In this document: positions 1 to 64,000 of the stretch, piece after piece
How positions within the stretch are numbered: position 1 is the stretch's first letter
Layout: every line of letters starts with the position of its first letter
From: Yinghuangia seranimata
GTDB lineage: Bacteria; Actinomycetota; Actinomycetes; Streptomycetales; Streptomycetaceae
Reading direction: 5' to 3'
NCBI RefSeq assembly: GCF_029953285.1
Contig: NZ_JASAOI010000017.1
Span: 186,001-250,000, forward strand
Length of the DNA: 64,000 nucleotides
Translations under genes and position numbers: made by a program
The notes under the pieces: generated by a model
Told to the model about the DNA's origin: nothing
The model's input: the letters and a program-made list of their open reading frames with translations, nothing else
Databases searched by the model: none

Positions 1-4
1 ACGA

Positions 5-63
5 GGCACACGCATCGTGTGCCGGGGCGACCGCCGACACCTTGGCCGGACGGCGGTCGCCCC
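5..63. promoter_or_regulatory. Two adjacent perfect inverted repeats upstream of the first gene
   Basis: GGCACACG-cat-CGTGTGCC (5-23) is an 8-bp inverted repeat with a 3-nt centre. It directly abuts a 13-bp inverted repeat, arms 24-36 and 51-63, with a 14-nt loop. The first looks like a dimeric repressor operator. The second could be a terminator of a gene left of the window, although it has no T run. Both lie just before the ribosome binding site of the gene starting at 96. Function is inferred. Confidence 0.4.
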
Positions 64-95
64 GTGGGTCGCTCCTACGTGAGAGGAGTACGACC

Positions 96-365
96 GTGCG
101 AACCATTGTCGCCGGACACACGGTGTTCTCGGATTCCGAGTTCGCCGAGCTGGCGTTGGGCATCGACCCGGAATTGTTCACCGGTGTCGAGGGGGAGAGT
201 GCGAGCGAGCGCACCGCGCGGCTGGATGCCGCGAGGGATGTGCTCGCCGACCTGCGGCGCGAGGACCCCGAGCTCGCCGCGTACGCGGCGGGCCTGTTGG
301 ACGAGTCGGCGGAGGTCATCGACCTGCCGGCGCGACGCACCGCCCCGGGGCGGTGGGCGGCGTGA
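96..365 (+). CDS. Small AICE protein of unknown function
   Basis: An 89-residue acidic protein with no family I recognise. The GTG at 96 is chosen because GAGAGGAG (81-88) is a good ribosome binding site in front of it; an earlier in-frame ATG at 42 falls inside a hairpin and lacks one. The sequence begins MRTIVAGHTVF and is Asp/Glu/Ala-rich, with probable helices and no signal or membrane segment. Its stop overlaps the next start as GTGA, so it is the first visible gene of a coupled block running to 2795. A role in AICE maintenance or transfer is suggested only by position. Confidence 0.65.
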   Translation: MRTIVAGHTVFSDSEFAELALGIDPELFTGVEGESASERTARLDAARDVLADLRREDPELAAYAAGLLDESAEVIDLPARRTAPGRWAA

Positions 366-1714
366 CGGAGACCATCTACACGCTGCGCGCCGGCGCCAAG
401 ATGGACCGGGCGCGGATCGCCGCGGCGAACGCCGAAGCGTCGGAGAAAACCGCGGCGGCGTCCGTGGTGCAGGCGGAGATGGCGGCGCGCGTCGCGGCGA
501 TCCGCCGGCAGCAGGAGCGCGACATCCGCGCGGAGACCGGCCGCGACAAGGCCGAGCAGCGCGCGGCGCGGCGAGCCCGCTGGTCCGCGTCGCTCGCGAT
601 GGTGCGCGGGCGTCGGGACTTCACGCTCGTGACCGGCGTCATGACGGCGTCCGTGGGCACCGCGTGGCCGGCGCAGATGGGGTTCTACCTCGCGATGGGC
701 ATGCACCCGGTGCTCGCGGTGCTGGTCACCGCGATGACCGAAGGTGCGGCGTGGGCGGGCGCGGCGATGGCCTCCAAGGCGATCGAGGAGCAGCGTCCGG
801 CGGGCATGTACCGGGCGATCACGTGGGGCTCGGCGCTGTTCGCCGCGACCTTGAACGTGGTGCACACGTGGGCCAAGAGCCCCGCGCTCGCCGCGGTGCT
901 CGGCATGGCGAGCCTGCTCGGCGTTTTGCTGTGGGAGGCGTACGCGCACTCGCGCACCCACACCGCCGGCGGGAAGTCCGGCGCGCAGATCCGCGCCGAG
1001 ATCTACCGCAAGGCACGGTTCCGCAAGGTGGCGCGGCGCACCCGCGACCTGATCGCCGCGGTCCCCGGGATGGACGAGGACGCGGCGTGGGTCATCGCGT
1101 GGCGGTCGGTCCACGGGGCCGACCCCGGCGTGACCCACCGGACGCTCAAACAGCACCACAAGGCCGTGGCCGGGATCGCCGAACTCCTCGACAAGGCGCC
1201 CGTGGCGAACCCGTGCGCGATCGGACTCAACTCGCTTCAGACGCTGTCCGCGTCGCTCCCGGACATGGCGCCCGGCGGAACGGTCGCCGACTCGCAGCGC
1301 GCCGTGCGTGACGCGGTCGTGGTCGCGTTCGATGCGTCGTACCCGATTGAAGAGCTGATCGGCGTTCCCGAGTCGGCGGACGAGTCGGCCGAACAGTCGG
1401 GGCCTGAACAGCGCGTTTCCGGCGAATCTCCACAAACCCTCGCAAACGCGAGTCGGCCGACTGGCGCGCGGCGTCGCCCGACCGGTCCGGTGCCGCCGGC
1501 CGCGAAGTCGGCCGCGCCGAAGCGCACCGCGGACGAACTGCTCGCGGACGCGCGTCGGATCACCGCCGGGTGGCCGATCGGGCACCTGACCGCCGACCGC
1601 ATCCGCAAGTCGGTGCGCACATCAGCGGAGTCGGCTCGGACGCTGCGGGACACGCTGCGCGCCGAGCGCGCCGACTCCGCCGCGCCGGAGGACTCCGAAG
1701 GTGAGGCGGCATGA
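362..1714 (+). CDS. DUF2637-like integral membrane protein of the AICE
   Basis: A 450-residue protein. An N-terminal charged, coiled-coil-prone segment (about 15-75) is rich in Ala, Arg and Glu. A block of about four hydrophobic helices follows (about 85-190), containing MGFYLAMGMHPVLAVLVTAM and a NVVHTW motif typical of DUF2637 proteins of Streptomyces plasmids and AICEs. The soluble C-terminal half is Arg/Ser/Ala-rich. It starts at GTG 362, overlapping the previous stop (GTGA); GTG 353 is a weaker alternative. Membrane proteins in this position often act as spread (Spd) proteins for intramycelial plasmid transfer; that role is inferred. Its stop overlaps the methyltransferase start (ATGA). 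Confidence 0.7.
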   Translation: MTETIYTLRAGAKMDRARIAAANAEASEKTAAASVVQAEMAARVAAIRRQQERDIRAETGRDKAEQRAARRARWSASLAMVRGRRDFTLVTGVMTASVGTAWPAQMGFYLAMGMHPVLAVLVTAMTEGAAWAGAAMASKAIEEQRPAGMYRAITWGSALFAATLNVVHTWAKSPALAAVLGMASLLGVLLWEAYAHSRTHTAGGKSGAQIRAEIYRKARFRKVARRTRDLIAAVPGMDEDAAWVIAWRSVHGADPGVTHRTLKQHHKAVAGIAELLDKAPVANPCAIGLNSLQTLSASLPDMAPGGTVADSQRAVRDAVVVAFDASYPIEELIGVPESADESAEQSGPEQRVSGESPQTLANASRPTGARRRPTGPVPPAAKSAAPKRTADELLADARRITAGWPIGHLTADRIRKSVRTSAESARTLRDTLRAERADSAAPEDSEGEAA

Positions 1715-2415
1715 CCGCCCGACCGGACCGGCCGCGGCTGTTGGACCTGTTCTGCTGCGCTGGCGGCGCGGCCCGCGGCTACCAGCGCGCCGGATGGCAC
1801 GTGACCGGCGTGGACATCCGTCCGCAACCGCGGTACGCGGGTGACGTGTTCGTACGGGCGGACGCGATCGAGTACGCCGCCGAGTACGGGCACCTCTTCG
1901 ACGCGATCCACGCGTCTCCGCCGTGCCAGTTCCGGTGCACGCTCAACCGGGGCACCAACCGGTGGCGCGACCACCCGGACCTGATCGGCCCGACCCGGGT
2001 CGTCCTGGACGGGCTCGGCGTTCCGTACGCGATGGAGAACGTCCCCGGGTCCGGGATCCGCCGCGACGTCACCTTGTGCGGCGAGATGTTCGGGTTGCTG
2101 GTGACCCGTCACCGGTACTTCGAACTCGGCTTCTGGAGCACCGCCAAACCGGCGCACGTCGCCCACCGCGGGCGCACCATCGGGTGGCGGCACGGCGAGT
2201 ACTTCGGCCCCGAAGACGGTGCCGTCTACTACGCCGTGTACGGCGACGGTGGCGGCAAGGGCACGGTCGCCGAGTGGCAGCACGCCATGGGCATCGACTG
2301 GACCGACCAGCGCCGCGAACTCGCCGAGGCGATCCCCCCGGCGTACGGGCAGTGGATCGGGGATCGCCTGCTCGCCGCGGTCACCGGCACGGCCGGTGCC
2401 GAGCAGGCGGCATGA
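1711..2415 (+). CDS. DNA (cytosine-5)-methyltransferase, compact phage/AICE type
   Basis: A 234-residue C5-cytosine methyltransferase. Motif I, LLDLFCCAGGAARGY (SAM binding), lies at about 10-24. Motif IV, ASPPCQ with the catalytic Cys, is at about 69-74. MENVPG (motif VI) is at about 109-114, RHRYFEL (motif VIII) near 132, and EAIPPAYGQWIGDRL (motif X) near the C-terminus. It is much shorter than classical Dcm (over 400 residues), with a minimal target-recognition region, as is common in phage and AICE enzymes. ATGA overlaps on both sides couple it to its neighbours. No restriction endonuclease is nearby, so it is an orphan enzyme, perhaps protecting the element from host restriction. Confidence 0.88.
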   Translation: MTARPDRPRLLDLFCCAGGAARGYQRAGWHVTGVDIRPQPRYAGDVFVRADAIEYAAEYGHLFDAIHASPPCQFRCTLNRGTNRWRDHPDLIGPTRVVLDGLGVPYAMENVPGSGIRRDVTLCGEMFGLLVTRHRYFELGFWSTAKPAHVAHRGRTIGWRHGEYFGPEDGAVYYAVYGDGGGKGTVAEWQHAMGIDWTDQRRELAEAIPPAYGQWIGDRLLAAVTGTAGAEQAA

Positions 2416-2795
2416 CCCGGTTCCGCCGCCGCTTCTGGGACCCGACCGGCGCGCGGTACGGACTCCCCACCTACCCGTGGCAGTTGGCCCCTGAGGGACT
2501 GGCGACCCGTCGTCAACTCCGCTCGTCGGACCTGCGGCCCGGTGGTCAGGAGCCTGCCGCACAGGTCATGTGGCAGACGCGCCGCGGTGTCCGTGTCGCG
2601 TTCCTGTACCTCACCGACCGCGCGCTGCCGGTTCGGCCGATGACCGAGCCGAAGCGCCGCGCGCTCGCCGCGGCGATGCTCGCACGCCGCACCTGCCCGA
2701 TGTGCCGCACCGACCGCGGTTACGTCATCTCCGTCCGGCTCGGCATGTGCGTGCCGTGCGCGGACTCCTCCGACTCGTACAGCGCCGCCGCATAG
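2412..2795 (+). CDS. RRQRL-motif-type zinc-binding protein
   Basis: A 127-residue protein with an N-terminal Tyr/Pro/Trp-rich segment. The signature region TRRQLRSSDLRPGGQEP at about 36-52 resembles the RRQRL motif. A C-terminal CPMC...CVPC pair (about 95-116) fits a zinc ribbon. Small proteins of this type recur in Streptomyces AICEs between the spread and tra genes; their biochemical role is unknown. It starts at ATG 2412, overlapping the methyltransferase stop (ATGA). It ends the coupled block, and a strong hairpin follows. Confidence 0.7.
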   Translation: MTRFRRRFWDPTGARYGLPTYPWQLAPEGLATRRQLRSSDLRPGGQEPAAQVMWQTRRGVRVAFLYLTDRALPVRPMTEPKRRALAAAMLARRTCPMCRTDRGYVISVRLGMCVPCADSSDSYSAAA

Positions 2796-2799
2796 TCGC

Positions 2800-2838
2800 G
2801 CGGCCCCGGCCAACGCCTGGACAGCACGCCGGGGCCGC
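2800..2838 (+). terminator. Hairpin between the methyltransferase block and traB
   Basis: Perfect 11-bp inverted repeat, GCGGCCCCGGC (2800-2810) and its complement (2828-2838), with a 17-nt loop and no T run. It lies 30 nt before the traB start. It could be a weak terminator or attenuator separating the upstream block from traB. Confidence 0.5.
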
Positions 2839-2868
2839 TCCCCAACCTGTGATTGGAGAACCCCCAGC

Positions 2869-5100
2869 ATGACGCACACCGACCTGTTCGGCCCCGACTC
2901 GCAGGACAACACCCCTGCCGAGATCGAGGAGCCGACCGCGGAGGTCATCCCCCTCCGCAAGGAGCGCCCGCCCGCCGAACCGGCCAACACGGACCCGGCG
3001 GACACCGCCGAGCCCGAGACGGAGCCGGACACCGGCGACGAGGGCGAGCAGGAGACCACGGTTCCTGTAGATGGTCCCGCGCTGGCCCGCCCGTCGTGGC
3101 AGCAGGCCATCGCCAGCGGCGAACGGCGCGAGGTGCTGCCGGCATGGCTGCTCTCGCAGGACGAGTTGCGCGAGCGGGCGCGCTGGACCCTGGACCACTT
3201 CATGCACGTGTTCGCGTTCCACGCGGTGCGCACGCCGGTCTACGCCGGGACGCTCGCCATCCGCTCGCCGCTCGGCGCGGCGCGGCTGGTCGGCGGTGCG
3301 TTCCGGTGGGTGTCGGATGCGGACTCCCGTCCGATCCGGGCGAACGCCATTGCGCACAACGACGCCGCCGAGTACCTGCGGCTCGCCAAGCACCGCGACG
3401 GCAAGGTGCGGTTGCGGCTGACGATCCTGCTCGCGGCGATGCTCGGCACCGCCGTGCTGTTGACCGCGCTCATCGTGGCCGGGCCGACGTGGGGCACGCT
3501 GCTCGCGCTCGCCGGGATCGTCGGCGGTCTCGGGTGGTTCGGCGCCCCGCAGGACCGGCCGCTCATCGGCCCCGCGGTGGTCAAGCCGCAGGTCCAGAAG
3601 CTCACCAGCCACATCGTGCTGCGGGCACTCGGCGCGCTCGGGATCGCCGAGATCAACAAGGCCGTGACCAAGGGGTGGGGGCCGCGGGCGTTCGTCGCCC
3701 CGATCACCCGCGACGGCCCCGGATGGCGCGCGGATGTCGACCTGCCGTACGGCGTCACGGCAGTGGACATCATCGAGCGGCGGGACCGGCTCGCATCCGG
3801 TCTGCGCCGGCCGATGGGCTGCGTGTGGCCCGAGCCCGTCCACACGCAGCACACCGGACGGCTGGTCATCTGGGTTGGCGACCAGGACATGAACCAGCTC
3901 AAGCAGCCCGAGTGGCCGCTGGCGAAGTCCGGTACCGCGTCGCTGTTCAAGCCGATCCCGTTCGGCACCGACCAGCGCGGGCGCACGGTCGCGTTCACGC
4001 TGATGTTCGCGAACATGCTGATCGGCGCCATGCCCAGGTTCGGCAAGACGTTCTCGCTGCGCGTGGCGATGCTCGCGGTGGCGCTGGACGTGCTCGCCGA
4101 GCTGCACACCTGGGAGCTGAAGGGCACCGGCGACCTTGAGGCCCCGGGCCGGGTGTCGCACACCTACGGCTCGGGCCCGGACGACGAGACCCTTGCCGGC
4201 TGCATGGACATGCTCCGGTACGTCTACGGCGACCTGGAGCGCCGCGCGAAGGTGATCCGGGGCCTGCCCCGGGACGTCTGCCCGGAGAACAAGGTCACCC
4301 CGGAGCTGTCCGCGAAGAAGTCGCTGCGGCTGCACCCGCTCGTCGTGGCGATCGACGAGTGCCAAGAGCTGTTCTCGCACCCGAAGTTCGGGGCGGAAGC
4401 GGCCGACCTGTGCACCGGCATCATCAAGCGCGGTCCCGCGCTCGGCGTCATCCTGCTGCTGGCGACGCAGCGCCCGGACAAGGACTCCATGCCCACCGGC
4501 GTCTCCGCGAACGTGGGCATCCGCTTCTGTCTGCGGGTGATGGGTCAGACCGAGAACGACATGGTGCTGGGCACCTCGTCGTACAAGAACGGCCTGCGTG
4601 CCACGACGTTCACCCGCGCGGACACCGGGATCGGGTACCTCGTCGGGCACGCCACGGACGCCGAGATCGTCCGCTCGTTCTACATCGACGGACCTACCGC
4701 GGACCGGATCTGCGAGCGCGCCCGCGCCGCGCGGATCGCCGCGGGCACCCTGTCCGGCTACGCCGCCGGCGAGACCACCGGTACCGAGCAGACGCCCGCG
4801 CATGACCTGCTCGCGGACGTGCTCGCGGTCGTCCCCGCGTCCGAGGAACGGGTGTGGAACGAGACCGTGGTGGACCGGCTCGCCGAGCTGCGGCCGGACG
4901 CCTACGGCCCGTGGGCCACGCTCGGGACCAAGGCCAAGTCCGCGCAACTCACCGCGGCGCTCAAGCCGCACGGTGTGGCGGTCGATCAGGTCTGGGGCAC
5001 CGACGAGACCACCGGCAAGGGTGCGAACCGGCGCGGGATCGAGCGCGAGCACATCGCCGCGGCCATCACGAAGCGTGACGCTCGGCGCCGCTCGGACTGA
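2869..5100 (+). CDS. traB: TraB-type FtsK/SpoIIIE conjugative DNA translocase
   Basis: A 743-residue translocase, the single protein that moves double-stranded DNA between mycelia in actinomycete conjugation. The N-terminus (1-75) is acidic and Pro-rich. Hydrophobic helices at about 184-225 anchor it in the membrane. Walker A is GAMPRFGKT (386-394) and the Walker B region is LVVAIDECQELF at about 490-500. LLLATQRPDKDSMPTGV is the FtsK-like sensor/ATQ motif. The C-terminal part (about 640-743) likely holds the winged-helix DNA-reading domain. It starts at ATG 2869, behind a weak TTGGAGAA site. CTAG palindromes directly downstream may be its DNA target (clt). Confidence 0.9.
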   Translation: MTHTDLFGPDSQDNTPAEIEEPTAEVIPLRKERPPAEPANTDPADTAEPETEPDTGDEGEQETTVPVDGPALARPSWQQAIASGERREVLPAWLLSQDELRERARWTLDHFMHVFAFHAVRTPVYAGTLAIRSPLGAARLVGGAFRWVSDADSRPIRANAIAHNDAAEYLRLAKHRDGKVRLRLTILLAAMLGTAVLLTALIVAGPTWGTLLALAGIVGGLGWFGAPQDRPLIGPAVVKPQVQKLTSHIVLRALGALGIAEINKAVTKGWGPRAFVAPITRDGPGWRADVDLPYGVTAVDIIERRDRLASGLRRPMGCVWPEPVHTQHTGRLVIWVGDQDMNQLKQPEWPLAKSGTASLFKPIPFGTDQRGRTVAFTLMFANMLIGAMPRFGKTFSLRVAMLAVALDVLAELHTWELKGTGDLEAPGRVSHTYGSGPDDETLAGCMDMLRYVYGDLERRAKVIRGLPRDVCPENKVTPELSAKKSLRLHPLVVAIDECQELFSHPKFGAEAADLCTGIIKRGPALGVILLLATQRPDKDSMPTGVSANVGIRFCLRVMGQTENDMVLGTSSYKNGLRATTFTRADTGIGYLVGHATDAEIVRSFYIDGPTADRICERARAARIAAGTLSGYAAGETTGTEQTPAHDLLADVLAVVPASEERVWNETVVDRLAELRPDAYGPWATLGTKAKSAQLTAALKPHGVAVDQVWGTDETTGKGANRRGIEREHIAAAITKRDARRRSD

Positions 5101-5108
5101 CCGGAGGT

Positions 5109-5190
5109 GGCTGCTAGGTCTAGCAGCATCCCTTGCTAGACCTAGCAGCCTTGCTAGCAACCCATTCCCGCGCTGATCAGCGCACTAGTC
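5109..5190. repeat. CTAG-palindrome array after traB, candidate clt or operator
   Basis: A perfect 17-bp inverted repeat has arms 5109-5125 and 5134-5150 and an 8-nt loop. Each arm contains its own near-palindrome TGCTAG-NN-CTAGCA. It is followed by TTGCTAGCAA (5151-5160), the palindrome CGCTGATCAGCG (5171-5182) and CACTAGTCCCTAGCA (5183-5197). CTAG is normally among the rarest tetranucleotides in Streptomyces DNA, so the density is notable. Position after traB fits a clt (TraB recognition) locus; an operator, nicking site or simple terminator are alternatives. Confidence 0.6.
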
Positions 5191-5241
5191 CCTAGCACCG
5201 CCATGCCCGGAACCAGCGAAAACGCCCTCCGGAGGCCCCTG

Positions 5242-5523
5242 ATGACCCCTAACGCGCTCGCTAGCCTGCTCGTCCTCGCCCTGCCCGCCGGTTACGCACT
5301 GTTGTGCTGGCTCAGCCCGTTCACGGCGTGCCGGTTCTGCGACGGCACCGGCAACCACGTCTCGTGGTGGGACCGCAGGCAGGCCCGGACCAACCCGAAC
5401 CACAAGCCCAAGCGCCGCATCCGCAAGCCGTGCCGCCGCTGCAAGGGCACCGGCGCCCGGCTCCGGATCGGCCGCCGCATCCACAACGCCGGCCGCCGCC
5501 TGCACCACGACGGCACCCGCTGA
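5242..5523 (+). CDS. Small membrane protein with CxxCxGxG zinc motifs
   Basis: A 93-residue protein with one N-terminal hydrophobic segment (about 3-22, LASLLVLALPAGYALLCWL). Two DnaJ-like cysteine motifs follow, CRFCDGTG (about 31-38) and CRRCKGTG (about 64-71), separated by a basic linker. It probably binds one zinc ion at the membrane. The ATG at 5242 is chosen because CCGGAGGCC precedes it at good distance; an in-frame ATG at 5203 lies among the CTAG repeats. It is the first of three small AICE proteins before ssb. Function unknown. Confidence 0.65.
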   Translation: MTPNALASLLVLALPAGYALLCWLSPFTACRFCDGTGNHVSWWDRRQARTNPNHKPKRRIRKPCRRCKGTGARLRIGRRIHNAGRRLHHDGTR

Positions 5524-5567
5524 CCACCCACCCGAGCACCACCCTGACAAAGCATCAGGAGACTGCC

Positions 5568-5837
5568 ATGGGAACCGACTTCTACACCCTCGCCGCGGGC
5601 GACGGAACCACGCCCGCCGGAACCACCGGCGGCACGGTCACCCTCGCCATGCCGGTCATCTGCATCATCCTCGCCGCGGTCCTGCTCGCGAACGGCAAGG
5701 CCCCCAGGCTCGCCGGGTTCCTGCTGTTCATCGCCGGCGTCGGCCTGTCCGGCACGCAGTTCGCCGGATCGCTGTCGACGTCCACGCACGCGATGTTCAC
5801 CAGCATCGTCGACGGGTTCACCAACGCCCTGTCCTGA
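5568..5837 (+). CDS. Small two-helix membrane protein of the AICE
   Basis: An 89-residue protein. A polar N-terminus (1-25) is followed by hydrophobic segments at about 26-41 (LAMPVICIILAAVLLANG) and 48-62 (AGFLLFIAGVGLSG), then a polar tail. It starts at ATG 5568 with AGGAG at 5557-5561. It lies 44 nt after the zinc-motif membrane protein. No family is recognised. Its size and position are typical of Spd-like spread proteins in Streptomyces conjugative elements, which is inference only. Confidence 0.65.
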   Translation: MGTDFYTLAAGDGTTPAGTTGGTVTLAMPVICIILAAVLLANGKAPRLAGFLLFIAGVGLSGTQFAGSLSTSTHAMFTSIVDGFTNALS

Positions 5838-5932
5838 CCCGGCCGCCCGCCGTGGCCCCGGAGCACCCCACGTGCCCCGGGACCGCGGGGGACGACCGGA
5901 CGGACCGGTCTCCCACTCGGGAGGCACACCCC

Positions 5933-6184
5933 ATGCGCATCCGACGCTGGTTCATCTACCGCGAGCACGGCGCGCTGCACATCGAGCGCGGCGCCGACCC
6001 GAAGTGCCGCCACTGCAACGGCGACGGGGGGTGGTTCGTGGGCGGCATCCTCCCGGACGAACCGGAGTTCGCCGCGTGCCCCTGCAGCGACGGCCCGTCG
6101 CTCCGTATCCGCTACCGCCCGCTGCGCCGCCGCACCACGGGCCCGGTCGGCGACCCGTGGCTGAGCCACCAGTCCCGCTTCTAA
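5933..6184 (+). CDS. Small Cys-rich, probable zinc-binding AICE protein
   Basis: An 83-residue basic protein containing KCRHCNGDGG (about 24-33) and ACPCSD (about 50-55), consistent with a four-cysteine metal site. The C-terminus is Arg-rich. The ATG at 5933 is supported by GGGAGG 9 nt upstream; an upstream in-frame start at 5852 has no such site. There is no membrane segment. It resembles the CxxC motif of the protein at 5242, so the two may share ancestry or a partner. Function unknown. Confidence 0.6.
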   Translation: MRIRRWFIYREHGALHIERGADPKCRHCNGDGGWFVGGILPDEPEFAACPCSDGPSLRIRYRPLRRRTTGPVGDPWLSHQSRF

Positions 6185-6217
6185 CCCCTGCACTTCACCT
6201 GTGAGAGGAGCAAGGCC

Positions 6218-6661
6218 GTGGCCAACAACGCCACCTACCTGACCATCACCGGGAACCTCACCCGCGATCCCGAGATGGCGTACACCACGTCCGGCGTGGC
6301 CCGGACCCGGCTCGCCATCGCGGTCACCCCGCGCCGCTTCGACAAGAACGCGGGCGAGTGGACCGACGGAGAGACCACCTACTGGGAGTGCACCCTGTGG
6401 CGCGGGCTCGCGGAGAACGCCGCGGAGTCGCTGCGCAAAGGGGCCCGCGTCATCGCCACCGGCACCGTGACCACCCAGAGGTGGGACGACAAGGAGACCG
6501 GCGAGCCGCGGTCCCGCGTCGTGCTCGACCTGGAGGACATCGGCCCTTCCCTGACGTGGGCCACCGCGAGCGTCAGTAAGGCCACCCGCTCCCGCGCGTC
6601 CGGACCGGCGCGCGACCAGTGGTCCAGCGAGCCGCCCGCGCAGGACGAACCGCCGTTCTAG
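6218..6661 (+). CDS. ssb: Single-stranded DNA-binding protein (AICE copy)
   Basis: A 147-residue SSB. The OB-fold domain (about 5-108) begins YLTITGNLTRDPEMAYTTSG and includes TYWECTLWRGLAENAAESL and GARVIATGTV. A short linker leads to an acidic, Phe-terminated tail (QDEPPF), the usual docking peptide for replication partners. Chromosomal streptomycete SSBs are about 200 residues with long Gly-rich linkers, so this is a compact element-borne copy. It starts at GTG 6218 after GAGAGGAGCAAGG. It serves the replication genes that follow and may coat DNA during transfer or replicative excision. Confidence 0.9.
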   Translation: MANNATYLTITGNLTRDPEMAYTTSGVARTRLAIAVTPRRFDKNAGEWTDGETTYWECTLWRGLAENAAESLRKGARVIATGTVTTQRWDDKETGEPRSRVVLDLEDIGPSLTWATASVSKATRSRASGPARDQWSSEPPAQDEPPF

Positions 6662-6667
6662 CCGCGC

Positions 6668-6713
6668 CCCGGGGCACCCGCCACTTCCGCCAAGAACCGC
6701 CGGGTGCCCCGGG
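6668..6713 (+). terminator. Hairpin after ssb
   Basis: Perfect 13-bp inverted repeat, CCCGGGGCACCCG (6668-6680) and its complement (6701-6713), with a 20-nt loop and no clear T run. It sits between ssb and the primase-polymerase gene. It is probably a partial terminator or mRNA-stability hairpin. Confidence 0.5.
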
Positions 6714-6754
6714 TCTCTCACCGCCCCTCACAGGGCAGACAGGAGACCTCCAGC

Positions 6755-7816
6755 ATGACCCATGGCTCGCTCATGCGTCCCGTGGCGGAGCGTGGCGGTA
6801 CGCCCGTTCCGCAGAACCTCACGGGCCCGGTGTGCTCGCGATGGACCGGCCATCCCTGCCCCCAGACGGTGGGGCTGCGCCGCTTCACGAACGGGCACTT
6901 CTGCCCCAACCACGCGCCGCGTGGCGGGCACTACGCGCCCGACCCGAACCCGCTCAAGTCGGCCGCGCTCGTCTACGCCGCCCGCGGGTGGCACGTCTTC
7001 CCGCTCGTCCCCGGCCAGAAGCGCCCGGCGGTCTCGGACTGGGAGAACCGCGCGACCACGAACCGGGCTCGTATCGATCGGTGCTGGGACCACGCCGCGT
7101 ACAACGTCGGGATCGCCACCGGCCCGAGCGGGCTGGTCGTGGTGGACCTGGACGTGCCCAAGAACGGCGAAGAGCCGAAGGAACCGTGGTCGAGTCGCAA
7201 CGTCGCGTGCGGGGCGGATGTGCTCGCGGTCATCGCCGACGAGCACCAGGCGGCATACCCGCACGGCACCTTCACCGTGTCGACGCCGAGCAGGGGAACG
7301 CACCTGTACTTCGCGGCGCCCGCCGGGGCCGAGCTGCGGAACACGTGCGGCTCGCTCGGGTGGAAGGTCGACACCCGAGCCCACGGCGGGTACGTCGTCG
7401 CCGCGGGCAGCACCGTGGACCGCACGCCGTACACGGTGGTTCCCGACTGCGACCCGGCACCCGCGCCGCTTCCGGCGTGGCTCGCCGAACTGCTGCTGCC
7501 CAAGCCGCTCCCGCCGCAGAAGCCCGTCGTCCTGACCCTGCCGAACGACCGGCGTGGCGCGTACGTCAACGCCGCGGTCAACGCCCAAGTCGGGTACGTA
7601 CTCAAGTCCGGCGACGACGAGCACAACACCGCGCTGTACCGCTCGGCGTGCGCGCTCGGACAGCTCGTCGCCGGCGGCGCGCTCGCCGAGCAGCAGGCCA
7701 TGACCGCGCTCGCGAACGCCGCGGCGCAGGTCGGTCAAGGCTCACGGGAAGCGGAACGGACGATCCGCTCCGGGCTCAAGGCCGGGGCGAAGCGCCCGCG
7801 GTCGGTGGCGGCATGA
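6755..7816 (+). CDS. Bifunctional DNA primase/polymerase (prim-pol)
   Basis: A 353-residue protein with a prim-pol (archaeo-eukaryotic primase fold) domain at about 66-260: AALVYAARGWHVFPL, the metal-binding VVVDLDVP (D131, D133), STPSRGTHLYF, and the DTRAHGGYVVAAGS segment. The last 80 residues resemble the helical PriCT-type tail. An extra N-terminal segment holds C27, C35, C50 and H53, a possible zinc site. The ATG at 6755 has ACAGGAGA upstream. It primes element replication together with the ATPase whose start overlaps its stop (ATGA). No rolling-circle RepSA-type initiator is present. Confidence 0.88.
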   Translation: MTHGSLMRPVAERGGTPVPQNLTGPVCSRWTGHPCPQTVGLRRFTNGHFCPNHAPRGGHYAPDPNPLKSAALVYAARGWHVFPLVPGQKRPAVSDWENRATTNRARIDRCWDHAAYNVGIATGPSGLVVVDLDVPKNGEEPKEPWSSRNVACGADVLAVIADEHQAAYPHGTFTVSTPSRGTHLYFAAPAGAELRNTCGSLGWKVDTRAHGGYVVAAGSTVDRTPYTVVPDCDPAPAPLPAWLAELLLPKPLPPQKPVVLTLPNDRRGAYVNAAVNAQVGYVLKSGDDEHNTALYRSACALGQLVAGGALAEQQAMTALANAAAQVGQGSREAERTIRSGLKAGAKRPRSVAA

Positions 7817-8958
7817 GCACCGCGCCGCGCCCCGCGCTCGCCGAGCACCTGCACGCGGTCCCCGCCGATCCACAGCCTGTGGACGGAGCGCCGGCCGCGC
7901 CGGGGCGGCGCACCGCGTGGACCGCCGACGAGCTGATGGCCATGGACTTCCCCGAACCGCGATGGGCGGTACCGGGCATCCTGTCCGAGGGCGTCAACCT
8001 CCTATGTGGCCCGCCCAAGGTCGGCAAGTCCTGGATGTCGCTCGGACTCGGGCTGTCCGTCGCGGCCGGCGGAGTCGCGTTCGAGTCCATCCCCGTGGAT
8101 GGCGGACCGGTGCTCTACCTCGCTCTGGAGGACACGCCCCGGCGGCTCAAGACGCGCATGGGCAAGCTCCTGCAAGGCCGTTCGGCGCCACCCGGGCTGA
8201 CCCTCGCGACGCAATGCCCGCCGCTGCCTGAAGGCGGGACAAAGGCCATCGCGGATTGGCTCGCGCGGCACCCCGACGCGCGCATGGTCGTCATCGACGT
8301 GTTCGCCAAGGTCCGCGGCAACGCTCCGCCCGGAGCGTCCGCGTACGACGCGGACTACGCCGCAGTGGGCCACGCCAAGCGGCTCGCCGACGACCACGCC
8401 ATCGCTGTCGTGCTCGTCCACCACGTCCGCAAGGCGGGCTCGGATGACTTCCTCGCGGAGGTCTCCGGCACCAACGGCCTTGCGGGCGCCGCAGACGCAA
8501 CGCTCGTCCTGCGCCGCGGACGCGGGCAGGCAGACGGCGTGCTGCACGTCACCGGCCGCGACGTCGACGAGTCCGAGTACGCCCTGACCCTGCAAGCCGA
8601 AACCGGGTCATGGAAGTTGCTCCACGGGCGTGCCGACGAGCACACCATGGGCGACACCCGCACCGCGATCCTGCGGCATGTCCGGGACAACCCTGGCGTG
8701 CGGCCGAAGGACATCGCGAGCACGCTCCCGCACCTCGATCCGGACACCGTGCGGAAGACCTGCACCCGAATGGCGATCGACGGTCAGATCCGGCGGGACG
8801 GCTCCGGCCGGTGCTACGCGGACTCCGCCGAGCAGGGCGTGTCCCAGGTGTCCGCCGTGTCCGACTGTCCGGACACGGCCATTGACCAGCACGAACGGCC
8901 CGGACAGCTCAACATCGGCAGTGTCCGGTCTGCCACAACGAACGGGGGAAGCAACTGA
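7813..8958 (+). CDS. RepA-like AAA/RecA-fold replication ATPase
   Basis: A 381-residue P-loop ATPase. Walker A is GPPKVGKS (66-73) and the Walker B region is ARMVVIDVFAKVRGN (about 155-169), with AIAVVLVHHVRK and SGTNGLAGAADATLVL motifs of the RepA/KaiC-like AAA_25 family. About residues 275-345 look like a winged-helix domain (ILRHVRDNPGVRPKDIASTL). It likely acts as replicative helicase or initiator of the excised element with the upstream prim-pol, to which it is coupled by ATGA. The stop overlaps the xis start (TGATG). Confidence 0.85.
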   Translation: MSTAPRPALAEHLHAVPADPQPVDGAPAAPGRRTAWTADELMAMDFPEPRWAVPGILSEGVNLLCGPPKVGKSWMSLGLGLSVAAGGVAFESIPVDGGPVLYLALEDTPRRLKTRMGKLLQGRSAPPGLTLATQCPPLPEGGTKAIADWLARHPDARMVVIDVFAKVRGNAPPGASAYDADYAAVGHAKRLADDHAIAVVLVHHVRKAGSDDFLAEVSGTNGLAGAADATLVLRRGRGQADGVLHVTGRDVDESEYALTLQAETGSWKLLHGRADEHTMGDTRTAILRHVRDNPGVRPKDIASTLPHLDPDTVRKTCTRMAIDGQIRRDGSGRCYADSAEQGVSQVSAVSDCPDTAIDQHERPGQLNIGSVRSATTNGGSN

Positions 8959-9146
8959 TGAGCAACCCGGACGAGAAGCTCCCGCTGCGGGCCGTACTGA
9001 AGGAGATGGGCGTCTCCCGGGCCGCGTTCTACCGGATGCGTGCACGTGGTCAGGCTCCGACGCTCATCAAGATGCCGAACGGTCATCTCCGCGTGCGCCG
9101 CGCGGAGATGGACCGGTGGTGGGACGGACTCGAAGAGACCGCGTAA
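8958..9146 (+). CDS. xis: Excisionase, MerR-like winged helix-turn-helix
   Basis: A 62-residue protein that is all helix-turn-helix: LRAVLKEMGVSRAAFYRMRA is the recognition helix region and NGHLRVRRAEMDRWWDGLEE the wing and closing helix, as in AICE and phage Xis proteins of the AlpA/MerR-like type. It should bend attL/attR DNA and turn the integrase towards excision. It is translationally coupled to the ATPase (TGATG) and lies 63 nt before int. A hairpin between xis and int may uncouple their expression. Confidence 0.85.
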   Translation: MSNPDEKLPLRAVLKEMGVSRAAFYRMRARGQAPTLIKMPNGHLRVRRAEMDRWWDGLEETA

Positions 9147-9157
9147 GCGAGCCGCTT

Positions 9158-9185
9158 GGGCCCGTGTGCATCCGCGCACGGGCCC
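9158..9185 (+). terminator. Hairpin between xis and int
   Basis: Inverted repeat GGGCCCGTG (9158-9166) and CACGGGCCC (9177-9185) with a 10-nt loop, followed by CTTC rather than a T run. It could lower int expression relative to xis or stabilise the upstream mRNA. Confidence 0.5.
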
Positions 9186-9209
9186 TTCGCATGCCCTGGA
9201 AAGGAAGTC

Positions 9210-10580
9210 ATGCCCAAGCCGAGCTTTGACGTGCGGATCTGGGAGATCCGTGTGCGCAAGGGGAAGACCGGCCGCACGTCGGCCGAAGTCCGTTGGAAGG
9301 TCGCCGGTACCGCGTTCTCCGAGACGTTCCGGACGAAGACTCTCGCCGATGGCCGCCGCGCCGAGTTGCTGCGCGCGCTGCACGGGGGTGAGCCGTTCGA
9401 CGCCGTGACTGGTCTGCCGATGTCCGAGATCCGCATCCGCGATGACGTGGCGTGGTACGTCCACGCGCGCGAGTACATCGAGATGAAGTGGCCGACGGCG
9501 CCGGCGAAGACGCGGACCACGCTCGCCGATGCGCTCGCCACGGCAACGCCCGTGCTGGTCAAGGACCGTCGCGGCATGCCGGACAAGGCGCTCCTACGGC
9601 GCGCGCTGTACGGGTGGGCGTTCAACGTCAACCGATGGGAGGAGGAACCGCCCGAGGACATCGCCAACGCGCTCACGTGGGTGGAAGCGCATTCACTGCC
9701 GATGAGCGCGCTGGATGACGCCCCGATCATCCGGAAGGCCCTGACCGCGTTCACGCTTCGCCTGGATGGGACGGACGCGTCCGCGTCCACGGTCCGGCGT
9801 AAGCGCGCCATCTTCCACAACTCCCTTGGATACGCAGTGGAGATGTCGCGACTGAAGTCGAATCCGCTGCACGCGGTGCAGTGGAAGGCGCCTGACACGG
9901 CGACGGAAGTGGAGCCGGCCGCCGTGGTCAACCCCCGGCAGGCGCGGGTGCTTCTGGATGCCGTCCGGGCGCAGAGCAAGCGCGGCGAGCACCTCGAAGC
10001 GTTCTTCGGGTGCCTGTACTACGGCGCCATGCGGCCCGCGGAAGCGGTCTGGCTGCGCGTGGAGAACTGCTACCTGCCCAAGCATGGGTGGGGTGTCCTG
10101 CGCCTGGATGGGTCCCGTCCGCGCGTCGGATCCGCGTGGACCGACAACCGCAAGGCGCACGACGTCCGCGCGCTCAAGTGGCGCGCCAAGAAGGTCACAC
10201 GCCCGGTACCGATCCCTCCGGGGATGGTCGCGATGCTGCGCTGGCACGTCTACCGGTACGGCGTCGCGCCGGACGGGCGGCTCTTCCGCACCGCGCGCGG
10301 CGGCATCGTGCAGGAGAGCGGGTACGGCGAGGTATGGGCCAAGGCGCGCGCGGCGGCTCTCACGCCGCAACAGGTCGCCTCACCACTCGGCGCACGCCCG
10401 TACGACCTGCGACACGCCGGGGTGTCCCTGTGGCTCAACTCCGGGGTAGACCCGGCGGAAGTCGCCAAGCGCGCGGGGCACAGCATCGCCGTGTTGCTCA
10501 AGGTCTACGCCAAGTGCATGGACGGCGGGACCGACGCGGCGAACAAGCGGATCACCGACGCGTTCGGCGAGTGGGAGTGA
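9210..10580 (+). CDS. int: Tyrosine site-specific integrase of the AICE
   Basis: A 456-residue tyrosine recombinase. An N-terminal arm-binding region (about 1-60) and SAM-like core-binding domain (about 80-225) precede the catalytic domain. Catalytic residues visible are R275 (AMRPAEAV), R401-H402 in YDLRHAG (the usual first His is Tyr398), H424 (RAGHS) and nucleophile Y433 (LLKVYAK). The start is ATG 9210 with GGAAAGGAAG in front; an in-frame GTG-led extension at 9156 lies in the hairpin. It inserts the element into the 3' end of the tRNA-Tyr gene found 171 nt downstream. Confidence 0.93.
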   Translation: MPKPSFDVRIWEIRVRKGKTGRTSAEVRWKVAGTAFSETFRTKTLADGRRAELLRALHGGEPFDAVTGLPMSEIRIRDDVAWYVHAREYIEMKWPTAPAKTRTTLADALATATPVLVKDRRGMPDKALLRRALYGWAFNVNRWEEEPPEDIANALTWVEAHSLPMSALDDAPIIRKALTAFTLRLDGTDASASTVRRKRAIFHNSLGYAVEMSRLKSNPLHAVQWKAPDTATEVEPAAVVNPRQARVLLDAVRAQSKRGEHLEAFFGCLYYGAMRPAEAVWLRVENCYLPKHGWGVLRLDGSRPRVGSAWTDNRKAHDVRALKWRAKKVTRPVPIPPGMVAMLRWHVYRYGVAPDGRLFRTARGGIVQESGYGEVWAKARAAALTPQQVASPLGARPYDLRHAGVSLWLNSGVDPAEVAKRAGHSIAVLLKVYAKCMDGGTDAANKRITDAFGEWE

Positions 10581-10648
10581 CGGGCAATCCGCGGTCCGTC
10601 CGCGTCCACAGATAGGCCGCACGCGCTGGACAACACGGGATTTCCGCC

Positions 10649-10708
10649 GAGACAAGGTGAGACAGTCCCGGCATTTCAGGCACCGGACTGAGTGAGCAAA
10701 CGAGACAG
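10649..10708. other. Repeated GAGACA boxes near the attachment site
   Basis: GAGACAA (10649-10655), GAGACAG (10659-10665) and GAGACAG (10702-10708) lie between int and tRNA-Tyr. Short direct repeats beside the core are the usual form of integrase arm-type sites. This is inference from position and repetition only. Confidence 0.35.
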
Positions 10709-10745
10709 CCCCTGACCGCAAACATGCTGGTCAGGGGCTGTTTTT
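10706..10745 (+). terminator. Rho-independent terminator after int
   Basis: Perfect 12-bp stem CAGCCCCTGACC (10706-10717) and its complement (10729-10740), 11-nt loop, then TTTTT on the plus strand. It ends int transcription just before the oppositely oriented tRNA gene and may block readthrough into it. On the minus strand the T run is missing, so it is mainly a plus-strand terminator. Confidence 0.8.
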
Positions 10746-10751
10746 CGTGGG

Positions 10752-10834
<83 letters not shown>

Positions 10835-11044
10835 GGGATGTCTCCGCTGGGCGGCGACGGGGATAACAATAGCGGACGTCCGGGGGTGCTCCGCCACTCG
10901 GTTGATTTCGGGTGGGCTGTGGCGTGGGGGGCGGGAGGCGGGTCGGCGTGGATACGCTGGGGAGTCGCGCGTCCGGTGGTGCGGGGTCGTGGGCCCGGCC
11001 TGGGTGCGCGGATTCCCCAGCCTCACAGAAAGCGATGCGGACCC

Positions 11045-11533
11045 TTGGCTGACTCCTCTTTCGACATCGTGTCCAAGGTCGACCGGCAGGAGGTCGACAA
11101 CGCGCTCAACCAGGCGGCGAAGGAGATCTCGCAGCGCTTCGACTTCAAGAACGTCGGGGCGCAGATCGCCTGGTCGGGCGAGCAGATCGAGATGCGCGCG
11201 AACACCGAGGAGCGGGTGAAGGCGATCCTCGACGTGTTCCTGTCCAAGCTCGTCAAGCGCGGTATCTCGCTGAAGGCCTTCGACGCCGGTGACCCGAAGC
11301 TGTCCGGCAAGGAGTACCGGATCTCCGGCGGTATGCAGGAGGGCATCTCGCAGGAGAACGCGAAGAAGGTGTCCAAGATCATCCGGGACGAGGGCCCCAA
11401 GAGCATCAAGGCCCAGATCCAGGGCGACGAGCTGCGGGTGAGCTCGAAGAGCCGGGACGACCTGCAGGAGGTCATCGCGCTGCTCAAGGGCAAGGATCTC
11501 GACTTCGCCTTGCAGTTTGTGAACTACCGGTAG
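11045..11533 (+). CDS. yajQ: YajQ family nucleotide-binding protein
   Basis: A 162-residue YajQ/DUF520 protein, full length compared with the 163-residue E. coli protein. It begins [19 protein letters not shown] and contains the paired domain signatures RFDFKNV and [19 protein letters not shown], ending [10 protein letters not shown]. YajQ proteins bind nucleotides, reportedly including cyclic di-GMP in some bacteria. No ATG is possible: the TTG at 11045 places the start exactly where the family starts. A strong terminator follows at 11620. It is outside the AICE, on the chromosomal side of tRNA-Tyr. Confidence 0.92.
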
Positions 11534-11619
11534 GCGGTTGTCGGCAGGTGGCTCTGCCGACTGCTTGTCGGCGGGCGGCTACTGGTGGCGCCTATGGCGC
11601 TTCAGGCCGCGTGACCCGC

Positions 11620-11664
11620 GTGGGGCGGGGTGGTTTCAGGGCCACCCCGCCCCACGGGCTTTTT
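11620..11664 (+). terminator. Rho-independent terminator after yajQ
   Basis: Perfect 14-bp stem GTGGGGCGGGGTGG (11620-11633) and its complement (11642-11655), 8-nt loop, then GGGCTTTTT. It ends yajQ; the convergent glycosyltransferase gene stops at 11674. Confidence 0.85.
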
Positions 11665-11673
11665 CCGGCGGGG

Positions 11674-12675
11674 TCAGGTGTGCGTCGCCGGGTGGGTCAG
11701 CGGGTGGGTTGTCATGCGGGCGACGGGTGGGGCGTCGTCGGGGTCGGTGCCGGCGAGGACGGCGGCGGTGCGGGCCGGGACCAGGGTCTCGTCGAGGCGG
11801 CCGGTGAAGCCGTCGTACAGGACGCGCAGGGCGCCCTCGTAGGCGAACGGGACCAGGCGCTGCCCGGTGGCCAGCAGGGTCTGGGCGATCTGGAAGGTCT
11901 CGAGGAAGAGGGTCCGGAAGCGCGCGACGCGGCTGGCGGGGGTGACCGGCCAACGGGCGATGACGGTGCGGTAGGCGTCCTCGTAGCGGCCGAGCTGGTC
12001 GAGGTGCGCGTCGGTGCGGCCGGTGACGGCGACGTCCTCGAGTGCGCGGTGGAAGACCACGCCCGGCTCGGGCGTGCGTTCGAAGCACCACCCGCGGTCG
12101 TGGATGAGCCGCAGCCACAGCGACCAGTCGACGAGCACCGGCAGCTCGGGGTCGAAGCGGAACCACGACGCGGGCCCGTGCACCGCCGGGTTGCGGCACA
12201 CCACGGCGGACGTGGGCACGAAGTTCGCGACCGCGAGCATGCCGGGGTCGTACGGAAAGTCGTAGCGGCACGGCGAGACGTCCGGCAGCCCGCCCGGGGC
12301 GCAGCGCCCCTCGGTGAGCACGCAGTCGGCGTAGACCACGTCCGCGCCCGACGTCTCCAGCGCCCTGATAGCGCGTTCGAGGTGCCCGGGCAGGTACATG
12401 TCGTCGTCGTCAAGGAAGGCGACGTAGCGGCCCGAGGCGATCTCCAGGCCGGCGTTGCGGGCCGCCGCCTGGCCGCGCGGGCGCGGGTGGGACAGCAGCC
12501 GCACGGTGACGCCGGGGACGCCGAGCGGCAGCGCGGCCGCGATGTCGCCGCCCCCGTCGTTGACGACGACGATCTCGATCCCGGGCAGGTCCTGCATCGC
12601 GATGCTGCGCAACGCGTCCGCCAAGGACTCCGGGCGGTCTCGGGTGGGGACGATGACGCTCACCGTTGCCGGCAC
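11674..12675 (-). CDS. Glycosyltransferase family 2
   Basis: A 333-residue GT-A fold glycosyltransferase. The N-terminus VSVIVPTRDRPESLADALRS is the nucleotide-sugar binding strand. VVVNDGGGD (about 37-45) and FLDDDDMYLPGH (about 90-101) carry the acidic DXD-type metal site. Residues after about 220 are specific to this protein. There are no membrane helices, so it is cytosolic or peripheral. It is a single gene convergent with yajQ and not next to other glycan genes, so acceptor and sugar are unknown. Confidence 0.88.
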   Translation of the reverse strand: MPATVSVIVPTRDRPESLADALRSIAMQDLPGIEIVVVNDGGGDIAAALPLGVPGVTVRLLSHPRPRGQAAARNAGLEIASGRYVAFLDDDDMYLPGHLERAIRALETSGADVVYADCVLTEGRCAPGGLPDVSPCRYDFPYDPGMLAVANFVPTSAVVCRNPAVHGPASWFRFDPELPVLVDWSLWLRLIHDRGWCFERTPEPGVVFHRALEDVAVTGRTDAHLDQLGRYEDAYRTVIARWPVTPASRVARFRTLFLETFQIAQTLLATGQRLVPFAYEGALRVLYDGFTGRLDETLVPARTAAVLAGTDPDDAPPVARMTTHPLTHPATHT

Positions 12676-12890
12676 GGCATCCCTCCGAAGGGTCGGCTTC
12701 CCCGTGGCTGCACTGAGGCCGAGGCTCGACTCGCGTACGCGCGGGGCGTATGAGCGGACTATCGGCAGGACGGCCGGGCGGATTCAGCGCGGGGCGTCCG
12801 GTTCACCCGGAAGGCGCGGGAGAGCACCCTCACGAGTTAAGCCCCGGGCCGCCCCGCACGCGAGTCGAGCCCCGCGCGGCCCGGGCCCGC

Positions 12891-13295
12891 TCAGCCGTAC
12901 ACGTAGCGCGGGTCGTCGGTGGAGACGATCTCGCGGCCGAGCGGGGTGAGCGAGATCGGGATCATCTTGAAGTTCGCCAGGCCCAACGGGATGCCGATGA
13001 TGGTGATGCACAGCGCCAGGCCGGTGACCAGGTGGCCGATCGCCAGCCACCACCCGCACAGGATGATCCACAAGACGTTCCCGATCATGGACCCGACGCC
13101 CGCGGTGTCCTTCCACACCACCGTCCGGCCGAAGGGCCACAGGGCGTACGCCGCCATGCGGAAGGCCGCGATCCCGAACGGGATCGTGATGACCAGGAAG
13201 AACAACACGAAGCAGATGAGGCCCGCGATGACGTAGGCGATCGCCATCCACAGCCCGCACAGCACCAGCCAGATGATGTTGAGCAGCGTCTTCAT
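12891..13295 (-). CDS. YccF domain membrane protein
   Basis: A 134-residue protein with two tandem YccF repeats. Each has a hydrophobic helix pair and the IPFG or IPLG signature: ITIPFGIAAFRMAAYALWPF (about 36-55) and IIGIPLGLANFKMIPISLTP (about 94-113). It has about four membrane segments. The start ATG at 13295 (MKTLLNIIWLVLCG) is the family-typical one; an upstream in-frame start would add 13 polar residues. YccF function is unsettled. It lies next to htpX on the same strand. Confidence 0.88.
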   Translation of the reverse strand: MKTLLNIIWLVLCGLWMAIAYVIAGLICFVLFFLVITIPFGIAAFRMAAYALWPFGRTVVWKDTAGVGSMIGNVLWIILCGWWLAIGHLVTGLALCITIIGIPLGLANFKMIPISLTPLGREIVSTDDPRYVYG

Positions 13296-13368
13296 GCGGG
13301 ATGAATGCCCTGGTTGAGGCGAGATGTACCGCATGATCGCGACCGGGTTCGCCCGGACGCGAGGACGG

Positions 13369-14226
13369 TCAGCGCCCGGCCATCGCCTCGAGGCGCCGGA
13401 TCCGCTCGTCCATCGGCGGGTGCGTCGAGAACATCTTCGTCAGCCCCTGCCCCCGCCGGAACGGGTTGGCGATCATCAGCGAGCTGGTCGCCTCGATGCG
13501 CGGCTCGGCGGGCAGCGGCAGCTGCTGGGTGCCCGCCTCGAGCTTGCGCAGCGCGCTGGCGAGGGCGAGCGGGTCGCCGGTCAGCTGGGCGCCGGACGAG
13601 TCGGCCTGGTACTCGCGGCTGCGGCTGATGGCGAGCTGGATGAGCGACGCCGCGATCGGCCCGAGGATCATCATCAGCAGCAACCCGAGCAGGCCCGGGC
13701 CCTCGTCGTCGTCGCCGCGGCCGATCGGGATCAGCCACGCGAAGTTGACGAGGAACATGATGACGCTGGCGAGCGCGCCCGCGACCGACGAGATGAGGAT
13801 GTCGCGGTTGTAGACGTGCGCGAGCTCGTGGCCGATCACACCGCGCAGTTCGCGCTCGTCGAGGATGCGCAGGATGCCGGTGGTGCAGCAGACCGCGGCG
13901 TTGCGCGGGTTGCGGCCGGTGGCGAACGCGTTGGGCGCCTCGGTCGGCGAGATGTACAGCCGCGGCATGGGCTGCCGCGCCTGCGTCGACAGCTCGCGCA
14001 CGATCCGGTACAGGCCGGGGTTCTCCGCCTCGCTGACGGGCCGGGCGCGCATCGAGCGCAGCGCGATCTTGTCGCTGTTGAAGTACGCGTAGCCGTTCGT
14101 GGCGAGCGCGACGATGAACGCGATGATCAGGCCGGTCCGGCCGAACGCGCTGCCGATCAGCAGGATGACCGCGGACATGCCGCCGAGCAGGGCGGCGGTC
14201 TTGAGCCCGTTGTGCTGGCGGTGCAC
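13369..14226 (-). CDS. htpX: HtpX zinc metalloprotease, membrane M48 family
   Basis: A 285-residue membrane protease. Two helices lie at about 10-50, the zinc motif HELAH at about residue 131 ([13 protein letters not shown]), two further helices at about 147-205 and the third zinc ligand in [10 protein letters not shown]. It is the full family length. It degrades misfolded membrane proteins and acts in envelope stress. It starts at GTG 14226 with GAGAGGAC upstream. It is next to the partial nuo operon but separated by about 110 nt, which probably carries its own promoter. Confidence 0.93.
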
Positions 14227-14336
14227 GGCGAGTCCTCTCGGGGTGGCGGGGCGCTGGATCTCACCAGGGGAACGTCGGAACAAATCGCATGGTTCCCCCA
14301 CAGAGCCGACGTCACGCCTGCCCGGGCCCCGCCCGG

Positions 14337-15977
14337 TCAGCCCAGCAGCCCCGGAACCGTCAGCACCCGCAGCACGATCTGCGGCGCCACCGACAGCACG
14401 ACGCCGAGCCCGAAGGCCAGGCCGATGGCGACCGCGAAGGGCGCTGGTACGCGCAACGTCCCGCCCGAGCCCAGGGTTCCCGCGGCCTCGCCGTCGCCCG
14501 CGACCGGCGGCGGGCCCGGCACCGGCGGCTGGAACAGCAGGGCCGTCCACACCAGGTAGTAGTAGAGCGCGACGACGACGTTGACGGCCATGACGACCGC
14601 GAGCCACCCCGTGCCGCCCGCGACCACCGACTGGAACACCGCGACCTTCGCGAACAGCCCCATCAACCCCGGCGGGAGCCCGGCCAGGCAGAGCAGGAAG
14701 AACGCCATCGCGAGCGCGAGCCACGGCCGGACGCGCACGAGGCCCCGGTAGTCGCCGACCACGCCGGTCGGCCGGTCGCGGCCGACCGTGGCGACCACCG
14801 CGAACGCGCCGAGGTTCATGACGGCGTACACCGCGAGGTACGCGACCGACGCGGGCAGCCGGTCGGCGAGGTCGGCCCCGTCCCCCGCCGCCGTCCCGAA
14901 CGGCACCAGCACGTAACCCGACTGCGCGATGGACGACCACGCCAGCAGCCGCACCGCGTCGCCGGAGCCCGTCGCCACGCGCACCGCGACCACGTTGCCG
15001 ACCGTCATCGTGAGCGCCGCCAGCACCGCCAGCGCGGGCCCCCACACATGCGCGTACGGCCGCAGCCCGATCCCCGCGACCAGCAGCAGCCCCGCGAACC
15101 CGGCCGTCTTCGACACCACAGACAGGTACGCGGCCACGGGCACCGGCGCGCCCCGATAGGTGTCCGGCAGCCAGAAGTGGAACGGCACCGCCGCGACCTT
15201 GAACGCGAAACCGACCAGCACCAGCCCTGCCCCGGTCGCCGCGACGGTGTCGAGCTTCGGGTCGAGCGTGGTCAGCGCCGCCGCGATCCGGTCGAGGTGG
15301 ACGGCGCCGGTCGCCCCGTAGAGCAGGCTGACGCCGAACAGCAGCACGGCGGTCGCGGCGACGGACAGCAGGAAGTACTTGAGCGCGGCCTCGCCGCCGC
15401 GCGCGTCGCGGCGCAGGCCGACCAGCGCGAAGGCGGGCAGCGACAGCGTCTCGAGCGCCACCACCAGCGTCACCAGGTCGCGCGCGGCCGCGAGGGTGAC
15501 CGCGCCGGCCACGGAAGCCAGCAGCAGGAAGTGGTACTCGCCGCCCGGCACGGCGCGGTCGGAGCCGCTCTCGTCGGCCCACGGCCGCGGCGCGGTCATC
15601 GGCATCGACAGCAGCACGACGACCGCCGCCGAGCCGATCAGCACCAGTTGCAGCACGAGCGTGAGGTCGGAGACGACGTACGAACAGGCCGGCGGCCCGC
15701 CGGTGGCCGGGTCCGCGGGCGCGCAGAACGTCGCCCGCCCGCCGCCGCGCAGCGGCAGCAGGAGCCCGAGCGCGGTCGCCAGCCCCGCGAGCGACAGCCA
15801 CGCCAGCCACACCTTGCGCGGGCCGCTCAGGAACAGGTCGGCGAGCAGCACCACGAGCGCGGCGGACGCGACGGCGAGCGGCGGCGCGATGGCCGCCCAG
15901 TCGATGTCCTGCACGAGCGACAGCGGCCCGTGCGCCGCCGCGAGCACGGAACCGCCGGTCGGCGGAACGGGGTTCAT
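14337..15977 (-). CDS. nuoN2: Complex I subunit N, partial nuo operon
   Basis: A 546-residue antiporter-like membrane subunit with about 14 helices. Family motifs include [19 protein letters not shown] (helix 5 Glu), [31 protein letters not shown] (helix 7 Lys) and [14 protein letters not shown]. It is one of three proton-pumping channels of the membrane arm. It is the last gene of the ten-gene operon, with its ATG start overlapping the nuoM2 stop (ATGA). Identity to the complete-operon NuoN (46747) is moderate in the core, but this copy lacks its Ala-rich inserted loop. Confidence 0.93.
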
Positions 15978-17548
15978 GCGCCGCCTCCCAGCAGTGCGCG
16001 CACGGCGGGATCGGTGACGGCGAGCAACGTCGCGGGCCACAGGCCGAGGACCACGGTGAACGCGACGAGCGGTGCCCACGCGACGACGTCGACGCGTCCG
16101 ACGTCCGGCAGCGGGTCGACGCGCACCAGCGGCGCGCCCTCCGCCATGGGCCCGACGTCGTCGGTCTCGGACGTCCCCGACGCGGCGAGCCCGGGGCCGC
16201 CGCAGACAGCGCGCACGATGCCCAGCATGTACGCGGCGGTCAGCACCGTCCCCAGCGCCGCCGCGACGAGCAGCACCAGGAACAGCCCTCGGCTGAGCTC
16301 GTCCGCCGGGTGGTAGGCGCCGTACATCGCGAGCAGTTCGCCCCAGAACCCGGCGAGCCCCGGCAGCCCCAGCCCCGCGACGGCCGCGAAGGCGAGCAGC
16401 CCGCCCAGGCGCGGCGCCCGCGCGTACAGGCTGCCGCCGATGCGGCCGAGCAGCGCGGTGCCGCTGCGTTCCTTGACCGCGCCGGCGAGGAAGAACAGCA
16501 GGCCGGTGATGAGGCCGTGCCCGATGTTGACGAACAGCGCGCCGTTGATGCCCTGCGCGGTCAGCGTCGCGATGCCGAGCAGCGCGAAGCCCATGTGGCC
16601 GACGGACGAGTAGGCGATGATCCGCTTCAGGTCGCCGTCGGGCGAGCGCAGCAGCGCGAGGCACACCAGCGAGCCGTACACGATCCCGACGGCGCCGAAC
16701 GCCCCCAGGTAGGGCGCGAACTCCTCGGCGCCCTGCGGCAGCGCCGGCACCGCGATGCGGACCAGCCCATACGTGCCCATCTTGAGCAGCACCCCGGCGA
16801 GCAGCACCGAGCCGCCGGTCGGCGCGGCCGTGTGCGCGTCGGGCAGCCAGGTGTGCAGCGGCCACATGGGCACCTTGACCGCGAGGCCGAGCCCGATCGC
16901 GAGGAACGCCGTGATCTGGACGCCGCGCGACATGCCGTCGCCGCCGCGCGCCGCCAGCTCGGTGATGTCGAACGTGCCGGTGTGCGCCTGGACGAGCAGG
17001 AAGCCCAGCAGCATGAGCGCCGAGCCGAGCAACGTGTACAGGATGAACTTGAAGGCCGCGGGGCCGCGTTCGCCAGGGGTGCCCCATCGCGCGATGAGGA
17101 AGTACATCGGGACGAGCACGACCTCGAACGCCAGGAAGAACAGGATGAGGTCGAGCGCCGCGAAGGTGCCCAGCACGCCGGCTTCGAGGACGAGCACGAG
17201 CGCGACGTACGCGCGGGCGCTCCCGCCGTCCGGAAGTTTCCCCAGGCTGTGGACGGCGACCAGGAACGTCAGCAGCGCGGTCAGCACGATCAGCGGCAGC
17301 GAGATGCCGTCCACGCCGAGGTGGAAGCGCAGCCCGAGCGACGACGCCCACGCCCGGTCGGTCTCGAACTGCATGGTGCGCGCGTCGTCGCGGTCGAACG
17401 CGCCGGCGAGCACGACGGTCAGGCCCAGCACGGCGCCGGTCACGGCGACCCCGGCGTACCGCGCCCGACGGTCGTCCACAGGGAACGCGATGAGGGCGGA
17501 CCCGGCGATCAGCGGCAGCACGATGGCGACGATCAGCACGACGCTCAT
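15974..17548 (-). CDS. nuoM2: Complex I subunit M, partial nuo operon
   Basis: A 524-residue antiporter-like subunit. The catalytic Glu lies in [20 protein letters not shown], the channel Lys in [19 protein letters not shown] (about residue 220), and [20 protein letters not shown] is the helix 10-11 signature. It is full length with 14 predicted helices. The start at 17548 overlaps the nuoL2 stop (ATGA). It pumps protons as part of the membrane arm of the partial complex. Confidence 0.93.
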
Positions 17549-19467
17549 GCCCGCACCGCCACGGTGACCGCGAGCACCACGAATCCGGCGAGCACTCCGG
17601 CGAGGTACACCTGCACGTTTCCGTTCTGGCTGCGTCTGACGCCGCCGCCCGCGAGCCAGGTGCCCTGGGCGGCGGCGTGCACGTAGCCGTCGATGACGAC
17701 GCGGTCGACGAACCGGGTGGCGCGCGCGGCGAGCCACACCGGGCGTACGACGACCGCGTCGTACAAGCGGTCGACGTCGAAGCCGCGTTCGGCGGGCCCG
17801 CGCAGGCGCCCGAGGACGCGCGCCGGGTCGGCCGCCGGGTCGCGGCGCCACAGCGCGTACACGGCGCCCGCGCCCAGCGCGAGGAGCGCGACGGCGGCGA
17901 GCGACGTGCCCAGCCGGGGCGCGAGGTCGTAGTACGCCGGGGCCTGCAGCAGCAGGCCGTTCGCCGCGTCGGCGCTGCCGTACGCGCGTCCGTCGGCGTC
18001 GCCGAGCCACGCCGGCAGCCACGATTCGTTCAGGCCGATGACGCCGAGCAGCACCGTCGGGACGGTCAGCACGGCGAGCGGCCACAGCATCAGGACCGGC
18101 GTGGGCCCGTGCGGTTCGGGCGCCGGCTTGCGCGCCTCGCCGAAGAACACCCGCAGCCACAGCCGCGTCGCGTACGCCGCGGTCAGCCCGGCCGTCAGCA
18201 CGCCCGCGACGATCACCAGCCAGCCCGTGACGGCGGGCGGCGCCCCCGCTCCCCCGTCGATCGCGGTGTGCTCGGCCGCGCCGAGCACCGCCTCCTTGCT
18301 GAAGAAGCCGGACAGCGGCGGAACGCCGACCAGCGCCCCGAGCCCGGCCGTCATCGTCCAGAACACCAGCGGTTCGCGCCGCCGCAGCCCGCCCATGTCG
18401 CTGATCCGGCCGGTGCCCGCCAGGTGGATGACCACGCCCGCGGCGAGGAACAGCAGCGCCTTGAACGCGCCGTGCGTGAGCAGGTGGAAGACCGCCGCGT
18501 CGCGCCCGCCGGCCGCCAGGCCGCCGGTCATGTACGCGAGCTGGCTGACCGTCGACCAGGCGAGCACCCGTTTGAGGTCGTCCTGCGCGAACGCGAACAG
18601 CGCCGAGGAGACCATGGTCAGCGCGGCCATGACGGCGAGCACGACGAGCGTGGCGTCCGACGCGAGGAACACCGGGTACAGGCGGGCCACGACGTACGCG
18701 CCCGCCGCGACCATGGTGGCGGCGTGGATGAGCGCGCTGACCGGTGTCGGGCCGGTCATCGCGTCGGGAAGCCAGGTCTGCAGCGGGACCTGCGCCGACT
18801 TGCCGGCCACGCCGCCGAGCATGAGCAGCGTCCCCGCGGTCGCCCAGCCGGCGCCGCCCGGCGGCACGCCGTCGACGATCGCGCCGATGCGGAACGAGCC
18901 CGCGCCGACCCCGAGCACCAGGACGCCGATGAGGAACGGCACGTCGCCGAGCTTGGTGACCAGGAACGCCTTCACCGCGGCGGCGCGCGCGACCTCGGTC
19001 TCCCAGTAGTGCCCGATCAGGAAGTACGAGCACACGCCCATGACTTCCCAGCCGACCAGCAGCACGATCAGGTCGCCGGTGTAGACGACCAGCAGCATCG
19101 CGGCGCTGAACAGCGAGATCAGCGCCGCGTACGACGAGTAGCGCGGGTCCTTGCGCATGTAGGCCGCGGAGTAGACCTGCACGAGCAGCGCGACCGTCGC
19201 GACCAGCGCGGCGACGATCGCCGAGAGTCCGTCGACCCGCATGGACAGCGTGATGTCGAGCGCGCCGGTCGGGGTCAGCTCGGTGCCGTGCTCGGTCACA
19301 CCGCCGGAGTCGTGCCGTACCGCGACCGCCCAGGTGAGCAGCACGGAAGCGGCGAGCGGCAGGGTCGCGAGCGCCCGTGCGGCCGCAGGGAAGCGGCGGC
19401 CGAACGCCAGTCCGAGGACGGCGGCGAGGAACGGCAGGCCGGTGGCCAGCGCCGCTGCCGTGGTCAT
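17545..19467 (-). CDS. nuoL2: Complex I subunit L, partial nuo operon
   Basis: A 640-residue distal antiporter-like subunit, full length including the C-terminal helix-lateral-helix-helix extension (about 500-640). Motifs are [59 protein letters not shown] and [18 protein letters not shown]. It pumps protons. The ATG at 19467 overlaps the nuoK2 stop (ATGA). Retention of an intact lateral helix indicates a full-size membrane arm. Confidence 0.93.
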
Positions 19468-19838
19468 GCGGCCTCGCTTCCGGGTCGGGTCCTGGCGGTA
19501 CGGAGCCGGCGCCGGGCCCGCGGCACCGCGCCCGGCTCGGCGAGGTCGCGCAGCGCCGACACGTCCGACGTCGCGCGGTTGCGGAAGATCATGAGCACGA
19601 TCGCCAGGCCGAGTCCGATCTCGGCGGCCGCGATCGTGATGACGAACAGCGTGAGCGCCTGACCCGCGTGCAACGTGTCGCGCAGCCACATGTCGAACGC
19701 GACGAGGTTGACGTTGACGGCGTTCAGCATCAGCTCGACCGACATCAGCACCAGGACGGCGTTGCGGCGCGCGAGGACGCCGTACAGGCCGATGCCGAAC
19801 AGCAGCACCGCGAGCACCAGCGGATAGACGAGGTGCAT
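19464..19838 (-). CDS. nuoK2: Complex I subunit K, partial nuo operon
   Basis: A 124-residue three-helix subunit. The two functional glutamates are in [15 protein letters not shown] (helix 2) and [15 protein letters not shown] (helix 3). An Arg-rich C-terminal tail of about 25 residues ([13 protein letters not shown]) is absent from the 99-residue copy at 52016. It couples the quinone module to the antiporter-like pumps. It lies 4 nt after nuoJ2. Confidence 0.92.
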
Positions 19839-19842
19839 CGGA

Positions 19843-20439
19843 TCACCGCCCCTTGCCGTCGGCGTCGGCGCGGCCCCGCGACAGCACGATCGCGCCGATC
19901 AGCGCCGCGAGCAGCAGCACCGACAGCACCTCGAACGGCAGCACCCACACCCGGAACAGGCTCTCGCCGGTCACCCGCGCCGAACCGTCGTCGGTCTTCC
20001 CGAGGTCGAGGTACGCGCTGTGGAACGCGTCGACGACGACGGTCAGCAGCGTCGCCGTCGCCCCGACCGCCACCAGCACGGCCGGCCACCGCTTCAGCGA
20101 GTCCAGCTCGGTCGACCGGCCGATCGGCGCCCGGGTCAGCATGAGGCCGAACAGCAGCAGCACGACGACCGCGCCGATGTAGATGAGCACTTGCACCCAC
20201 GCGATGAACTCGGCGGTCAGCAGCAGGTACTCGGCGGCCAGGCCGCCGAGGGTCACGACGAGCCACAGCGCGGCGTGCACGATCTGGCTGGTCGTCACGA
20301 CGAGCAGCGCCGAGCCGAGCACGACCAGGCCGATGAGGACGAACGCCACCTCGGCCCCGGTCGGCGACAGGAACCCCGGGCCGCCGCGGCCGGACAGGTC
20401 GGCGGCCGCGACCGTGGCCGCGGCGAGACCGGCGGTCAC
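19843..20439 (-). CDS. nuoJ2: Complex I subunit J, partial nuo operon
   Basis: A 198-residue five-helix subunit containing [20 protein letters not shown], the conserved helix 3 with its pi-bulge glycine region, and ending in a short charged tail. It has normal family length, unlike the 349-residue NuoJ at 52312, which carries a long hydrophilic extension. The ATG at 20439 overlaps the nuoI2 stop. It forms part of the ion path next to NuoK and NuoH. Confidence 0.92.
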
Positions 20440-21023
20440 GCGTCACCGCCGGGGGACGCCGGGCCGTTCGGCTCGCGCCCCTGCGGCTGCTCCTGCTCGA
20501 GCTCCTTGGCGAGCTTGGCGGCGTTGCGGCGCGCCATCGCCAGCTCCTTCGGCTCCTCGGCCCGCTCGTCGAGCGGGGGCGGGGCGGGCACCGTCCACAT
20601 CCACTCGCGCAACGTGTCCTTCTCGTGGGTCAGCGCCTGAATGTCGTCGGTCGCGTACTCGAACTCCGGCGACCAGAACAGCGCGTCGAACGGACACACC
20701 TCGACGCAGATCCCGCAGTACATGCACAGCGCGAAATCGATCGCGAAACGGTCGAGGACGTTGCGGGTCCGGTCGCGCGCGCCCGGCTCCTTCGCCGGCA
20801 CGACCTCCTTGTGCGAGTCGATGTAGATGCACCAGTCCGGGCACTCGCGCGCGCACAGCATGCAGACCGTGCAGTTCTCCTCGAACAGCGCGATCACCCC
20901 GCGCGAACGCGGCGGCAGCTCCGGCAGCACCTCGGGATAGCCCTGGGTGACGGAACGCTTCGTCATCGTCTTCAGCGTGACGGCCAGGCCCTTGGCGAGA
21001 CCCGCGCCGGGGATCCTGCTCAT
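20436..21023 (-). CDS. nuoI2: Complex I ferredoxin-like subunit I, partial nuo operon
   Basis: A 195-residue subunit with two [4Fe-4S] motifs, [12 protein letters not shown] (about 51-62) and [12 protein letters not shown] (about 98-109), clusters N6a and N6b. These pass electrons from the peripheral arm to cluster N2 in NuoB. In this operon no NuoE, F or G exists, so NuoI2 is the outermost iron-sulfur subunit and the likely docking point for a ferredoxin. A Pro/Glu-rich C-terminal tail (about 140-195) has no cofactor motif. Its ATG overlaps the nuoH2 stop. Confidence 0.93.
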
Positions 21024-21979
21024 GCGATCGCCACCCTCACGACACCCGTCAGGACGAGCTGCGCCAGCGCGAGCGGGATGAGGCCCGTCCAGGCGAGCTT
21101 CTGGAGCTGGTCCTCGCGCAGCCGCGGGTAGCTGACGCGCAGCCAGATCACGACGAACGCGAGGACGCCGGTCTTCAGCAGCGTCCACAGCCAGCCGAGG
21201 TCGTCCGACCAGGGCCCGTGCCAGCCGCCGAGGAACAGCACCGTGGTCAGCGCGCACAGGACGAGGATCCCGGCGTACTCGGCGAGCAGGAACAGCGCGA
21301 ACCGCAGGCCGGTGTACTCGGTGTACGCGCCGAAGATGATCTCCGAGTCGGCCACCGGCATGTCGAACGGCGGCCGCTGCAACTCGGCGAGCCCCGCGGT
21401 GAAGAACACCACGCCGCCGACCGCCTGCCAGGGCAGCCACCACCACTCCCACTGGCCGAGGATGCCGGTGAGCGACAGCGTCCCGGCCGCCATGGCCACG
21501 GACGCGCCGGCGAGCAGCATCGGCAGCTCGTACGCCATCAGCTGCGCGGCGGTGCGGAGCGATCCGAGCAGCGAGAACTTGTTGGCGGACGCCCAGCCGC
21601 CCATCAGCGACCCGAGCACCCCGACGCCCATGACGGCGAGCACGAAGAACACGCCCGCGTCGATGCTGCGCCCGACGAGGTCGCCGGACCCGACGGGGAT
21701 CGCGATGAGCACGACCATGTACGGGATGAGCGCGATCGCGGGAGCGAGCCGGAACACCCGGCGGTCGGCCCCGGCGGGGACGACGTCCTCCTTCTGGGCG
21801 AACTTGACCCCGTCGGCCACCAGTTGCGCCCATCCGTGGAACGCTCCGGCGTAGATGGGGCCGACGCGGGCCTGCATGTGTCCCATGACCTTGTGCTCGG
21901 TCTGCCCGATCACCAACGGGAAAACCAGGAACGCGGCGAGCACGAGCGCCAGGCGGACGAGCACCTCGACGACGGTCAC
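21020..21979 (-). CDS. nuoH2: Complex I subunit H, partial nuo operon, altered quinone motif
   Basis: A 319-residue subunit with eight helices that forms the quinone chamber. [20 protein letters not shown] and GVKFAQKED are conserved. The normally strict [13 protein letters not shown] segment reads [15 protein letters not shown] here: the Asn-Arg and both acidic E positions differ, while the copy at 53963 keeps [14 protein letters not shown]. This suggests a modified quinone/NuoD interface, consistent with the missing nuoD. The following [16 protein letters not shown] is retained. Its start overlaps the nuoC2 stop. Confidence 0.92.
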
Positions 21980-23037
21980 GCGTCCTCCTCGGACGAGGGG
22001 CTGGGCGGCTCAGCAGTGGGCGGCTCGACGGACGGGGGCTCGGCACCAGGCGGCGCGGAGGACGGCGGCTCAGGCGCGGGCGGCGCGGCAGGCGGCACGT
22101 CCTGACTCGCGGAGCCGTCGGACGCACGCCGAGCGCGGCGCGGCCGACCGGCGGGCGGCTGCGGCTCTGGCCGCGACTCCGGCTCCGGCGATGGTGGCGC
22201 TTCCTCCGGAGCCGGGGTCTGCCGGCTCGTCGAGCCGTCGGACGCACGCCGGGCGCGGCGTGGCCCGTCGGCGGGTGGCTGCGGCGCCTGCTCCGGCTCC
22301 GATTCGGGCGACGGCGGTGCTTCCTCCGCGTCTCCGGGCTTTTGGCTGGCGGAGCCCTGGGAGGCGCTTCGGGTGCGGCGGGGGCGGTCCGGGCGGGCGG
22401 GGCGGTCGCCTGGGGTGCGGCCTGCACGGCCGACGCGGGGGGCTTCGGGCTCGTCGGGGGCCGGTTCGGGCGCGGGCTCGGTGGCGTGCGGGCCCCACTC
22501 CGCCGGGTCGGGGACGCCGGGAGGCAGTATGCGGCGGCGACCCGGCGAGCGGGCCGCGCCGGTGTGCGCGTCGGACTCGCCGGGCTCCTTGGCGCCCGGC
22601 CACGGCTTGGCGACGCGGGAGGCCAGGATGAAGTCCTTGCGCAGCGGGTGGCCTTCGAAGCCCTCGGGCAGCAGCAGCGGGACCGGGTGCGGGTGGGCGT
22701 CGAAGACGACGCCGAACATCTCGGCGGTCTCCCGCTCGTGCCAGGCGGCGCCGGCGTAGACGCCGGTCGCCGTCGGGAGGTGGGCGGCGTCGCGGGGGAC
22801 GCGGGTGCGCAGGAGCAGCCGCGGGCCCGGCGCGGTGCACAGGTGCGCGGCGACGGTGAACCCGTCGGCGAGCTCGTCGACGGCGGTGAGCCAGTCGAAG
22901 TACGTGAGGCCGAGCTCGTCGCGGGCCGCGGTGAGCGCCTCGATCCAGCGGTCGGCCGGCACGTCCACGGTGGTGAGGCCGTACGCGTCGGACACCGCGA
23001 CGTCGCCGAGCGCGCCGCGGATCTCGTCGGGTGTCAC
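21976..23037 (-). CDS. nuoC2: Complex I subunit C, with long repetitive C-terminal extension
   Basis: A 353-residue protein. The NuoC 30-kDa domain (about 1-165) has [16 protein letters not shown], the signature [20 protein letters not shown] and [10 protein letters not shown]. Residues from about 165 are a Pro/Ala/Glu/Arg-rich, probably disordered tail with three related basic boxes, [27 protein letters not shown] and [13 protein letters not shown], separated by acidic Pro-rich spacers. The start GTG 23037 overlaps the nuoB2 stop (GTGA). NuoC normally pairs with NuoD, which is absent here. Confidence 0.88.
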
Positions 23038-23660
23038 ACCGCACCGCCGGGGGGCGTCTCGTCGGTGCCGCCCGCGCCCGGGGCGGCCGGGGGCTCGACC
23101 AGCGGGCGGCGCAGCGCCGCCGCCGGGACCGCGGGTGCCGGGGCGGGTGCTGCGTAGCGGTCCGCCAGCGACTCCGTGGCGATCTTCTCCTGGAGTTTGA
23201 GGATGCCCTGGAGCAGCGCCTCGGGGCGCGGCGGGCAGCCCGGCACGTAGACATCGACGGGGATGATCTGGTCGACGCCCTTGGTGACGCAGTACGAGTC
23301 CCAGTAGGGGCCGCCGCAGTTCGCGCAGGAGCCGAACGAGATCACGTACTTGGGCTCCGGCATCTGCTCGTAGAGCCGCTTGATCGCGGGGGCCATCTTG
23401 TCGGTCACCGTGCCGGACACGATCATCAGGTCGGCCTGCCGCGGCCCGGGCGCGAACGGGATCACGCCGAGCCGGATGAAGTCGTGCTTGGCCATCGACG
23501 ACGCGATGAACTCGATCGCGCAGCAGGCCAGCCCGAAGTTGAAGACCCACAGCGAGTAGCGGCGCCCCCAGTTGAGGACCAGCCGCATCGGGTCGGGGGC
23601 CAGGCGCGAGAGCGGACCGAGCTTGGGGGTCGGGAGGGCGACCGGAGCACGCCGGGTCAC
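23034..23660 (-). CDS. nuoB2: Complex I subunit B (cluster N2), partial nuo operon
   Basis: A 208-residue subunit carrying all N2 ligands: the adjacent Cys pair in [24 protein letters not shown] and [30 protein letters not shown] is the family signature. An Ala/Pro-rich tail (about 165-208) is extra. Unlike the NuoB at 62212 it has extra cysteines in CANC and DSYC. GTG 23660 overlaps the nuoA2 stop (GTGA); GTG 23666 is an equally possible start. With NuoD missing, N2 would lack its usual quinone-side partner unless a trans subunit joins. Confidence 0.92.
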
Positions 23661-24034
23661 GTCCACGTCAGCACGCCCTTCCGCCAGGCGTAGAGGAGGC
23701 CGACGGCGAGGAAGCCGACGAACACGAACATCTCGACGAGCGTCGTGGTGCCGAAGCCGGGGTCGGCGAAGACGGTCGCCCACGGGAACAGGAAGATCGC
23801 GTCGACCGCGAAGATCACGTACAGGTAGGCGTAGATGTAGTAGCGGATGTGGGTCTGCGCCCAGCCCTCGCCGACGGGGTCGACCCCGCACTCGTAGGTC
23901 ATCAGCTTCTCGACGTTCGGCGCGTGCGGCCGCAGCAGGCGGTTGGCCGCGAACGCCACGGACACGAAGCCGCCGCCGACGAGCAGGACGAGGCCGACGA
24001 GCGCGTACGTACTGAAGTAGCCGTGTGCGGTCAC
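23657..24034 (-). CDS. nuoA2: Complex I subunit A, partial nuo operon
   Basis: A 125-residue three-helix subunit, first gene of the operon. It has the conserved [11 protein letters not shown] loop (the conformationally switching Cys loop) and [27 protein letters not shown] 24034 has GAGAGGAC upstream. The next six genes follow with 4-nt overlaps (nuoK2 lies 4 nt after nuoJ2), so nuoA2-N2 is one transcription unit read leftwards. Confidence 0.92.
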
Positions 24035-24080
24035 CTTGGTACGTCCTCTCGCTGCCCTTCTGTTGCCCCTGTGGCACGGG

Positions 24081-24108
24081 AGTCTAGGGGGATTGGCCCC
24101 GGACTGTC
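24081..24108 (-). promoter_or_regulatory. Candidate promoter of the nuoA2-N2 operon
   Basis: On the minus strand GACAGT (24108-24103) and TAGACT (24086-24081) are 16 nt apart, similar to HrdB-type -35/-10 boxes, and about 47 nt before the nuoA2 start. No Rex-type TGTGA-N6-TCACA element is visible in the 24035-24278 gap. Confidence 0.45.
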
Positions 24109-24160
24109 CGCACCGTCCATACCTGTGTCTCCCCCGTAATCTGCCGCTCGCACACCCGCG

Positions 24161-24182
24161 GGGGTAGGGACAGCCCTACCCC
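24161..24182. promoter_or_regulatory. Perfect inverted repeat between nuoA2 and the sensor kinase
   Basis: GGGGTAGGG-acag-CCCTACCCC, 9-bp arms with a 4-nt centre, 97 nt before the kinase start and 127 nt before nuoA2. It has the look of a dimeric response-regulator or repressor operator, able to serve either divergent transcript. Identity of the binder is unknown; the neighbouring NarL-type regulator is the natural candidate. Confidence 0.5.
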
Positions 24183-24278
24183 GAAGACTCCGACTCGCGC
24201 CATGGGACCTCCGGCCTGTGCCGAGCACAGTGGTACTGCAAGGATCGACCGCAGACCACCCGAGCGAGGACAGCCCCG

Positions 24279-25610
24279 ATGTCGACTGCTGGTACTACCG
24301 TGCCCGATGCCGAGCGCCGCGCCCGGGTGCCGCGCCCCGGGTTCTGGCGCGCGCCGATCAGCGCGCGCACGTGGGGCGAGACGATCCACCTCACGCTGAA
24401 CCTGTTCGTAGGCACCGTCGGCTTCATATTCGTCGTCGTGCTCGTCACGCTCGGCGTGGGCCTGACGCCGCTGTTCCTGGTCGGCCTGCCGATGCTGGCC
24501 GGCACCGTCATCTCGTGCCGCGGCTGGGGCGCCATGGAGCGCGCCCGGGCGCGCGCCCTGATGGGCGAGGACACACTCGCCCCGGCACCGTTCAAGCAGA
24601 AGTCGTCGGGCGCGTGGGGCTGGATCAAGAGCGGGCTGGGCGACGGCCCTGGCTGGCGCGCAGCGCTCTACCTGTTCCTGATGCTGCCGTGGGGCATCTT
24701 CACCTTCACCATGGCGGTGACGCTGTGGGCGGTGACGCTGTCGCTGATCGCCTATCCGGCGCTGCAGCCGCTGTACCGGATGGCCGACCAGCCGGGCGCG
24801 ATGCTGTGGGGCGACGGGCCCAAGCAGCCGGGCGACGACTTCTACGTCGCGGGCCCGCTGTGGGTGACGGTGACGGTGCTGATCGGCGTCGTGATGCTGT
24901 TCCTGACGCCGCAGCTGATCCGCGGCCTGGCGTGGGTCGACCGGGTGATGGTGCGCGCGCTGCTGGGCACCGCGTTCCTGTCGCAGCAGGTGCAGGAGCT
25001 GACTGAGAGCCGCGGCGCGGCACTCGACACCGGCGCGGCCGACCTGCGGCGCATCGAGCGCGACCTGCACGACGGCGCGCAGGCCCGTCTGGTGTCGCTG
25101 GCCATGGACCTGGGCCTGGCCAAGGAGAAGATGAACGAGGACCCCGAGTCGGCGCAGCGCATGGTCTCGGAGGCGCACAACGAGGTGAAGCTCGCGCTGC
25201 GCGAGCTGCGCGACCTGGCGCGCGGCATCCACCCGGCGGTGCTGACCGACCGCGGCCTGGACGCGGCGCTGTCGGCGGTGGCCGCGAAGTGCACGGTGCC
25301 GGTCCAGGTGACGGTGGACCTGCCGCTGCGGCCGAGCGCGCCGGTGGAGACGGCCGCGTACTACTGCGTGAGCGAGCTGCTGACCAACGTGTCGAAGCAC
25401 AGCGGCGCGACGTCCGCCAAGGTGACGGTTTCCGCGCGCGGCAAGCAGCTTTACGCGGTGGTGGAGGACAACGGGCGCGGCGGCGCCGACCCGGCGCACG
25501 GGACCGGTCTCGCGGGGCTGGGCGAGCGGGTGCGCGGCGTCGGCGGGGCGCTGCACGTGGACAGCCCGGTGGGCGGCCCGACGCGGGCGACGGTCACTCT
25601 TCCGCTGTAG
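24279..25610 (+). CDS. NarL-type sensor histidine kinase
   Basis: A 443-residue membrane kinase. Hydrophobic segments at about 38-78, 128-160 and 190-212 form the sensor region without a clear extracellular domain. HisKA_3 contains RRIERDLHDGAQARLVSLAM with phospho-acceptor H264. The HATPase domain shows ELLTNVSKHSGA (N box) and VEDNGRGG plus GLAGLGERV (G boxes). It starts at ATG 24279, divergent from nuoA2. The response regulator begins 149 nt downstream on the same strand. The signal is unknown; adjacency to nuo2 and kor suggests redox or energy sensing. Confidence 0.92.
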   Translation: MSTAGTTVPDAERRARVPRPGFWRAPISARTWGETIHLTLNLFVGTVGFIFVVVLVTLGVGLTPLFLVGLPMLAGTVISCRGWGAMERARARALMGEDTLAPAPFKQKSSGAWGWIKSGLGDGPGWRAALYLFLMLPWGIFTFTMAVTLWAVTLSLIAYPALQPLYRMADQPGAMLWGDGPKQPGDDFYVAGPLWVTVTVLIGVVMLFLTPQLIRGLAWVDRVMVRALLGTAFLSQQVQELTESRGAALDTGAADLRRIERDLHDGAQARLVSLAMDLGLAKEKMNEDPESAQRMVSEAHNEVKLALRELRDLARGIHPAVLTDRGLDAALSAVAAKCTVPVQVTVDLPLRPSAPVETAAYYCVSELLTNVSKHSGATSAKVTVSARGKQLYAVVEDNGRGGADPAHGTGLAGLGERVRGVGGALHVDSPVGGPTRATVTLPL

Positions 25611-25759
25611 TCCCCCCGCATCGGCGGCTAGGACGCGGCGGGTGCCCGGGCGGGCTGTCCGGGAACCGCCGCCGGTGCCACCGCAGCCTCCCGCATCCGG
25701 AAGACTGGTGTCCGCCGGGGCACGGGGTCCCGGCGGGTCGCTGGGAGGCTGCGAGCGTC

Positions 25760-26404
25760 GTGCGCGTCGTCATCGCTGAGGATTCCGTACTGCTGCGGGA
25801 CGGGCTCACCCGTCTGCTGGTCGATCGCGGGCACGAGGTGGTGGCCGCCGTCGACGACGCCGAGCAGCTGCTGGCCGTGGCCGCGGAGTTGAAGCCGGAC
25901 GTGTGCGTGGTCGACGTCCGGATGCCGCCGTCGTTCACCGACGAGGGGATCCGCGCCGCCGTGCGGATGCGGGAGCGGCTGCCGGACGTCGGCGTGCTGA
26001 TCCTCTCCCAGGCGGTGGAGGAGCAGTACGCGACGGAGCTGCTGGCCGGCAACACCAGCGGGGTGGGATACCTGCTGAAGGACCGGGTCGCCGACGTGGG
26101 CGACTTCGTCGACGCGGTGGTGCGGGTGGCCAACGGCGGGACGGCGCTCGACCCCGAGGTGGTGTCGCAACTGCTGGGGCGCAGCCGCAAGCAGAACGTG
26201 ATCGTCACGCTGACCCCGCGGGAGCGCGAAGTGCTCGGCTATATGGCCGAGGGCCGCAGCAATACGGCGATCGCGCAGGCGATGGTCGTGTCCGACGGGG
26301 CGGTCGAAAAACACGTCAGCAACATCTTCGGAAAGCTGGGACTGGCCCCCAGTGAGACCGATCACAGAAGGGTGCTGGCGGTACTCGCTTATCTCGGATC
26401 CTGA
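25760..26404 (+). CDS. NarL/LuxR-family response regulator
   Basis: A 214-residue regulator. The receiver domain (1-120) has acidic residues E7 and D8, phospho-acceptor D52 (VVDVRMPP) and K107 (YLLKDRV). The LuxR-type helix-turn-helix (about 150-205) reads LTPREREVLGYMAEGRSNTA with VEKHVSNIFGKLGL. The GTG at 25760 follows GGGAGG. It is the partner of the upstream kinase. Targets are unknown; nearby nuo2 and korAB are candidates. Confidence 0.92.
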   Translation: MRVVIAEDSVLLRDGLTRLLVDRGHEVVAAVDDAEQLLAVAAELKPDVCVVDVRMPPSFTDEGIRAAVRMRERLPDVGVLILSQAVEEQYATELLAGNTSGVGYLLKDRVADVGDFVDAVVRVANGGTALDPEVVSQLLGRSRKQNVIVTLTPREREVLGYMAEGRSNTAIAQAMVVSDGAVEKHVSNIFGKLGLAPSETDHRRVLAVLAYLGS

Positions 26405-26651
26405 CACTCTGGTGAACGGATTACCGGACCCATGCCATCATCCCCGCGTTCGGAGGCTGGTCCGTCATGGGCCAGTTCTCACCCCGGAAAACGGACAAAA
26501 TCCACACTCTTGGGTGAAATCCGGCATCGAATCGCTCCCGTGCACCACCTGGGGCCCGCTCAGGGCTCTTCTTGTACAGCCGTACGATGAAACTGCGACA
26601 TCCGCGCGGTGCGCGGACGACTCTGCCGCAGCGCCGAGGAGGTCCTCACCA

Positions 26652-28514
26652 GTGACCAAACAGGTCAAGCAGATCGACCGGGTCGTCATCCGGTTCGCGG
26701 GCGATTCCGGTGACGGAATGCAGTTGACCGGAGACCGTTTCACGTCCGAAACCGCAAGTTTCGGAAACGACCTGTCGACTCTGCCCAACTTCCCCGCCGA
26801 GATCCGCGCGCCAGCCGGAACCCTGCCGGGCGTCTCCAGCTTCCAGCTCCACTTCGCCGACCACGACATCCTCACGCCGGGCGACGCCCCGACGGTCCTG
26901 GTCGCGATGAACCCCGCCGCACTCAAGGCCAACATCCGCGACCTGCCCCGCGGAGCCGAGATCATCGTCAACACCGACGAGTTCTCCAAGCGCGCCATGG
27001 CCAAGGTCGGGTACGCGACCAACCCGCTCGAAGACGGCTCGCTGGACGCGTACAACATCCACGCCGTGCCGCTCACGACGCTCACGGTCGACGCGCTCGC
27101 CGAGTTCGACATCTCCAAGAAGGACGCCGAGCGCGCGAAGAACATGTTCGCGCTGGGCCTGCTGTCGTGGCTCTACCACCGGCCGACCGAGTCGACGATC
27201 GCGTTCCTCAAGAAGAAGTTCGCCAAGCTCCCCGTGATCGCCGAGGCCAACGTCGCGGCGTTCAAGGCGGGCTGGAACTTCGGCGAGACCACGGAGGGCT
27301 TCGCGGTCTCCTACGAGGTCGCGCCCGCAAAGCTGCCGGCCGGCACGTACCGCAACATCACCGGCAACCTGGCGCTGTCGTACGGCCTGGTCGCCGCGGG
27401 TCAGCGCGCCGAGCTCCCGGTGTACCTCGGGTCGTACCCGATCACCCCGGCCTCGGACATCCTGCACGAGCTGGCCAAGCACAAGAACTTCAACGTGCGT
27501 ACGTTCCAGGCGGAAGACGAGATCGCCGGCATCGGCGCGGCCCTCGGCGCCGCTTTCGGCGGAGCTCTCGGCGTCACCACCACCTCGGGACCGGGTGTCG
27601 CGCTGAAGTCCGAGGCGATCGGCCTGGCGGTCTCCCTCGAACTGCCGCTGCTGATCGTCGACGTCCAGCGCGGCGGCCCGTCCACGGGTCTGCCGACGAA
27701 GACCGAGCAGTCCGACCTGCTGCAAGCCATGTTCGGCCGCAACGGCGAGGCGCCGGTGCCGATCGTCGCGCCGCGCACCGCGGGCGACTGCTTCGACGCC
27801 GCCATCGAGGCCGCCCGGATCGCGCTGAAGTACCGCACGCCGGTCTTCCTGCTGTCCGACGGCTACCTGGCCAACGGCTCCGAGCCGTGGCGCATCCCGA
27901 ACGTCGACGAGCTGCCCGACCTGCGCGTGGAGTTCGCGACCGAGCCGAACCACGAGACCGAGGACGGCACCAAGGTCTTCTGGCCGTACAAGCGCGACCC
28001 CGAGACGCTCGCGCGTCCGTGGGCCGTGCCCGGTACGCCCGGCCTCGAGCACCGCATCGGCGGCATCGAAAAGGCGGACGGCACCGGCGCGATCAACTAC
28101 GAGCCGGCGAACCACGACTTCATGGTGCGCACGCGCCAGGCCAAGGTCGACGGCATCGCCAAGGACATCCCGGCGCTGGAGGTCGACGACCCGACCGGCG
28201 ACGCGAAGGTCCTCGTGGTGGGCTGGGGTTCCACCTACGGCCCGATCGCCGCGGGTGTGCGGCGGGTGCGGAGCCAGGGCGGCAAGGTCGCCCAGGCGCA
28301 CTTCCGGCACCTCAACCCGTTCCCGGCGAACACCGAGGAAGTCCTCAAGAAGTACGACAAGGTGATCGTCCCCGAGATGAACCTGGGGCAGCTGGCGATG
28401 CTGCTGCGCGCCCGGTACCTCGTGGACGCCATCTCGTACAACCAGGTCCGCGGCCTGCCGTTCAAGGCCGAGGAACTGGCCCATGTGATCCAGGGGGTCA
28501 TCGAAGATGTCTGA
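26652..28514 (+). CDS. korA: 2-oxoacid:ferredoxin oxidoreductase, alpha subunit (gamma-alpha fusion)
   Basis: A 620-residue subunit of the thiamine-diphosphate enzyme that oxidises 2-oxoglutarate (or another 2-oxoacid) to the acyl-CoA and reduces ferredoxin. The N-terminal gamma domain starts VVIRFAGDSGDGMQLTGDRF. The alpha domain holds the YPITPASDILHELAKH pyrimidine-binding region, FQAEDEIAGIGAALGAAFGG and VDVQRGGPSTGLPTKTEQSD. GTG 26652 follows GAGGAGG. It overlaps korB by 8 nt. Substrate choice (2-oxoglutarate rather than pyruvate) is taken from the usual actinomycete pair and is not proven by sequence. Confidence 0.9.
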   Translation: MTKQVKQIDRVVIRFAGDSGDGMQLTGDRFTSETASFGNDLSTLPNFPAEIRAPAGTLPGVSSFQLHFADHDILTPGDAPTVLVAMNPAALKANIRDLPRGAEIIVNTDEFSKRAMAKVGYATNPLEDGSLDAYNIHAVPLTTLTVDALAEFDISKKDAERAKNMFALGLLSWLYHRPTESTIAFLKKKFAKLPVIAEANVAAFKAGWNFGETTEGFAVSYEVAPAKLPAGTYRNITGNLALSYGLVAAGQRAELPVYLGSYPITPASDILHELAKHKNFNVRTFQAEDEIAGIGAALGAAFGGALGVTTTSGPGVALKSEAIGLAVSLELPLLIVDVQRGGPSTGLPTKTEQSDLLQAMFGRNGEAPVPIVAPRTAGDCFDAAIEAARIALKYRTPVFLLSDGYLANGSEPWRIPNVDELPDLRVEFATEPNHETEDGTKVFWPYKRDPETLARPWAVPGTPGLEHRIGGIEKADGTGAINYEPANHDFMVRTRQAKVDGIAKDIPALEVDDPTGDAKVLVVGWGSTYGPIAAGVRRVRSQGGKVAQAHFRHLNPFPANTEEVLKKYDKVIVPEMNLGQLAMLLRARYLVDAISYNQVRGLPFKAEELAHVIQGVIEDV

Positions 28515-29601
28515 GGCCACGGCTTCCGCAAACGGGGCCGGCGCGAACGGCCGCAGCGGCTTCCCGTCGCTCACCCTCGTCCCGAAGACGGACGAGAAGC
28601 AGACCATGAAGGACTTCAAGTCCGACCAGGAAGTGCGCTGGTGCCCTGGCTGCGGTGACTACGCGATCCTCGCCGCGGTCCAGGGCTTCCTCCCGGAGCT
28701 CGGGCTGCGCAAGGAGAACATCGTGTTCGTGTCGGGCATCGGCTGCTCCAGCCGGTTCCCGTACTACATGAACACGTACGGCATGCACTCGATCCACGGG
28801 CGCGCCCCGGCCATCGCGACCGGCCTGGCGTCGTCGCGGCAGGACCTGAGCGTGTGGGTGGTCACCGGCGACGGCGACGCGCTGTCCATCGGCGGCAACC
28901 ACCTGATCCACGCGCTGCGCCGCAACGTCAACCTGAAGATCCTGCTGTTCAACAACCGGATCTACGGTCTGACCAAGGGCCAGTACTCGCCGACGTCGGA
29001 GTCCGGGAAGATCACGAAGTCGACCCCGCTCGGGTCGCTCGACCACCCGTTCAACCCGATCAGCGTGGCGATCGGCGCCGAGGCGACCTTCGTCGCGCGC
29101 ACGATCGACTCCGACCGCAAGCACCTCACCTCGGTGCTGCGCGAGGCGGCCGCGCACCCGGGCACCGCGCTGGTGGAGATCTACCAGAACTGCAACATCT
29201 TCAACGACGGTGCGTTCGACCAGCTCAAGGACCCGGACACGCGTGACGACGTCACGATCCGGCTCGAGCACGGTCAGCCGATCACCTTCGGCAAGGACGG
29301 GCAGTTCGGCGTCATCCGCGGCGCGTCCGGCTCGCTGGACGTCGCCGAGGTGGCGAAGGTCGGCACCGACGCGCTCGTGGTGCACGACGCGCACGCCGAG
29401 AACCCGGAGCTGGCGTTCGCGCTGTCCCGGCTCGGCGACCTGACGAGCAACTTCCACACCCCGATCGGCGTGTTCCGCAACGTCGAACGGCCGGTGTACG
29501 ACACCCTGATGGCCGAGCAGCTGGCCACCGACACCGCGAACCGCGGCGCCGGCGACCTGGCCTCGCTCATCTCGGGCAACGACACCTGGACGATCGCCTG
29601 A
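28507..29601 (+). CDS. korB: 2-oxoacid:ferredoxin oxidoreductase, beta subunit
   Basis: A 364-residue beta subunit. WCPGCG (C46, C49), GCSSRFPYY (C80) and YQNCNIFNDG supply the [4Fe-4S] ligands. The thiamine-diphosphate motif is GDGDALSIGGNHLIHALRRN with FNNRIYGLTKGQYSPTS. No ferredoxin domain is fused, so electrons go to a separate ferredoxin. It is coupled to korA by an 8-nt overlap and followed by a strong hairpin at 29623. Together the pair gives an oxidative TCA-cycle step that stores energy in reduced ferredoxin. Confidence 0.92.
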   Translation: MSEATASANGAGANGRSGFPSLTLVPKTDEKQTMKDFKSDQEVRWCPGCGDYAILAAVQGFLPELGLRKENIVFVSGIGCSSRFPYYMNTYGMHSIHGRAPAIATGLASSRQDLSVWVVTGDGDALSIGGNHLIHALRRNVNLKILLFNNRIYGLTKGQYSPTSESGKITKSTPLGSLDHPFNPISVAIGAEATFVARTIDSDRKHLTSVLREAAAHPGTALVEIYQNCNIFNDGAFDQLKDPDTRDDVTIRLEHGQPITFGKDGQFGVIRGASGSLDVAEVAKVGTDALVVHDAHAENPELAFALSRLGDLTSNFHTPIGVFRNVERPVYDTLMAEQLATDTANRGAGDLASLISGNDTWTIA

Positions 29602-29622
29602 CGGTCCGTCATAGTGCAGGTC

Positions 29623-29651
29623 GAGGCCCCGGCATCCTTCGCCGGGGCCTC
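29623..29651 (+). terminator. Hairpin terminator after korAB
   Basis: Perfect 11-bp stem GAGGCCCCGGC (29623-29633) and GCCGGGGCCTC (29641-29651), 7-nt loop, followed shortly by GTTTCCC. It ends the korAB transcript 22 nt after the korB stop. Confidence 0.75.
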
Positions 29652-29711
29652 GGCCGTTTCCCGACGGGTTTTTCGCGGTGTCCACCTCCCCCGGCGGCGT
29701 GCACGCCTACC

Positions 29712-30470
29712 GTGGAACGCGTGACCGACGAAGCGACGACGCTCCGCCGCCCTGACCCGCACGCCCGCAGCCGCGCCGAGGCGATCCGCGCGTGGGAGGT
29801 CCTCGCCGTCCCCCCCGACTGCTACCACGAGATCGCCGCTTTGGCGGCACGGCTGTTCGACGTGCCGTACTGCGTCGTCACCGTCGTCGACGAGGACCAC
29901 GTGTGGTTCCACGGCAGACACGGGCTCGACCTGCCGGGCGTCCCGATCGCGCCGGGGCTGTGCCACGAAGTCGTGGTCACCGGCCGCGCGTGCGGCCTCG
30001 ACAACGCCGCCGCCGACCCGCTGGCGTGCGCGAACCCGCTGGTCGCCGGGGAGTTCGGGCTGCGCTTCTACATCGGGGTCCCGCTGCGTACCGCCGACGG
30101 GCACGACATCGGCACGCTGTCGGTGTTCGACACCAAGCCGCGCCCCGTGCCGCACGAACGGCTCGACGTGCTGGTGTCGCTCGCCGGGCTGGTGGTCCGC
30201 GAGTTCGAGATCCGCCTCGCGGCCCGCGAAGCGGTCGCCCGCGAGCAGGAGGAACGCCTCGCCGTCCAGGGCCGGTTCGCCGACCTCACCGCGGCACTCG
30301 GCACGCACGGCACCATCGGGCAGGCCATGGGCATCCTCATGGCACAGCGCAAGATGGACTCGCAGGCCGCGTTCGCCGCCCTGCGCGACGTGTCGCAGCG
30401 CAACAACATCAAACTCGCGGAGGTCGCGCAGCGGCTGGTCGCCGACGTGGAACGGCAGTTGGGGCGCTGA
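29712..30470 (+). CDS. GAF-ANTAR domain protein, putative RNA-binding antiterminator
   Basis: A 252-residue protein. The GAF domain spans about 35-175 (RLFDVPYCVVTVVDEDHVWF, GLCHEVVVTGRACGLDNA, LRFYIGVPLRTADGHDIGTL). A short coiled coil follows (about 176-200). The C-terminal ANTAR domain, about 200-248, contains IGQAMGILMAQRKMDSQAAF. ANTAR domains bind paired hairpins in leader RNAs and prevent termination. GTG 29712 or GTG 29721 could be the start. It converges with a second GAF protein. The signal ligand is unknown. Confidence 0.9.
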   Translation: MERVTDEATTLRRPDPHARSRAEAIRAWEVLAVPPDCYHEIAALAARLFDVPYCVVTVVDEDHVWFHGRHGLDLPGVPIAPGLCHEVVVTGRACGLDNAAADPLACANPLVAGEFGLRFYIGVPLRTADGHDIGTLSVFDTKPRPVPHERLDVLVSLAGLVVREFEIRLAAREAVAREQEERLAVQGRFADLTAALGTHGTIGQAMGILMAQRKMDSQAAFAALRDVSQRNNIKLAEVAQRLVADVERQLGR

Positions 30471-30522
30471 CGGGGAGCGGCACTCGGGGCGCTGACGGCG
30501 AGTCCGCCGCGCCCCTTCCCGC

Positions 30523-31092
30523 TCACACGACGCCGCGCACCCGGCTGCGCACCACCGCGGACACCCAGTCGGACAACAGTGCGGACAGGTCGGTCTCGGC
30601 CTCGACCAGATCCGGCGCCATCGAGTACACCACCACCGCGAGGCTGAACCGCGGCCTGCGCAACGCGGCCACCGCACACGACCGCACGCCCTTGCCGCGT
30701 AGCGCACGCGCGGCGTCCGGCCAGCGCGACTCGCGCTCCAGATCGGGCAGCCGCACCGCGCCACCCCGGCACAGTACTTCGGCGACCGGCCCGGGCCGCG
30801 CCACGTCGTGCGCGCCCACCAGTTCGCTCAGCTGCTCGTCGGTCGCGACCTCGGCGAGCAGCCGGTCCTCGCGCCAGAACACCAGCGTGACGTCCCGCGC
30901 GTCGGGGAGCCTGCGCAAAGCCAGTTCGCCCACCGCGGAGAGCAACTCCGCCGCGTCGAGCGACTGCGGCGGCCGCACCTCGCGGAGCGGATAGGCGAGC
31001 ACCGAGTCGCGGGCCAGGTCGAACGGCCGGGTGCCGAAGTCACGGTTCGGCTGCGACGGGAACGGACGGGCGCGGAACGGGTCGGTGGTCAT
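30523..31092 (-). CDS. GAF-like domain protein, stand-alone
   Basis: A 189-residue protein with an N-terminal basic/Pro-rich stretch (1-40). A GAF-like fold follows: LLSAVGELALRRLPDARDVT, LVFWREDRLLAEVATDEQLS, LCRGGAVRLPDLERESRWPD, VRSCAVAALRRPRFSLAVVV. There is no ANTAR, kinase or DNA-binding domain. It converges with the GAF-ANTAR gene 52 nt away; it could act as a partner or paralogue, but that is inference. ATG 31092 has no strong Shine-Dalgarno. Confidence 0.7.
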   Translation of the reverse strand: MTTDPFRARPFPSQPNRDFGTRPFDLARDSVLAYPLREVRPPQSLDAAELLSAVGELALRRLPDARDVTLVFWREDRLLAEVATDEQLSELVGAHDVARPGPVAEVLCRGGAVRLPDLERESRWPDAARALRGKGVRSCAVAALRRPRFSLAVVVYSMAPDLVEAETDLSALLSDWVSAVVRSRVRGVV

Positions 31093-31432
31093 GGCCCCAC
31101 CCCTTGAGCGTGCGGGCAGACTCGGGCCGGACCCGCACGCCGCCGTCGGCGCGCGGGCGAATGCCCGCCGGGCCACGGCAGCGGAGTCCGGTGCGGCTGA
31201 CTGTCCAACCGAACACCAGCCTACGACTTCCGGGCCTGTCACTGCGCCCCCGCGAGGGACATCCGGTGAAGCGGACCACTGCCGGACCGGACCGCGAAAG
31301 CGGACCAACCAACCGGCGAACCCGCATTTCCGACGGGGTGCGGGGGTGTGCGGCGGGCCGGCGGCCGTACTCGGGTTCGGCACGAGGGGCGGCGCGCGGG
31401 CGGCTCCGTGGCGGGCCGCCCGCGCGGTCGGG
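31093..31432. other. Non-coding 340 nt upstream of the GAF gene
   Basis: I see no gene here. The right part contains a terminator hairpin (31394-31425) for the ABC permease gene. The left part must carry the promoter of the GAF-like gene read leftwards, but no convincing -35/-10 pair stands out. Confidence 0.4.
31394..31425 (-). terminator. Hairpin after the ABC-2 permease gene
   Basis: Perfect 11-bp stem GCGCGGGCGGC (31394-31404) and its complement (31415-31425), 10-nt loop, just after the permease stop at 31433 on the minus strand. No T run follows. Confidence 0.6.
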
Positions 31433-32410
31433 TCAGCAGGTGACGTCGCGGTCCGTCATGCGCGCCCACGCCGCCGCGCCGAACACGAGCGTGTACGCGG
31501 CCTGCACCTCGATGTTCCGCACCACGTGCGAGGTCTCGACGGGTGCCCGGAGCAGGTCCCCGAACGACATCCACTGGTCGCTGAACAGCCACGGGTGCAG
31601 CGCGTGGAACTGCGGGATGGACGCGAGGATCGCCGACACGATCACCAGGCCGACGGTGGTCGCCATCGCCGCCACCGGCACCCCGGTCAGCGTCGACACG
31701 AACAGGCCGATCGCCGCCAGCCCGAGCAGCGACACCGCCACGCACGCGGCGATCAGCAGCGCGCGGACGAGCGCCTCGTCCATCGCGATGGTGTCGCCGT
31801 TCAGCAGCGGCACATCGCCCATCGGGAACAGCACCGCACCGGTCGCCAGAGCGGACAGCGCGACCGTGAACGTCGCGGCGAAGCAGAACGCCACCAGACC
31901 CGCGTACTTGACCAGCAGCAGCCGCACCCGTCCGGCCGGCGCCACCAGCAGGTAGCGCAGCGTCCCGCCGTGCGCCTCGCCCGCGATCGCGTCGCCGGCC
32001 ACCACACCGACCGTCATCGGCAGGAAGAACGGCAGCGTCGCGGCGAGCGACGCGAACACCAGGAACAGCCCGTTGTTGGTCACCTGCGACACGAACTCCA
32101 GGCCGCCGCCGTCCTGTCCGCCCCCGCCGCTGGTGAAGTACCGCAGCGCGACACCGAGCAGCACCGGCACGACCGCGAGGAAGCCCAGCATCGCGTAGGT
32201 GCGCGGCCGCCGGAACACCAGCCGCATCTCGCTGAGCAGCAGGCCGCGGGCGCGCGGCAGGTACGGGTGCGTCGCGTGTTCGGCGGCCTTCGCCTCTGGC
32301 TCGGGCGCGACGGGGCCGAGGGTGGGTTTGGCCACGTCGCCCCCGCGTTCGGCCACCTCTGCGGCGGTGCCTTCCGTCGGCGCGACCGCCGCGACATCAG
32401 TCGGCGACAT
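31433..32410 (-). CDS. ABC-2 type exporter permease
   Basis: A 325-residue permease. A polar Ala/Glu-rich N-terminus (1-50) leads to six hydrophobic helices between about 70 and 310, with the EAHGGTLRYLLVAPAGRVRLL loop typical of ABC-2 (NatB/YhaP-like) permeases. The start ATG 32410 lies inside the end of the ATPase gene (14-nt overlap), so ATPase and permease are coupled. Substrate unknown. The LolA-like gene is the first of the three-gene operon. Confidence 0.88.
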   Translation of the reverse strand: MSPTDVAAVAPTEGTAAEVAERGGDVAKPTLGPVAPEPEAKAAEHATHPYLPRARGLLLSEMRLVFRRPRTYAMLGFLAVVPVLLGVALRYFTSGGGGQDGGGLEFVSQVTNNGLFLVFASLAATLPFFLPMTVGVVAGDAIAGEAHGGTLRYLLVAPAGRVRLLLVKYAGLVAFCFAATFTVALSALATGAVLFPMGDVPLLNGDTIAMDEALVRALLIAACVAVSLLGLAAIGLFVSTLTGVPVAAMATTVGLVIVSAILASIPQFHALHPWLFSDQWMSFGDLLRAPVETSHVVRNIEVQAAYTLVFGAAAWARMTDRDVTC

Positions 32411-33398
32411 CGAAGCCCTCCCCGGTGAGTGCGACGAAGGCGTCTTCCAGCGAGCCGCCCTTGGTGGTGAACGAGCGCACGCGCACGTCCGCGCGCACCA
32501 GCGCGGCACACGCCACGTCCGGTGCCAGGTCGCCGAGTTCGGCCTCGACGCCGGTCGGCGTCGTCTGCACCGAGACGGCCTTGAGGTCGGCGAGCACGAG
32601 CGCGGCGCGCCCGGCGTCGGGCGTCTCGACGACGAGCCGGCCGCGCACCGCGGCGCGCAGGTCGTCGACGGTGCCCTGGGTGATCAGCCGGCCCCGGCTC
32701 ATGACGGCCGCGTGCGTGCAGACCTGCTCGATCTCGTCCAGGAGGTGCGAGGACAGGAACACGGTGGTGCCGTCGGCCGCGAGCGAGCGGATCAGCGCGC
32801 GGATCTCCCGCATGCCCTGCGGGTCAAGGCCGTTGGTCGGCTCGTCGAGCACCAGCAGGTCGCGCGGCCGCAGCAGGGCGGACGCCAGGCCGAGGCGCTG
32901 CTTCATGCCCAGCGAGTAGGCGCGCGCCTTCTTGTCGCGGGCCGCCGTGAGCCCCACGCGCGCGAGCGCCTCGTCGATGCGGGCGGCGCGGGTGCGCGGG
33001 TCCGCGGTGCGGTCGGCGGCGTCCAGGCGCGCGAGGTTCTCGCGTCCGGTCATGAACCCGTAGTGCGCGGGCCCTTCGATGAGCGCGCCGACCCTCGGCA
33101 GGACCGTGCCGGCGGCCCCGGGCATGGGGCCGCCGAGCACGGCCGCGGTGCCCGACGTGGGGGCGATCAGCCCCATCAGCATGCGGATCGTGGTCGTCTT
33201 GCCGGAGCCGTTCGGGCCCAGGAAGCCGAACACCGAGCCCGCGGGCACCACCAGGTCGAGTCCGTCCACGGCGAGCCGGTCGCGGCCGTATCGCTTGGAC
33301 AACCCCCGTGTGACGACCGCGGGTTCGCGGCCGTCCGCCACGTCGTGCTGCCGGGTCGCGGTGGTGCGGGGCGCCCGGACCGCCGTGGACGTGCTCAT
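32397..33398 (-). CDS. ABC exporter ATP-binding protein
   Basis: A 333-residue ABC ATPase. Walker A is GPNGSGKTTT (about 59-68), the signature YSLGMKQRLGLA replaces the usual LSGGQ motif, and Walker B is LLVLDEPTNGLDPQG followed by the H-loop LSSHLLDEIEQV. A C-terminal domain of about 80 residues is typical of CcmA/NatA drug and peptide exporters. It works with the permease downstream and is coupled to the LolA-like gene upstream by ATGA. Confidence 0.92.
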   Translation of the reverse strand: MSTSTAVRAPRTTATRQHDVADGREPAVVTRGLSKRYGRDRLAVDGLDLVVPAGSVFGFLGPNGSGKTTTIRMLMGLIAPTSGTAAVLGGPMPGAAGTVLPRVGALIEGPAHYGFMTGRENLARLDAADRTADPRTRAARIDEALARVGLTAARDKKARAYSLGMKQRLGLASALLRPRDLLVLDEPTNGLDPQGMREIRALIRSLAADGTTVFLSSHLLDEIEQVCTHAAVMSRGRLITQGTVDDLRAAVRGRLVVETPDAGRAALVLADLKAVSVQTTPTGVEAELGDLAPDVACAALVRADVRVRSFTTKGGSLEDAFVALTGEGFDVAD

Positions 33399-34675
33399 CG
33401 GCCCGCCGTCCCCGGGGCGGGGGCGAGCTCGCCGGCGGCGGCGCGCTGCAGCGTCGCCGCGTCGACGGCGCCGACGAGGACCCGGCCGTCGTCGGTCACC
33501 ATCGCGGAGACGACGCGGGTCGTGTACACGGTGCCGTTGCCCCACGGGCCGGTGACCTTGGTGCCGGCCTTGCCGAGCAGGGCGGCGACGCCGTTGTGGT
33601 CGCTCTTGCCCTTGTCGTTCTTGTCGCTGTCCTTGTCCGTGCCGGGCAGGGCCTTGTCGTTCAGCGCGCCGAGCATCGTGCTCAGGCCCTTGGGGACGTG
33701 GAACTCGACGACGGTGCCCCAGCCCTGGCCGTACGCCTTCGGCGCGGCGCCGCCGGACAGGCCGGCGGTGAGCTGGTTGAGGTCGGGGAGGCCGAACCTG
33801 CCGTCCTTCCCGTCCTTCCCGTCCTTGCCGCCCTTTCCGTCCTTGGTGTTCTTGCCGTCCTTGTCGAGGCTCTTCTCCTCGACCTTGGCGCCGGACGGCG
33901 GCTTGAAGTCGAACGTGTCGCGGGACGGCGCGTTGAACGACACCTCGGTGAAGCCGACGTCGACCGCCGGGGCGCCGCCCTTCGCGGTGTCCACGACGAC
34001 GCGCAGCGGCACACCGGTCTCCGCGTCGACCGAGACCGTCGCGCCCGCGAGCAGGCTGCCGGGCTGCGCCGGGGCCACGCGCAGCTGGTACACCGAGCGG
34101 CCGGCGACCTTCGCGGTGCCGTCGACGGTGACCTTCGTGCTCGGGCCGGCCGCGTCGAGCAGCTTCTTCGCGGCCTCCTGCGGGGTCGCGGCGAGTCCGA
34201 GGTTCGACGGCAGGCCGTCGAGCCCCGGCAGCGCGGCCTTGGCGCCGCCCTCGGGGAGGGTGGTGTGGGTGACGGTGTTGCTGTGGCTGTCGTACGTCCA
34301 CACGTCGCGGCCGTTGTGGACGACGTTGTACTCCGCGAGTTCGGCCTGGATGCCGACCCGCTGGCGGTCGGGGCCGTCCACCGCGACGCGCAGCGTGTGG
34401 GTGCCGGACAGCAGGCCGGTCGGCTTGGTGTCGCCGCGCCCGGGCAGTGCCGGGAGGCCGAGGTCGGTGCTGATCTTCACGGCGCCGGACAGCGTCTCGG
34501 TCTTGGCGTCCGCGATCTTCGCGACCACCTGTTCGGCGGTCAGGGTGGGTAGTTGGGGATGCGGGTCGGAGTCGTCGGCGAACGCGCTGGGTCCGTACGC
34601 GATCGCACCCGCGGCGAGCCCCGCGACCCCGAGCGGGAGCGCGATCTTGCCTGCGGTGCGGAGTGTTGCGGGCAT
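33395..34675 (-). CDS. LolA-like exported protein linked to an ABC exporter
   Basis: A 426-residue secreted protein. The signal peptide (about 1-33, ending near GPSAFADD) has no lipobox Cys. A LolA/LppX-like half-barrel domain covers about 40-265, with TYDSHSNTVTHTTLPEGG and SVDAETGVPLRVVVDTAKGG. A low-complexity Lys/Asp/Gly stretch (about 270-295, KDGK repeats) links to a second globular part. The family carries lipid-like ligands; actinomycetes have no Lol outer-membrane route. Coupling to an ABC-2 exporter suggests the three proteins move a hydrophobic substrate or sense the envelope. Confidence 0.8.
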   Translation of the reverse strand: MPATLRTAGKIALPLGVAGLAAGAIAYGPSAFADDSDPHPQLPTLTAEQVVAKIADAKTETLSGAVKISTDLGLPALPGRGDTKPTGLLSGTHTLRVAVDGPDRQRVGIQAELAEYNVVHNGRDVWTYDSHSNTVTHTTLPEGGAKAALPGLDGLPSNLGLAATPQEAAKKLLDAAGPSTKVTVDGTAKVAGRSVYQLRVAPAQPGSLLAGATVSVDAETGVPLRVVVDTAKGGAPAVDVGFTEVSFNAPSRDTFDFKPPSGAKVEEKSLDKDGKNTKDGKGGKDGKDGKDGRFGLPDLNQLTAGLSGGAAPKAYGQGWGTVVEFHVPKGLSTMLGALNDKALPGTDKDSDKNDKGKSDHNGVAALLGKAGTKVTGPWGNGTVYTTRVVSAMVTDDGRVLVGAVDAATLQRAAAGELAPAPGTAGR

Positions 34676-34833
34676 GGAACCGCCTTGTCTGGACGGGCGG
34701 CGCTGCGGCCCGGATGGCCGTCGTGCCGGTGTATCCAGGGGATCACCGCGGACAGGGTCGGAACATCGACCGCTGGTCAGACCGTGGCGTACGCCTGCGG
34801 GAGCAGACGTACGCCGCGCGGACTACTTGACGA

Positions 34834-35727
34834 CTATGCGGGTGTCCTCCGCTGCCACGTGCGGACGGCGCGCGGAGGCAGGACGCGGCCGAAGACGTGG
34901 CCCGCGAAATGGCCGCCGGCGAGCAGCGTGTGCTCGTCCTCCAGCTCCTTGAGCAGGAGTTCGCGGGTCGCGACGCTCTGGGCGGGGTCGACGTCGAAGG
35001 CGAAGTTCCAGGAGCTTTCGGTGACTTGGACCTGGCAGTGCATGACGTCGCCGAGGATGACGAGACGGTCGTCGTCCTCGCCCGTGGGATCGGTGACGAC
35101 GAGGCTGATGTGTCCCGGGGTGTGGCCGGGGGTCGCCAACACGCGTACACCGGGCGCGACTTCGTCGCCGTCGGCGAGGAAGGCGATGTGCTGTGCGAGC
35201 GGCGCTTGGACGGCGTCGGGGTGCGGGCCGACGGGGTCGTCCGTACCGGCCCAGTGCCGCCACTCGGCCTCGGCGACGAGGTGGCGTGCGCTCGCGAACG
35301 TCAGGCCGGTGACGCACTGGTTTGCAACGGTGTCGGGTGCCGGCGCGACGTTGGTCGTCCAGCCGACGTGGTCGTGGTGGAGGTGGGTGTAGACGACGGT
35401 GTCGATGTCGTCGGGGGTGAGGCCTTCCTCGGCGAGGCTGTCGAGCAGTGCGCCGCCGCGGAAGTCGGCGACGCCGGGGATGCCGAACGCGACGTCGCCC
35501 AGGCCGAGGTCGACGAGGATCGCGCGGTCGTGCGTGCGGACGAGGAACGCGCCGACGCTGACCGGGAACCGGCCGTCGTCGTCGAGGTAGGCGGCGTGCG
35601 TGGACCAGCCGTCGGGGGCGCTGGCAGGGAAGAGCACGTCGGGGTTGAGCCGGCCGTAGCCGTCGGGGAGGAAGGTGACGCGCGCGCCGCCGATACGGAC
35701 GGTGGCGCGGGGGGCCGCTGCGACCAT
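34834..35727 (-). CDS. Metallo-beta-lactamase-fold hydrolase
   Basis: A 297-residue MBL-fold enzyme. The metal site is THLHHDHVGW (about 115-124), with ATPGHTPGHISLV (about 198-210), LGDVMHCQ (about 225-232) and the late GGHFAGHVFG. This arrangement fits the quorum-lactonase/hydrolase subgroup rather than true beta-lactamases. Substrate unknown. It lies 106 nt downstream of an HxlR-type regulator gene on the same strand, which may control it. Confidence 0.88.
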   Translation of the reverse strand: MVAAAPRATVRIGGARVTFLPDGYGRLNPDVLFPASAPDGWSTHAAYLDDDGRFPVSVGAFLVRTHDRAILVDLGLGDVAFGIPGVADFRGGALLDSLAEEGLTPDDIDTVVYTHLHHDHVGWTTNVAPAPDTVANQCVTGLTFASARHLVAEAEWRHWAGTDDPVGPHPDAVQAPLAQHIAFLADGDEVAPGVRVLATPGHTPGHISLVVTDPTGEDDDRLVILGDVMHCQVQVTESSWNFAFDVDPAQSVATRELLLKELEDEHTLLAGGHFAGHVFGRVLPPRAVRTWQRRTPA

Positions 35728-35833
35728 GGGAGTGCTCCTGCCGCTGATCGTTCCGGAGGGGATGGCCCAACCCTCGGACAGCGGCGGGACGGCCGGAAGA
35801 CGGCACTTTGAAGTGCCCGCCCCCGGCGTCGTC

Positions 35834-36247
35834 TCAGGCGGGTCGGGTGGGGTGGACGGGCCGGGCGGCGGCGTGCTCGGCGCGGGCGCGTTCGATGTCG
35901 TTGATGTGGCTCTCGGTCCAGTCGCGGATGGCCGCGATGGGTTCGCGCAGGCTGCGGCCGAGGGGGGTGAGCGCGTAGCTGACCTCGGGCGGCACGGTCG
36001 GGGTGACGGTGCGTACGACGAAGCCGTCGGCCTCGAGGAGGCGGAGGGTCTGGGTGAGCATCTTCTGCGTCACGCCCTCGACGCGGCGGCGCAGGTCGGC
36101 GTGCCGGCGCGGGCCGTCGCCGAGTGCGTCGACGACGAGGACGGTCCACTTGCTCGCGATGTGGTCGAGGACCTGGCGGGTGGCGCACTTCGCGGAGAAG
36201 ACGTCGGCGGGGAGGCCGCTGGAGGCGACGATGACGCGGGTGTCCAT
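35834..36247 (-). CDS. HxlR-family winged-helix regulator
   Basis: A 137-residue regulator. The signature is CATRQVLDHIASKWTVLVVD, then LRRRVEGVTQKMLTQTLRLL and VSYALTPLGRSLREPI. The early Cys (C21) is conserved in redox- or aldehyde-sensing members. ATG 36247 is preferred over an upstream in-frame start that adds 8 residues. It is divergent from the MarR gene at 36322 with 74 nt between them. The metallo-hydrolase downstream is a likely target. Confidence 0.9.
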   Translation of the reverse strand: MDTRVIVASSGLPADVFSAKCATRQVLDHIASKWTVLVVDALGDGPRRHADLRRRVEGVTQKMLTQTLRLLEADGFVVRTVTPTVPPEVSYALTPLGRSLREPIAAIRDWTESHINDIERARAEHAAARPVHPTRPA

Positions 36248-36285
36248 GGGTGGGAGGGTAGGGCAAAACAATCTGCTGCGGGATA

Positions 36286-36299
36286 ATCCGTTGGCGGAT
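36286..36299. promoter_or_regulatory. Inverted repeat in the HxlR/MarR intergenic region
   Basis: ATCCG-ttgg-CGGAT, 5-bp arms around a 4-nt centre, in the 74-nt gap between divergent regulator genes and just upstream of TACGCT, a -10-like hexamer for the MarR gene. It is a plausible autoregulatory operator. Confidence 0.4.
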
Positions 36300-36321
36300 C
36301 GATGGCGCTACGCTGGGGCGC

Positions 36322-36918
36322 ATGAGCGCCGACCTGAGCACCCCCGCCGCACCGGACACCGCCGCCGACTCGCCCGCCGCTGTGGGCTCCGGGGGTGCCG
36401 CCAGAGGTGCCGCCGGGGGTGCCGTCGCTGGGTCGAGCAGCGGTGACCTGCGCATGCCCGACCTCAGCTTCCTGTTCGCGCACGCCGGGCACGTCCTGGC
36501 CACCGAGATGCACGCACGGCTGGCCGAGATCGACCTGACGCCGCGCGGGCAGTGCGTCCTCACGCACGCACAGCAGGGCGAGTTCACCCAGATCCAGCTG
36601 GCGGAGCAGAGCGCGCTCGACAAGACCACGATGGTGCTCACCGTCGACGAGCTGGAGAAGCGCGGGTTGGCCGAGCGCCACCCCTCCCCCACCGACCGGC
36701 GCGCCCGCATCATCGCGGTGACGGACACCGGGCTGGCCAAGGCCGCGGAGGGCGCGCGGGTGGTCGACGAGGTGCACCGGGACGTGCTGGCCGCGATCCC
36801 GGAGGCGGAGCGCGAGGCGTTCGTCCGCAACCTGGAGCTGCTGGTCGGCGGGCGGCTGTCGACGCCGGTCGAGTCGGGGCGCCCGGTGCGCCGGGGAGGG
36901 CACACGGGCAAGGGCTGA
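36322..36918 (+). CDS. MarR-family regulator with long N-terminal extension
   Basis: A 198-residue MarR protein. Residues 1-45 are an Ala/Gly/Ser-rich, probably disordered extension. The winged helix covers about 48-150: LTPRGQCVLTHAQQGEFTQI, SALDKTTMVLTVDELEKRGL (recognition helix) and the wing ERHPSPTDRRARIIAVTDTG. Its neighbours downstream, a DHFR-fold reductase and a drug exporter, are the usual kind of MarR targets. Confidence 0.9.
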   Translation: MSADLSTPAAPDTAADSPAAVGSGGAARGAAGGAVAGSSSGDLRMPDLSFLFAHAGHVLATEMHARLAEIDLTPRGQCVLTHAQQGEFTQIQLAEQSALDKTTMVLTVDELEKRGLAERHPSPTDRRARIIAVTDTGLAKAAEGARVVDEVHRDVLAAIPEAEREAFVRNLELLVGGRLSTPVESGRPVRRGGHTGKG

Positions 36919-36977
36919 GCCCTCCGGACCCCTGTTGACCTGCGGCTTTCCCGTCGCGGGAAAATCTTCGAAGAAAT

Positions 36978-37009
36978 CCCGCCGACGCTGTCGAGAAGGC
37001 GTCGGCGGG
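36978..37009 (+). terminator. Hairpin after the MarR gene
   Basis: Perfect 11-bp stem CCCGCCGACGC (36978-36988) and GCGTCGGCGGG (36999-37009), 10-nt loop, followed by TTCG. It lies 60 nt after the MarR stop. Confidence 0.65.
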
Positions 37010-37071
37010 TTCGACGTCCCCTGTGAGAGCGCGCCGGAGCGGCGCGGCACACGGACAGACGGGACGCGGCC

Positions 37072-37662
37072 ATGACCTCGACGAACACCACCGCCGGCAC
37101 CACCACCGGCAAGCTCATCCACTTCGTGCACCAGTCGCTGGACGGGTTCATCGAGGGCCCGAACGGGGAGTTCGACTGGCCGGCCATGGGGCCGGAGCTC
37201 TCCGCCTACTCGCAGGAACTGACCGGTGGCGACAAGGTCTTCCTGTACGGGCGTCCGGTGTGGGAGTTCATGGCGGACTACTGGCCGACGGTCGAGCAGC
37301 ACTCCGACCACCCGCACGACCTGGCGTTCGCGCCGGTGTGGCGGAAGGCCGAGAAGGCCGTCGTGTCGCGGACGCTGACCGAGGACGACCGGGCCACGCA
37401 CATCATCAACACCGACGTCGCCGAGCGGCTGAACGCGATGAAGGCGGTCGGCAAGACGCTGCTGCTGTTCGGCGGCTCGAACCTGGCCGGGTTCCTGACC
37501 GAGGAGGGCGTCATCGACGAGTACCGGGTCTTCGTGCACCCGGTGCTGCTGGGCGGTGGCAAGCCGGTGTTCCAGCCGTCTGCGCTGCGGCACCGGCTGG
37601 AGCTGGTGGAGACGCGGACGTTCGACGAGCGGGTGGTGCTGCTGCGGCACCGCCGCGCCTGA
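37072..37662 (+). CDS. DHFR/RibD-C-fold reductase family protein
   Basis: A 196-residue protein of the RibD C-terminal/dihydrofolate-reductase-like family. KLIHFVHQSLDGFIEGPNGE is the N-terminal signature, GRPVWEFMADYWP follows, LLLFGGSNLAGFL binds the pyridine nucleotide, and IDEYRVFVHPVLLGGGKPVF is the family end motif. It is an NADPH-dependent reductase of unknown substrate, not a true folate enzyme. There is no coupling to its neighbours; the MFS gene begins 168 nt downstream. Confidence 0.88.
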   Translation: MTSTNTTAGTTTGKLIHFVHQSLDGFIEGPNGEFDWPAMGPELSAYSQELTGGDKVFLYGRPVWEFMADYWPTVEQHSDHPHDLAFAPVWRKAEKAVVSRTLTEDDRATHIINTDVAERLNAMKAVGKTLLLFGGSNLAGFLTEEGVIDEYRVFVHPVLLGGGKPVFQPSALRHRLELVETRTFDERVVLLRHRRA

Positions 37663-37830
37663 CCCCCTGGTCTGCACGGGCGTCGGGCCAGGGAGCGCTC
37701 GGCCCGACGCCCGCCCGTCCCGAGAAAAACAAATCCTCAAAATATCGTCTCTAACGAAACCATCTGCTAGCGTCGTTCTTGTCGCAGACCACCGGTCCCC
37801 GGACCGGTACCACCTCGGGAGACACGAACC

Positions 37831-39336
37831 ATGGCGCAGCCCGCCGGCACGGCACCGAACACGCGCGACCGCCGCGCGTACCCGCGCACCCTCGCCCTCG
37901 CACTGCTGTGCGCGGGCATGCTGATGGTGATCCTCGACGGCACGATCGTGACCGTCGCGCTGCCGTCGATCGGCGACGACCTCGGGTTCTCGCAGGCCGA
38001 CCTCGCCTGGGTCATGAACGTCTACATGATCGCCTTCGGCGGCCTGCTGCTCCTCGCCGGACGACTCGGCGACCTGTTCGGGCGCAAGCGGATGTTCCTC
38101 GCCGGGCTGGCCGTGTTCACGGTCGCCTCACTGCTGTGCGGCGTGGCCACCAACCCCGAGACGCTGCTCGCGGCGCGGTTCCTGCAGGGCGCGGGCGGTG
38201 CGATGGCGTCCGCGGTCAGCCTCGGCATGATCGTCACGCTGTACCCCGAGCCCACCGAACAGGGCAAGGCCATCGGCGCGTTCAGCTTCATCGGCGCGGC
38301 CGGCGCGTCGCTCGGACTCGTGCTCGGCGGCGTCCTCACCGAGGCGGCGAACTGGCACTGGATCTTCCTGGTCAACCTGCCGATCGGCGTCGTGACGCTG
38401 GTGCTCGCGGCGCGCGTCCTGGACGCCGACGGGACTCCTGCGGGCGACCGAGGCAAGGCGGACGTGGTCGGCGCGGCACTGGTCACCGGCGGGCTGATGC
38501 TGCTGGTGTACGCGGTGGTGAAGGCCGAGTCGTACGGCTGGAGTTCGCCGAAGACCTGGGCGCTGGTGGCGGGTTCACTTGCCCTCCTGGCCCTCTTCAC
38601 GCTCCGCCAGGCCCGCACGTCCACCCCGCTCCTCCCCCTGCGCACGTTCCGCTCCCGCAACGTGTCCGGCGCCAACGCCCTCCAAGTCCTCACCATCGCC
38701 GCGATGTTCGGCTTCCAGGTGCTCGTCGTGCTCTACATGCAGCACGTGCTGGGCTACGGCGCGGCCAAGACCGGCTGGGCGATGTTCCCGGCCGCGTTCG
38801 CCATCGGCGCCGTCTCCCTCGGCGTCTCCGCCCGCGCCATCGGCCGCTTCGGGGCCCGCAACGTGCTGGTCGCGGGACTCCTGCTGCTCACCGCGGGCAT
38901 GGCCTACCTGGCGCGCGTCCCGGTCCACGGCTCCTACGCGGTCGACCTGCTCCCCGTCTTCGTCCTGCTCGGCGGTGGCGGCCTGGTCCTCCCGGCCCTC
39001 GCCACCCTGGCCATGTCCGACGCCCGCCCCGAAGACGCGGGCGTGGTCTCCGGCCTCTTCAACACCACCCAACAAATCGGCGCCGCCCTGGGCGTGGCCC
39101 TCCTGAACACCCTCTCCACCTCCCGCGCCGACACCCTCGCCTCCCAGGGCAGGTCCACCGCCGAGGCCCTGACCGGCGGCTACCACCTCGCCTTCACCGT
39201 CGGCACGGTCCTCCTGGGCGCCTCCGCCGTCCTGGCCCTCCTGATCCTCCGCACCCCGCCCACCACCACCGTCATCGCCTCCAACCCCACCCAGGCCCCC
39301 GAACGCACCACCACCCCGGCCGTCCACGTCGGCTGA
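37831..39336 (+). CDS. DHA2 (EmrB/QacA) family drug exporter
   Basis: A 501-residue MFS transporter with about 14 helices. Motifs are LDGTIVTVALPSIGDDLGFS (D in helix 1), GRLGDLFGRKRMFL (motif A), RFLQGAGGAMASAVSLGMIV (motif B) and GAAGASLGLVLGGVLTE (motif C, antiporter type). It exports drugs or endogenous metabolites against protons. The 168-nt leader is AT-rich for this genome (37720-37780) and carries TGCTAGCGT, an extended -10-like sequence. A perfect terminator follows. Confidence 0.92.
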   Translation: MAQPAGTAPNTRDRRAYPRTLALALLCAGMLMVILDGTIVTVALPSIGDDLGFSQADLAWVMNVYMIAFGGLLLLAGRLGDLFGRKRMFLAGLAVFTVASLLCGVATNPETLLAARFLQGAGGAMASAVSLGMIVTLYPEPTEQGKAIGAFSFIGAAGASLGLVLGGVLTEAANWHWIFLVNLPIGVVTLVLAARVLDADGTPAGDRGKADVVGAALVTGGLMLLVYAVVKAESYGWSSPKTWALVAGSLALLALFTLRQARTSTPLLPLRTFRSRNVSGANALQVLTIAAMFGFQVLVVLYMQHVLGYGAAKTGWAMFPAAFAIGAVSLGVSARAIGRFGARNVLVAGLLLLTAGMAYLARVPVHGSYAVDLLPVFVLLGGGGLVLPALATLAMSDARPEDAGVVSGLFNTTQQIGAALGVALLNTLSTSRADTLASQGRSTAEALTGGYHLAFTVGTVLLGASAVLALLILRTPPTTTVIASNPTQAPERTTTPAVHVG

Positions 39337-39346
39337 CCCCGTGATC

Positions 39347-39386
39347 CAGGCCGGGCGGTGGCCGTGAGCCTCCACCGCCCGGCCTG
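39347..39386 (+). terminator. Strong hairpin after the MFS gene
   Basis: Perfect 15-bp stem, CAGGCCGGGCGGTGG (39347-39361) and its complement (39372-39386), 10-nt loop, 10 nt past the exporter stop. No T run, as usual for Streptomyces terminators. Confidence 0.8.
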
Positions 39387-39516
39387 TCCGCGCGATCCGT
39401 CGTTCCGGTTGGGAGGCCGCGACGTCCAGCGCGGCGAACCTGCTACCGTACGGAGACTTTTAGATGAACAGAATCTGAACTCCAGTTGAACTGAAGGCGG
39501 ATCCAGGAGGCGGTCG

Positions 39517-40068
39517 ATGGTCGACGCCACGGACGGGATTGGCGTACAACGAGGCGCCCCCACACCCGAGACGCACGGCGGCGAGTCGCCGAGAGCGCGC
39601 CTGAACCGGGAGTACGCCGAGCTCCTCCAGGAAGTGCGCATCGCCCAGGGCGGGATCCAGATCATGTTCGCCTCGCTGCTCGCGCTCGGCGTCACTCCGG
39701 CGTTCACCCGCGGCGACACTTTCGAACGCGTCGCCTACTGCGCCTCCCTCCTCTGCGCCGTCGGCGCGGCCGGGACCCTCATGGCTCCCGCCGTCCTCCA
39801 CCGCCTGATGCACGGCCGCGGCCTGAAGCGCGAACTCATCACCGCCGCCCACCGCTACCTGCTCACCGGCATGTGCTTCCTCGCCCTCGCCATCAGCCTG
39901 GCCCTGGTCGTGACCCTCGACTTCGCCCTCGGCCTCCTCCCCGCCCTCGTCGGCGGCACGGCGGCCCTCACATGGTTCGCGGCGATGTGGCTCCTGACCC
40001 CCGTCCTCACCCGCAACCGCGCCGAAGCCGCCCGCAACCGCACGGAGTTGGCACCGGACACGAGGTAG
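39517..40068 (+). CDS. DUF6328 family membrane protein
   Basis: A 183-residue protein. The N-terminal acidic region leads to LNREYAELLQEVRIAQGGIQ, the family signature, followed by four hydrophobic helices (about 48-66, 70-95, 115-138, 142-162) and a short basic tail. This matches the four-helix DUF6328 family of actinobacteria, whose function is unknown. The ATG at 39517 has CCAGGAGG upstream. A gene-free region with structured repeats follows. Confidence 0.82.
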   Translation: MVDATDGIGVQRGAPTPETHGGESPRARLNREYAELLQEVRIAQGGIQIMFASLLALGVTPAFTRGDTFERVAYCASLLCAVGAAGTLMAPAVLHRLMHGRGLKRELITAAHRYLLTGMCFLALAISLALVVTLDFALGLLPALVGGTAALTWFAAMWLLTPVLTRNRAEAARNRTELAPDTR

Positions 40069-40160
40069 CCCCCGCTCCGCGCCACCAGCCCCCCGTCGCC
40101 CGACGCGGCCAAGAGCCTCGCCGCGCTCCAAAGACCGCCTCTTGGAAGCTCCCCTGGTGA

Positions 40161-40830
40161 GCTCGCGGCCCGAGCCGGTCGGTCTTGCGCGAACGCGATA
40201 CCTGCTGATGCACAGCAAACACAGGGACCGCACCGCGCCATCAGGCCCGGCGATACTCAAAGACCCGCACGGGTAGGCCGGTTGGAGTGCGCTCAACACA
40301 CGCTCGAACCACACCAGGATTACGCGACGCGGCCCAGGGCCGCGTCGCGGTAGAACCCGCTGCCAACAGGCTGCCAACCCGCGCCGCAACGACCAGATCT
40401 GTGAAAATTCGCAGATTTCCGCGCCGCGCCATCCGGCGCGGCGCGGCCAAAAGCCCCACGTACGTACACCGGTGGGCCAGAAACTGCCGCCCGCTGCTCA
40501 GCGCGCTGCGCGCGCGACCGGCGGGGCTCGTGGCCCGAGCAGGTTGGTGTTCTTGCGCCGCCGCCCTGGTCGGGCGGCGGCGCGCCAAAACCCCATGGGG
40601 TACGTCGCCCAACGCGCGCTTCGCGCCGTCGAGGCGGGGTGCATAGCCTGCACCGACGCCCGCTTGCGCGATGAGACCCGAACGTGCGGGAACGAACCTC
40701 GGATCCGATCAGCACATGTCCCCGGAGGCACAACGCGAGGTTCCGCGCCGCGCCGGACGGCGCGGCGCGGCGCGGTCCCAACACCCAGCTAGGTACGCCG
40801 GTTGGACCCACGTGATGTCCCCGCAGAACC
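40161..40830. repeat. Cluster of five structured GC hairpin repeat units
   Basis: I see no gene at 40069-41280. Five units each begin with a GC stem-loop: about 40231-40252 (imperfect), 40323-40349 (13-bp perfect stem), 40421-40444 (10-bp), 40555-40583 (12-bp) and 40743-40770 (12-bp). Four are followed by related sequence of the form CCAAA-n-ACCC...GGGTACG-CCGGTTGG, where the second stem pairs with different bases in each copy. A direct repeat of GCTCGYGGCCCGAGC type also occurs at 40161 and 40526. Spacing is irregular (about 90-190 nt). Function unknown. Confidence 0.6.
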
Positions 40831-40889
40831 ACATCACGGTGACGCCGTCGTCAACCGCAAAGGACCCGTTCGTACAACCATCAGAGTTG

Positions 40890-41022
40890 CGGGGGGGGGC
40901 CGGGGGGGGGGCCCCCCCCCGGGGGGGGGGGGGGGGGGGGGGTGTTTATAACAGCCAGGGGGGTGGGCCCCCCCGGCGGGGGGGGGGGGGCGCCCCCCCC
41001 CCCCCCCCCCCCCCGCCCCGGG
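40890..41022. other. G/C homopolymer tract, probable assembly artefact
   Basis: About 130 nt consisting almost only of long G and C runs (up to about 22 nt), interrupted once by TGTTTATAACAGCCA. Such a mosaic is unlike the rest of the window and is typical of a low-quality read end or a faulty join. The true distance and content between 40885 and 41030 should be treated as unknown. Confidence 0.75.
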
Positions 41023-41280
41023 TCTAGGCGTGACGGTTGTGCAGGTTAACCAACGGCGCGTGGTGCGACGAGCCGGCGGAGTGAGCTCTCGGAACGGGCC
41101 GGTTGCACTGCCGACGGGTAGAGGAACCGGTCTCACTCCAGACCGTCGGTCACCCGTGGTCGTCACTCGATCGGCTGAACAGAGCCGATTGCGCGTTGTC
41201 GCAACACCCCACTCTTGCTCTGGCCGCCGTGCCACCGAGAACATCGAACGAATCACAGCCAACCGACCAGAGGGGGAGCA

Positions 41281-41484
41281 GTGAAGCTGACCGAGCTCGA
41301 CAGCGAGTGCGAGACCGGGCCGTGTCCGACGATCTACTTAACGGACACTGGTGAGCTAATCGTGCAGGGATTCAAGGTCGACGATCCGGAGGCACTGGCC
41401 ACGATGCAGCTTCCGGAGAGCGAGTCGGCCGTGCGGATCCCTGTTGCTCTTCTCAAGCGGGTGGCTCGTGACCATCTCGCCTGA
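41281..41484 (+). CDS. Small acidic protein of a DUF6879/XRE/DUF397 cassette
   Basis: A 67-residue acidic protein beginning MKLTELDSECETGPCPTIYL, with C10 and C15. It starts at GTG 41281 after GAGGGGGAGCA. Its 3' end overlaps the next gene by 17 nt, so the two are co-translated. The same small protein commonly precedes DUF6879 proteins in streptomycetes. Function unknown. Confidence 0.75.
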   Translation: MKLTELDSECETGPCPTIYLTDTGELIVQGFKVDDPEALATMQLPESESAVRIPVALLKRVARDHLA

Positions 41485-41989
41485 GGCGTTCGGAGCTCTG
41501 TTCGACTCCTTTCACCGTGAGGCCTTTCGGCTCGAAACCCTGGACGACTACACAGGGTCTTCGAGTGCCGAGTACCTGCGGGCCTACTTCGCCGGCGAGC
41601 CCATGCCGGAGGGCTATAACGCCGGATGGCTGGCCCAGGTCCGCGGCAACACGGACGCCGGTCGGCGCATGTACCGGGTCCACGTCGTGACCCGACCGCT
41701 CTCCGACTACCTTCGGTACGAGCTGGATTGGGGCTACCGGACGAACATCACGGCCGGCGAGGAGTTTTTCATTCTCGACCTGACGGAACAGCCCAATCCA
41801 CTCGAAGGCGTACCGGACTACTGGATGTTCGATGACACGTCCGTGGTCTCGATGACGTACGACCAGCACGGAGTCTTTCTCGGTGCCGAGTTGGAAGCCG
41901 ATCCGGCAAAGTGGCAGCACTGGCGGGACGTGGCCGTGAGCCATGCTGAGCCGTTCACTGACTGGTGGGAGCGGTACGGGACGGCGTGA
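41468..41989 (+). CDS. DUF6879 family protein
   Basis: A 173-residue soluble protein with FDSFHREAFRLETLDDYTGS near the N-terminus, YRVHVVTRPLSDYLRYELDW in the middle and VFLGAELEADPAKWQHWRDV towards the end, the pattern of the DUF6879 family. No catalytic motif is evident. GTG 41468 lies within the preceding gene; the stop overlaps the regulator start (GTGA). These genes usually accompany an XRE/DUF5753 regulator, as here. Confidence 0.8.
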   Translation: MTISPEAFGALFDSFHREAFRLETLDDYTGSSSAEYLRAYFAGEPMPEGYNAGWLAQVRGNTDAGRRMYRVHVVTRPLSDYLRYELDWGYRTNITAGEEFFILDLTEQPNPLEGVPDYWMFDDTSVVSMTYDQHGVFLGAELEADPAKWQHWRDVAVSHAEPFTDWWERYGTA

Positions 41990-42798
41990 AAGGCAACATC
42001 GGCGGCACGTTGCGAGAGCTGCGCCAGGCGAGCGGGAAAGAAGCCAAGGCGGTGGCCCGCAGTGCTGCGATGTCCGCGTCCAAGCTGAGCCGGATCGAGA
42101 CCGGCAGGCTTGTCCCGAGTGCGATGGACGTCGACCGCATCCTGACGGCACTCGGCGTCTCTCCCGAGATACGAACCCGGTTGACCGAGCTGGCCCGCAA
42201 AGAGGCCACAGAAGCCACCGCGTGGCGCCTGTACCGGCGCGCCGGGCTCCACCATCACCAGGAAGCCATTGGTGCCGTCGAGGCAGAGACGGCGGTTCAA
42301 CGGGTATTCCAGCCGTCCTGCATTCCCGGCCTGTGTCAGACGCCGGAGTACGTGCGGGGCATCCTGGCTCCGAAGGCACTGAGCGACGACGTCCTCGCCC
42401 GCACCGTAGGGGCCAGGCTCGAGAGGCAAGAGGTTCTGTACGACCCGGCCAAGTCGTTCCGCTACCTGATCACCGAATCGGTGCTCCGCTGGCGGCTGCT
42501 GCCCGCTCCGGCCATGGCAGTACAGCTTGATCGGCTGATCACGCTGTCCCGGCTCCCGAACGTCTGGATCGGGGCGGTACCGCTCTCAGCGCCCATGACC
42601 GAGGTGCCGACGTCGTCCTTCGTGATCTTCGACAGCCGCATGGTGATCGTGGAGATCCCCCACGCGGAGATCACCACCAGCGAGCCGAAAGACGTCGAGC
42701 TGTACCTGGCGAAGTTCGAACGCTTCGAGCAGACGGCCGTTACCGGCGAAGAAATGCGCGCCCTGGTCGGCGGCATCCGGGACGAGTTTTTGCGGTAA
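41986..42798 (+). CDS. XRE helix-turn-helix regulator with DUF5753 domain
   Basis: A 270-residue regulator. The HTH (about 6-62) reads LRELRQASGKEAKAVARSAA and SASKLSRIETGRLVPSAMDV. The DUF5753 domain (about 90-265) contains IPGLCQTPEYVRGIL, ESVLRWRLLPAPAMAVQLDR and PTSSFVIFD. It starts at GTG 41986, overlapping the previous stop; GTG 41965 is possible. Such regulators pair with DUF397 proteins in Streptomyces (for example the BldB/WhiJ-type systems), and a DUF397-like gene follows at 42946. Confidence 0.9.
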   Translation: MKGNIGGTLRELRQASGKEAKAVARSAAMSASKLSRIETGRLVPSAMDVDRILTALGVSPEIRTRLTELARKEATEATAWRLYRRAGLHHHQEAIGAVEAETAVQRVFQPSCIPGLCQTPEYVRGILAPKALSDDVLARTVGARLERQEVLYDPAKSFRYLITESVLRWRLLPAPAMAVQLDRLITLSRLPNVWIGAVPLSAPMTEVPTSSFVIFDSRMVIVEIPHAEITTSEPKDVELYLAKFERFEQTAVTGEEMRALVGGIRDEFLR

Positions 42799-42945
42799 CA
42801 GGCAACGATCTGGATGGCGGCCCGAGGCCGACCTACGGTGAGTTCCCGTCAGCGCTGACGGCTCATCAATCCATCCAGACATTCCGCCCGATTCGGGGGC
42901 GGGGCAGGGCTCTTGCCGCCCTGACAGCTACAGGAGGTTCCAGCG

Positions 42946-43191
42946 ATGCGTGAGCTCAACCTCTACGAGATCGAGATCCCGGACGGACTGCCCGCATACA
43001 AAGCGTGCGGCGGCAACCAGGGCGGCGGAGACGACACCGAGACGTGTCCGACGCTCCGAGAGGTGCCCGGCGTCGACGGTGGGCTGTGGATCATGGGCGA
43101 CACCAAACGCCCCGGTGCAGAGCTGCGGTTCACCACAGTCGAGCTGCTGAACGCAGGGATCGACCCGGCACGCTTCGACAAGGCCGTGTGA
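42946..43191 (+). CDS. DUF397-like small protein
   Basis: An 81-residue protein. The C-terminal half GDTKRPGAELRFTTVELLNAGI resembles the DUF397 core (strand, then W/L-containing helix), although the typical N-terminal KSSYSGG is replaced by a CGGNQGGGDD segment. It starts at ATG 42946 with CAGGAGG. DUF397 proteins act with the adjacent XRE/DUF5753 regulators, possibly as antitoxin-like or modulating partners. The assignment is moderately secure. Confidence 0.72.
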   Translation: MRELNLYEIEIPDGLPAYKACGGNQGGGDDTETCPTLREVPGVDGGLWIMGDTKRPGAELRFTTVELLNAGIDPARFDKAV

Positions 43192-43270
43192 TCCGACCCC
43201 TGACAGCCCCGGTCGCCCGGTTCCGGCAGAACGAGGCGGCCGGGGCCTCGCCGGCCCGTGAGGGGGCAAG

Positions 43271-43723
43271 GTGCAGCACCACGTTCACGGCTACCGGTGG
43301 ACCGGCCGAGGGGCCGATCTGGCAAGCGACGAAGGTCGGCGTCCGGAACACCCTGACTTCGATCCCAGGCATCCGGGCATTGCCGAAAGGAAGCGACCGG
43401 TCCTGCTGTTCCGGCAGGATGACCGGCCGCCGCTCGTCGTCCACCACTGGTTGCTGAAGCCGATCCAACCGCACGCGACGTTCGAGCACCCGAAGCAGGC
43501 CGTTGACTGGCTGGCCGATGAGTGGCGAACGTCCGGCGCCGAAGCCGCCGACCACGTAGCCGCACAGGACCGGCGGGAGTACGCCGAGGGCTCCCTGGCG
43601 CAGGGGAACGACGTGGTGTGGTCTGTGTGGATGCCTGGTGGCAACGTCGTCTACCGAGCAGCCGTCCCCTGCCCTACCCGTGGCATCCACGGCCCGGTGG
43701 TGTCGTGCCCCATTGGGCTGTGA
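43271..43723 (+). CDS. Hypothetical protein next to the DUF397 gene
   Basis: A 150-residue protein, no family recognised. It is His/Asp/Arg-rich at the N-terminus. PLVVHHWLLKPIQPHATFEH and DWLADEWRTSGAEAADHVAA are probable helices, and it ends VPCPTRGIHGPVVSCPIGL. It has no membrane segment. The start GTG 43271 follows GAGGGGGCAAG. It lies 79 nt behind the DUF397-like gene and may belong to the same regulatory cassette. Confidence 0.6.
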   Translation: MQHHVHGYRWTGRGADLASDEGRRPEHPDFDPRHPGIAERKRPVLLFRQDDRPPLVVHHWLLKPIQPHATFEHPKQAVDWLADEWRTSGAEAADHVAAQDRREYAEGSLAQGNDVVWSVWMPGGNVVYRAAVPCPTRGIHGPVVSCPIGL

Positions 43724-43749
43724 GACCAACTGCCGACAACTCGGTCCGG

Positions 43750-44223
43750 TCAGGCGGCGGTGGTGAGGGCGGTGCGGGCGAGGGGGGCGGTTGCCGGGGT
43801 GAGGGTGACCGGGGTGGTGGGCTTCGGGCGGGCGAAGACGAAGAGGCGGAGGATGGCGAAGCGGCCGATGCCGGCGAGGCCTGAGGCGGTGAGGTAGACG
43901 GCCTGGCCGGTGAGGGTGCCGGCGTTCGGGGCGACCGCGTCGAGGGCCAGCATCGCGACGGTGGTGAAGAGGTAGCAGACCACGGCGGTGCCGGTCGATT
44001 CGACGTGGACGCGCCAGCTCGCGCGGCCGTTGCGGAAGGTGAAGCGGCTGTGCAGCTCGTTCGCGAGGAGGGTCGAGACGACGGTGATGACGGCGTTCGC
44101 GACGGCCACCGACATGCCGGCGGAGAGGTACACGAGGGCCGCGCTCGAGGCGATTCCGGTGCCGCCGCCGAAGACCACGAAGCGGATGAACGACCCGATG
44201 GCTCCCGGCTGGCGGCTGTTCAC
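43750..44223 (-). CDS. GtrA family membrane protein
   Basis: A 157-residue four-helix protein of the GtrA/DPMS family: FIRFVVFGGGTGIASSAALV, NELHSRFTFRNGR (the conserved HxxxxRxxTF-like loop) and AGIGRFAILRLFVF. GtrA proteins flip or support polyprenyl-phosphate-linked sugars for wall glycan decoration. The GTG at 44223 with GGGAGCA upstream is the better start; an in-frame ATG at 44271 adds 16 residues. No glycosyltransferase is directly adjacent. Confidence 0.85.
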   Translation of the reverse strand: MNSRQPGAIGSFIRFVVFGGGTGIASSAALVYLSAGMSVAVANAVITVVSTLLANELHSRFTFRNGRASWRVHVESTGTAVVCYLFTTVAMLALDAVAPNAGTLTGQAVYLTASGLAGIGRFAILRLFVFARPKPTTPVTLTPATAPLARTALTTAA

Positions 44224-44418
44224 TGGTGTGCTCCCTCGTCCCCTGGCGGCCCCGTTGTCCGCGTGCCTCAAATCTAGAAATTGAGGCTCGTCGGCCCCAT
44301 GGGGGACGCTGCCGTCTTGGGGTGGGGCCAGCCCCCCTTCGGACAGGGGGGTTCAGTCACACGGCGGCGCCGGGAAATGAACTGCCGGTCTCCGCGCGGT
44401 GCTGGTCATCCTCGCGGA

Positions 44419-44973
44419 ATGGGGAGCTCGGATACGGCGTACCGCGGGTGGGGGTTCTGGGCCTGGGACTCTCAGGTCGAGGTGTGGCTACATCTGCTCG
44501 CGGAGGAGTCCGCTGGGGTGGTCGAGCGGGTGGGATGGCTCGACGAGGCCGCGCGGGACTGGCGGGTGCAGGCGACGGCGGGGTACGTGGGATGCGTGTC
44601 CGCGGGCCTCGATCGGCACCTGGGCGGGGACGCTGATCGGGTCGCCGTCGTGCTCGGGCTGTCGGGACGCGCCCGGGCCCGGCTGATGGGATGGTCACCG
44701 GCGATCCCGACGGATGTGGTCAACGGGTTCGGTACGGGCGGCGCCGGGTCGCGGTTCGAGAGCGAGCCGAGTGTCGAGCCGTTCCTGGCTTGCGCGGACG
44801 CTTTTATGGCTCTGCTGCGCGAGGGCGTCTGCCTGCGCGCGCGCGAAGTAGCGGAAGGGCGCGCGGCGCAGGAGATTGAAGCGTTCTATGGCGGGGCGCC
44901 GGCACCGTTGCCGGATGGCGTTGTGCCTGCGGATGACGGCGAACTCGCGGCTGGGGACGCCGCCCAGTGGTGA
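44419..44973 (+). CDS. Hypothetical protein, unknown family
   Basis: A 184-residue, Trp-rich protein beginning near MGSSDTAYRGWGFWAWDSQ. Helical stretches follow (WLHLLAEESAGVVERVGWLD and RDWRVQATAGYVGCVSAGLD). It has no membrane segment and no metal or nucleotide motif. The start is uncertain: the frame is open from 44281, but ATG 44419 gives the compact product. I recognise no family. A gene-free stretch follows. Confidence 0.55.
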   Translation: MGSSDTAYRGWGFWAWDSQVEVWLHLLAEESAGVVERVGWLDEAARDWRVQATAGYVGCVSAGLDRHLGGDADRVAVVLGLSGRARARLMGWSPAIPTDVVNGFGTGGAGSRFESEPSVEPFLACADAFMALLREGVCLRAREVAEGRAAQEIEAFYGGAPAPLPDGVVPADDGELAAGDAAQW

Positions 44974-45703
44974 CGTTCGGTCGCACGTCGGCTTTTACGC
45001 GGCGCCGCCTGGTTGGCGGCGCCGCGCACCCCTTGCCCGGTTAACTCTGCCTCGCCCGGCGGCTGCACGAGCGTGCGCGTCCACCATGGCATTGGACGAG
45101 GCCGCTGCGCCCCGACAAGAGGTGCCAATGCTTCCCATGGCGTAAGCGTTGCGCGCCATGCTCCGACGGGAGCGGCGCGCGCCAGGGTGGAGGCTCGCGC
45201 GGTGTCGGCTATCCGACGAGAGGTGGCTCCACAGTGCGGTGAACGCGGCGCGGCGGGGCAGGCGGAGCTGCGGGCAGACGTTCGGGCGCGCAGCTCCGGC
45301 TGACCGTGGGTCGCGGGAGGGGCCGCCCACGGCCCGGTGCGCGGGGGGCGGTTGGCCGGGTCTCGCGCGGGCGGGGTGCCCGTCGACCCCGTGCCGGGCG
45401 CGTGGGCCGTGCGGCGTGCCGTTGGCCACGTGGCCGTCGGCGCTGCGCGTGCGGTGGCCGCGTGGCGGCGGCCGTGCGGCATGGCGGCGGCCGTGCGGCA
45501 TGGCGTCGGCCATGCAGCGTGGCGTGGGCCGTGCAGGCGTGGCGTGGGCCGTGAGGCGTGCCGTTGGCCGCGTGGCGCCGGCGGCGTGCCGTTGGTCGCC
45601 TGGTGTGACGGGCCAGGGCCGCCTCTGCGTTCGCTCAGGAGGGCGTCAGGCGGCGCCGGGGGCGTCAGGCCGAGGGTGGGCCGGGCCCCGCCGGGTTAGG
45701 GCC
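44974..45703. other. Gene-free 730-nt region
   Basis: I see no credible gene between the unknown gene and the polyprenyl synthase stop. Several long open frames exist on both strands, but they are Arg/Pro/Gly-rich low-complexity products of GC bias. The right half carries degenerate repeats of GGCGTGCCGTTGGCC type, including the minisatellite at 45467. Confidence 0.6.
45467..45562. repeat. 19-nt degenerate tandem repeat (five units)
   Basis: GGCGGCCGTGCGGCATGGC occurs twice in perfect tandem (45467-45485, 45486-45504). Three diverged copies follow to 45562 with the pattern GTSGGCCRTGmrGCGTGsC. It lies in the gene-free stretch. It probably arose by slippage; no function is evident. Confidence 0.7.
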
Positions 45704-46702
45704 TCAGCAGCTGCGTTCGACGACCAGTTCGCACAGGGACTGGAGGGCCTGCTTGGCCGGGCAGTCCGGGAGGGGGGTCAGGACGTCGCGGGCCTCGTCG
45801 GCGTAGCGGCGGGTGTCTTCGCGCGCGCGTTCGAGGGCCGGGTGGGCGCGGAGGAGGGTGAGGGCCTCGGCGTGCTGGTCGTCGTCGGTCAGGGGGCCGG
45901 AGAGCAGGCCGACGAGGTGGGCGTCCTGGGGCTGCGCGGTGGCGCGCAGGTGGAGGACGGGGAGGGTGGGGACGCCTTCGCGGAGGTCGGTGCCGGGGGT
46001 CTTGCCGGACTCGGTGGAGTCGCTGGCGATGTCGAGGACGTCGTCGGCGAGCTGGAAGGCGACGCCGATGCGCTCGCCGTAGCGGGTGAGGATCTCGACG
46101 ACCTGGTCGTCGGCGCCGGCGAACATGGCGCCGAACTGGCCCGCGGTGGCGATGAGCGACCCGGTCTTGTCGGCGATGACGGCGAGGTAGTGCTCGACGG
46201 GGTCGTCGCCGGGGTTGGGGCCGACGGTTTCGCGGATCTGGCCTGTGACAAGTCGAGCGAAGGCGCGGGCCTGGATGCGGACCGCCTCGTCGCCGAGGTC
46301 GGCGACGATCTCGGAGGCCTTGGCGAAGAGGAAGTCGCCGGTGAGGATGGCGACGGAGTTGTCCCAGCGGGCGTTGGCGCTGGGTGCGCCGCGGCGCAGG
46401 GCGGCCTCGTCCATGACGTCGTCGTGGTAGAGCGTCGCGAGGTGGGTGAGCTCGCAGACGACGGCGGCGGGGACGACGCCGGGCGCCTGGGGGTCGCCGA
46501 ACTGGGCGGCGAGGAGGGTCAGCAAGGGCCGGAACCGCTTGCCGCCCGCCTCGACCAGGTGCCGCGACGTCTGGGTGAGGTACGGGAACTCGCTCTTGGT
46601 GGCGGCGAGGAGCTCCTGCTCCACCGCCGCCATCCCGGCGCGGATCTCCGCGTCCAGTTCACCGTCATGGACGCTCAGCCCGAAGGGCCCCACGATCGTC
46701 AT
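45704..46702 (-). CDS. Long-chain polyprenyl diphosphate synthase
   Basis: A 332-residue trans-prenyltransferase. The first Asp-rich motif is YHDDVMDEA (DDxxD, about residue 112) and the second is FQLADDVLDIASD (about residue 238). GGKRFRPLL and the GQIRETVG region are also present. Bulky residues before the first motif (THLATLYHDD) fit long-chain products. It most likely makes the menaquinone side chain, fitting its place 44 nt behind nuoN on the same strand. The start is ATG 46702. Chain length cannot be read with certainty. Confidence 0.88.
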   Translation of the reverse strand: MTIVGPFGLSVHDGELDAEIRAGMAAVEQELLAATKSEFPYLTQTSRHLVEAGGKRFRPLLTLLAAQFGDPQAPGVVPAAVVCELTHLATLYHDDVMDEAALRRGAPSANARWDNSVAILTGDFLFAKASEIVADLGDEAVRIQARAFARLVTGQIRETVGPNPGDDPVEHYLAVIADKTGSLIATAGQFGAMFAGADDQVVEILTRYGERIGVAFQLADDVLDIASDSTESGKTPGTDLREGVPTLPVLHLRATAQPQDAHLVGLLSGPLTDDDQHAEALTLLRAHPALERAREDTRRYADEARDVLTPLPDCPAKQALQSLCELVVERSC

Positions 46703-46746
46703 GCCGGTGCACTCCTCATGGTCGCGCAGCGTATCTGCGCCTGCTG

Positions 46747-48330
46747 CTAATGGACGAACAGGGCGGCCTTGTCCGCGAGGTCGAGGACCGGCTGCGGCAC
46801 GATGCCAAGGACCACCGTAACCGTTACCCCCAACGCGATGGCAGCGGTGGTCATCACGCTGGGCACGACGACCGTCGGACCGTCGGCCCGGGGCTCCGAG
46901 AAGAACATCAGCACGATGACCCGGACATAGAAGAACGCGGCGATGGCAGAACACAGCACACCGACGATCACAAGCGATCCCGCACCGCCATCCGCGGCCG
47001 CCTGGAATACCGCGAACTTTCCGGAGAAACCGCTGGTCAGGGGGATTCCGGCAAAGGCCAGGAGGAACACCGCAAACACCCCGGCGACCAGCGGCGAGCG
47101 CCGCCCGAGACCCGCCCAACGGGACAGATGGGTCGCTTCGCCGCCCGCGTCGCGGACCAGCGTCACGACCGCGAACGCACCCAGAGTGACGAAGCCATAA
47201 GCGACCAGATAGAACAGCGTCGACGACGCGCCGGCCTCGTTGGCCGCGATCATTCCGGTGAGGATGAACCCGGCGTGCGCGATCGACGAGTACGCCAGCA
47301 TGCGCTTGACGTCCGTCTGGGTGATGGCGATCACCGCGCCGACGACCATTGTGACGATCGCGACACCGGTCATCATCGGCCGCCAGTCCCACTTCATGCC
47401 CGGCAGCGCCACGTAGAAGAACCGCAGCAGCGCGCCGAACGCGGCGACCTTGGTGGCCGACGCCATGAAGCCGGTGATCGGGGTCGGCGCGCCCTGGTAC
47501 ACGTCCGGCGTCCACGAGTGGAACGGCACCGCGCCGACCTTGAACAGCAGGCCGACCGCGACCATCGCCAGCCCGATCAGCAGCAGCGCGTCGTTGTCCA
47601 TCGCGCCGCCGGTGGCCACCGCGATGCGGTCGAGCCGGACACTGCCCGAGTAGCCGTACAGCAGCGCCACGCCGAACAGGAAGAACGCCGACGAGAACGC
47701 GCCGAGCAGGAAGTACTTCAGCGCGGCCTCCTGCGACAGCAGGCGGCGACGACGGGCCAGCCCGCACAGCAGGTACAGCGGCAGCGACATGACCTCGAGC
47801 GCCACGAACAGCGTCAGCAGGTCGTTGGCGGCCGGGAAGAGCAGCATGCCGCCGAGCGCGAACATCGCCAGCGGGTAGACCTCGGTCTGCCGCAGCCCGG
47901 CCGCGGCGGCCTCCTTCTCCTGCGCGCTGCCGGGCGCGGCCGCGGCCTGCGGCGCGAAGGCGTCCCCGCCGGGCTCCAGCTTGCGCTCGGCCATCAGCAG
48001 GACCGACACGATGCCGAGCAGCAGCAGCGTGCCCTGGAGGAACAGCGTGGGCCCGTCGACGGCGACCGCCCCGACCGCCGCGATCTCGCCGCCGCTGTCC
48101 TTCACGCCCGGGATGAGCGCGAGGACCGCGCCGAACGCGGCGGCCATGCCGCCGAGCGCGACCACCAGATGGGTGACGTAGCGCGCCTTGCGCGGCACGA
48201 ACGCCTCGACGAGCACTCCGGCCACCGCGATGCCGAACACGATGAGCATCGGCGACAGCTTGCCGTACTCGATGCTCGGCGCCGGCACCTTGTCCGCGGC
48301 GTCCGCGGCGAGCTGAAGACCCGAGCTCAC
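46747..48330 (-). CDS. nuoN: Complex I subunit N, complete operon
   Basis: A 527-residue antiporter-like subunit: LFVALEVMSLPLYLLCGLAR (helix 5 Glu), [33 protein letters not shown] (helix 7 Lys), DVKRMLAYSSIAHAGFIL. An Ala/Glu/Pro-rich cytoplasmic loop (about 125-155, GGDAFAPQAAAAPGSAQEKE) is inserted between helices, a common actinomycete feature. Start GTG 48330 overlaps the nuoM stop (GTGA). It is the last gene of nuoA-N. Confidence 0.95.
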   Translation of the reverse strand: MSSGLQLAADAADKVPAPSIEYGKLSPMLIVFGIAVAGVLVEAFVPRKARYVTHLVVALGGMAAAFGAVLALIPGVKDSGGEIAAVGAVAVDGPTLFLQGTLLLLGIVSVLLMAERKLEPGGDAFAPQAAAAPGSAQEKEAAAAGLRQTEVYPLAMFALGGMLLFPAANDLLTLFVALEVMSLPLYLLCGLARRRRLLSQEAALKYFLLGAFSSAFFLFGVALLYGYSGSVRLDRIAVATGGAMDNDALLLIGLAMVAVGLLFKVGAVPFHSWTPDVYQGAPTPITGFMASATKVAAFGALLRFFYVALPGMKWDWRPMMTGVAIVTMVVGAVIAITQTDVKRMLAYSSIAHAGFILTGMIAANEAGASSTLFYLVAYGFVTLGAFAVVTLVRDAGGEATHLSRWAGLGRRSPLVAGVFAVFLLAFAGIPLTSGFSGKFAVFQAAADGGAGSLVIVGVLCSAIAAFFYVRVIVLMFFSEPRADGPTVVVPSVMTTAAIALGVTVTVVLGIVPQPVLDLADKAALFVH

Positions 48331-49955
48331 TTGTTGCCTCCGAGGGGGGTGACGGCGGCGACCTGCTCGATCGGGTGGGAGGGCGCCGGATCGGTCTTCT
48401 CCACCTGGCTGAGCGTGTCGTCGACGGCGGGGTTGACGACGTCGAGGACCGGCTTCGGGTACACGCCGAGCACCAGCAGCAGCGCGATCAGCGGCGCGAC
48501 GACGACGAGCTCGCGCACGTTCAGGTCGCGGATCTTCTCGACGCCCGCCTTGACCGGGCCGGTCATGGTGCGCTGGTAGAGCACCAGGACGTACAGCGCG
48601 GCCAGGATGATGCCGAACGTCGCCACGATGCCCGCGGCCTGGTACCGCGAGAACGTGCCGACCAGGACCAGGAACTCGCTGACGAACGGCGCCAGTCCGG
48701 GCAGCGACAGGGTCGCGAGGCCCGCCACCAGGAACGTGCCGGCGAGCAGCGGCGCGACCTTCTGCACACCGCCGAAGTCGGCGATCGTCTTGCTGCCGCG
48801 CCGGCTGATGAGGAACCCGGCGACCAGCAGCAGCGCGGCTGTCGAGAACCCGTGGTTGACCATGTAGAGCGTCGCGCCGGACTGGCCCTGGCTGGTCAGC
48901 GCGAAGATGCCCACGATGATGAAGCCGAAGTGGGAGATCGACGTGTAGGCGATCAGCCGTTTGATGTCGGTCTGGCCGACCGCGAGCAGCGCGCCGTAGA
49001 TGATCCCGATGATCGCCAGCGTGACGACCAGCGGCGCGAACGTCTTCGACGCGTTGGGGAACAGCGCCAGGCAGTACCGCAGCATCGCGAACGTGCCGAC
49101 CTTGTCGACCATCGCGGTCACCAGCACCGCGATGCCCGGCGTGGCCTCGGTCATGGTGTCCGGCAGCCAGGTGTGGAACGGCCACAGCGGCGCCTTGACC
49201 GCGAACGCGAACATGAAGCCGAGGAACATCGCCTTCTCGGCGGTCGGGTTCAGGTTGAGTTCGCCGGTGCCGACCGCCTGCGTGATCCGCATGAGGTCGA
49301 AGGTGCCCTGCCCCGCGCCGCCCAGGTCGGCGTCGGCCGTCGCGACGTACAGCGCGACGACCGCGGCCAGCATGACCAGGCCGCCGAGCAGGTTGTAGAG
49401 CAGGAACTTGACCGCGGCGTAAGAGCGCTGCGCGCCGCCGAAGCCGCCGATGAGGAAGTACATCGGGATGAGCATGGCTTCGAAGAACACGTAGAAGACG
49501 AAGATGTCGGTGGCCGCGAAGGACACCACCACCATCGCCTCGACGGCCAGCATCAGCGCGAAGAACGCGTGCGTCGAGCGCGGCGCCGCCGTGTCGCCGA
49601 CCGTTCCGTCCATGCGGACCTGCGGCGCGTCCGCGTCGTTCCAGGACGCCAGGACCAGCACCGGCATGAGCACCGCCGTCAGCAGGATCAGCACCACGCC
49701 GATCCCGTCGACGCCGAGCGCCCAGTGCACGCCGAACTGCTTGATCCAGGTGTGGTTCTCGGTCAACTGGAAGCGGTCGCCGTTCGGCGAGAACTTCACC
49801 GTGACCGCGATCGCCAGCGCGAGTTCGACGAGCGTCACCAGCAGCGCCACGTTCTTCGCCAGCGCGCGCTTGCCCGCCGGCACCGCCGCGACCAGCAGCG
49901 CGCCCGCGAACGGCACCGCGGCCAGCACCGTCAGCCAGGGGAAGTTGCCGCTCAT
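48327..49955 (-). CDS. nuoM: Complex I subunit M, complete operon
   Basis: A 542-residue proton-pumping subunit with VFYVFFEAMLIPMYFLIGGF (Glu), AVKAPLWPFHTWLPDTMTEA (Lys), DIKRLIAYTSISHFGFIIVG and about 14 helices. The polar C-terminal tail is about 35 residues. It begins 52 nt after nuoL, the longest gap within this part of the operon. Confidence 0.95.
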   Translation of the reverse strand: MSGNFPWLTVLAAVPFAGALLVAAVPAGKRALAKNVALLVTLVELALAIAVTVKFSPNGDRFQLTENHTWIKQFGVHWALGVDGIGVVLILLTAVLMPVLVLASWNDADAPQVRMDGTVGDTAAPRSTHAFFALMLAVEAMVVVSFAATDIFVFYVFFEAMLIPMYFLIGGFGGAQRSYAAVKFLLYNLLGGLVMLAAVVALYVATADADLGGAGQGTFDLMRITQAVGTGELNLNPTAEKAMFLGFMFAFAVKAPLWPFHTWLPDTMTEATPGIAVLVTAMVDKVGTFAMLRYCLALFPNASKTFAPLVVTLAIIGIIYGALLAVGQTDIKRLIAYTSISHFGFIIVGIFALTSQGQSGATLYMVNHGFSTAALLLVAGFLISRRGSKTIADFGGVQKVAPLLAGTFLVAGLATLSLPGLAPFVSEFLVLVGTFSRYQAAGIVATFGIILAALYVLVLYQRTMTGPVKAGVEKIRDLNVRELVVVAPLIALLLVLGVYPKPVLDVVNPAVDDTLSQVEKTDPAPSHPIEQVAAVTPLGGNK

Positions 49956-50007
49956 CGCTGTCCCTCCGCCTCGTCGAATCCTGCCGGAAGCCTGAACGGA
50001 CGGGCCA

Positions 50008-52008
<2,001 letters not shown>

Positions 52009-52015
52009 CAGTCCC

Positions 52016-52315
52016 CTACCACTTCATCAGGTTGGCGTCGTCGACCGAGGCCGTACGGCGGCTGCGGAAGATGGCGATGATGATGGACAGACCCACCACG
52101 ACCTCGGCGGCCGCGACGACCATCGTGAAGAACGCGATGACCTGGCCGTCGTAGTTGCCGTGCATCCGCGCGAAGGTCACGAACGCGAGGTTCGTGGCGT
52201 TGAGCATCAGCTCGACGCACATGAACACCACGATCGCGTTGCGCCGCAGCAGCACGCCCGCCGCGCCGACGGTGAACAGCAGCGCCGCCAGGTACAGGTA
52301 GTTCGCCGGGTTCAT
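52016..52315 (-). CDS. nuoK: Complex I subunit K, complete operon
   Basis: A 99-residue three-helix subunit with the two key glutamates in [20 protein letters not shown] and [19 protein letters not shown]. It has standard length, ending in NLMKW without the Arg-rich tail of the copy at 19464. ATG 52315 overlaps the nuoJ stop. Confidence 0.95.
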
Positions 52316-53361
52316 GAGCGCGACTCCTTCGATCCAGCTCCGGCCGCGACCGAGTCGCCGTGCGGGGTCCCGGCCTCGTCAGGGTCCTGGTCGGCCGCGC
52401 CGTCCGGCTCGCCGTCGGGCGCACCGCCCTCGGTGGGCTCGCCGCCCTCCTCGCCCTCGTGCCGCGCGGTCGGTACGTCGCCGCGCTGCTCCATCCACAC
52501 CTCGCCGCTCTCCTCCAACTCCGCGACCCTGTGGACCGGTTCGCGACTGACGTCGCGCACCTGGCCGCGGGCCCGCAGCGTCTGGTTGACCGACAGCTCG
52601 GAGATGGAGCCGTCGGGCAGCAGCGCGGGGATGTCGACCGCGTTGTGCCGCGCGTACACACCGGGCGCGGGCAGCGGCGCGAGGTTGATGTTCTCGCGCA
52701 CGCGCGCCTCGGACAGCTCGCGCTGCGTCTTGCGGGGCGTGAGCCGCTCGCGGTGCGCGAGCACCATCGCGCCGAGCGCCGCGGTGATCAGCAGGGCGCT
52801 GGTGATCTCGAACGCCCAGATATAGCGGGTGAAGATGATGTGCGCGAGGCCCTCGACGTTCCGGTTCTGGGCGATCAGCTCGCCCTCGGTGCCGCTCGGC
52901 GCGGGCGCGCCCGACGGCGACGTGCCGCCGCTGTACCCGGCGAACGAGCCGAGCGACGCGTTCGCGATGCCCGCGACCAGCAGGATGCCGAAGCCGAGCC
53001 CGACCGCCACCGCGGCGACCCGCTGCCCGCGCAGCGTCTCCTTGAGCGAGTCCACCGACGAGACGCCGACCAGCATCAGCACGAACAGGAACAGCATCAT
53101 GACCGCGCCCGTGTAGACGACGATCTGGACGATGCCGAGGAACACCGCGCCCTGCGCCATGTAGAACAGCGCCAGGCACACCATCGTCGAGGCCAGGCAC
53201 AGCGCGCTGTGCACGGCCTTCTTCATGAAGACCGTGCCCAGCGCGCCCAGCAGCGCGACCGCGGCGAGGATCCAGAACTGCACCGCCTCGCCGGTCGAGG
53301 TGCGGGTGAGCTGTTCCGCGAGGACCACGCCCCCCGCCACCCCGTCAGCGCTCATGCTCAT
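52312..53361 (-). CDS. nuoJ: Complex I subunit J with long hydrophilic extension
   Basis: A 349-residue subunit. The five-helix core (about 25-205) has [20 protein letters not shown] and ends [20 protein letters not shown]. The remaining about 140 residues are hydrophilic: a [20 protein letters not shown] segment conserved in actinomycete NuoJ, then an acidic Gly/Glu/Asp-rich disordered tail. The paralogue at 19843 lacks this extension. ATG 53361 or 53355 may be the start; both follow the nuoI overlap. Confidence 0.93.
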
Positions 53362-53966
53362 CGCACACCCGCTTCGTGCTCGTCGGGAGCCGCGCTCTCA
53401 CCGTCGGGCTCGGGGGCCGACGGCTCCGCGCCCTGCGTGACGGTGCCCGGTGCGGCCTCGGTGACCTTCCCGAGGTAGTAGTCGCGCTCCTCCATACCCG
53501 GGTACATCGCGTGCGGCGGGGCGACCATGCCCTCGTGCAGCGGCGCGAGGAGCTGCTCCTTGGTGAAGATCAGGCTCTCGCGCGTCTTGTCCGCGAGCTC
53601 GTAGAAGTTGGTCATCGTGAGCGCCCGGGTCGGGCACGCCTCGATGCACAGGCCGCAGAAGATGCAGCGCAGGTAGTTGATCTGGTACGTGCGGCCGTAC
53701 CGCTCACCCGGCGAGAAGCGCTCCTCGTCGGTGTTGTCCGCGCCCTCGACGTAGATCGCGTCCGCCGGGCACGCCCACGCGCACAGCTCGCAGCCCACAC
53801 ACTTCTCGAGCCCGTCGGGATGCCGGTTGAGCTGGTGCCGGCCGTGGTAGCGCGGCGCCGTCGGCTTCTTCTCGAACGGGTAGAACTCGGTGTTCGCCTT
53901 CTTGAACATCGTCGCGAAGGTGACGCCGAAGCCCGCGACGGGTCCCAGGAAACCGCCCACGGTCAC
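53358..53966 (-). CDS. nuoI: Complex I ferredoxin-like subunit I, complete operon
   Basis: A 202-residue subunit with two [4Fe-4S] motifs, [12 protein letters not shown] (about 59-70) and [12 protein letters not shown] (about 101-112), carrying N6a and N6b between NuoG and NuoB. The acidic C-terminal tail of about 35 residues has no motif. GTG 53966 overlaps the nuoH stop (GTGA). Confidence 0.95.
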
Positions 53967-55381
53967 ACCTCCTTGTCCGTGGCGTCGGTGGCGGACTCGT
54001 CGTCCGCCGAGCCGGTCCCGTTCCCGTTCCCGACCATGGCGCCCACCGGCTCGGCGCGCCGGACCGCGCGACGCGGCACGGGCGGCAGCTCCTGTCCGGG
54101 CAGCGGCGGTACGGGGAACCCGCCGGCCATCGGGTCGAACGGCTCGGCCGCGCCCGGCGCCCCGGGCGGCGGTTGGGCCGCCTTGGCCTTCTCCTCCTCG
54201 TCGTCCGTCCCGCGGAACATGTCCCAGACGACGGACAGCACGAGGATCGCGATGATCGCTCCGGCGATGCCGAGCACGATGCCGCGGTAGTCGTAGCCCT
54301 CGTTCTTCATCGCGCGCACCGTGGCGATGAGCATCAGCCAGACGAGCGAGGTGGGGATCAGCACCTTCCAGCCGAGGCGCATGAACTGGTCGTACCGCAG
54401 GCGGGGAAGCGTGCCGCGCAGCCAGATGAAGAGGAAGAGGAACAGCTGCACCTTGAGGAAGTACCAGAGCAGCGTCCACCAGCCGCTGTTCGCGCCGTCC
54501 CACACCGCGGTGATCGGCCACGGCGCGCGGTAGCCGCCGAGGAACAGCGTCGTCGCGAGCGACGACACGACGACCATGTTCACGTACTCGGCGAGGAAGA
54601 ACAGCGCGAACTTCAGCGACGAGTACTCGGTGTGGAAGCCGCCGACCAGCTCGCCCTCGGCCTCGGGGAGGTCGAACGGCGCACGGTTGGTCTCGCCGAC
54701 CATCGCGACGATGTAGATGATGAACGACACCGGCAGCAGCACCGCGAACCAGGTGTCGCCCTGCTGTCCGACGATCGTCGACGTCGACATCGAGCCGGAG
54801 TAGAGGAACACGCCCGCGAAGCTGAGGCCCATCGCGACCTCGTACGAGATCATCTGGGCGGTGCTGCGCAGCGAGCCGAGCAGCGGGTACGTCGAGCCCG
54901 ACGACCACCCGGCGAGCACAATGCCGTAGATGCCTACCGACGCGGTCGCCAGGATGTACAGCACGCCCACCGGCAGGTCGGTCAGCTGCAGGTGCGTCTG
55001 GTGTCCGAACATCGACACCTGGCCGCCCATCGGGATCACGGCGAACGCCATGAACGCGGGGACCATCGAGACGACCGGCGCCAGGATGTAGACCGGCTTG
55101 TCGGCGGCCTTGACGATGATGTCTTCCTTGAACGCCAGCTTGACGCCGTCCGCGAGGGACTGCAGCAGGCCCTGCGGGCCGACGTGCTTGGGGCCGATGC
55201 GCATCTGCATCCACGCGACGACCTTGCGCTCCCACCAGATGGCGAAGAGCGTCATGACGACGCAGAACGCGAAGACCAGCACCGCCTTGAACAGGATCAG
55301 CCACCACGGGTCCGACGCGAAGCCGACGGGGTCGGCCGCGAGGTCGGTGGTGGCCGCCAGTTCGGCGAGCCTCTGGCTCAT
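53963..55381 (-). CDS. nuoH: Complex I subunit H, complete operon
   Basis: A 472-residue quinone-site subunit. [25 protein letters not shown] is split here as [20 protein letters not shown] plus [27 protein letters not shown] and [16 protein letters not shown] are canonical. It is longer than most bacterial NuoH (about 325) because of a hydrophilic Pro/Ala-rich C-terminal tail (about 390-472), typical of actinomycetes. ATG 55381 overlaps the nuoG stop (TGATG). Confidence 0.94.
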
Positions 55382-57986
55382 CAGGACTCCTCACCTTCAC
55401 CGGTACGCCGCGCCTGCGAGCCGTTGAGACCGGTGCCGTTGGGGGGACCGTCGCCGCCGTGCCCGTTCGGGCCGAGGGCGGCGCCGGTCGCGGGCCCGTC
55501 GGTCGCGCGCTGCTGCGGGAGCACCGCGGCCGTGATCCGGACCACCTCTCCGGCGGCCGCGCCGAGCATGCGGTGCAGCTCCGAGCCGGGTGAGTTCGTC
55601 GGCAGCCACACCACGCGGTCGACCATGTCGGTGACGGCGAGCGGCAGCGTGACCTCGCCGCCGCGCCCGGTGGACACGGTGACCTCGCCGCCGTCGACCG
55701 CGCCGATCTCGGCGGCGGTGGCGGCGCTGAGCCGCACGACGGGCGCGCGGCGGGTTCCGGCGAGTGCGGACTCGCCGTCCTGGCCGCGGCCTTCGTCGAG
55801 GAGCAGCCGCCAGGTGGCGAGCAGCGCCTCGCCGCTGCCGGGGGTCGACACCCGGCGCTCGCGCGCCTCGGGGCCGGCGGCGCGCTCGCCCGCCCAGCCG
55901 CCGAGCGCGCGCAGTTCGCGGCGCGCCGAGGCGACGTCGGGCAGTGCGAGCGAGATGTCCATCTCGTCGGCGAGCGCGTGCAGGACGCGCAGGTCGGGCA
56001 TGACCGTTCCGGCGTCCTGGAGCACCTGGTCGTGCTTGAGGACGGACGCGAACGGCCGCTCACGGCCCTCCCAGTCGACGAACGTGCCGGGCTTCTCGGC
56101 GGCGGCGGCCACCGGGAAGACCACGTCGGCGCGCTCGGTGACCTCGCTGTGCCGCAGCTCCAGGCTGACCACGAACGGCGCGGCCTCCAGCGCGGCGAGC
56201 GCCCCGGCCGGGTCCGGCAGGTCGCCGGGCTCGACGCCGCCGACCACCAGCGCGCCGATCCGGCCGTCGCGGGCGGCGGTCAGGATCGAGGCGGTGTCCA
56301 GGCCGTAGCCGCTGGGCAGGTCGGCGACCCGCCAGGCGGCGGCCACTTCGGCGCGCGCCTCGGGGTCGCTGACCGGGCGGCCGCCGGGCAGCAGGTTGCA
56401 CAGCGCGCCGGCCTCCAGCGCGCCGCGTTCCCCGGCCCGGCGCGGCACCCAGGCGAGCCGGGCGCCGGTGGCGTCGGCGAGCGCGAGCGCCGCGGTGAGC
56501 GCGCCGGGGATCGCGGCGAGCCGCTCGCCGACCATGATCACCGCGCCGTTCGTGCGCAGCAGGTCGGAGGCGGTCTGCCCGACCTCGTCGAGCCCGGCGC
56601 CGGTGGCCAGTGCGGTCAGCCAGCGCACTTCGCTGCCCGGTTCGCCGCGCAGCAGCGCGCCGTTCATGCGGGTCAGGCCGGAGCTGGCGAACGGCGCGAC
56701 GGTGTAGACCTTGAGGCCGCCCTTGCGGGCCGCCTTGCGCAGCCGCAGGAAGACGATCGGCGACTCTTCTTCGGGTTCGAACCCGGCCAGCAGGACCGCG
56801 GGGGCGCGCTCCAGGTCGGCGTACGTGACGCCCATGCCGGTCCCGGCGACCGCGGAGGCCAGGAACTCGGCCTCCTCGGTGCTGTGGTCGCGGGCGCGGA
56901 AGTCGATGTCGTTCGTGCCCAGCGCGACGCGCGCGAACTTGGCGTACGCGTACGCGTCCTCGACGGTCGCGCGGCCGCCGACCAGCACGCCGGCCCGGCC
57001 GCGCGCCGCGTTCAGCCCCTCGGCCGCGGCCGCGAACGCCTCCGGCCACGACGCGGGGCGCAGCTCGCCGCTCTCCTCGTCGCGGACCAGCGGCGCGGTG
57101 ATGCGGTCGCCGAGCGTCGGGTAGCGGAACGCGAACCGGCCCTTGTCGCAGTTCCATTCCTCGTTGACCTCGGGGTCGTCGCCGGCGAGCCGCCGCATGA
57201 CCCGGCCGCGCCGGTGGTCGGCGCGCAGCGAGCACCCGGACGCGCAGTGCTCGCACGCGGTCGGCGAGGACACCAGGTCGAACGGGCGGGACCGGAACCG
57301 GTAGGCGGCCGAGGTGAGCGCGCCGACCGGGCAGATCTGGATGGTGTTGCCCGAGAAGTAGGACTCGAACGGCTGCTTCTCGTAGATGCCGACCTGCTGC
57401 AGCGCGCCGCGTTCGATGAGCGCGATGAACGGGTCGCCCGCGATCTGCTCGGAGAACCGGGTGCAGCGCGCGCACAGCACACACCGCTCGCGGTCGAGGA
57501 GCACCTCGGAGGAGATCGGCAGCGGCTTGGGGTAGGTGCGCTTGACCTCGCCGAACCGCGACGTCGAACGCGTCGACGTCATCGCCTGGTTCTGCAGCGG
57601 GCACTCGCCGCCCTTGTCGCACACCGGGCAGTCGAGCGGGTGGTTGATGAGCAGCAGCTCCATCACGCCGTCCTGCGCCTTGCGGGCCGCGGGCGAGCTG
57701 AGCTGGGTGCGCACCACCATGCCGTCGGTGACGGTGGTCGTGCAGGACGCGAGCGGCTTGCGCTGCCCCTCGACGTCGACGAGGCACTGGCGGCACGCGC
57801 CGACCGGGTCGAGCAGGGGGTGGTCGCAGAACCGCGGGATCGTGATGCCGAGGAGCTCGGCGGCCCGGATGACCAGCGTGCCCTTGGGCACGCTGACCTC
57901 GATCCCGTCGACCGTGATGGTGACGAGGTCGTCCTGCGGCTTGGGGGCCGGGGCCCCGCCCGCCGGAGCATTGGTGGTGACGGTCA

Positions 57987-57987
<1 letters not shown>
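55381..57987 (-). CDS. nuoG: Complex I iron-sulfur subunit G, complete operon
   Basis: An 868-residue molybdopterin-oxidoreductase-like subunit. The N-terminal [2Fe-2S] domain has [18 protein letters not shown]. The His/Cys [4Fe-4S] site is [17 protein letters not shown], then CVLCARC, CPVGALT and the extra-cluster motif [10 protein letters not shown] with WNCDKGRF. The long C-terminal half is the degenerate molybdopterin-type fold, ending in a Gly/Asn-rich tail. It passes electrons from NuoF to NuoI. Confidence 0.95.
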
Positions 57988-59314
<1,327 letters not shown>

Positions 59315-59318
<4 letters not shown>

Positions 59319-60037
59319 GCCCCCTTCTTCGGTGCGTCGGAGGCGGCGGGCGCGTCGGGGTCCTGGCCGTTGGCGATGCGGAGTCCGACGAGGCTGGCGG
59401 CGCCGCCCGCGCCTCCCGCGTCCACCGCGTCGCGACGCGGGTCGGGGAAGCCGGCGAGGATGCGGGCGGTCTCGCGGAAGGTGCACAGCGGGGCGCCGCG
59501 GGTGGGCGACACCTGCTTCCCGGCGCGCAGTTCGTCGACCAGGTCCTTCGCGGACGCCGGGGTGACGTTGTCGAAGAACTCCCAGTTGACCATCACGACG
59601 GGCGCGTAGTCGCAGGCCGCGTTGCACTCGATGTGCTCGAGGGTGACCGAACCGTCGGGCGTGGTGCCCTTGTTGCCGACCCCGAGGTGCTCCTTGAGGG
59701 TCGCGAAGATCTCGTCGCCGCCCATGACCGCGCACAGCGTGTTGGTGCACACGCCGACGTGGAAGTCGCCGCCGTTCTCGCGCCGGTACATCGTGTAGAA
59801 GGTCGCGACCCCGGTGACGTCGGCGGTGGTCAGGCCGAGCATCTCGGCGCAGAACTCGATGCCGTTCGGGCTGACGTAGCCCTCCTCGGCCTGCACCAGG
59901 TGCAGCAGCGGCAGCAGTGCCGAACGGGACTGCGGGTAGCGGCCGATGACCTCGCGCGCATCGGCTTCCAGCCGGGCGCGTACGTCGGCGGGGTAGCCCG
60001 GCGCGGGCAGCCTCGGCATGCCCAGATCCGTGCTCAC
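59315..60037 (-). CDS. nuoE: Complex I [2Fe-2S] subunit E, complete operon
   Basis: A 240-residue thioredoxin-fold subunit with N1a ligands in [12 protein letters not shown] and [11 protein letters not shown]. The C-terminal extension (about 195-240) is Gly/Ala-rich. GTG 60037 is chosen for the GGTGGAGG site before it; upstream in-frame codons lie in the 64-nt gap behind nuoD. Confidence 0.94.
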
Positions 60038-60101
60038 GCCTCCACCTCGCTTCGCTCGGCGGATGCTTCGCACATTGCGCCCCTCCTATTGGTTCGCTCG
60101 C

Positions 60102-61463
60102 TCACCGGTCGACACCTCCCATGACGGGGTCGATGCTCGCGACGGCGACGATCACGTCCGCGACCTGGCTGCCCTCGCACATGGCGGCCATGGCCTGCAG
60201 ATTGGTGAAGGACGGGTCGCGGTAGTGGACGCGGTACGGGCGGGTGCCGCCGTCGCTGACCATGTGCACGCCCAGCTCGCCCTTCGGCGACTCGATGGCG
60301 GCGTACACCTGGCCGGCGGGGACGCGGAAGCCCTCGGTCACCAGCTTGAAGTGGTGGATGAGGGACTCCATCGAGGTGCCCATGATGTTGCGGATGTGGT
60401 CGAGCGAGTTGCCCAGGCCGTCGGGGCCGAGGGCGAGCTGTGCGGGCCAGGCGACCTTCTTGTCCTCGACCATGACCGGGCCCGGCTTGAGGCGTTCGAG
60501 GCACTGCTCGACGATCCGCAGCGACTGCTTCATCTCTTCGATGCGCACCAGGTAGCGGCCGTACGCGTCGCAGGTGTCCTCGGTCGGGACGTCGAACTCG
60601 TAGTTCTGGTAGCCGAAGTAGGGCTGCGTCTTGCGCAGGTCGTGCGGCAGGCCGGCGGAGCGCAGGCACGGCCCGGTGACGCCGAGCGCCATGCAGCCGG
60701 TCAGGTCCAGGTAGCCGATGCCCTCGGTGCGGCCCTTGAAGATGTGGTTGTCGTTGAGCAGCAGCTCGTACTCGCGGATGCGGCCCGGGAGCACGTCGAC
60801 CAGCTCGCGGATCTTGTCCACGGCGCCGGGCGGCAGGTCCTGCGCGAGCCCGCCGGGCCGGATGTACGCGTGGTTCATGCGCAGGCCGGTGATCATCTCG
60901 AACACGTCGAGGATGAGCTCGCGGTCGCGGAACCCGAAGGTCATGACGGTGAGCGCGCCGATCTCCATGCCGCCGGTGGCCAGGCACACCATGTGCGACG
61001 AGATGCGGTTGAGCTCCATGAGCATGACGCGGATGACGTTCGCGCGGTCCGGCACCTGGTCGGTGATGCCCAGGAGCTTCTCGACGCCGAGACAGTAGGC
61101 GGCCTCGTTGAACAGCGGCGTGAGGTAGTCCATGCGCGTCACGAACGTGACGCCCTGCGTCCAGGTCCGGTACTCGAGGTTCTTCTCGATGCCGGTGTGC
61201 AGGTAGCCGATGCCGCACCGGGCCTCGGTGACCGTCTCGCCGTCGATCTCCAGGATCAGGCGCAGCACGCCGTGCGTGGACGGGTGCTGCGGGCCCATGT
61301 TGACGACGATGCGCTCGTCGGCGTCCGCCGCGGCCTGGACGACCTCGTCCCAGTCGGCACCGGTGACGGTGTAGACGCGGCCCTCGGTGGTGTCACGGGA
61401 CTGCGCCTGCGCGGTGTCCGGCGCTTCCTGCGCGTCCGGACGCGTCTGCGTGTTCTCGGCCAT
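60102..61463 (-). CDS. nuoD: Complex I 49-kDa subunit D, complete operon
   Basis: A 453-residue quinone-site subunit derived from hydrogenase large chains. [20 protein letters not shown] carries the quinone-binding His; [38 protein letters not shown] and [16 protein letters not shown] are also present. The N-terminal acidic extension is about 45 residues. ATG 61463 overlaps the nuoC stop (TGATG). This is the only nuoD in the window; the partial nuo operon has none. Confidence 0.96.
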
Positions 61464-62215
61464 CAGGTGTACGACCTCCGCTGGTCGGGCGGCGGGATCT
61501 GGGCGCCCTTGTACTCGACGGGCACACCGCCGAGCGGGTAGTCCTTCCGCTGCGGGTGGCCGGGCCAGTCGTCCGGCATGAGGATGCGCGTGAGGGCCGG
61601 GTGGCCGTCGAAGACGATGCCGAAGAAGTCGTACGTCTCGCGCTCGTGCCAGTCGAGCGTCGGGTACACCTTCACGAGCGACGGCACGTGCGGGTCGCCG
61701 TCGGGCGCCGCGACCTCGAGGCGCACCGCGCGGTTGTGGGTGATCGAGCGCAGGTGGTACACCGCGTGCAGCTCGCGGCCCTCGTCGGTCGGGTAGTGCA
61801 CGCCGCTGACGCCGGAGCACAGTTCGAAGCGCAGCGCGGGGTCGTCGCGCAGCGTCAGGGCGACCTTGACGAGGTTGTCGCGGTGCACGTGGAAGGTCAG
61901 CTCGCCGCGGTCGACGACGACGCGCGCGACAGCGGCGTCGAACGCGAGGCCCGACTCGGCCAGGGCGCCTTCGAGTTCGTCGGCGACGAGGTCGAACTCG
62001 CCTTCCTGGCGAGCCTCTTCACCGGGGACGCTGTGCGGCCCGCCGTACGGCCGGATCGCCGGGGCGGGGAGGGCCAGTGTGCGCACCAGCCGCCCGTAGC
62101 CCGACGTGTCGCCGGACCCCTTCGCGCCGAACATGCCGTGCCGGACCTCGAGGACCTCGCCGCCGCCGTCACCACGCGGGACGGGAACCCCGGATCCGTT
62201 CTGTGCGTCACTCAC
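61463..62215 (-). CDS. nuoC: Complex I 30-kDa subunit C, complete operon
   Basis: A 250-residue subunit with the signature [20 protein letters not shown] and [14 protein letters not shown]. It has an N-terminal extension (about 1-60) and none of the repeat tail of the paralogue at 21976. GTG 62215 overlaps the nuoB stop (GTGA). Confidence 0.95.
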
Positions 62216-62781
62216 CGAAGCGCGCCCTTCTCGATGAACCGGGGCATCTCGATCGTCGGCGTCGCCTTGAGGGCGGCCTCCTCGGCCGCCTTCGCGGCCT
62301 GCACCCGGTTGACGCCGAGCGGCATCTGCTGGACCTGCTCGTGGAGCTTGAGGATCGCGTCCATGAGCATCTCGGGACGCGGGGGGCAGCCGGGCAGGTA
62401 GATGTCCACGGGGACGATGTGGTCGACGCCCTGGACGATCGCGTAGTTGTTGAACATGCCGCCGGACGAGGCGCACACGCCCATGGACAGCACCCATTTC
62501 GGCGCCGCCATCTGGTCGTAGATCTGCCGCAGAACGGGTGCCATCTTCTGGCTGACCCGGCCCGCGACGATCATCAGGTCGGCCTGCCGCGGCGAGGCCC
62601 GGAAGACCTCCATGCCGAACCGGGCGAGGTCGTACCGCCCCGCGCCGGTCGCCATCATCTCGATCGCGCAGCACGCGAGCCCGAAGGTCGCGGGCCAGAA
62701 CGAGCTCTTGCGGAAGTAGCCGGCGAGATCCTCGACCGTGCTGAGCAGGAAGCCGCTGGGCAGCTTCTCCTCAATCCCCAT
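62212..62781 (-). CDS. nuoB: Complex I subunit B (cluster N2), complete operon
   Basis: A 189-residue subunit holding the N2 cluster: [60 protein letters not shown] and [11 protein letters not shown]. It lies 83 nt downstream of nuoA, across a short run of GGATCACCTGGA-type repeats that has no evident role. Confidence 0.95.
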
Positions 62782-62864
62782 CGGATGGCCTCTCCTGGAT
62801 CACCTGGAACACCTGGATCACCTGCGTCGGTGGTGCTGCCTGCGGTGTGCGTGCCGGTCCCACG

Positions 62865-63224
62865 TCAGTCCCACTCGAGTCCGCCGCGCCGCCACAGGTA
62901 GGCGTAGGCGACGAACACCGTGGCGATGAACAAGGCCATCTCGACGAGGCCGAAGATGCCGAGGGAGTCGAAGTAGACCGCCCACGGATAGAGGAAGACG
63001 ATCTCGATGTCGAAGATGATGAAGAGCATCGCCGTCAGGTAGTACTTCACGGGGAAGCGCCCGCCGCCGGCCGGTTGCGGGGTCGGCTCGATCCCGCACT
63101 CGTACGCCTCCAACTTGGCCCGGTTGTAGCGCTTGGGCCCGGTCAGTGCGCCGGCGACGAGGGAGACCACTCCGAACGCGGCGGCGATCCCACCGAGCGC
63201 AAGGATCGGCGCGTACAGGTTCAT
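62865..63224 (-). CDS. nuoA: Complex I subunit A, complete operon
   Basis: A 119-residue three-helix subunit, first gene of the complete operon. It has KLEAYECGIEPTPQPAGGGR (Cys loop), FPVKYYLTAMLFIIFDIEIV and a family-type end. ATG 63224 (MNLYAPILALGG) follows GGGAGCA. Transcription starts in the 379-nt upstream region containing a Rex operator. Confidence 0.95.
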   Translation of the reverse strand: MNLYAPILALGGIAAAFGVVSLVAGALTGPKRYNRAKLEAYECGIEPTPQPAGGGRFPVKYYLTAMLFIIFDIEIVFLYPWAVYFDSLGIFGLVEMALFIATVFVAYAYLWRRGGLEWD

Positions 63225-63278
63225 GCCGCACTGCTCCCTTCCGTCCATCGGGCCCGGTCAGCCCACCCGCTTGTGAGC

Positions 63279-63296
63279 ATGTGACCAGGTTCACAA
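63279..63296. promoter_or_regulatory. Rex operator upstream of nuoA
   Basis: ATGTGACCAGGTTCACAA matches the Rex consensus TTGTGAA-N4-TTCACAA at all but two outer/inner positions and has perfect TGTGA-N6-TCACA halves. It lies 55 nt before nuoA and about 19 nt downstream of the -10-like TAGGAT, where bound repressor would block initiation. Rex senses NADH/NAD+ and in streptomycetes is known to control respiratory genes. Confidence 0.85.
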
Positions 63297-63314
63297 GCAC
63301 CCGGAACGGCGCCG

Positions 63315-63320
63315 ATCCTA
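63315..63320 (-). promoter_or_regulatory. Candidate -10 element of the nuo operon
   Basis: TAGGAT on the minus strand, about 95 nt before nuoA. No good -35 lies 16-18 nt upstream (TCGCAG at 18 nt is poor). It is supported mainly by its distance to the Rex operator. Confidence 0.45.
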
Positions 63321-63513
63321 CGCCTCTTCCGATGTGATCTGCGACACGGGCCCAGTTCGATCATGGTGTGATCTTCACCACCTGATGATCGATCAGAAAC
63401 GATTGCGCAGCGGCGATCTTCGACCTAGTGCGAGTGGGCGAACACGTAGTGCGATAGGTAAGGCCGACCTGATGTCGATCTTGGTCCGGGCCTATATCAC
63501 CTGATTTTCGGAC

Positions 63514-63527
63514 CACCAAATTTGGTG
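63514..63527. promoter_or_regulatory. 14-bp perfect palindrome
   Basis: CACCAAATTTGGTG is fully symmetrical, in the AT-rich region 290 nt upstream of nuoA and about 80 nt past the macro-domain gene stop. It looks like an operator for an unidentified regulator. Confidence 0.5.
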
Positions 63528-63603
63528 ATCACAAGCGCACATGTTAAAGCGCCCCATGCCGCGCGCGGGGTCGGCGGCATGGGGCGCGATGCAGGTCAGC
63601 GGG

Positions 63604-64000
63604 TCAATGACCGAGCTCGGCGAGCGCCTCCTCGAAGACCCCGTAGGCGTCCGCGCCGAACAGGACGAAGCGGGCCTCGGCGACCCGCGACGCCGAGCCG
63701 GCGTCACGCACCGTCCGCAACGCGATCCGCGCCCCGTCGTCCATCGGCCACCCGAAGATGCCCGTCGAGATCGCGGGGAACACCACGCTGCGCGCACCCA
63801 GCTCGTCGGCCACGCGGAGTGACTCGCGATAGCAGGAAGCGAGTTCGGCGGAGCGGTCCTCGGTCCTCGACCACACCGGGCCGACCGTGTGGATGACCCA
63901 CGTGGCGTCCAGGTTCCCGGCCGTCGTGGCGACCGCCTGGCCGACGGGCAGGCCGCGGCCGTACCGCGACGCCCTCAGGTCCCGGCACGCGTCGAGGATC
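63604..64000 (-). CDS. Macro-domain (ADP-ribose) hydrolase, partial at window end
   Basis: The C-terminal 132 or so residues of a macro-domain protein; the start lies beyond position 64000. Visible motifs are WVIHTVGPVW and VFPAISTGIFGWPMDDGA, the phosphate-binding loop of O-acetyl-ADP-ribose/ADP-ribosyl-protein hydrolases of the YmdB type, with the C-terminal helix EEALAELGH. It removes or binds ADP-ribose groups. It is read towards nuoA and ends 380 nt from it. Confidence 0.9.
   Translation of the reverse strand, partial: ILDACRDLRASRYGRGLPVGQAVATTAGNLDATWVIHTVGPVWSRTEDRSAELASCYRESLRVADELGARSVVFPAISTGIFGWPMDDGARIALRTVRDAGSASRVAEARFVLFGADAYGVFEEALAELGH

Follow-up and report, generated by a model that had tools for sequence, protein, structure and literature searches.

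A second complex I of Yinghuangia seranimata, probably fed by ferredoxin and encoded at two loci, and its relatives without a membrane arm

According to the passages cited here, Streptomyces carries a second nuo cluster (nuo2, SCO4599-SCO4608) that is expressed as one operon (PMC3765725) and for which nuoD2 has already been placed apart from the other genes (PMC3765725, PMC8388888); its function has been called unclear (PMC9239103). We analyzed a stretch of 64,000 nucleotides from Yinghuangia seranimata (hereafter the window) that holds an operon of the same type with the same neighbours. While PMC9239103, in the part on this cluster, has it without NuoC and NuoL, the operon in the window carries both. 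The portions of the nuo2 literature that were searched did not contain the 11-gene ancestor, the armless forms or the methyltransferase link described below. The armless loci, the arginine of NuoD2 with its tracking NDUFAF7-family gene and the exchange of Tyr for Trp are apparently new.

The operon occupies positions 14337-24034 on the minus strand and consists of ten uninterrupted ORFs: nuoA2 (23657-24034), nuoB2 (23034-23666), nuoC2 (21976-23037), nuoH2 (21020-21979), nuoI2 (20436-21023), nuoJ2 (19843-20439), nuoK2 (19464-19838), nuoL2 (17545-19467), nuoM2 (15974-17548) and nuoN2 (14337-15977). Adjacent genes overlap by 4 bases, except for nuoA2/nuoB2 (10 bases) and nuoJ2/nuoK2 (a 4-base gap). 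Profile models of complex I subunit families match all ten products (NCBIfam NuoA models in the case of NuoA2), the match of NuoC2 being limited to its first 140 residues, with a long Pro/Ala-rich tail beyond about that point. An earlier note on this DNA had described an intact, tightly overlapping ten-gene operon without an NADH module, and both descriptions hold: among the ORFs of the operon there is none for NuoD, NuoE, NuoF or NuoG, so that the E, F and G subunits of a 14-subunit NDH-1 do not accompany it. Since the products are only 30-49% identical to those of the complete operon (nuo1) in the same window, nuo2 is, judging by this divergence, an old paralogue rather than a recent copy. 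A tRNA-Arg call inside nuoH2 (21347-21439) was taken as chance.

The earlier note had found NuoD missing along with the NADH module and offered two alternatives, supply of NuoD by the complete operon 38 kb away or a different kind of complex, neither of which gives the answer for the window. The gene is indeed absent from the operon, but it is present in the genome as a solo nuoD2 on another contig (C4:99574-100722), with 40% identity to NuoD1. The genome-wide search that the note had proposed returned two nuoD copies besides nuoD1 (60102-61463, minus strand of the window, in the complete operon), namely this nuoD2 and a gene at C7:65077-65934. The latter was the first candidate for the partner of nuo2 and was discarded as a duplicate of nuoD1, being 76% identical to NuoD1 and grouping with it in the tree. 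Loss of nuoD through assembly, named beforehand as a possible refutation, does not apply here because single-contig genomes such as G018 and G095 are split in the same way, their nuoD2 and nuoH2 lying about 200-290 kb apart.

Within the class, nuoD2 is found in 67 of 148 genomes, counted as rows of the match table that reach the C-terminus of the query at an identity of at least 40%, plus fragments in G021 and G097; NuoD1 rows, whose alignments end near residue 308, were set apart. The sets for nuoI2, nuoH2, PF02636 and korA were read from match tables likewise. Gene calls were obtained at all but 5 of the 40 nuoD2 loci and all but 4 of the 27 B2 loci, and the loci from named organisms, which belong mostly to Streptomyces, are the best 80 among 582. 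Among the 127 good genomes, 54 have both nuoD2 and nuoI2, one has nuoD2 alone, one has nuoI2 alone and 71 have neither (Fisher values on such co-occurrence ignore the relatedness of the genomes).

Outside the class but within the phylum, 18 of the 20 loci fetched consist of an 11-gene operon in which nuoD2 follows C2 and precedes H2. All 61 solo NuoD2 sequences form a single clade (SH-aLRT 100) inside this operonic family and apart from NuoD1. A distance of about 0.3 kb between nuoD2 and the end of nuoN2 is seen in Solihabitans fulvus and in G022. Comparison of these loci supports an ancestral form with one operon A-B-C-D-H-I-J-K-L-M-N. Given the operonic relatives and the nesting of the solo clade among them, it likewise supports that nuoD2 left the operon in a single event, predating the divergence of the known solo genes, and that operon and solo gene have been inherited jointly ever since. 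The proposal that the complete operon supplies NuoD, with nuo2 products assembling around NuoD1 or forming nuo1/nuo2 hybrids, could appeal to the many genomes in which nuo1 adjoins nuo2. We nonetheless regard it as very unlikely: nuoD2 accompanies nuoH2 in every one of the 33 good genomes that carry the latter, is absent along with the module in 71, and has its relatives within the 11-gene operon itself.

With NuoD2 made in trans from the C4 gene and joining the ten operon products, the set A, B, C, D, H-N would be complete, which is also the set of the 11-subunit complexes I without NuoEFG, for example that of Desulfitobacterium (PMC11238625). Compared with these, D is encoded apart instead of in a single operon, the quinone-site Tyr is replaced by Trp, and NuoA2 has FAVD where FDxE is usual. 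With the set completed by D2, the suggestion of a wholly different complex does not hold for the window, although it may for the armless B2-C2-I2 relatives. The Fe-S ligands are in place: NuoB2, which also has a GGPYWDSY loop, keeps the four Cys of cluster N2, and NuoI2 has both 4Fe-4S motifs. At the quinone site, all 61 solo and all 18 operonic NuoD2 sequences have Trp81 (NuoD1 has Tyr), and 60 of the 61 solo ones keep the His. The FAVD motif occurs in 28 of 28 ten-gene loci read against 0 of 18 eleven-gene loci. The two exchanges may point to quinone reduction or coupling that differs from the usual. The NuoD2 sequence has no CxxC pair as in Group 4 [NiFe] hydrogenases, and all Fpo models (F420H2 dehydrogenase) among the matches listed were below their cut-offs (e.g. 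FpoD with 297.6 of 600 bits).

With good, though not full, confidence we thus read nuo2 from its sequence as an 11-subunit complex I that lacks the NADH module, is probably fed by ferredoxin and is put together from two loci. NuoI2 would be the entry point for electrons, with ferredoxin as their most likely donor; from there they would pass via cluster N2 in NuoB2 to menaquinone at the altered NuoB2/NuoD2/NuoH2 site, while L2, M2 and N2 would pump protons.

Divergently from nuo2, the plus strand carries a sensor histidine kinase (24327-25610; Pfam Sensor, HisKA_3 and HATPase_c) and, by domain match, a LuxR-type response regulator (25760-26404), at the positions of AbrC1/AbrC2 and AbrC3, respectively, in S. 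coelicolor (PMC9739823, in the part cited). These are followed by korA, the alpha subunit of a 2-oxoacid:acceptor oxidoreductase (26652-28514, plus strand; TIGR03710 above cut-off), and korB, the beta subunit (28507-29601, plus strand; PorB/KorB-type models, all below cut-offs). On the other side, htpX (13369-14226, minus strand) lies downstream of nuoN2, as it adjoins the operon in many relatives. KorAB is of the same two-subunit 2-oxoacid:ferredoxin oxidoreductase type as that of Mycobacterium tuberculosis, reported as a TCA-cycle enzyme in a passage that does not trace the electrons to complex I (PMC2773412). Its position suggests KorAB as a possible source of reduced ferredoxin for nuo2. 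As a dedicated partner it is weakened, because the distribution of korA does not follow nuoI2: 55 genomes carry korA but no nuoI2, 9 of the 70 with nuoI2 lack korA, and korA is near the operon in 0 of 19 loci of other classes (in the neighbourhood count at least two contigs were counted twice, L176 = L121 and L247 = L162).

A gene that does track NuoD2 encodes a PF02636 protein of the NDUFAF7 family. Of its 62 genomes, 58 also have nuoD2, and in 51 of these 58 the two genes lie at most 10 kb apart; exceptions are nine nuoD2 genomes without a PF02636 match and one genome (G069, 94% complete) with PF02636 and no nuoD2. NDUFAF7/MidA is described as the arginine methylase of NDUFS2 (PMC3829151, in the part cited), and the methylated position corresponds to Arg58 of NuoD2, which is present in all 61 solo and all 18 operonic sequences; NuoD1 has Thr in 19 of 19. 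Both cases combine a PF02636 protein with a NuoD that has HRG at the methylated position; here, by contrast, the gene is bacterial and adjoins a solo nuoD2, and methylation is a prediction. The methyltransferase probably modifies Arg58, next to cluster N2.

In 29 of the 148 genomes only B2-C2-I2 remain of nuo2 (armless loci), with a solo D2 in 26. Loss of the membrane arm took place on at least two occasions and probably on three (in the AU test, 7 long-branch armless rows were dropped and NuoD1 rows excluded). Genome G016, at first viewed as an assembly break, is counted as armless: htpX follows directly after I2 with no J2-N2, there is no A2 between korA and B2, and H2 and M2 orthologs were not found genome-wide; its C2-I2 stretch is split over contigs. 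Conversely, G070, at first taken for armless, is a broken assembly, nuoM2 being present on another contig. Decay is under way in G030, where NuoA2 is 93 aa long, NuoH2 measures about 123 aa and carries internal deletions, and J2-N2 are absent; armless NuoD2 branches are long (up to 2.98), as they would be if armless loci were remnants heading for loss. That is highly improbable, given that 29 genomes retain B2-C2-I2 as a locus of three genes, that the N2 cysteines persist in 28 of 29 armless NuoB2 and Trp81 and Arg58 in every armless NuoD2 read, and that one armless clade (23 rows) is old.

After arm loss, Fe-S ligands are retained and quinone-pocket residues decay. We compared 36 ten-gene with 25 armless D2 sequences (G096 left out) and 24 ten-gene with 29 armless B2 sequences; D1 and B1 were represented by 19 sequences apiece, of which armless genomes supplied 18 (among 20 nuo1 regions, G087 and G128 yielded neither). 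B2 and the unlinked D2 jointly lose residues that NuoB1 and NuoD1 conserve; that D2 changes with B2 and D1 does not again argues against a shared NuoD1. In B2, 27 of 39 lost columns fall within residues 24-81, which B1 of the same genomes conserves (retention in armless B2 is 24% for R76, 3% for Q77 and 7% for L80). In D2, 13 of 28 lost columns lie outside the quinone side, so that decay is not limited to it; five residues in stretch 129-142 changed in G016 relative to its congener G087. By Nqo4 numbering and one paper passage, the lost residues presumably face quinone, NuoH and NuoA.

The repeated loss of the membrane half suggests that the electron-handling core can be useful without the arm. 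In several lineages the membrane subunits were deleted and B2, C2, I2 and D2 retained, the core then probably being a soluble Fe-S enzyme with some partner. A bolder version, to which we give a little less than even odds, takes NuoB2-C2-D2-I2 for a soluble redox enzyme in its own right: a complex I Q-module that no longer has the membrane arm, the proton pump or the quinone pocket, and that would reduce or oxidise its partner through N2 and the surrounding residues typical of the family (Trp81, His79 and Arg58 of NuoD2, GGPYWDSY of NuoB2). The arm of the ten-gene form would then be an optional attachment to the core. Alternatively, the armless proteins could be a ferredoxin-fed peripheral arm docking on the nuo1 membrane arm, which is rather unlikely in view of the conserved columns lost within B2 residues 24-81 and of the loss of D2 T31, E133 and F144, with their presumed contact roles. 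Docking would agree with the 26 armless genomes with nuoD2 that also match NuoH at paralogue level, with the many loci adjoining nuo1, and with the shared arm and exchangeable parts of cyanobacterial NDH-1 (PMC3765725, in the part cited).

Overall, these results make it possible to complete the subunit list for the second nuo cluster of Streptomyces and to read the cluster's history as that of an 11-gene operon losing its central gene to another locus. The natural deletions of the arm constitute an evolutionary experiment that separates the role of the electron-carrying core from that of the proton pump. Assembly of human complex I requires the NDUFAF7 modification, and our results point to a bacterial counterpart in organisms that have a methylatable NuoD alongside a non-methylatable one.

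The earlier note's ten overlapping genes at 14337-24034 hold up on re-reading: they run on the minus strand from nuoA2 (23657-24034) to nuoN2 (14337-15977), and each matches a complex I subunit family. Their products share 30-49% identity with those of nuo1, the complete operon in the same window, and the alignments of L2, M2 and N2 to their nuo1 counterparts span their length. A genome-wide search for nuoD, which the note had proposed as a check on the missing subunit, returned three PF00346 (NuoD family) genes in this assembly of 9.8 Mb and 113 contigs, in which the window spans C108:186001-250000: nuoD1, a duplicate on contig C7 and a solo gene on contig C4. The solo gene, nuoD2 (L010:11572-12723), encodes 383 aa with 40-42% identity to NuoD1 and to the C7 protein. 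The C7 gene (L009:8646-9938) has no nuo gene called beside it, is 76% identical to NuoD1 and apparently duplicates nuoD1. The window's system amounts to a complex I of 11 subunits, one of whose genes has been displaced, and is partly known already: excerpts of two papers on Streptomyces describe nuoD2 as separate from the nuo2 operon (PMC3765725, PMC8388888). For Streptomyces coelicolor, nuo2 products are listed among abundant proteins and the genes are described as a single transcript (excerpts of PMC9739823 and PMC3765725).

Some further features were seen in passing. The NuoC2 tail (21976-22560) consists of about 200 Pro/Ala-rich residues with near-repeats; NuoC2 of comparison genome G018 is likewise long (485 aa), most others not being so. 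Window positions 1-10834 resemble an actinomycete element that has integrated at a tRNA-Tyr gene (10750-10834, minus strand), with an integrase-like gene (9210-10580; weak PF00589 match, below cut-off), a primase-polymerase (6869-7816) and an SSB gene (6218-6661). Elsewhere in the genome, NuoB-like small subunits stand beside apparent [NiFe]-hydrogenase large subunits in two groups (L013 on C7, L014 on C32).

Among 148 genomes of the class, nuoD2 is found in 67, nuoI2 in 70 and nuoH2 in 41. In the 127 good genomes (at least 90% complete, at most 5% contaminated) nuoD2 and nuoI2 occur together in 54, each alone in one and neither in 71 (Fisher values for this co-occurrence ignore the relatedness of the genomes). 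The genome with nuoD2 alone is G070, where the nuo2 operon is split over contigs; that with nuoI2 alone is G004. All 33 good genomes carrying nuoH2 also carry nuoD2, and nuoH2 without nuoD2 occurs in two of all 148, G014 (72% complete) and G108 (80% complete).

Phylum-wide, 138 of 246 genomes match NuoD2 at E <=1e-74 (11 of them from the class), not every such match being a true NuoD2. Twenty matching places outside the class were fetched: 18 of them show an eleven-gene operon with nuoD2 placed between C2 and H2, nuo1 genes being visible at nine of these, and the other two (G366, G157) carry other NuoD types. In a NuoD tree of 101 rows the 61 solo NuoD2 form one clade (SH-aLRT 100), sister to 8 operonic rows and nested among the full 18, and the 20 NuoD1-type rows, including the C7 duplicate, form a separate clade. 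Because the solo proteins are a single clade nested among operonic ones, the tree indicates a single departure of nuoD2 from the operon. The nuoD2 of Solihabitans fulvus (L243) lies about 0.3 kb past nuoN2 and faces it, and G022 is similar; such arrangements are either left over from the excision or the result of a later return.

In some relatives the membrane arm is missing. Twenty-eight of the 148 genomes have nuoD2 without nuoH2; leaving out G070, whose assembly is broken, and G097, which is 77% complete, a second nuoB is present in all 26 remaining, and a nuoM2 ortholog was found in none of them. In 24 the locus is nuoB2-C2-I2, without A2, H2 and J2-N2, with neighbours as in the window (YajQ-family gene in 22, korA in 15, htpX visible in 9); G030 and G016 are special cases. 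Three incomplete genomes outside the nuoM2 search (G004, G023, G042) have the three-gene locus, a full NuoD2 not being found there, giving 29 armless in total. In G030, a genome on a single contig, B2, C2 and I2 are intact, NuoA2 has 93 aa, NuoH2 has about 123 aa with internal gaps, and J2-N2 are absent at the locus, which shows an arm deletion caught half done. G030 also holds a further complex I-like or hydrogenase-like membrane cluster (L155:4787-13000; 29-42% identity to NuoA, H, K, L, M and N). Armless rows fall in three places on the NuoD2 tree: a clade of 23, G030, and G016, placed within a genus whose members G087 and G141 have the ten-gene form. Since strongly supported branches require at least two separate armless origins and constraining all armless rows as one group is rejected (AU p 4e-6, 72 rows), the tree implies two losses of the arm at the least, and probably three; that it was regained instead is less likely.

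Genes were called around 35 of 40 nuoD2 loci, and the commonest neighbour family (22 loci) has as its G030 member a protein of PF02636, the family of NDUFAF7. PF02636 is matched in 62 of the 148 genomes, 58 with nuoD2 and four without (three 72-80% complete, G069 94%), and nine nuoD2 genomes are without a match; for good genomes the corresponding counts are 49, 1 and 6. Of these 58 genomes, 51 have the gene at most 10 kb from nuoD2, two (one being the window's genome) have it at 11-13 kb, and five on another contig. Matches in the 14 control genomes are confined to Caulobacter and Synechococcus, with none in E. coli, and a weak relative (26-30% identity) follows nuoN2 in 4 of 18 eleven-gene loci. 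According to excerpts of PMC3829151, NDUFAF7, which is orthologous to MidA, carries out the symmetric dimethylation of Arg-85 in NDUFS2 and is required for assembly. Excerpts of PMC3750175 give the bovine peptide around the methylated Arg as KCDPHIGLLHRGTEK and place this Arg about 7 A from the Fe-S cluster N2, with Thr there in Thermus and an unmethylated Arg in E. coli. At this place NuoD2 reads HR and NuoD1 reads HT.

In the known complex I family electrons enter via I, pass to N2 in B and reduce menaquinone, and L, M and N pump protons. By analogy, electrons would enter at I2 and reach N2 in B2, menaquinone would be reduced downstream, and L2, M2 and N2 would pump. Oddities are a quinone-site Tyr replaced by Trp in NuoD2 and, in NuoA2, FAVD in 28/28 ten-gene loci read against FDVE in 18/18 eleven-gene loci. 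Loss of the acidic pair that NuoA usually has thus accompanies the ten-gene form, in which coupling may differ. As for the electron donor, a divergent korA lies no more than 9 kb upstream at 68 of the 71 ten-gene loci that could be tested, most of them from Streptomyces, and at 18 of 27 armless loci (a few contigs enter these counts twice), but at none of the 19 loci from other classes; of the 70 genomes with nuoI2, 61 carry korA, as do 55 without nuoI2. Because korA is so widespread without nuoI2 and absent near other-class loci, KorAB as donor is a guess, somewhat less likely than not. Excerpts of PMC9239103 call the function of the nuo2 cluster unclear and suggest a hybrid machinery. The literature searched, which covers few subscription journals, gave no mention of an armless core, an 11-gene ancestor or a link to the methyltransferase; these may be published elsewhere.

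Columns at least 90% identical in ten-gene B2 or D2 and, with the same residue, equally so in B1 or D1 (19 reference rows each, 18 of them from armless genomes), retain 83% of cells in armless D2 (91 columns) and 63% in armless B2 (57 columns). Armless loci have lost 39 B2 columns that ten-gene loci conserve, 27 of them within residues 24-81 (retention: F44 7%, R76 24%, Q77 3%, L80 7%). For D2 the number is 28, with 15 in residues 20-45 and 129-146 and 13 elsewhere (T31 20%, E133 24%, F144 12%). In the alignment with Thermus Nqo4, the loop of His38 and the helix that follows residue 135 fall in these two stretches, which we take to line the quinone cavity and to face NuoH. G016 differs from its congener G087 at five positions within D2 129-142. 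In NuoB, the loop Arg that is hydroxylated is located near the quinone (excerpt of PMC3750175). Each N2 cysteine is retained in 28/29 armless B2, as is the Trp of GGPYWDSY, and both four-Cys motifs are present in all 18 NuoI2 read. Trp81 and Arg58 occur in 61/61 solo and 18/18 operonic NuoD2, the same places being Tyr and Thr in 19/19 NuoD1. As ligands and family residues persist while conserved B2 and D2 columns decay, we think that D2 contacts the subunits of the nuo2 operon in the ten-gene form, and that the armless core would be a working enzyme for which the quinone pocket is dispensable.
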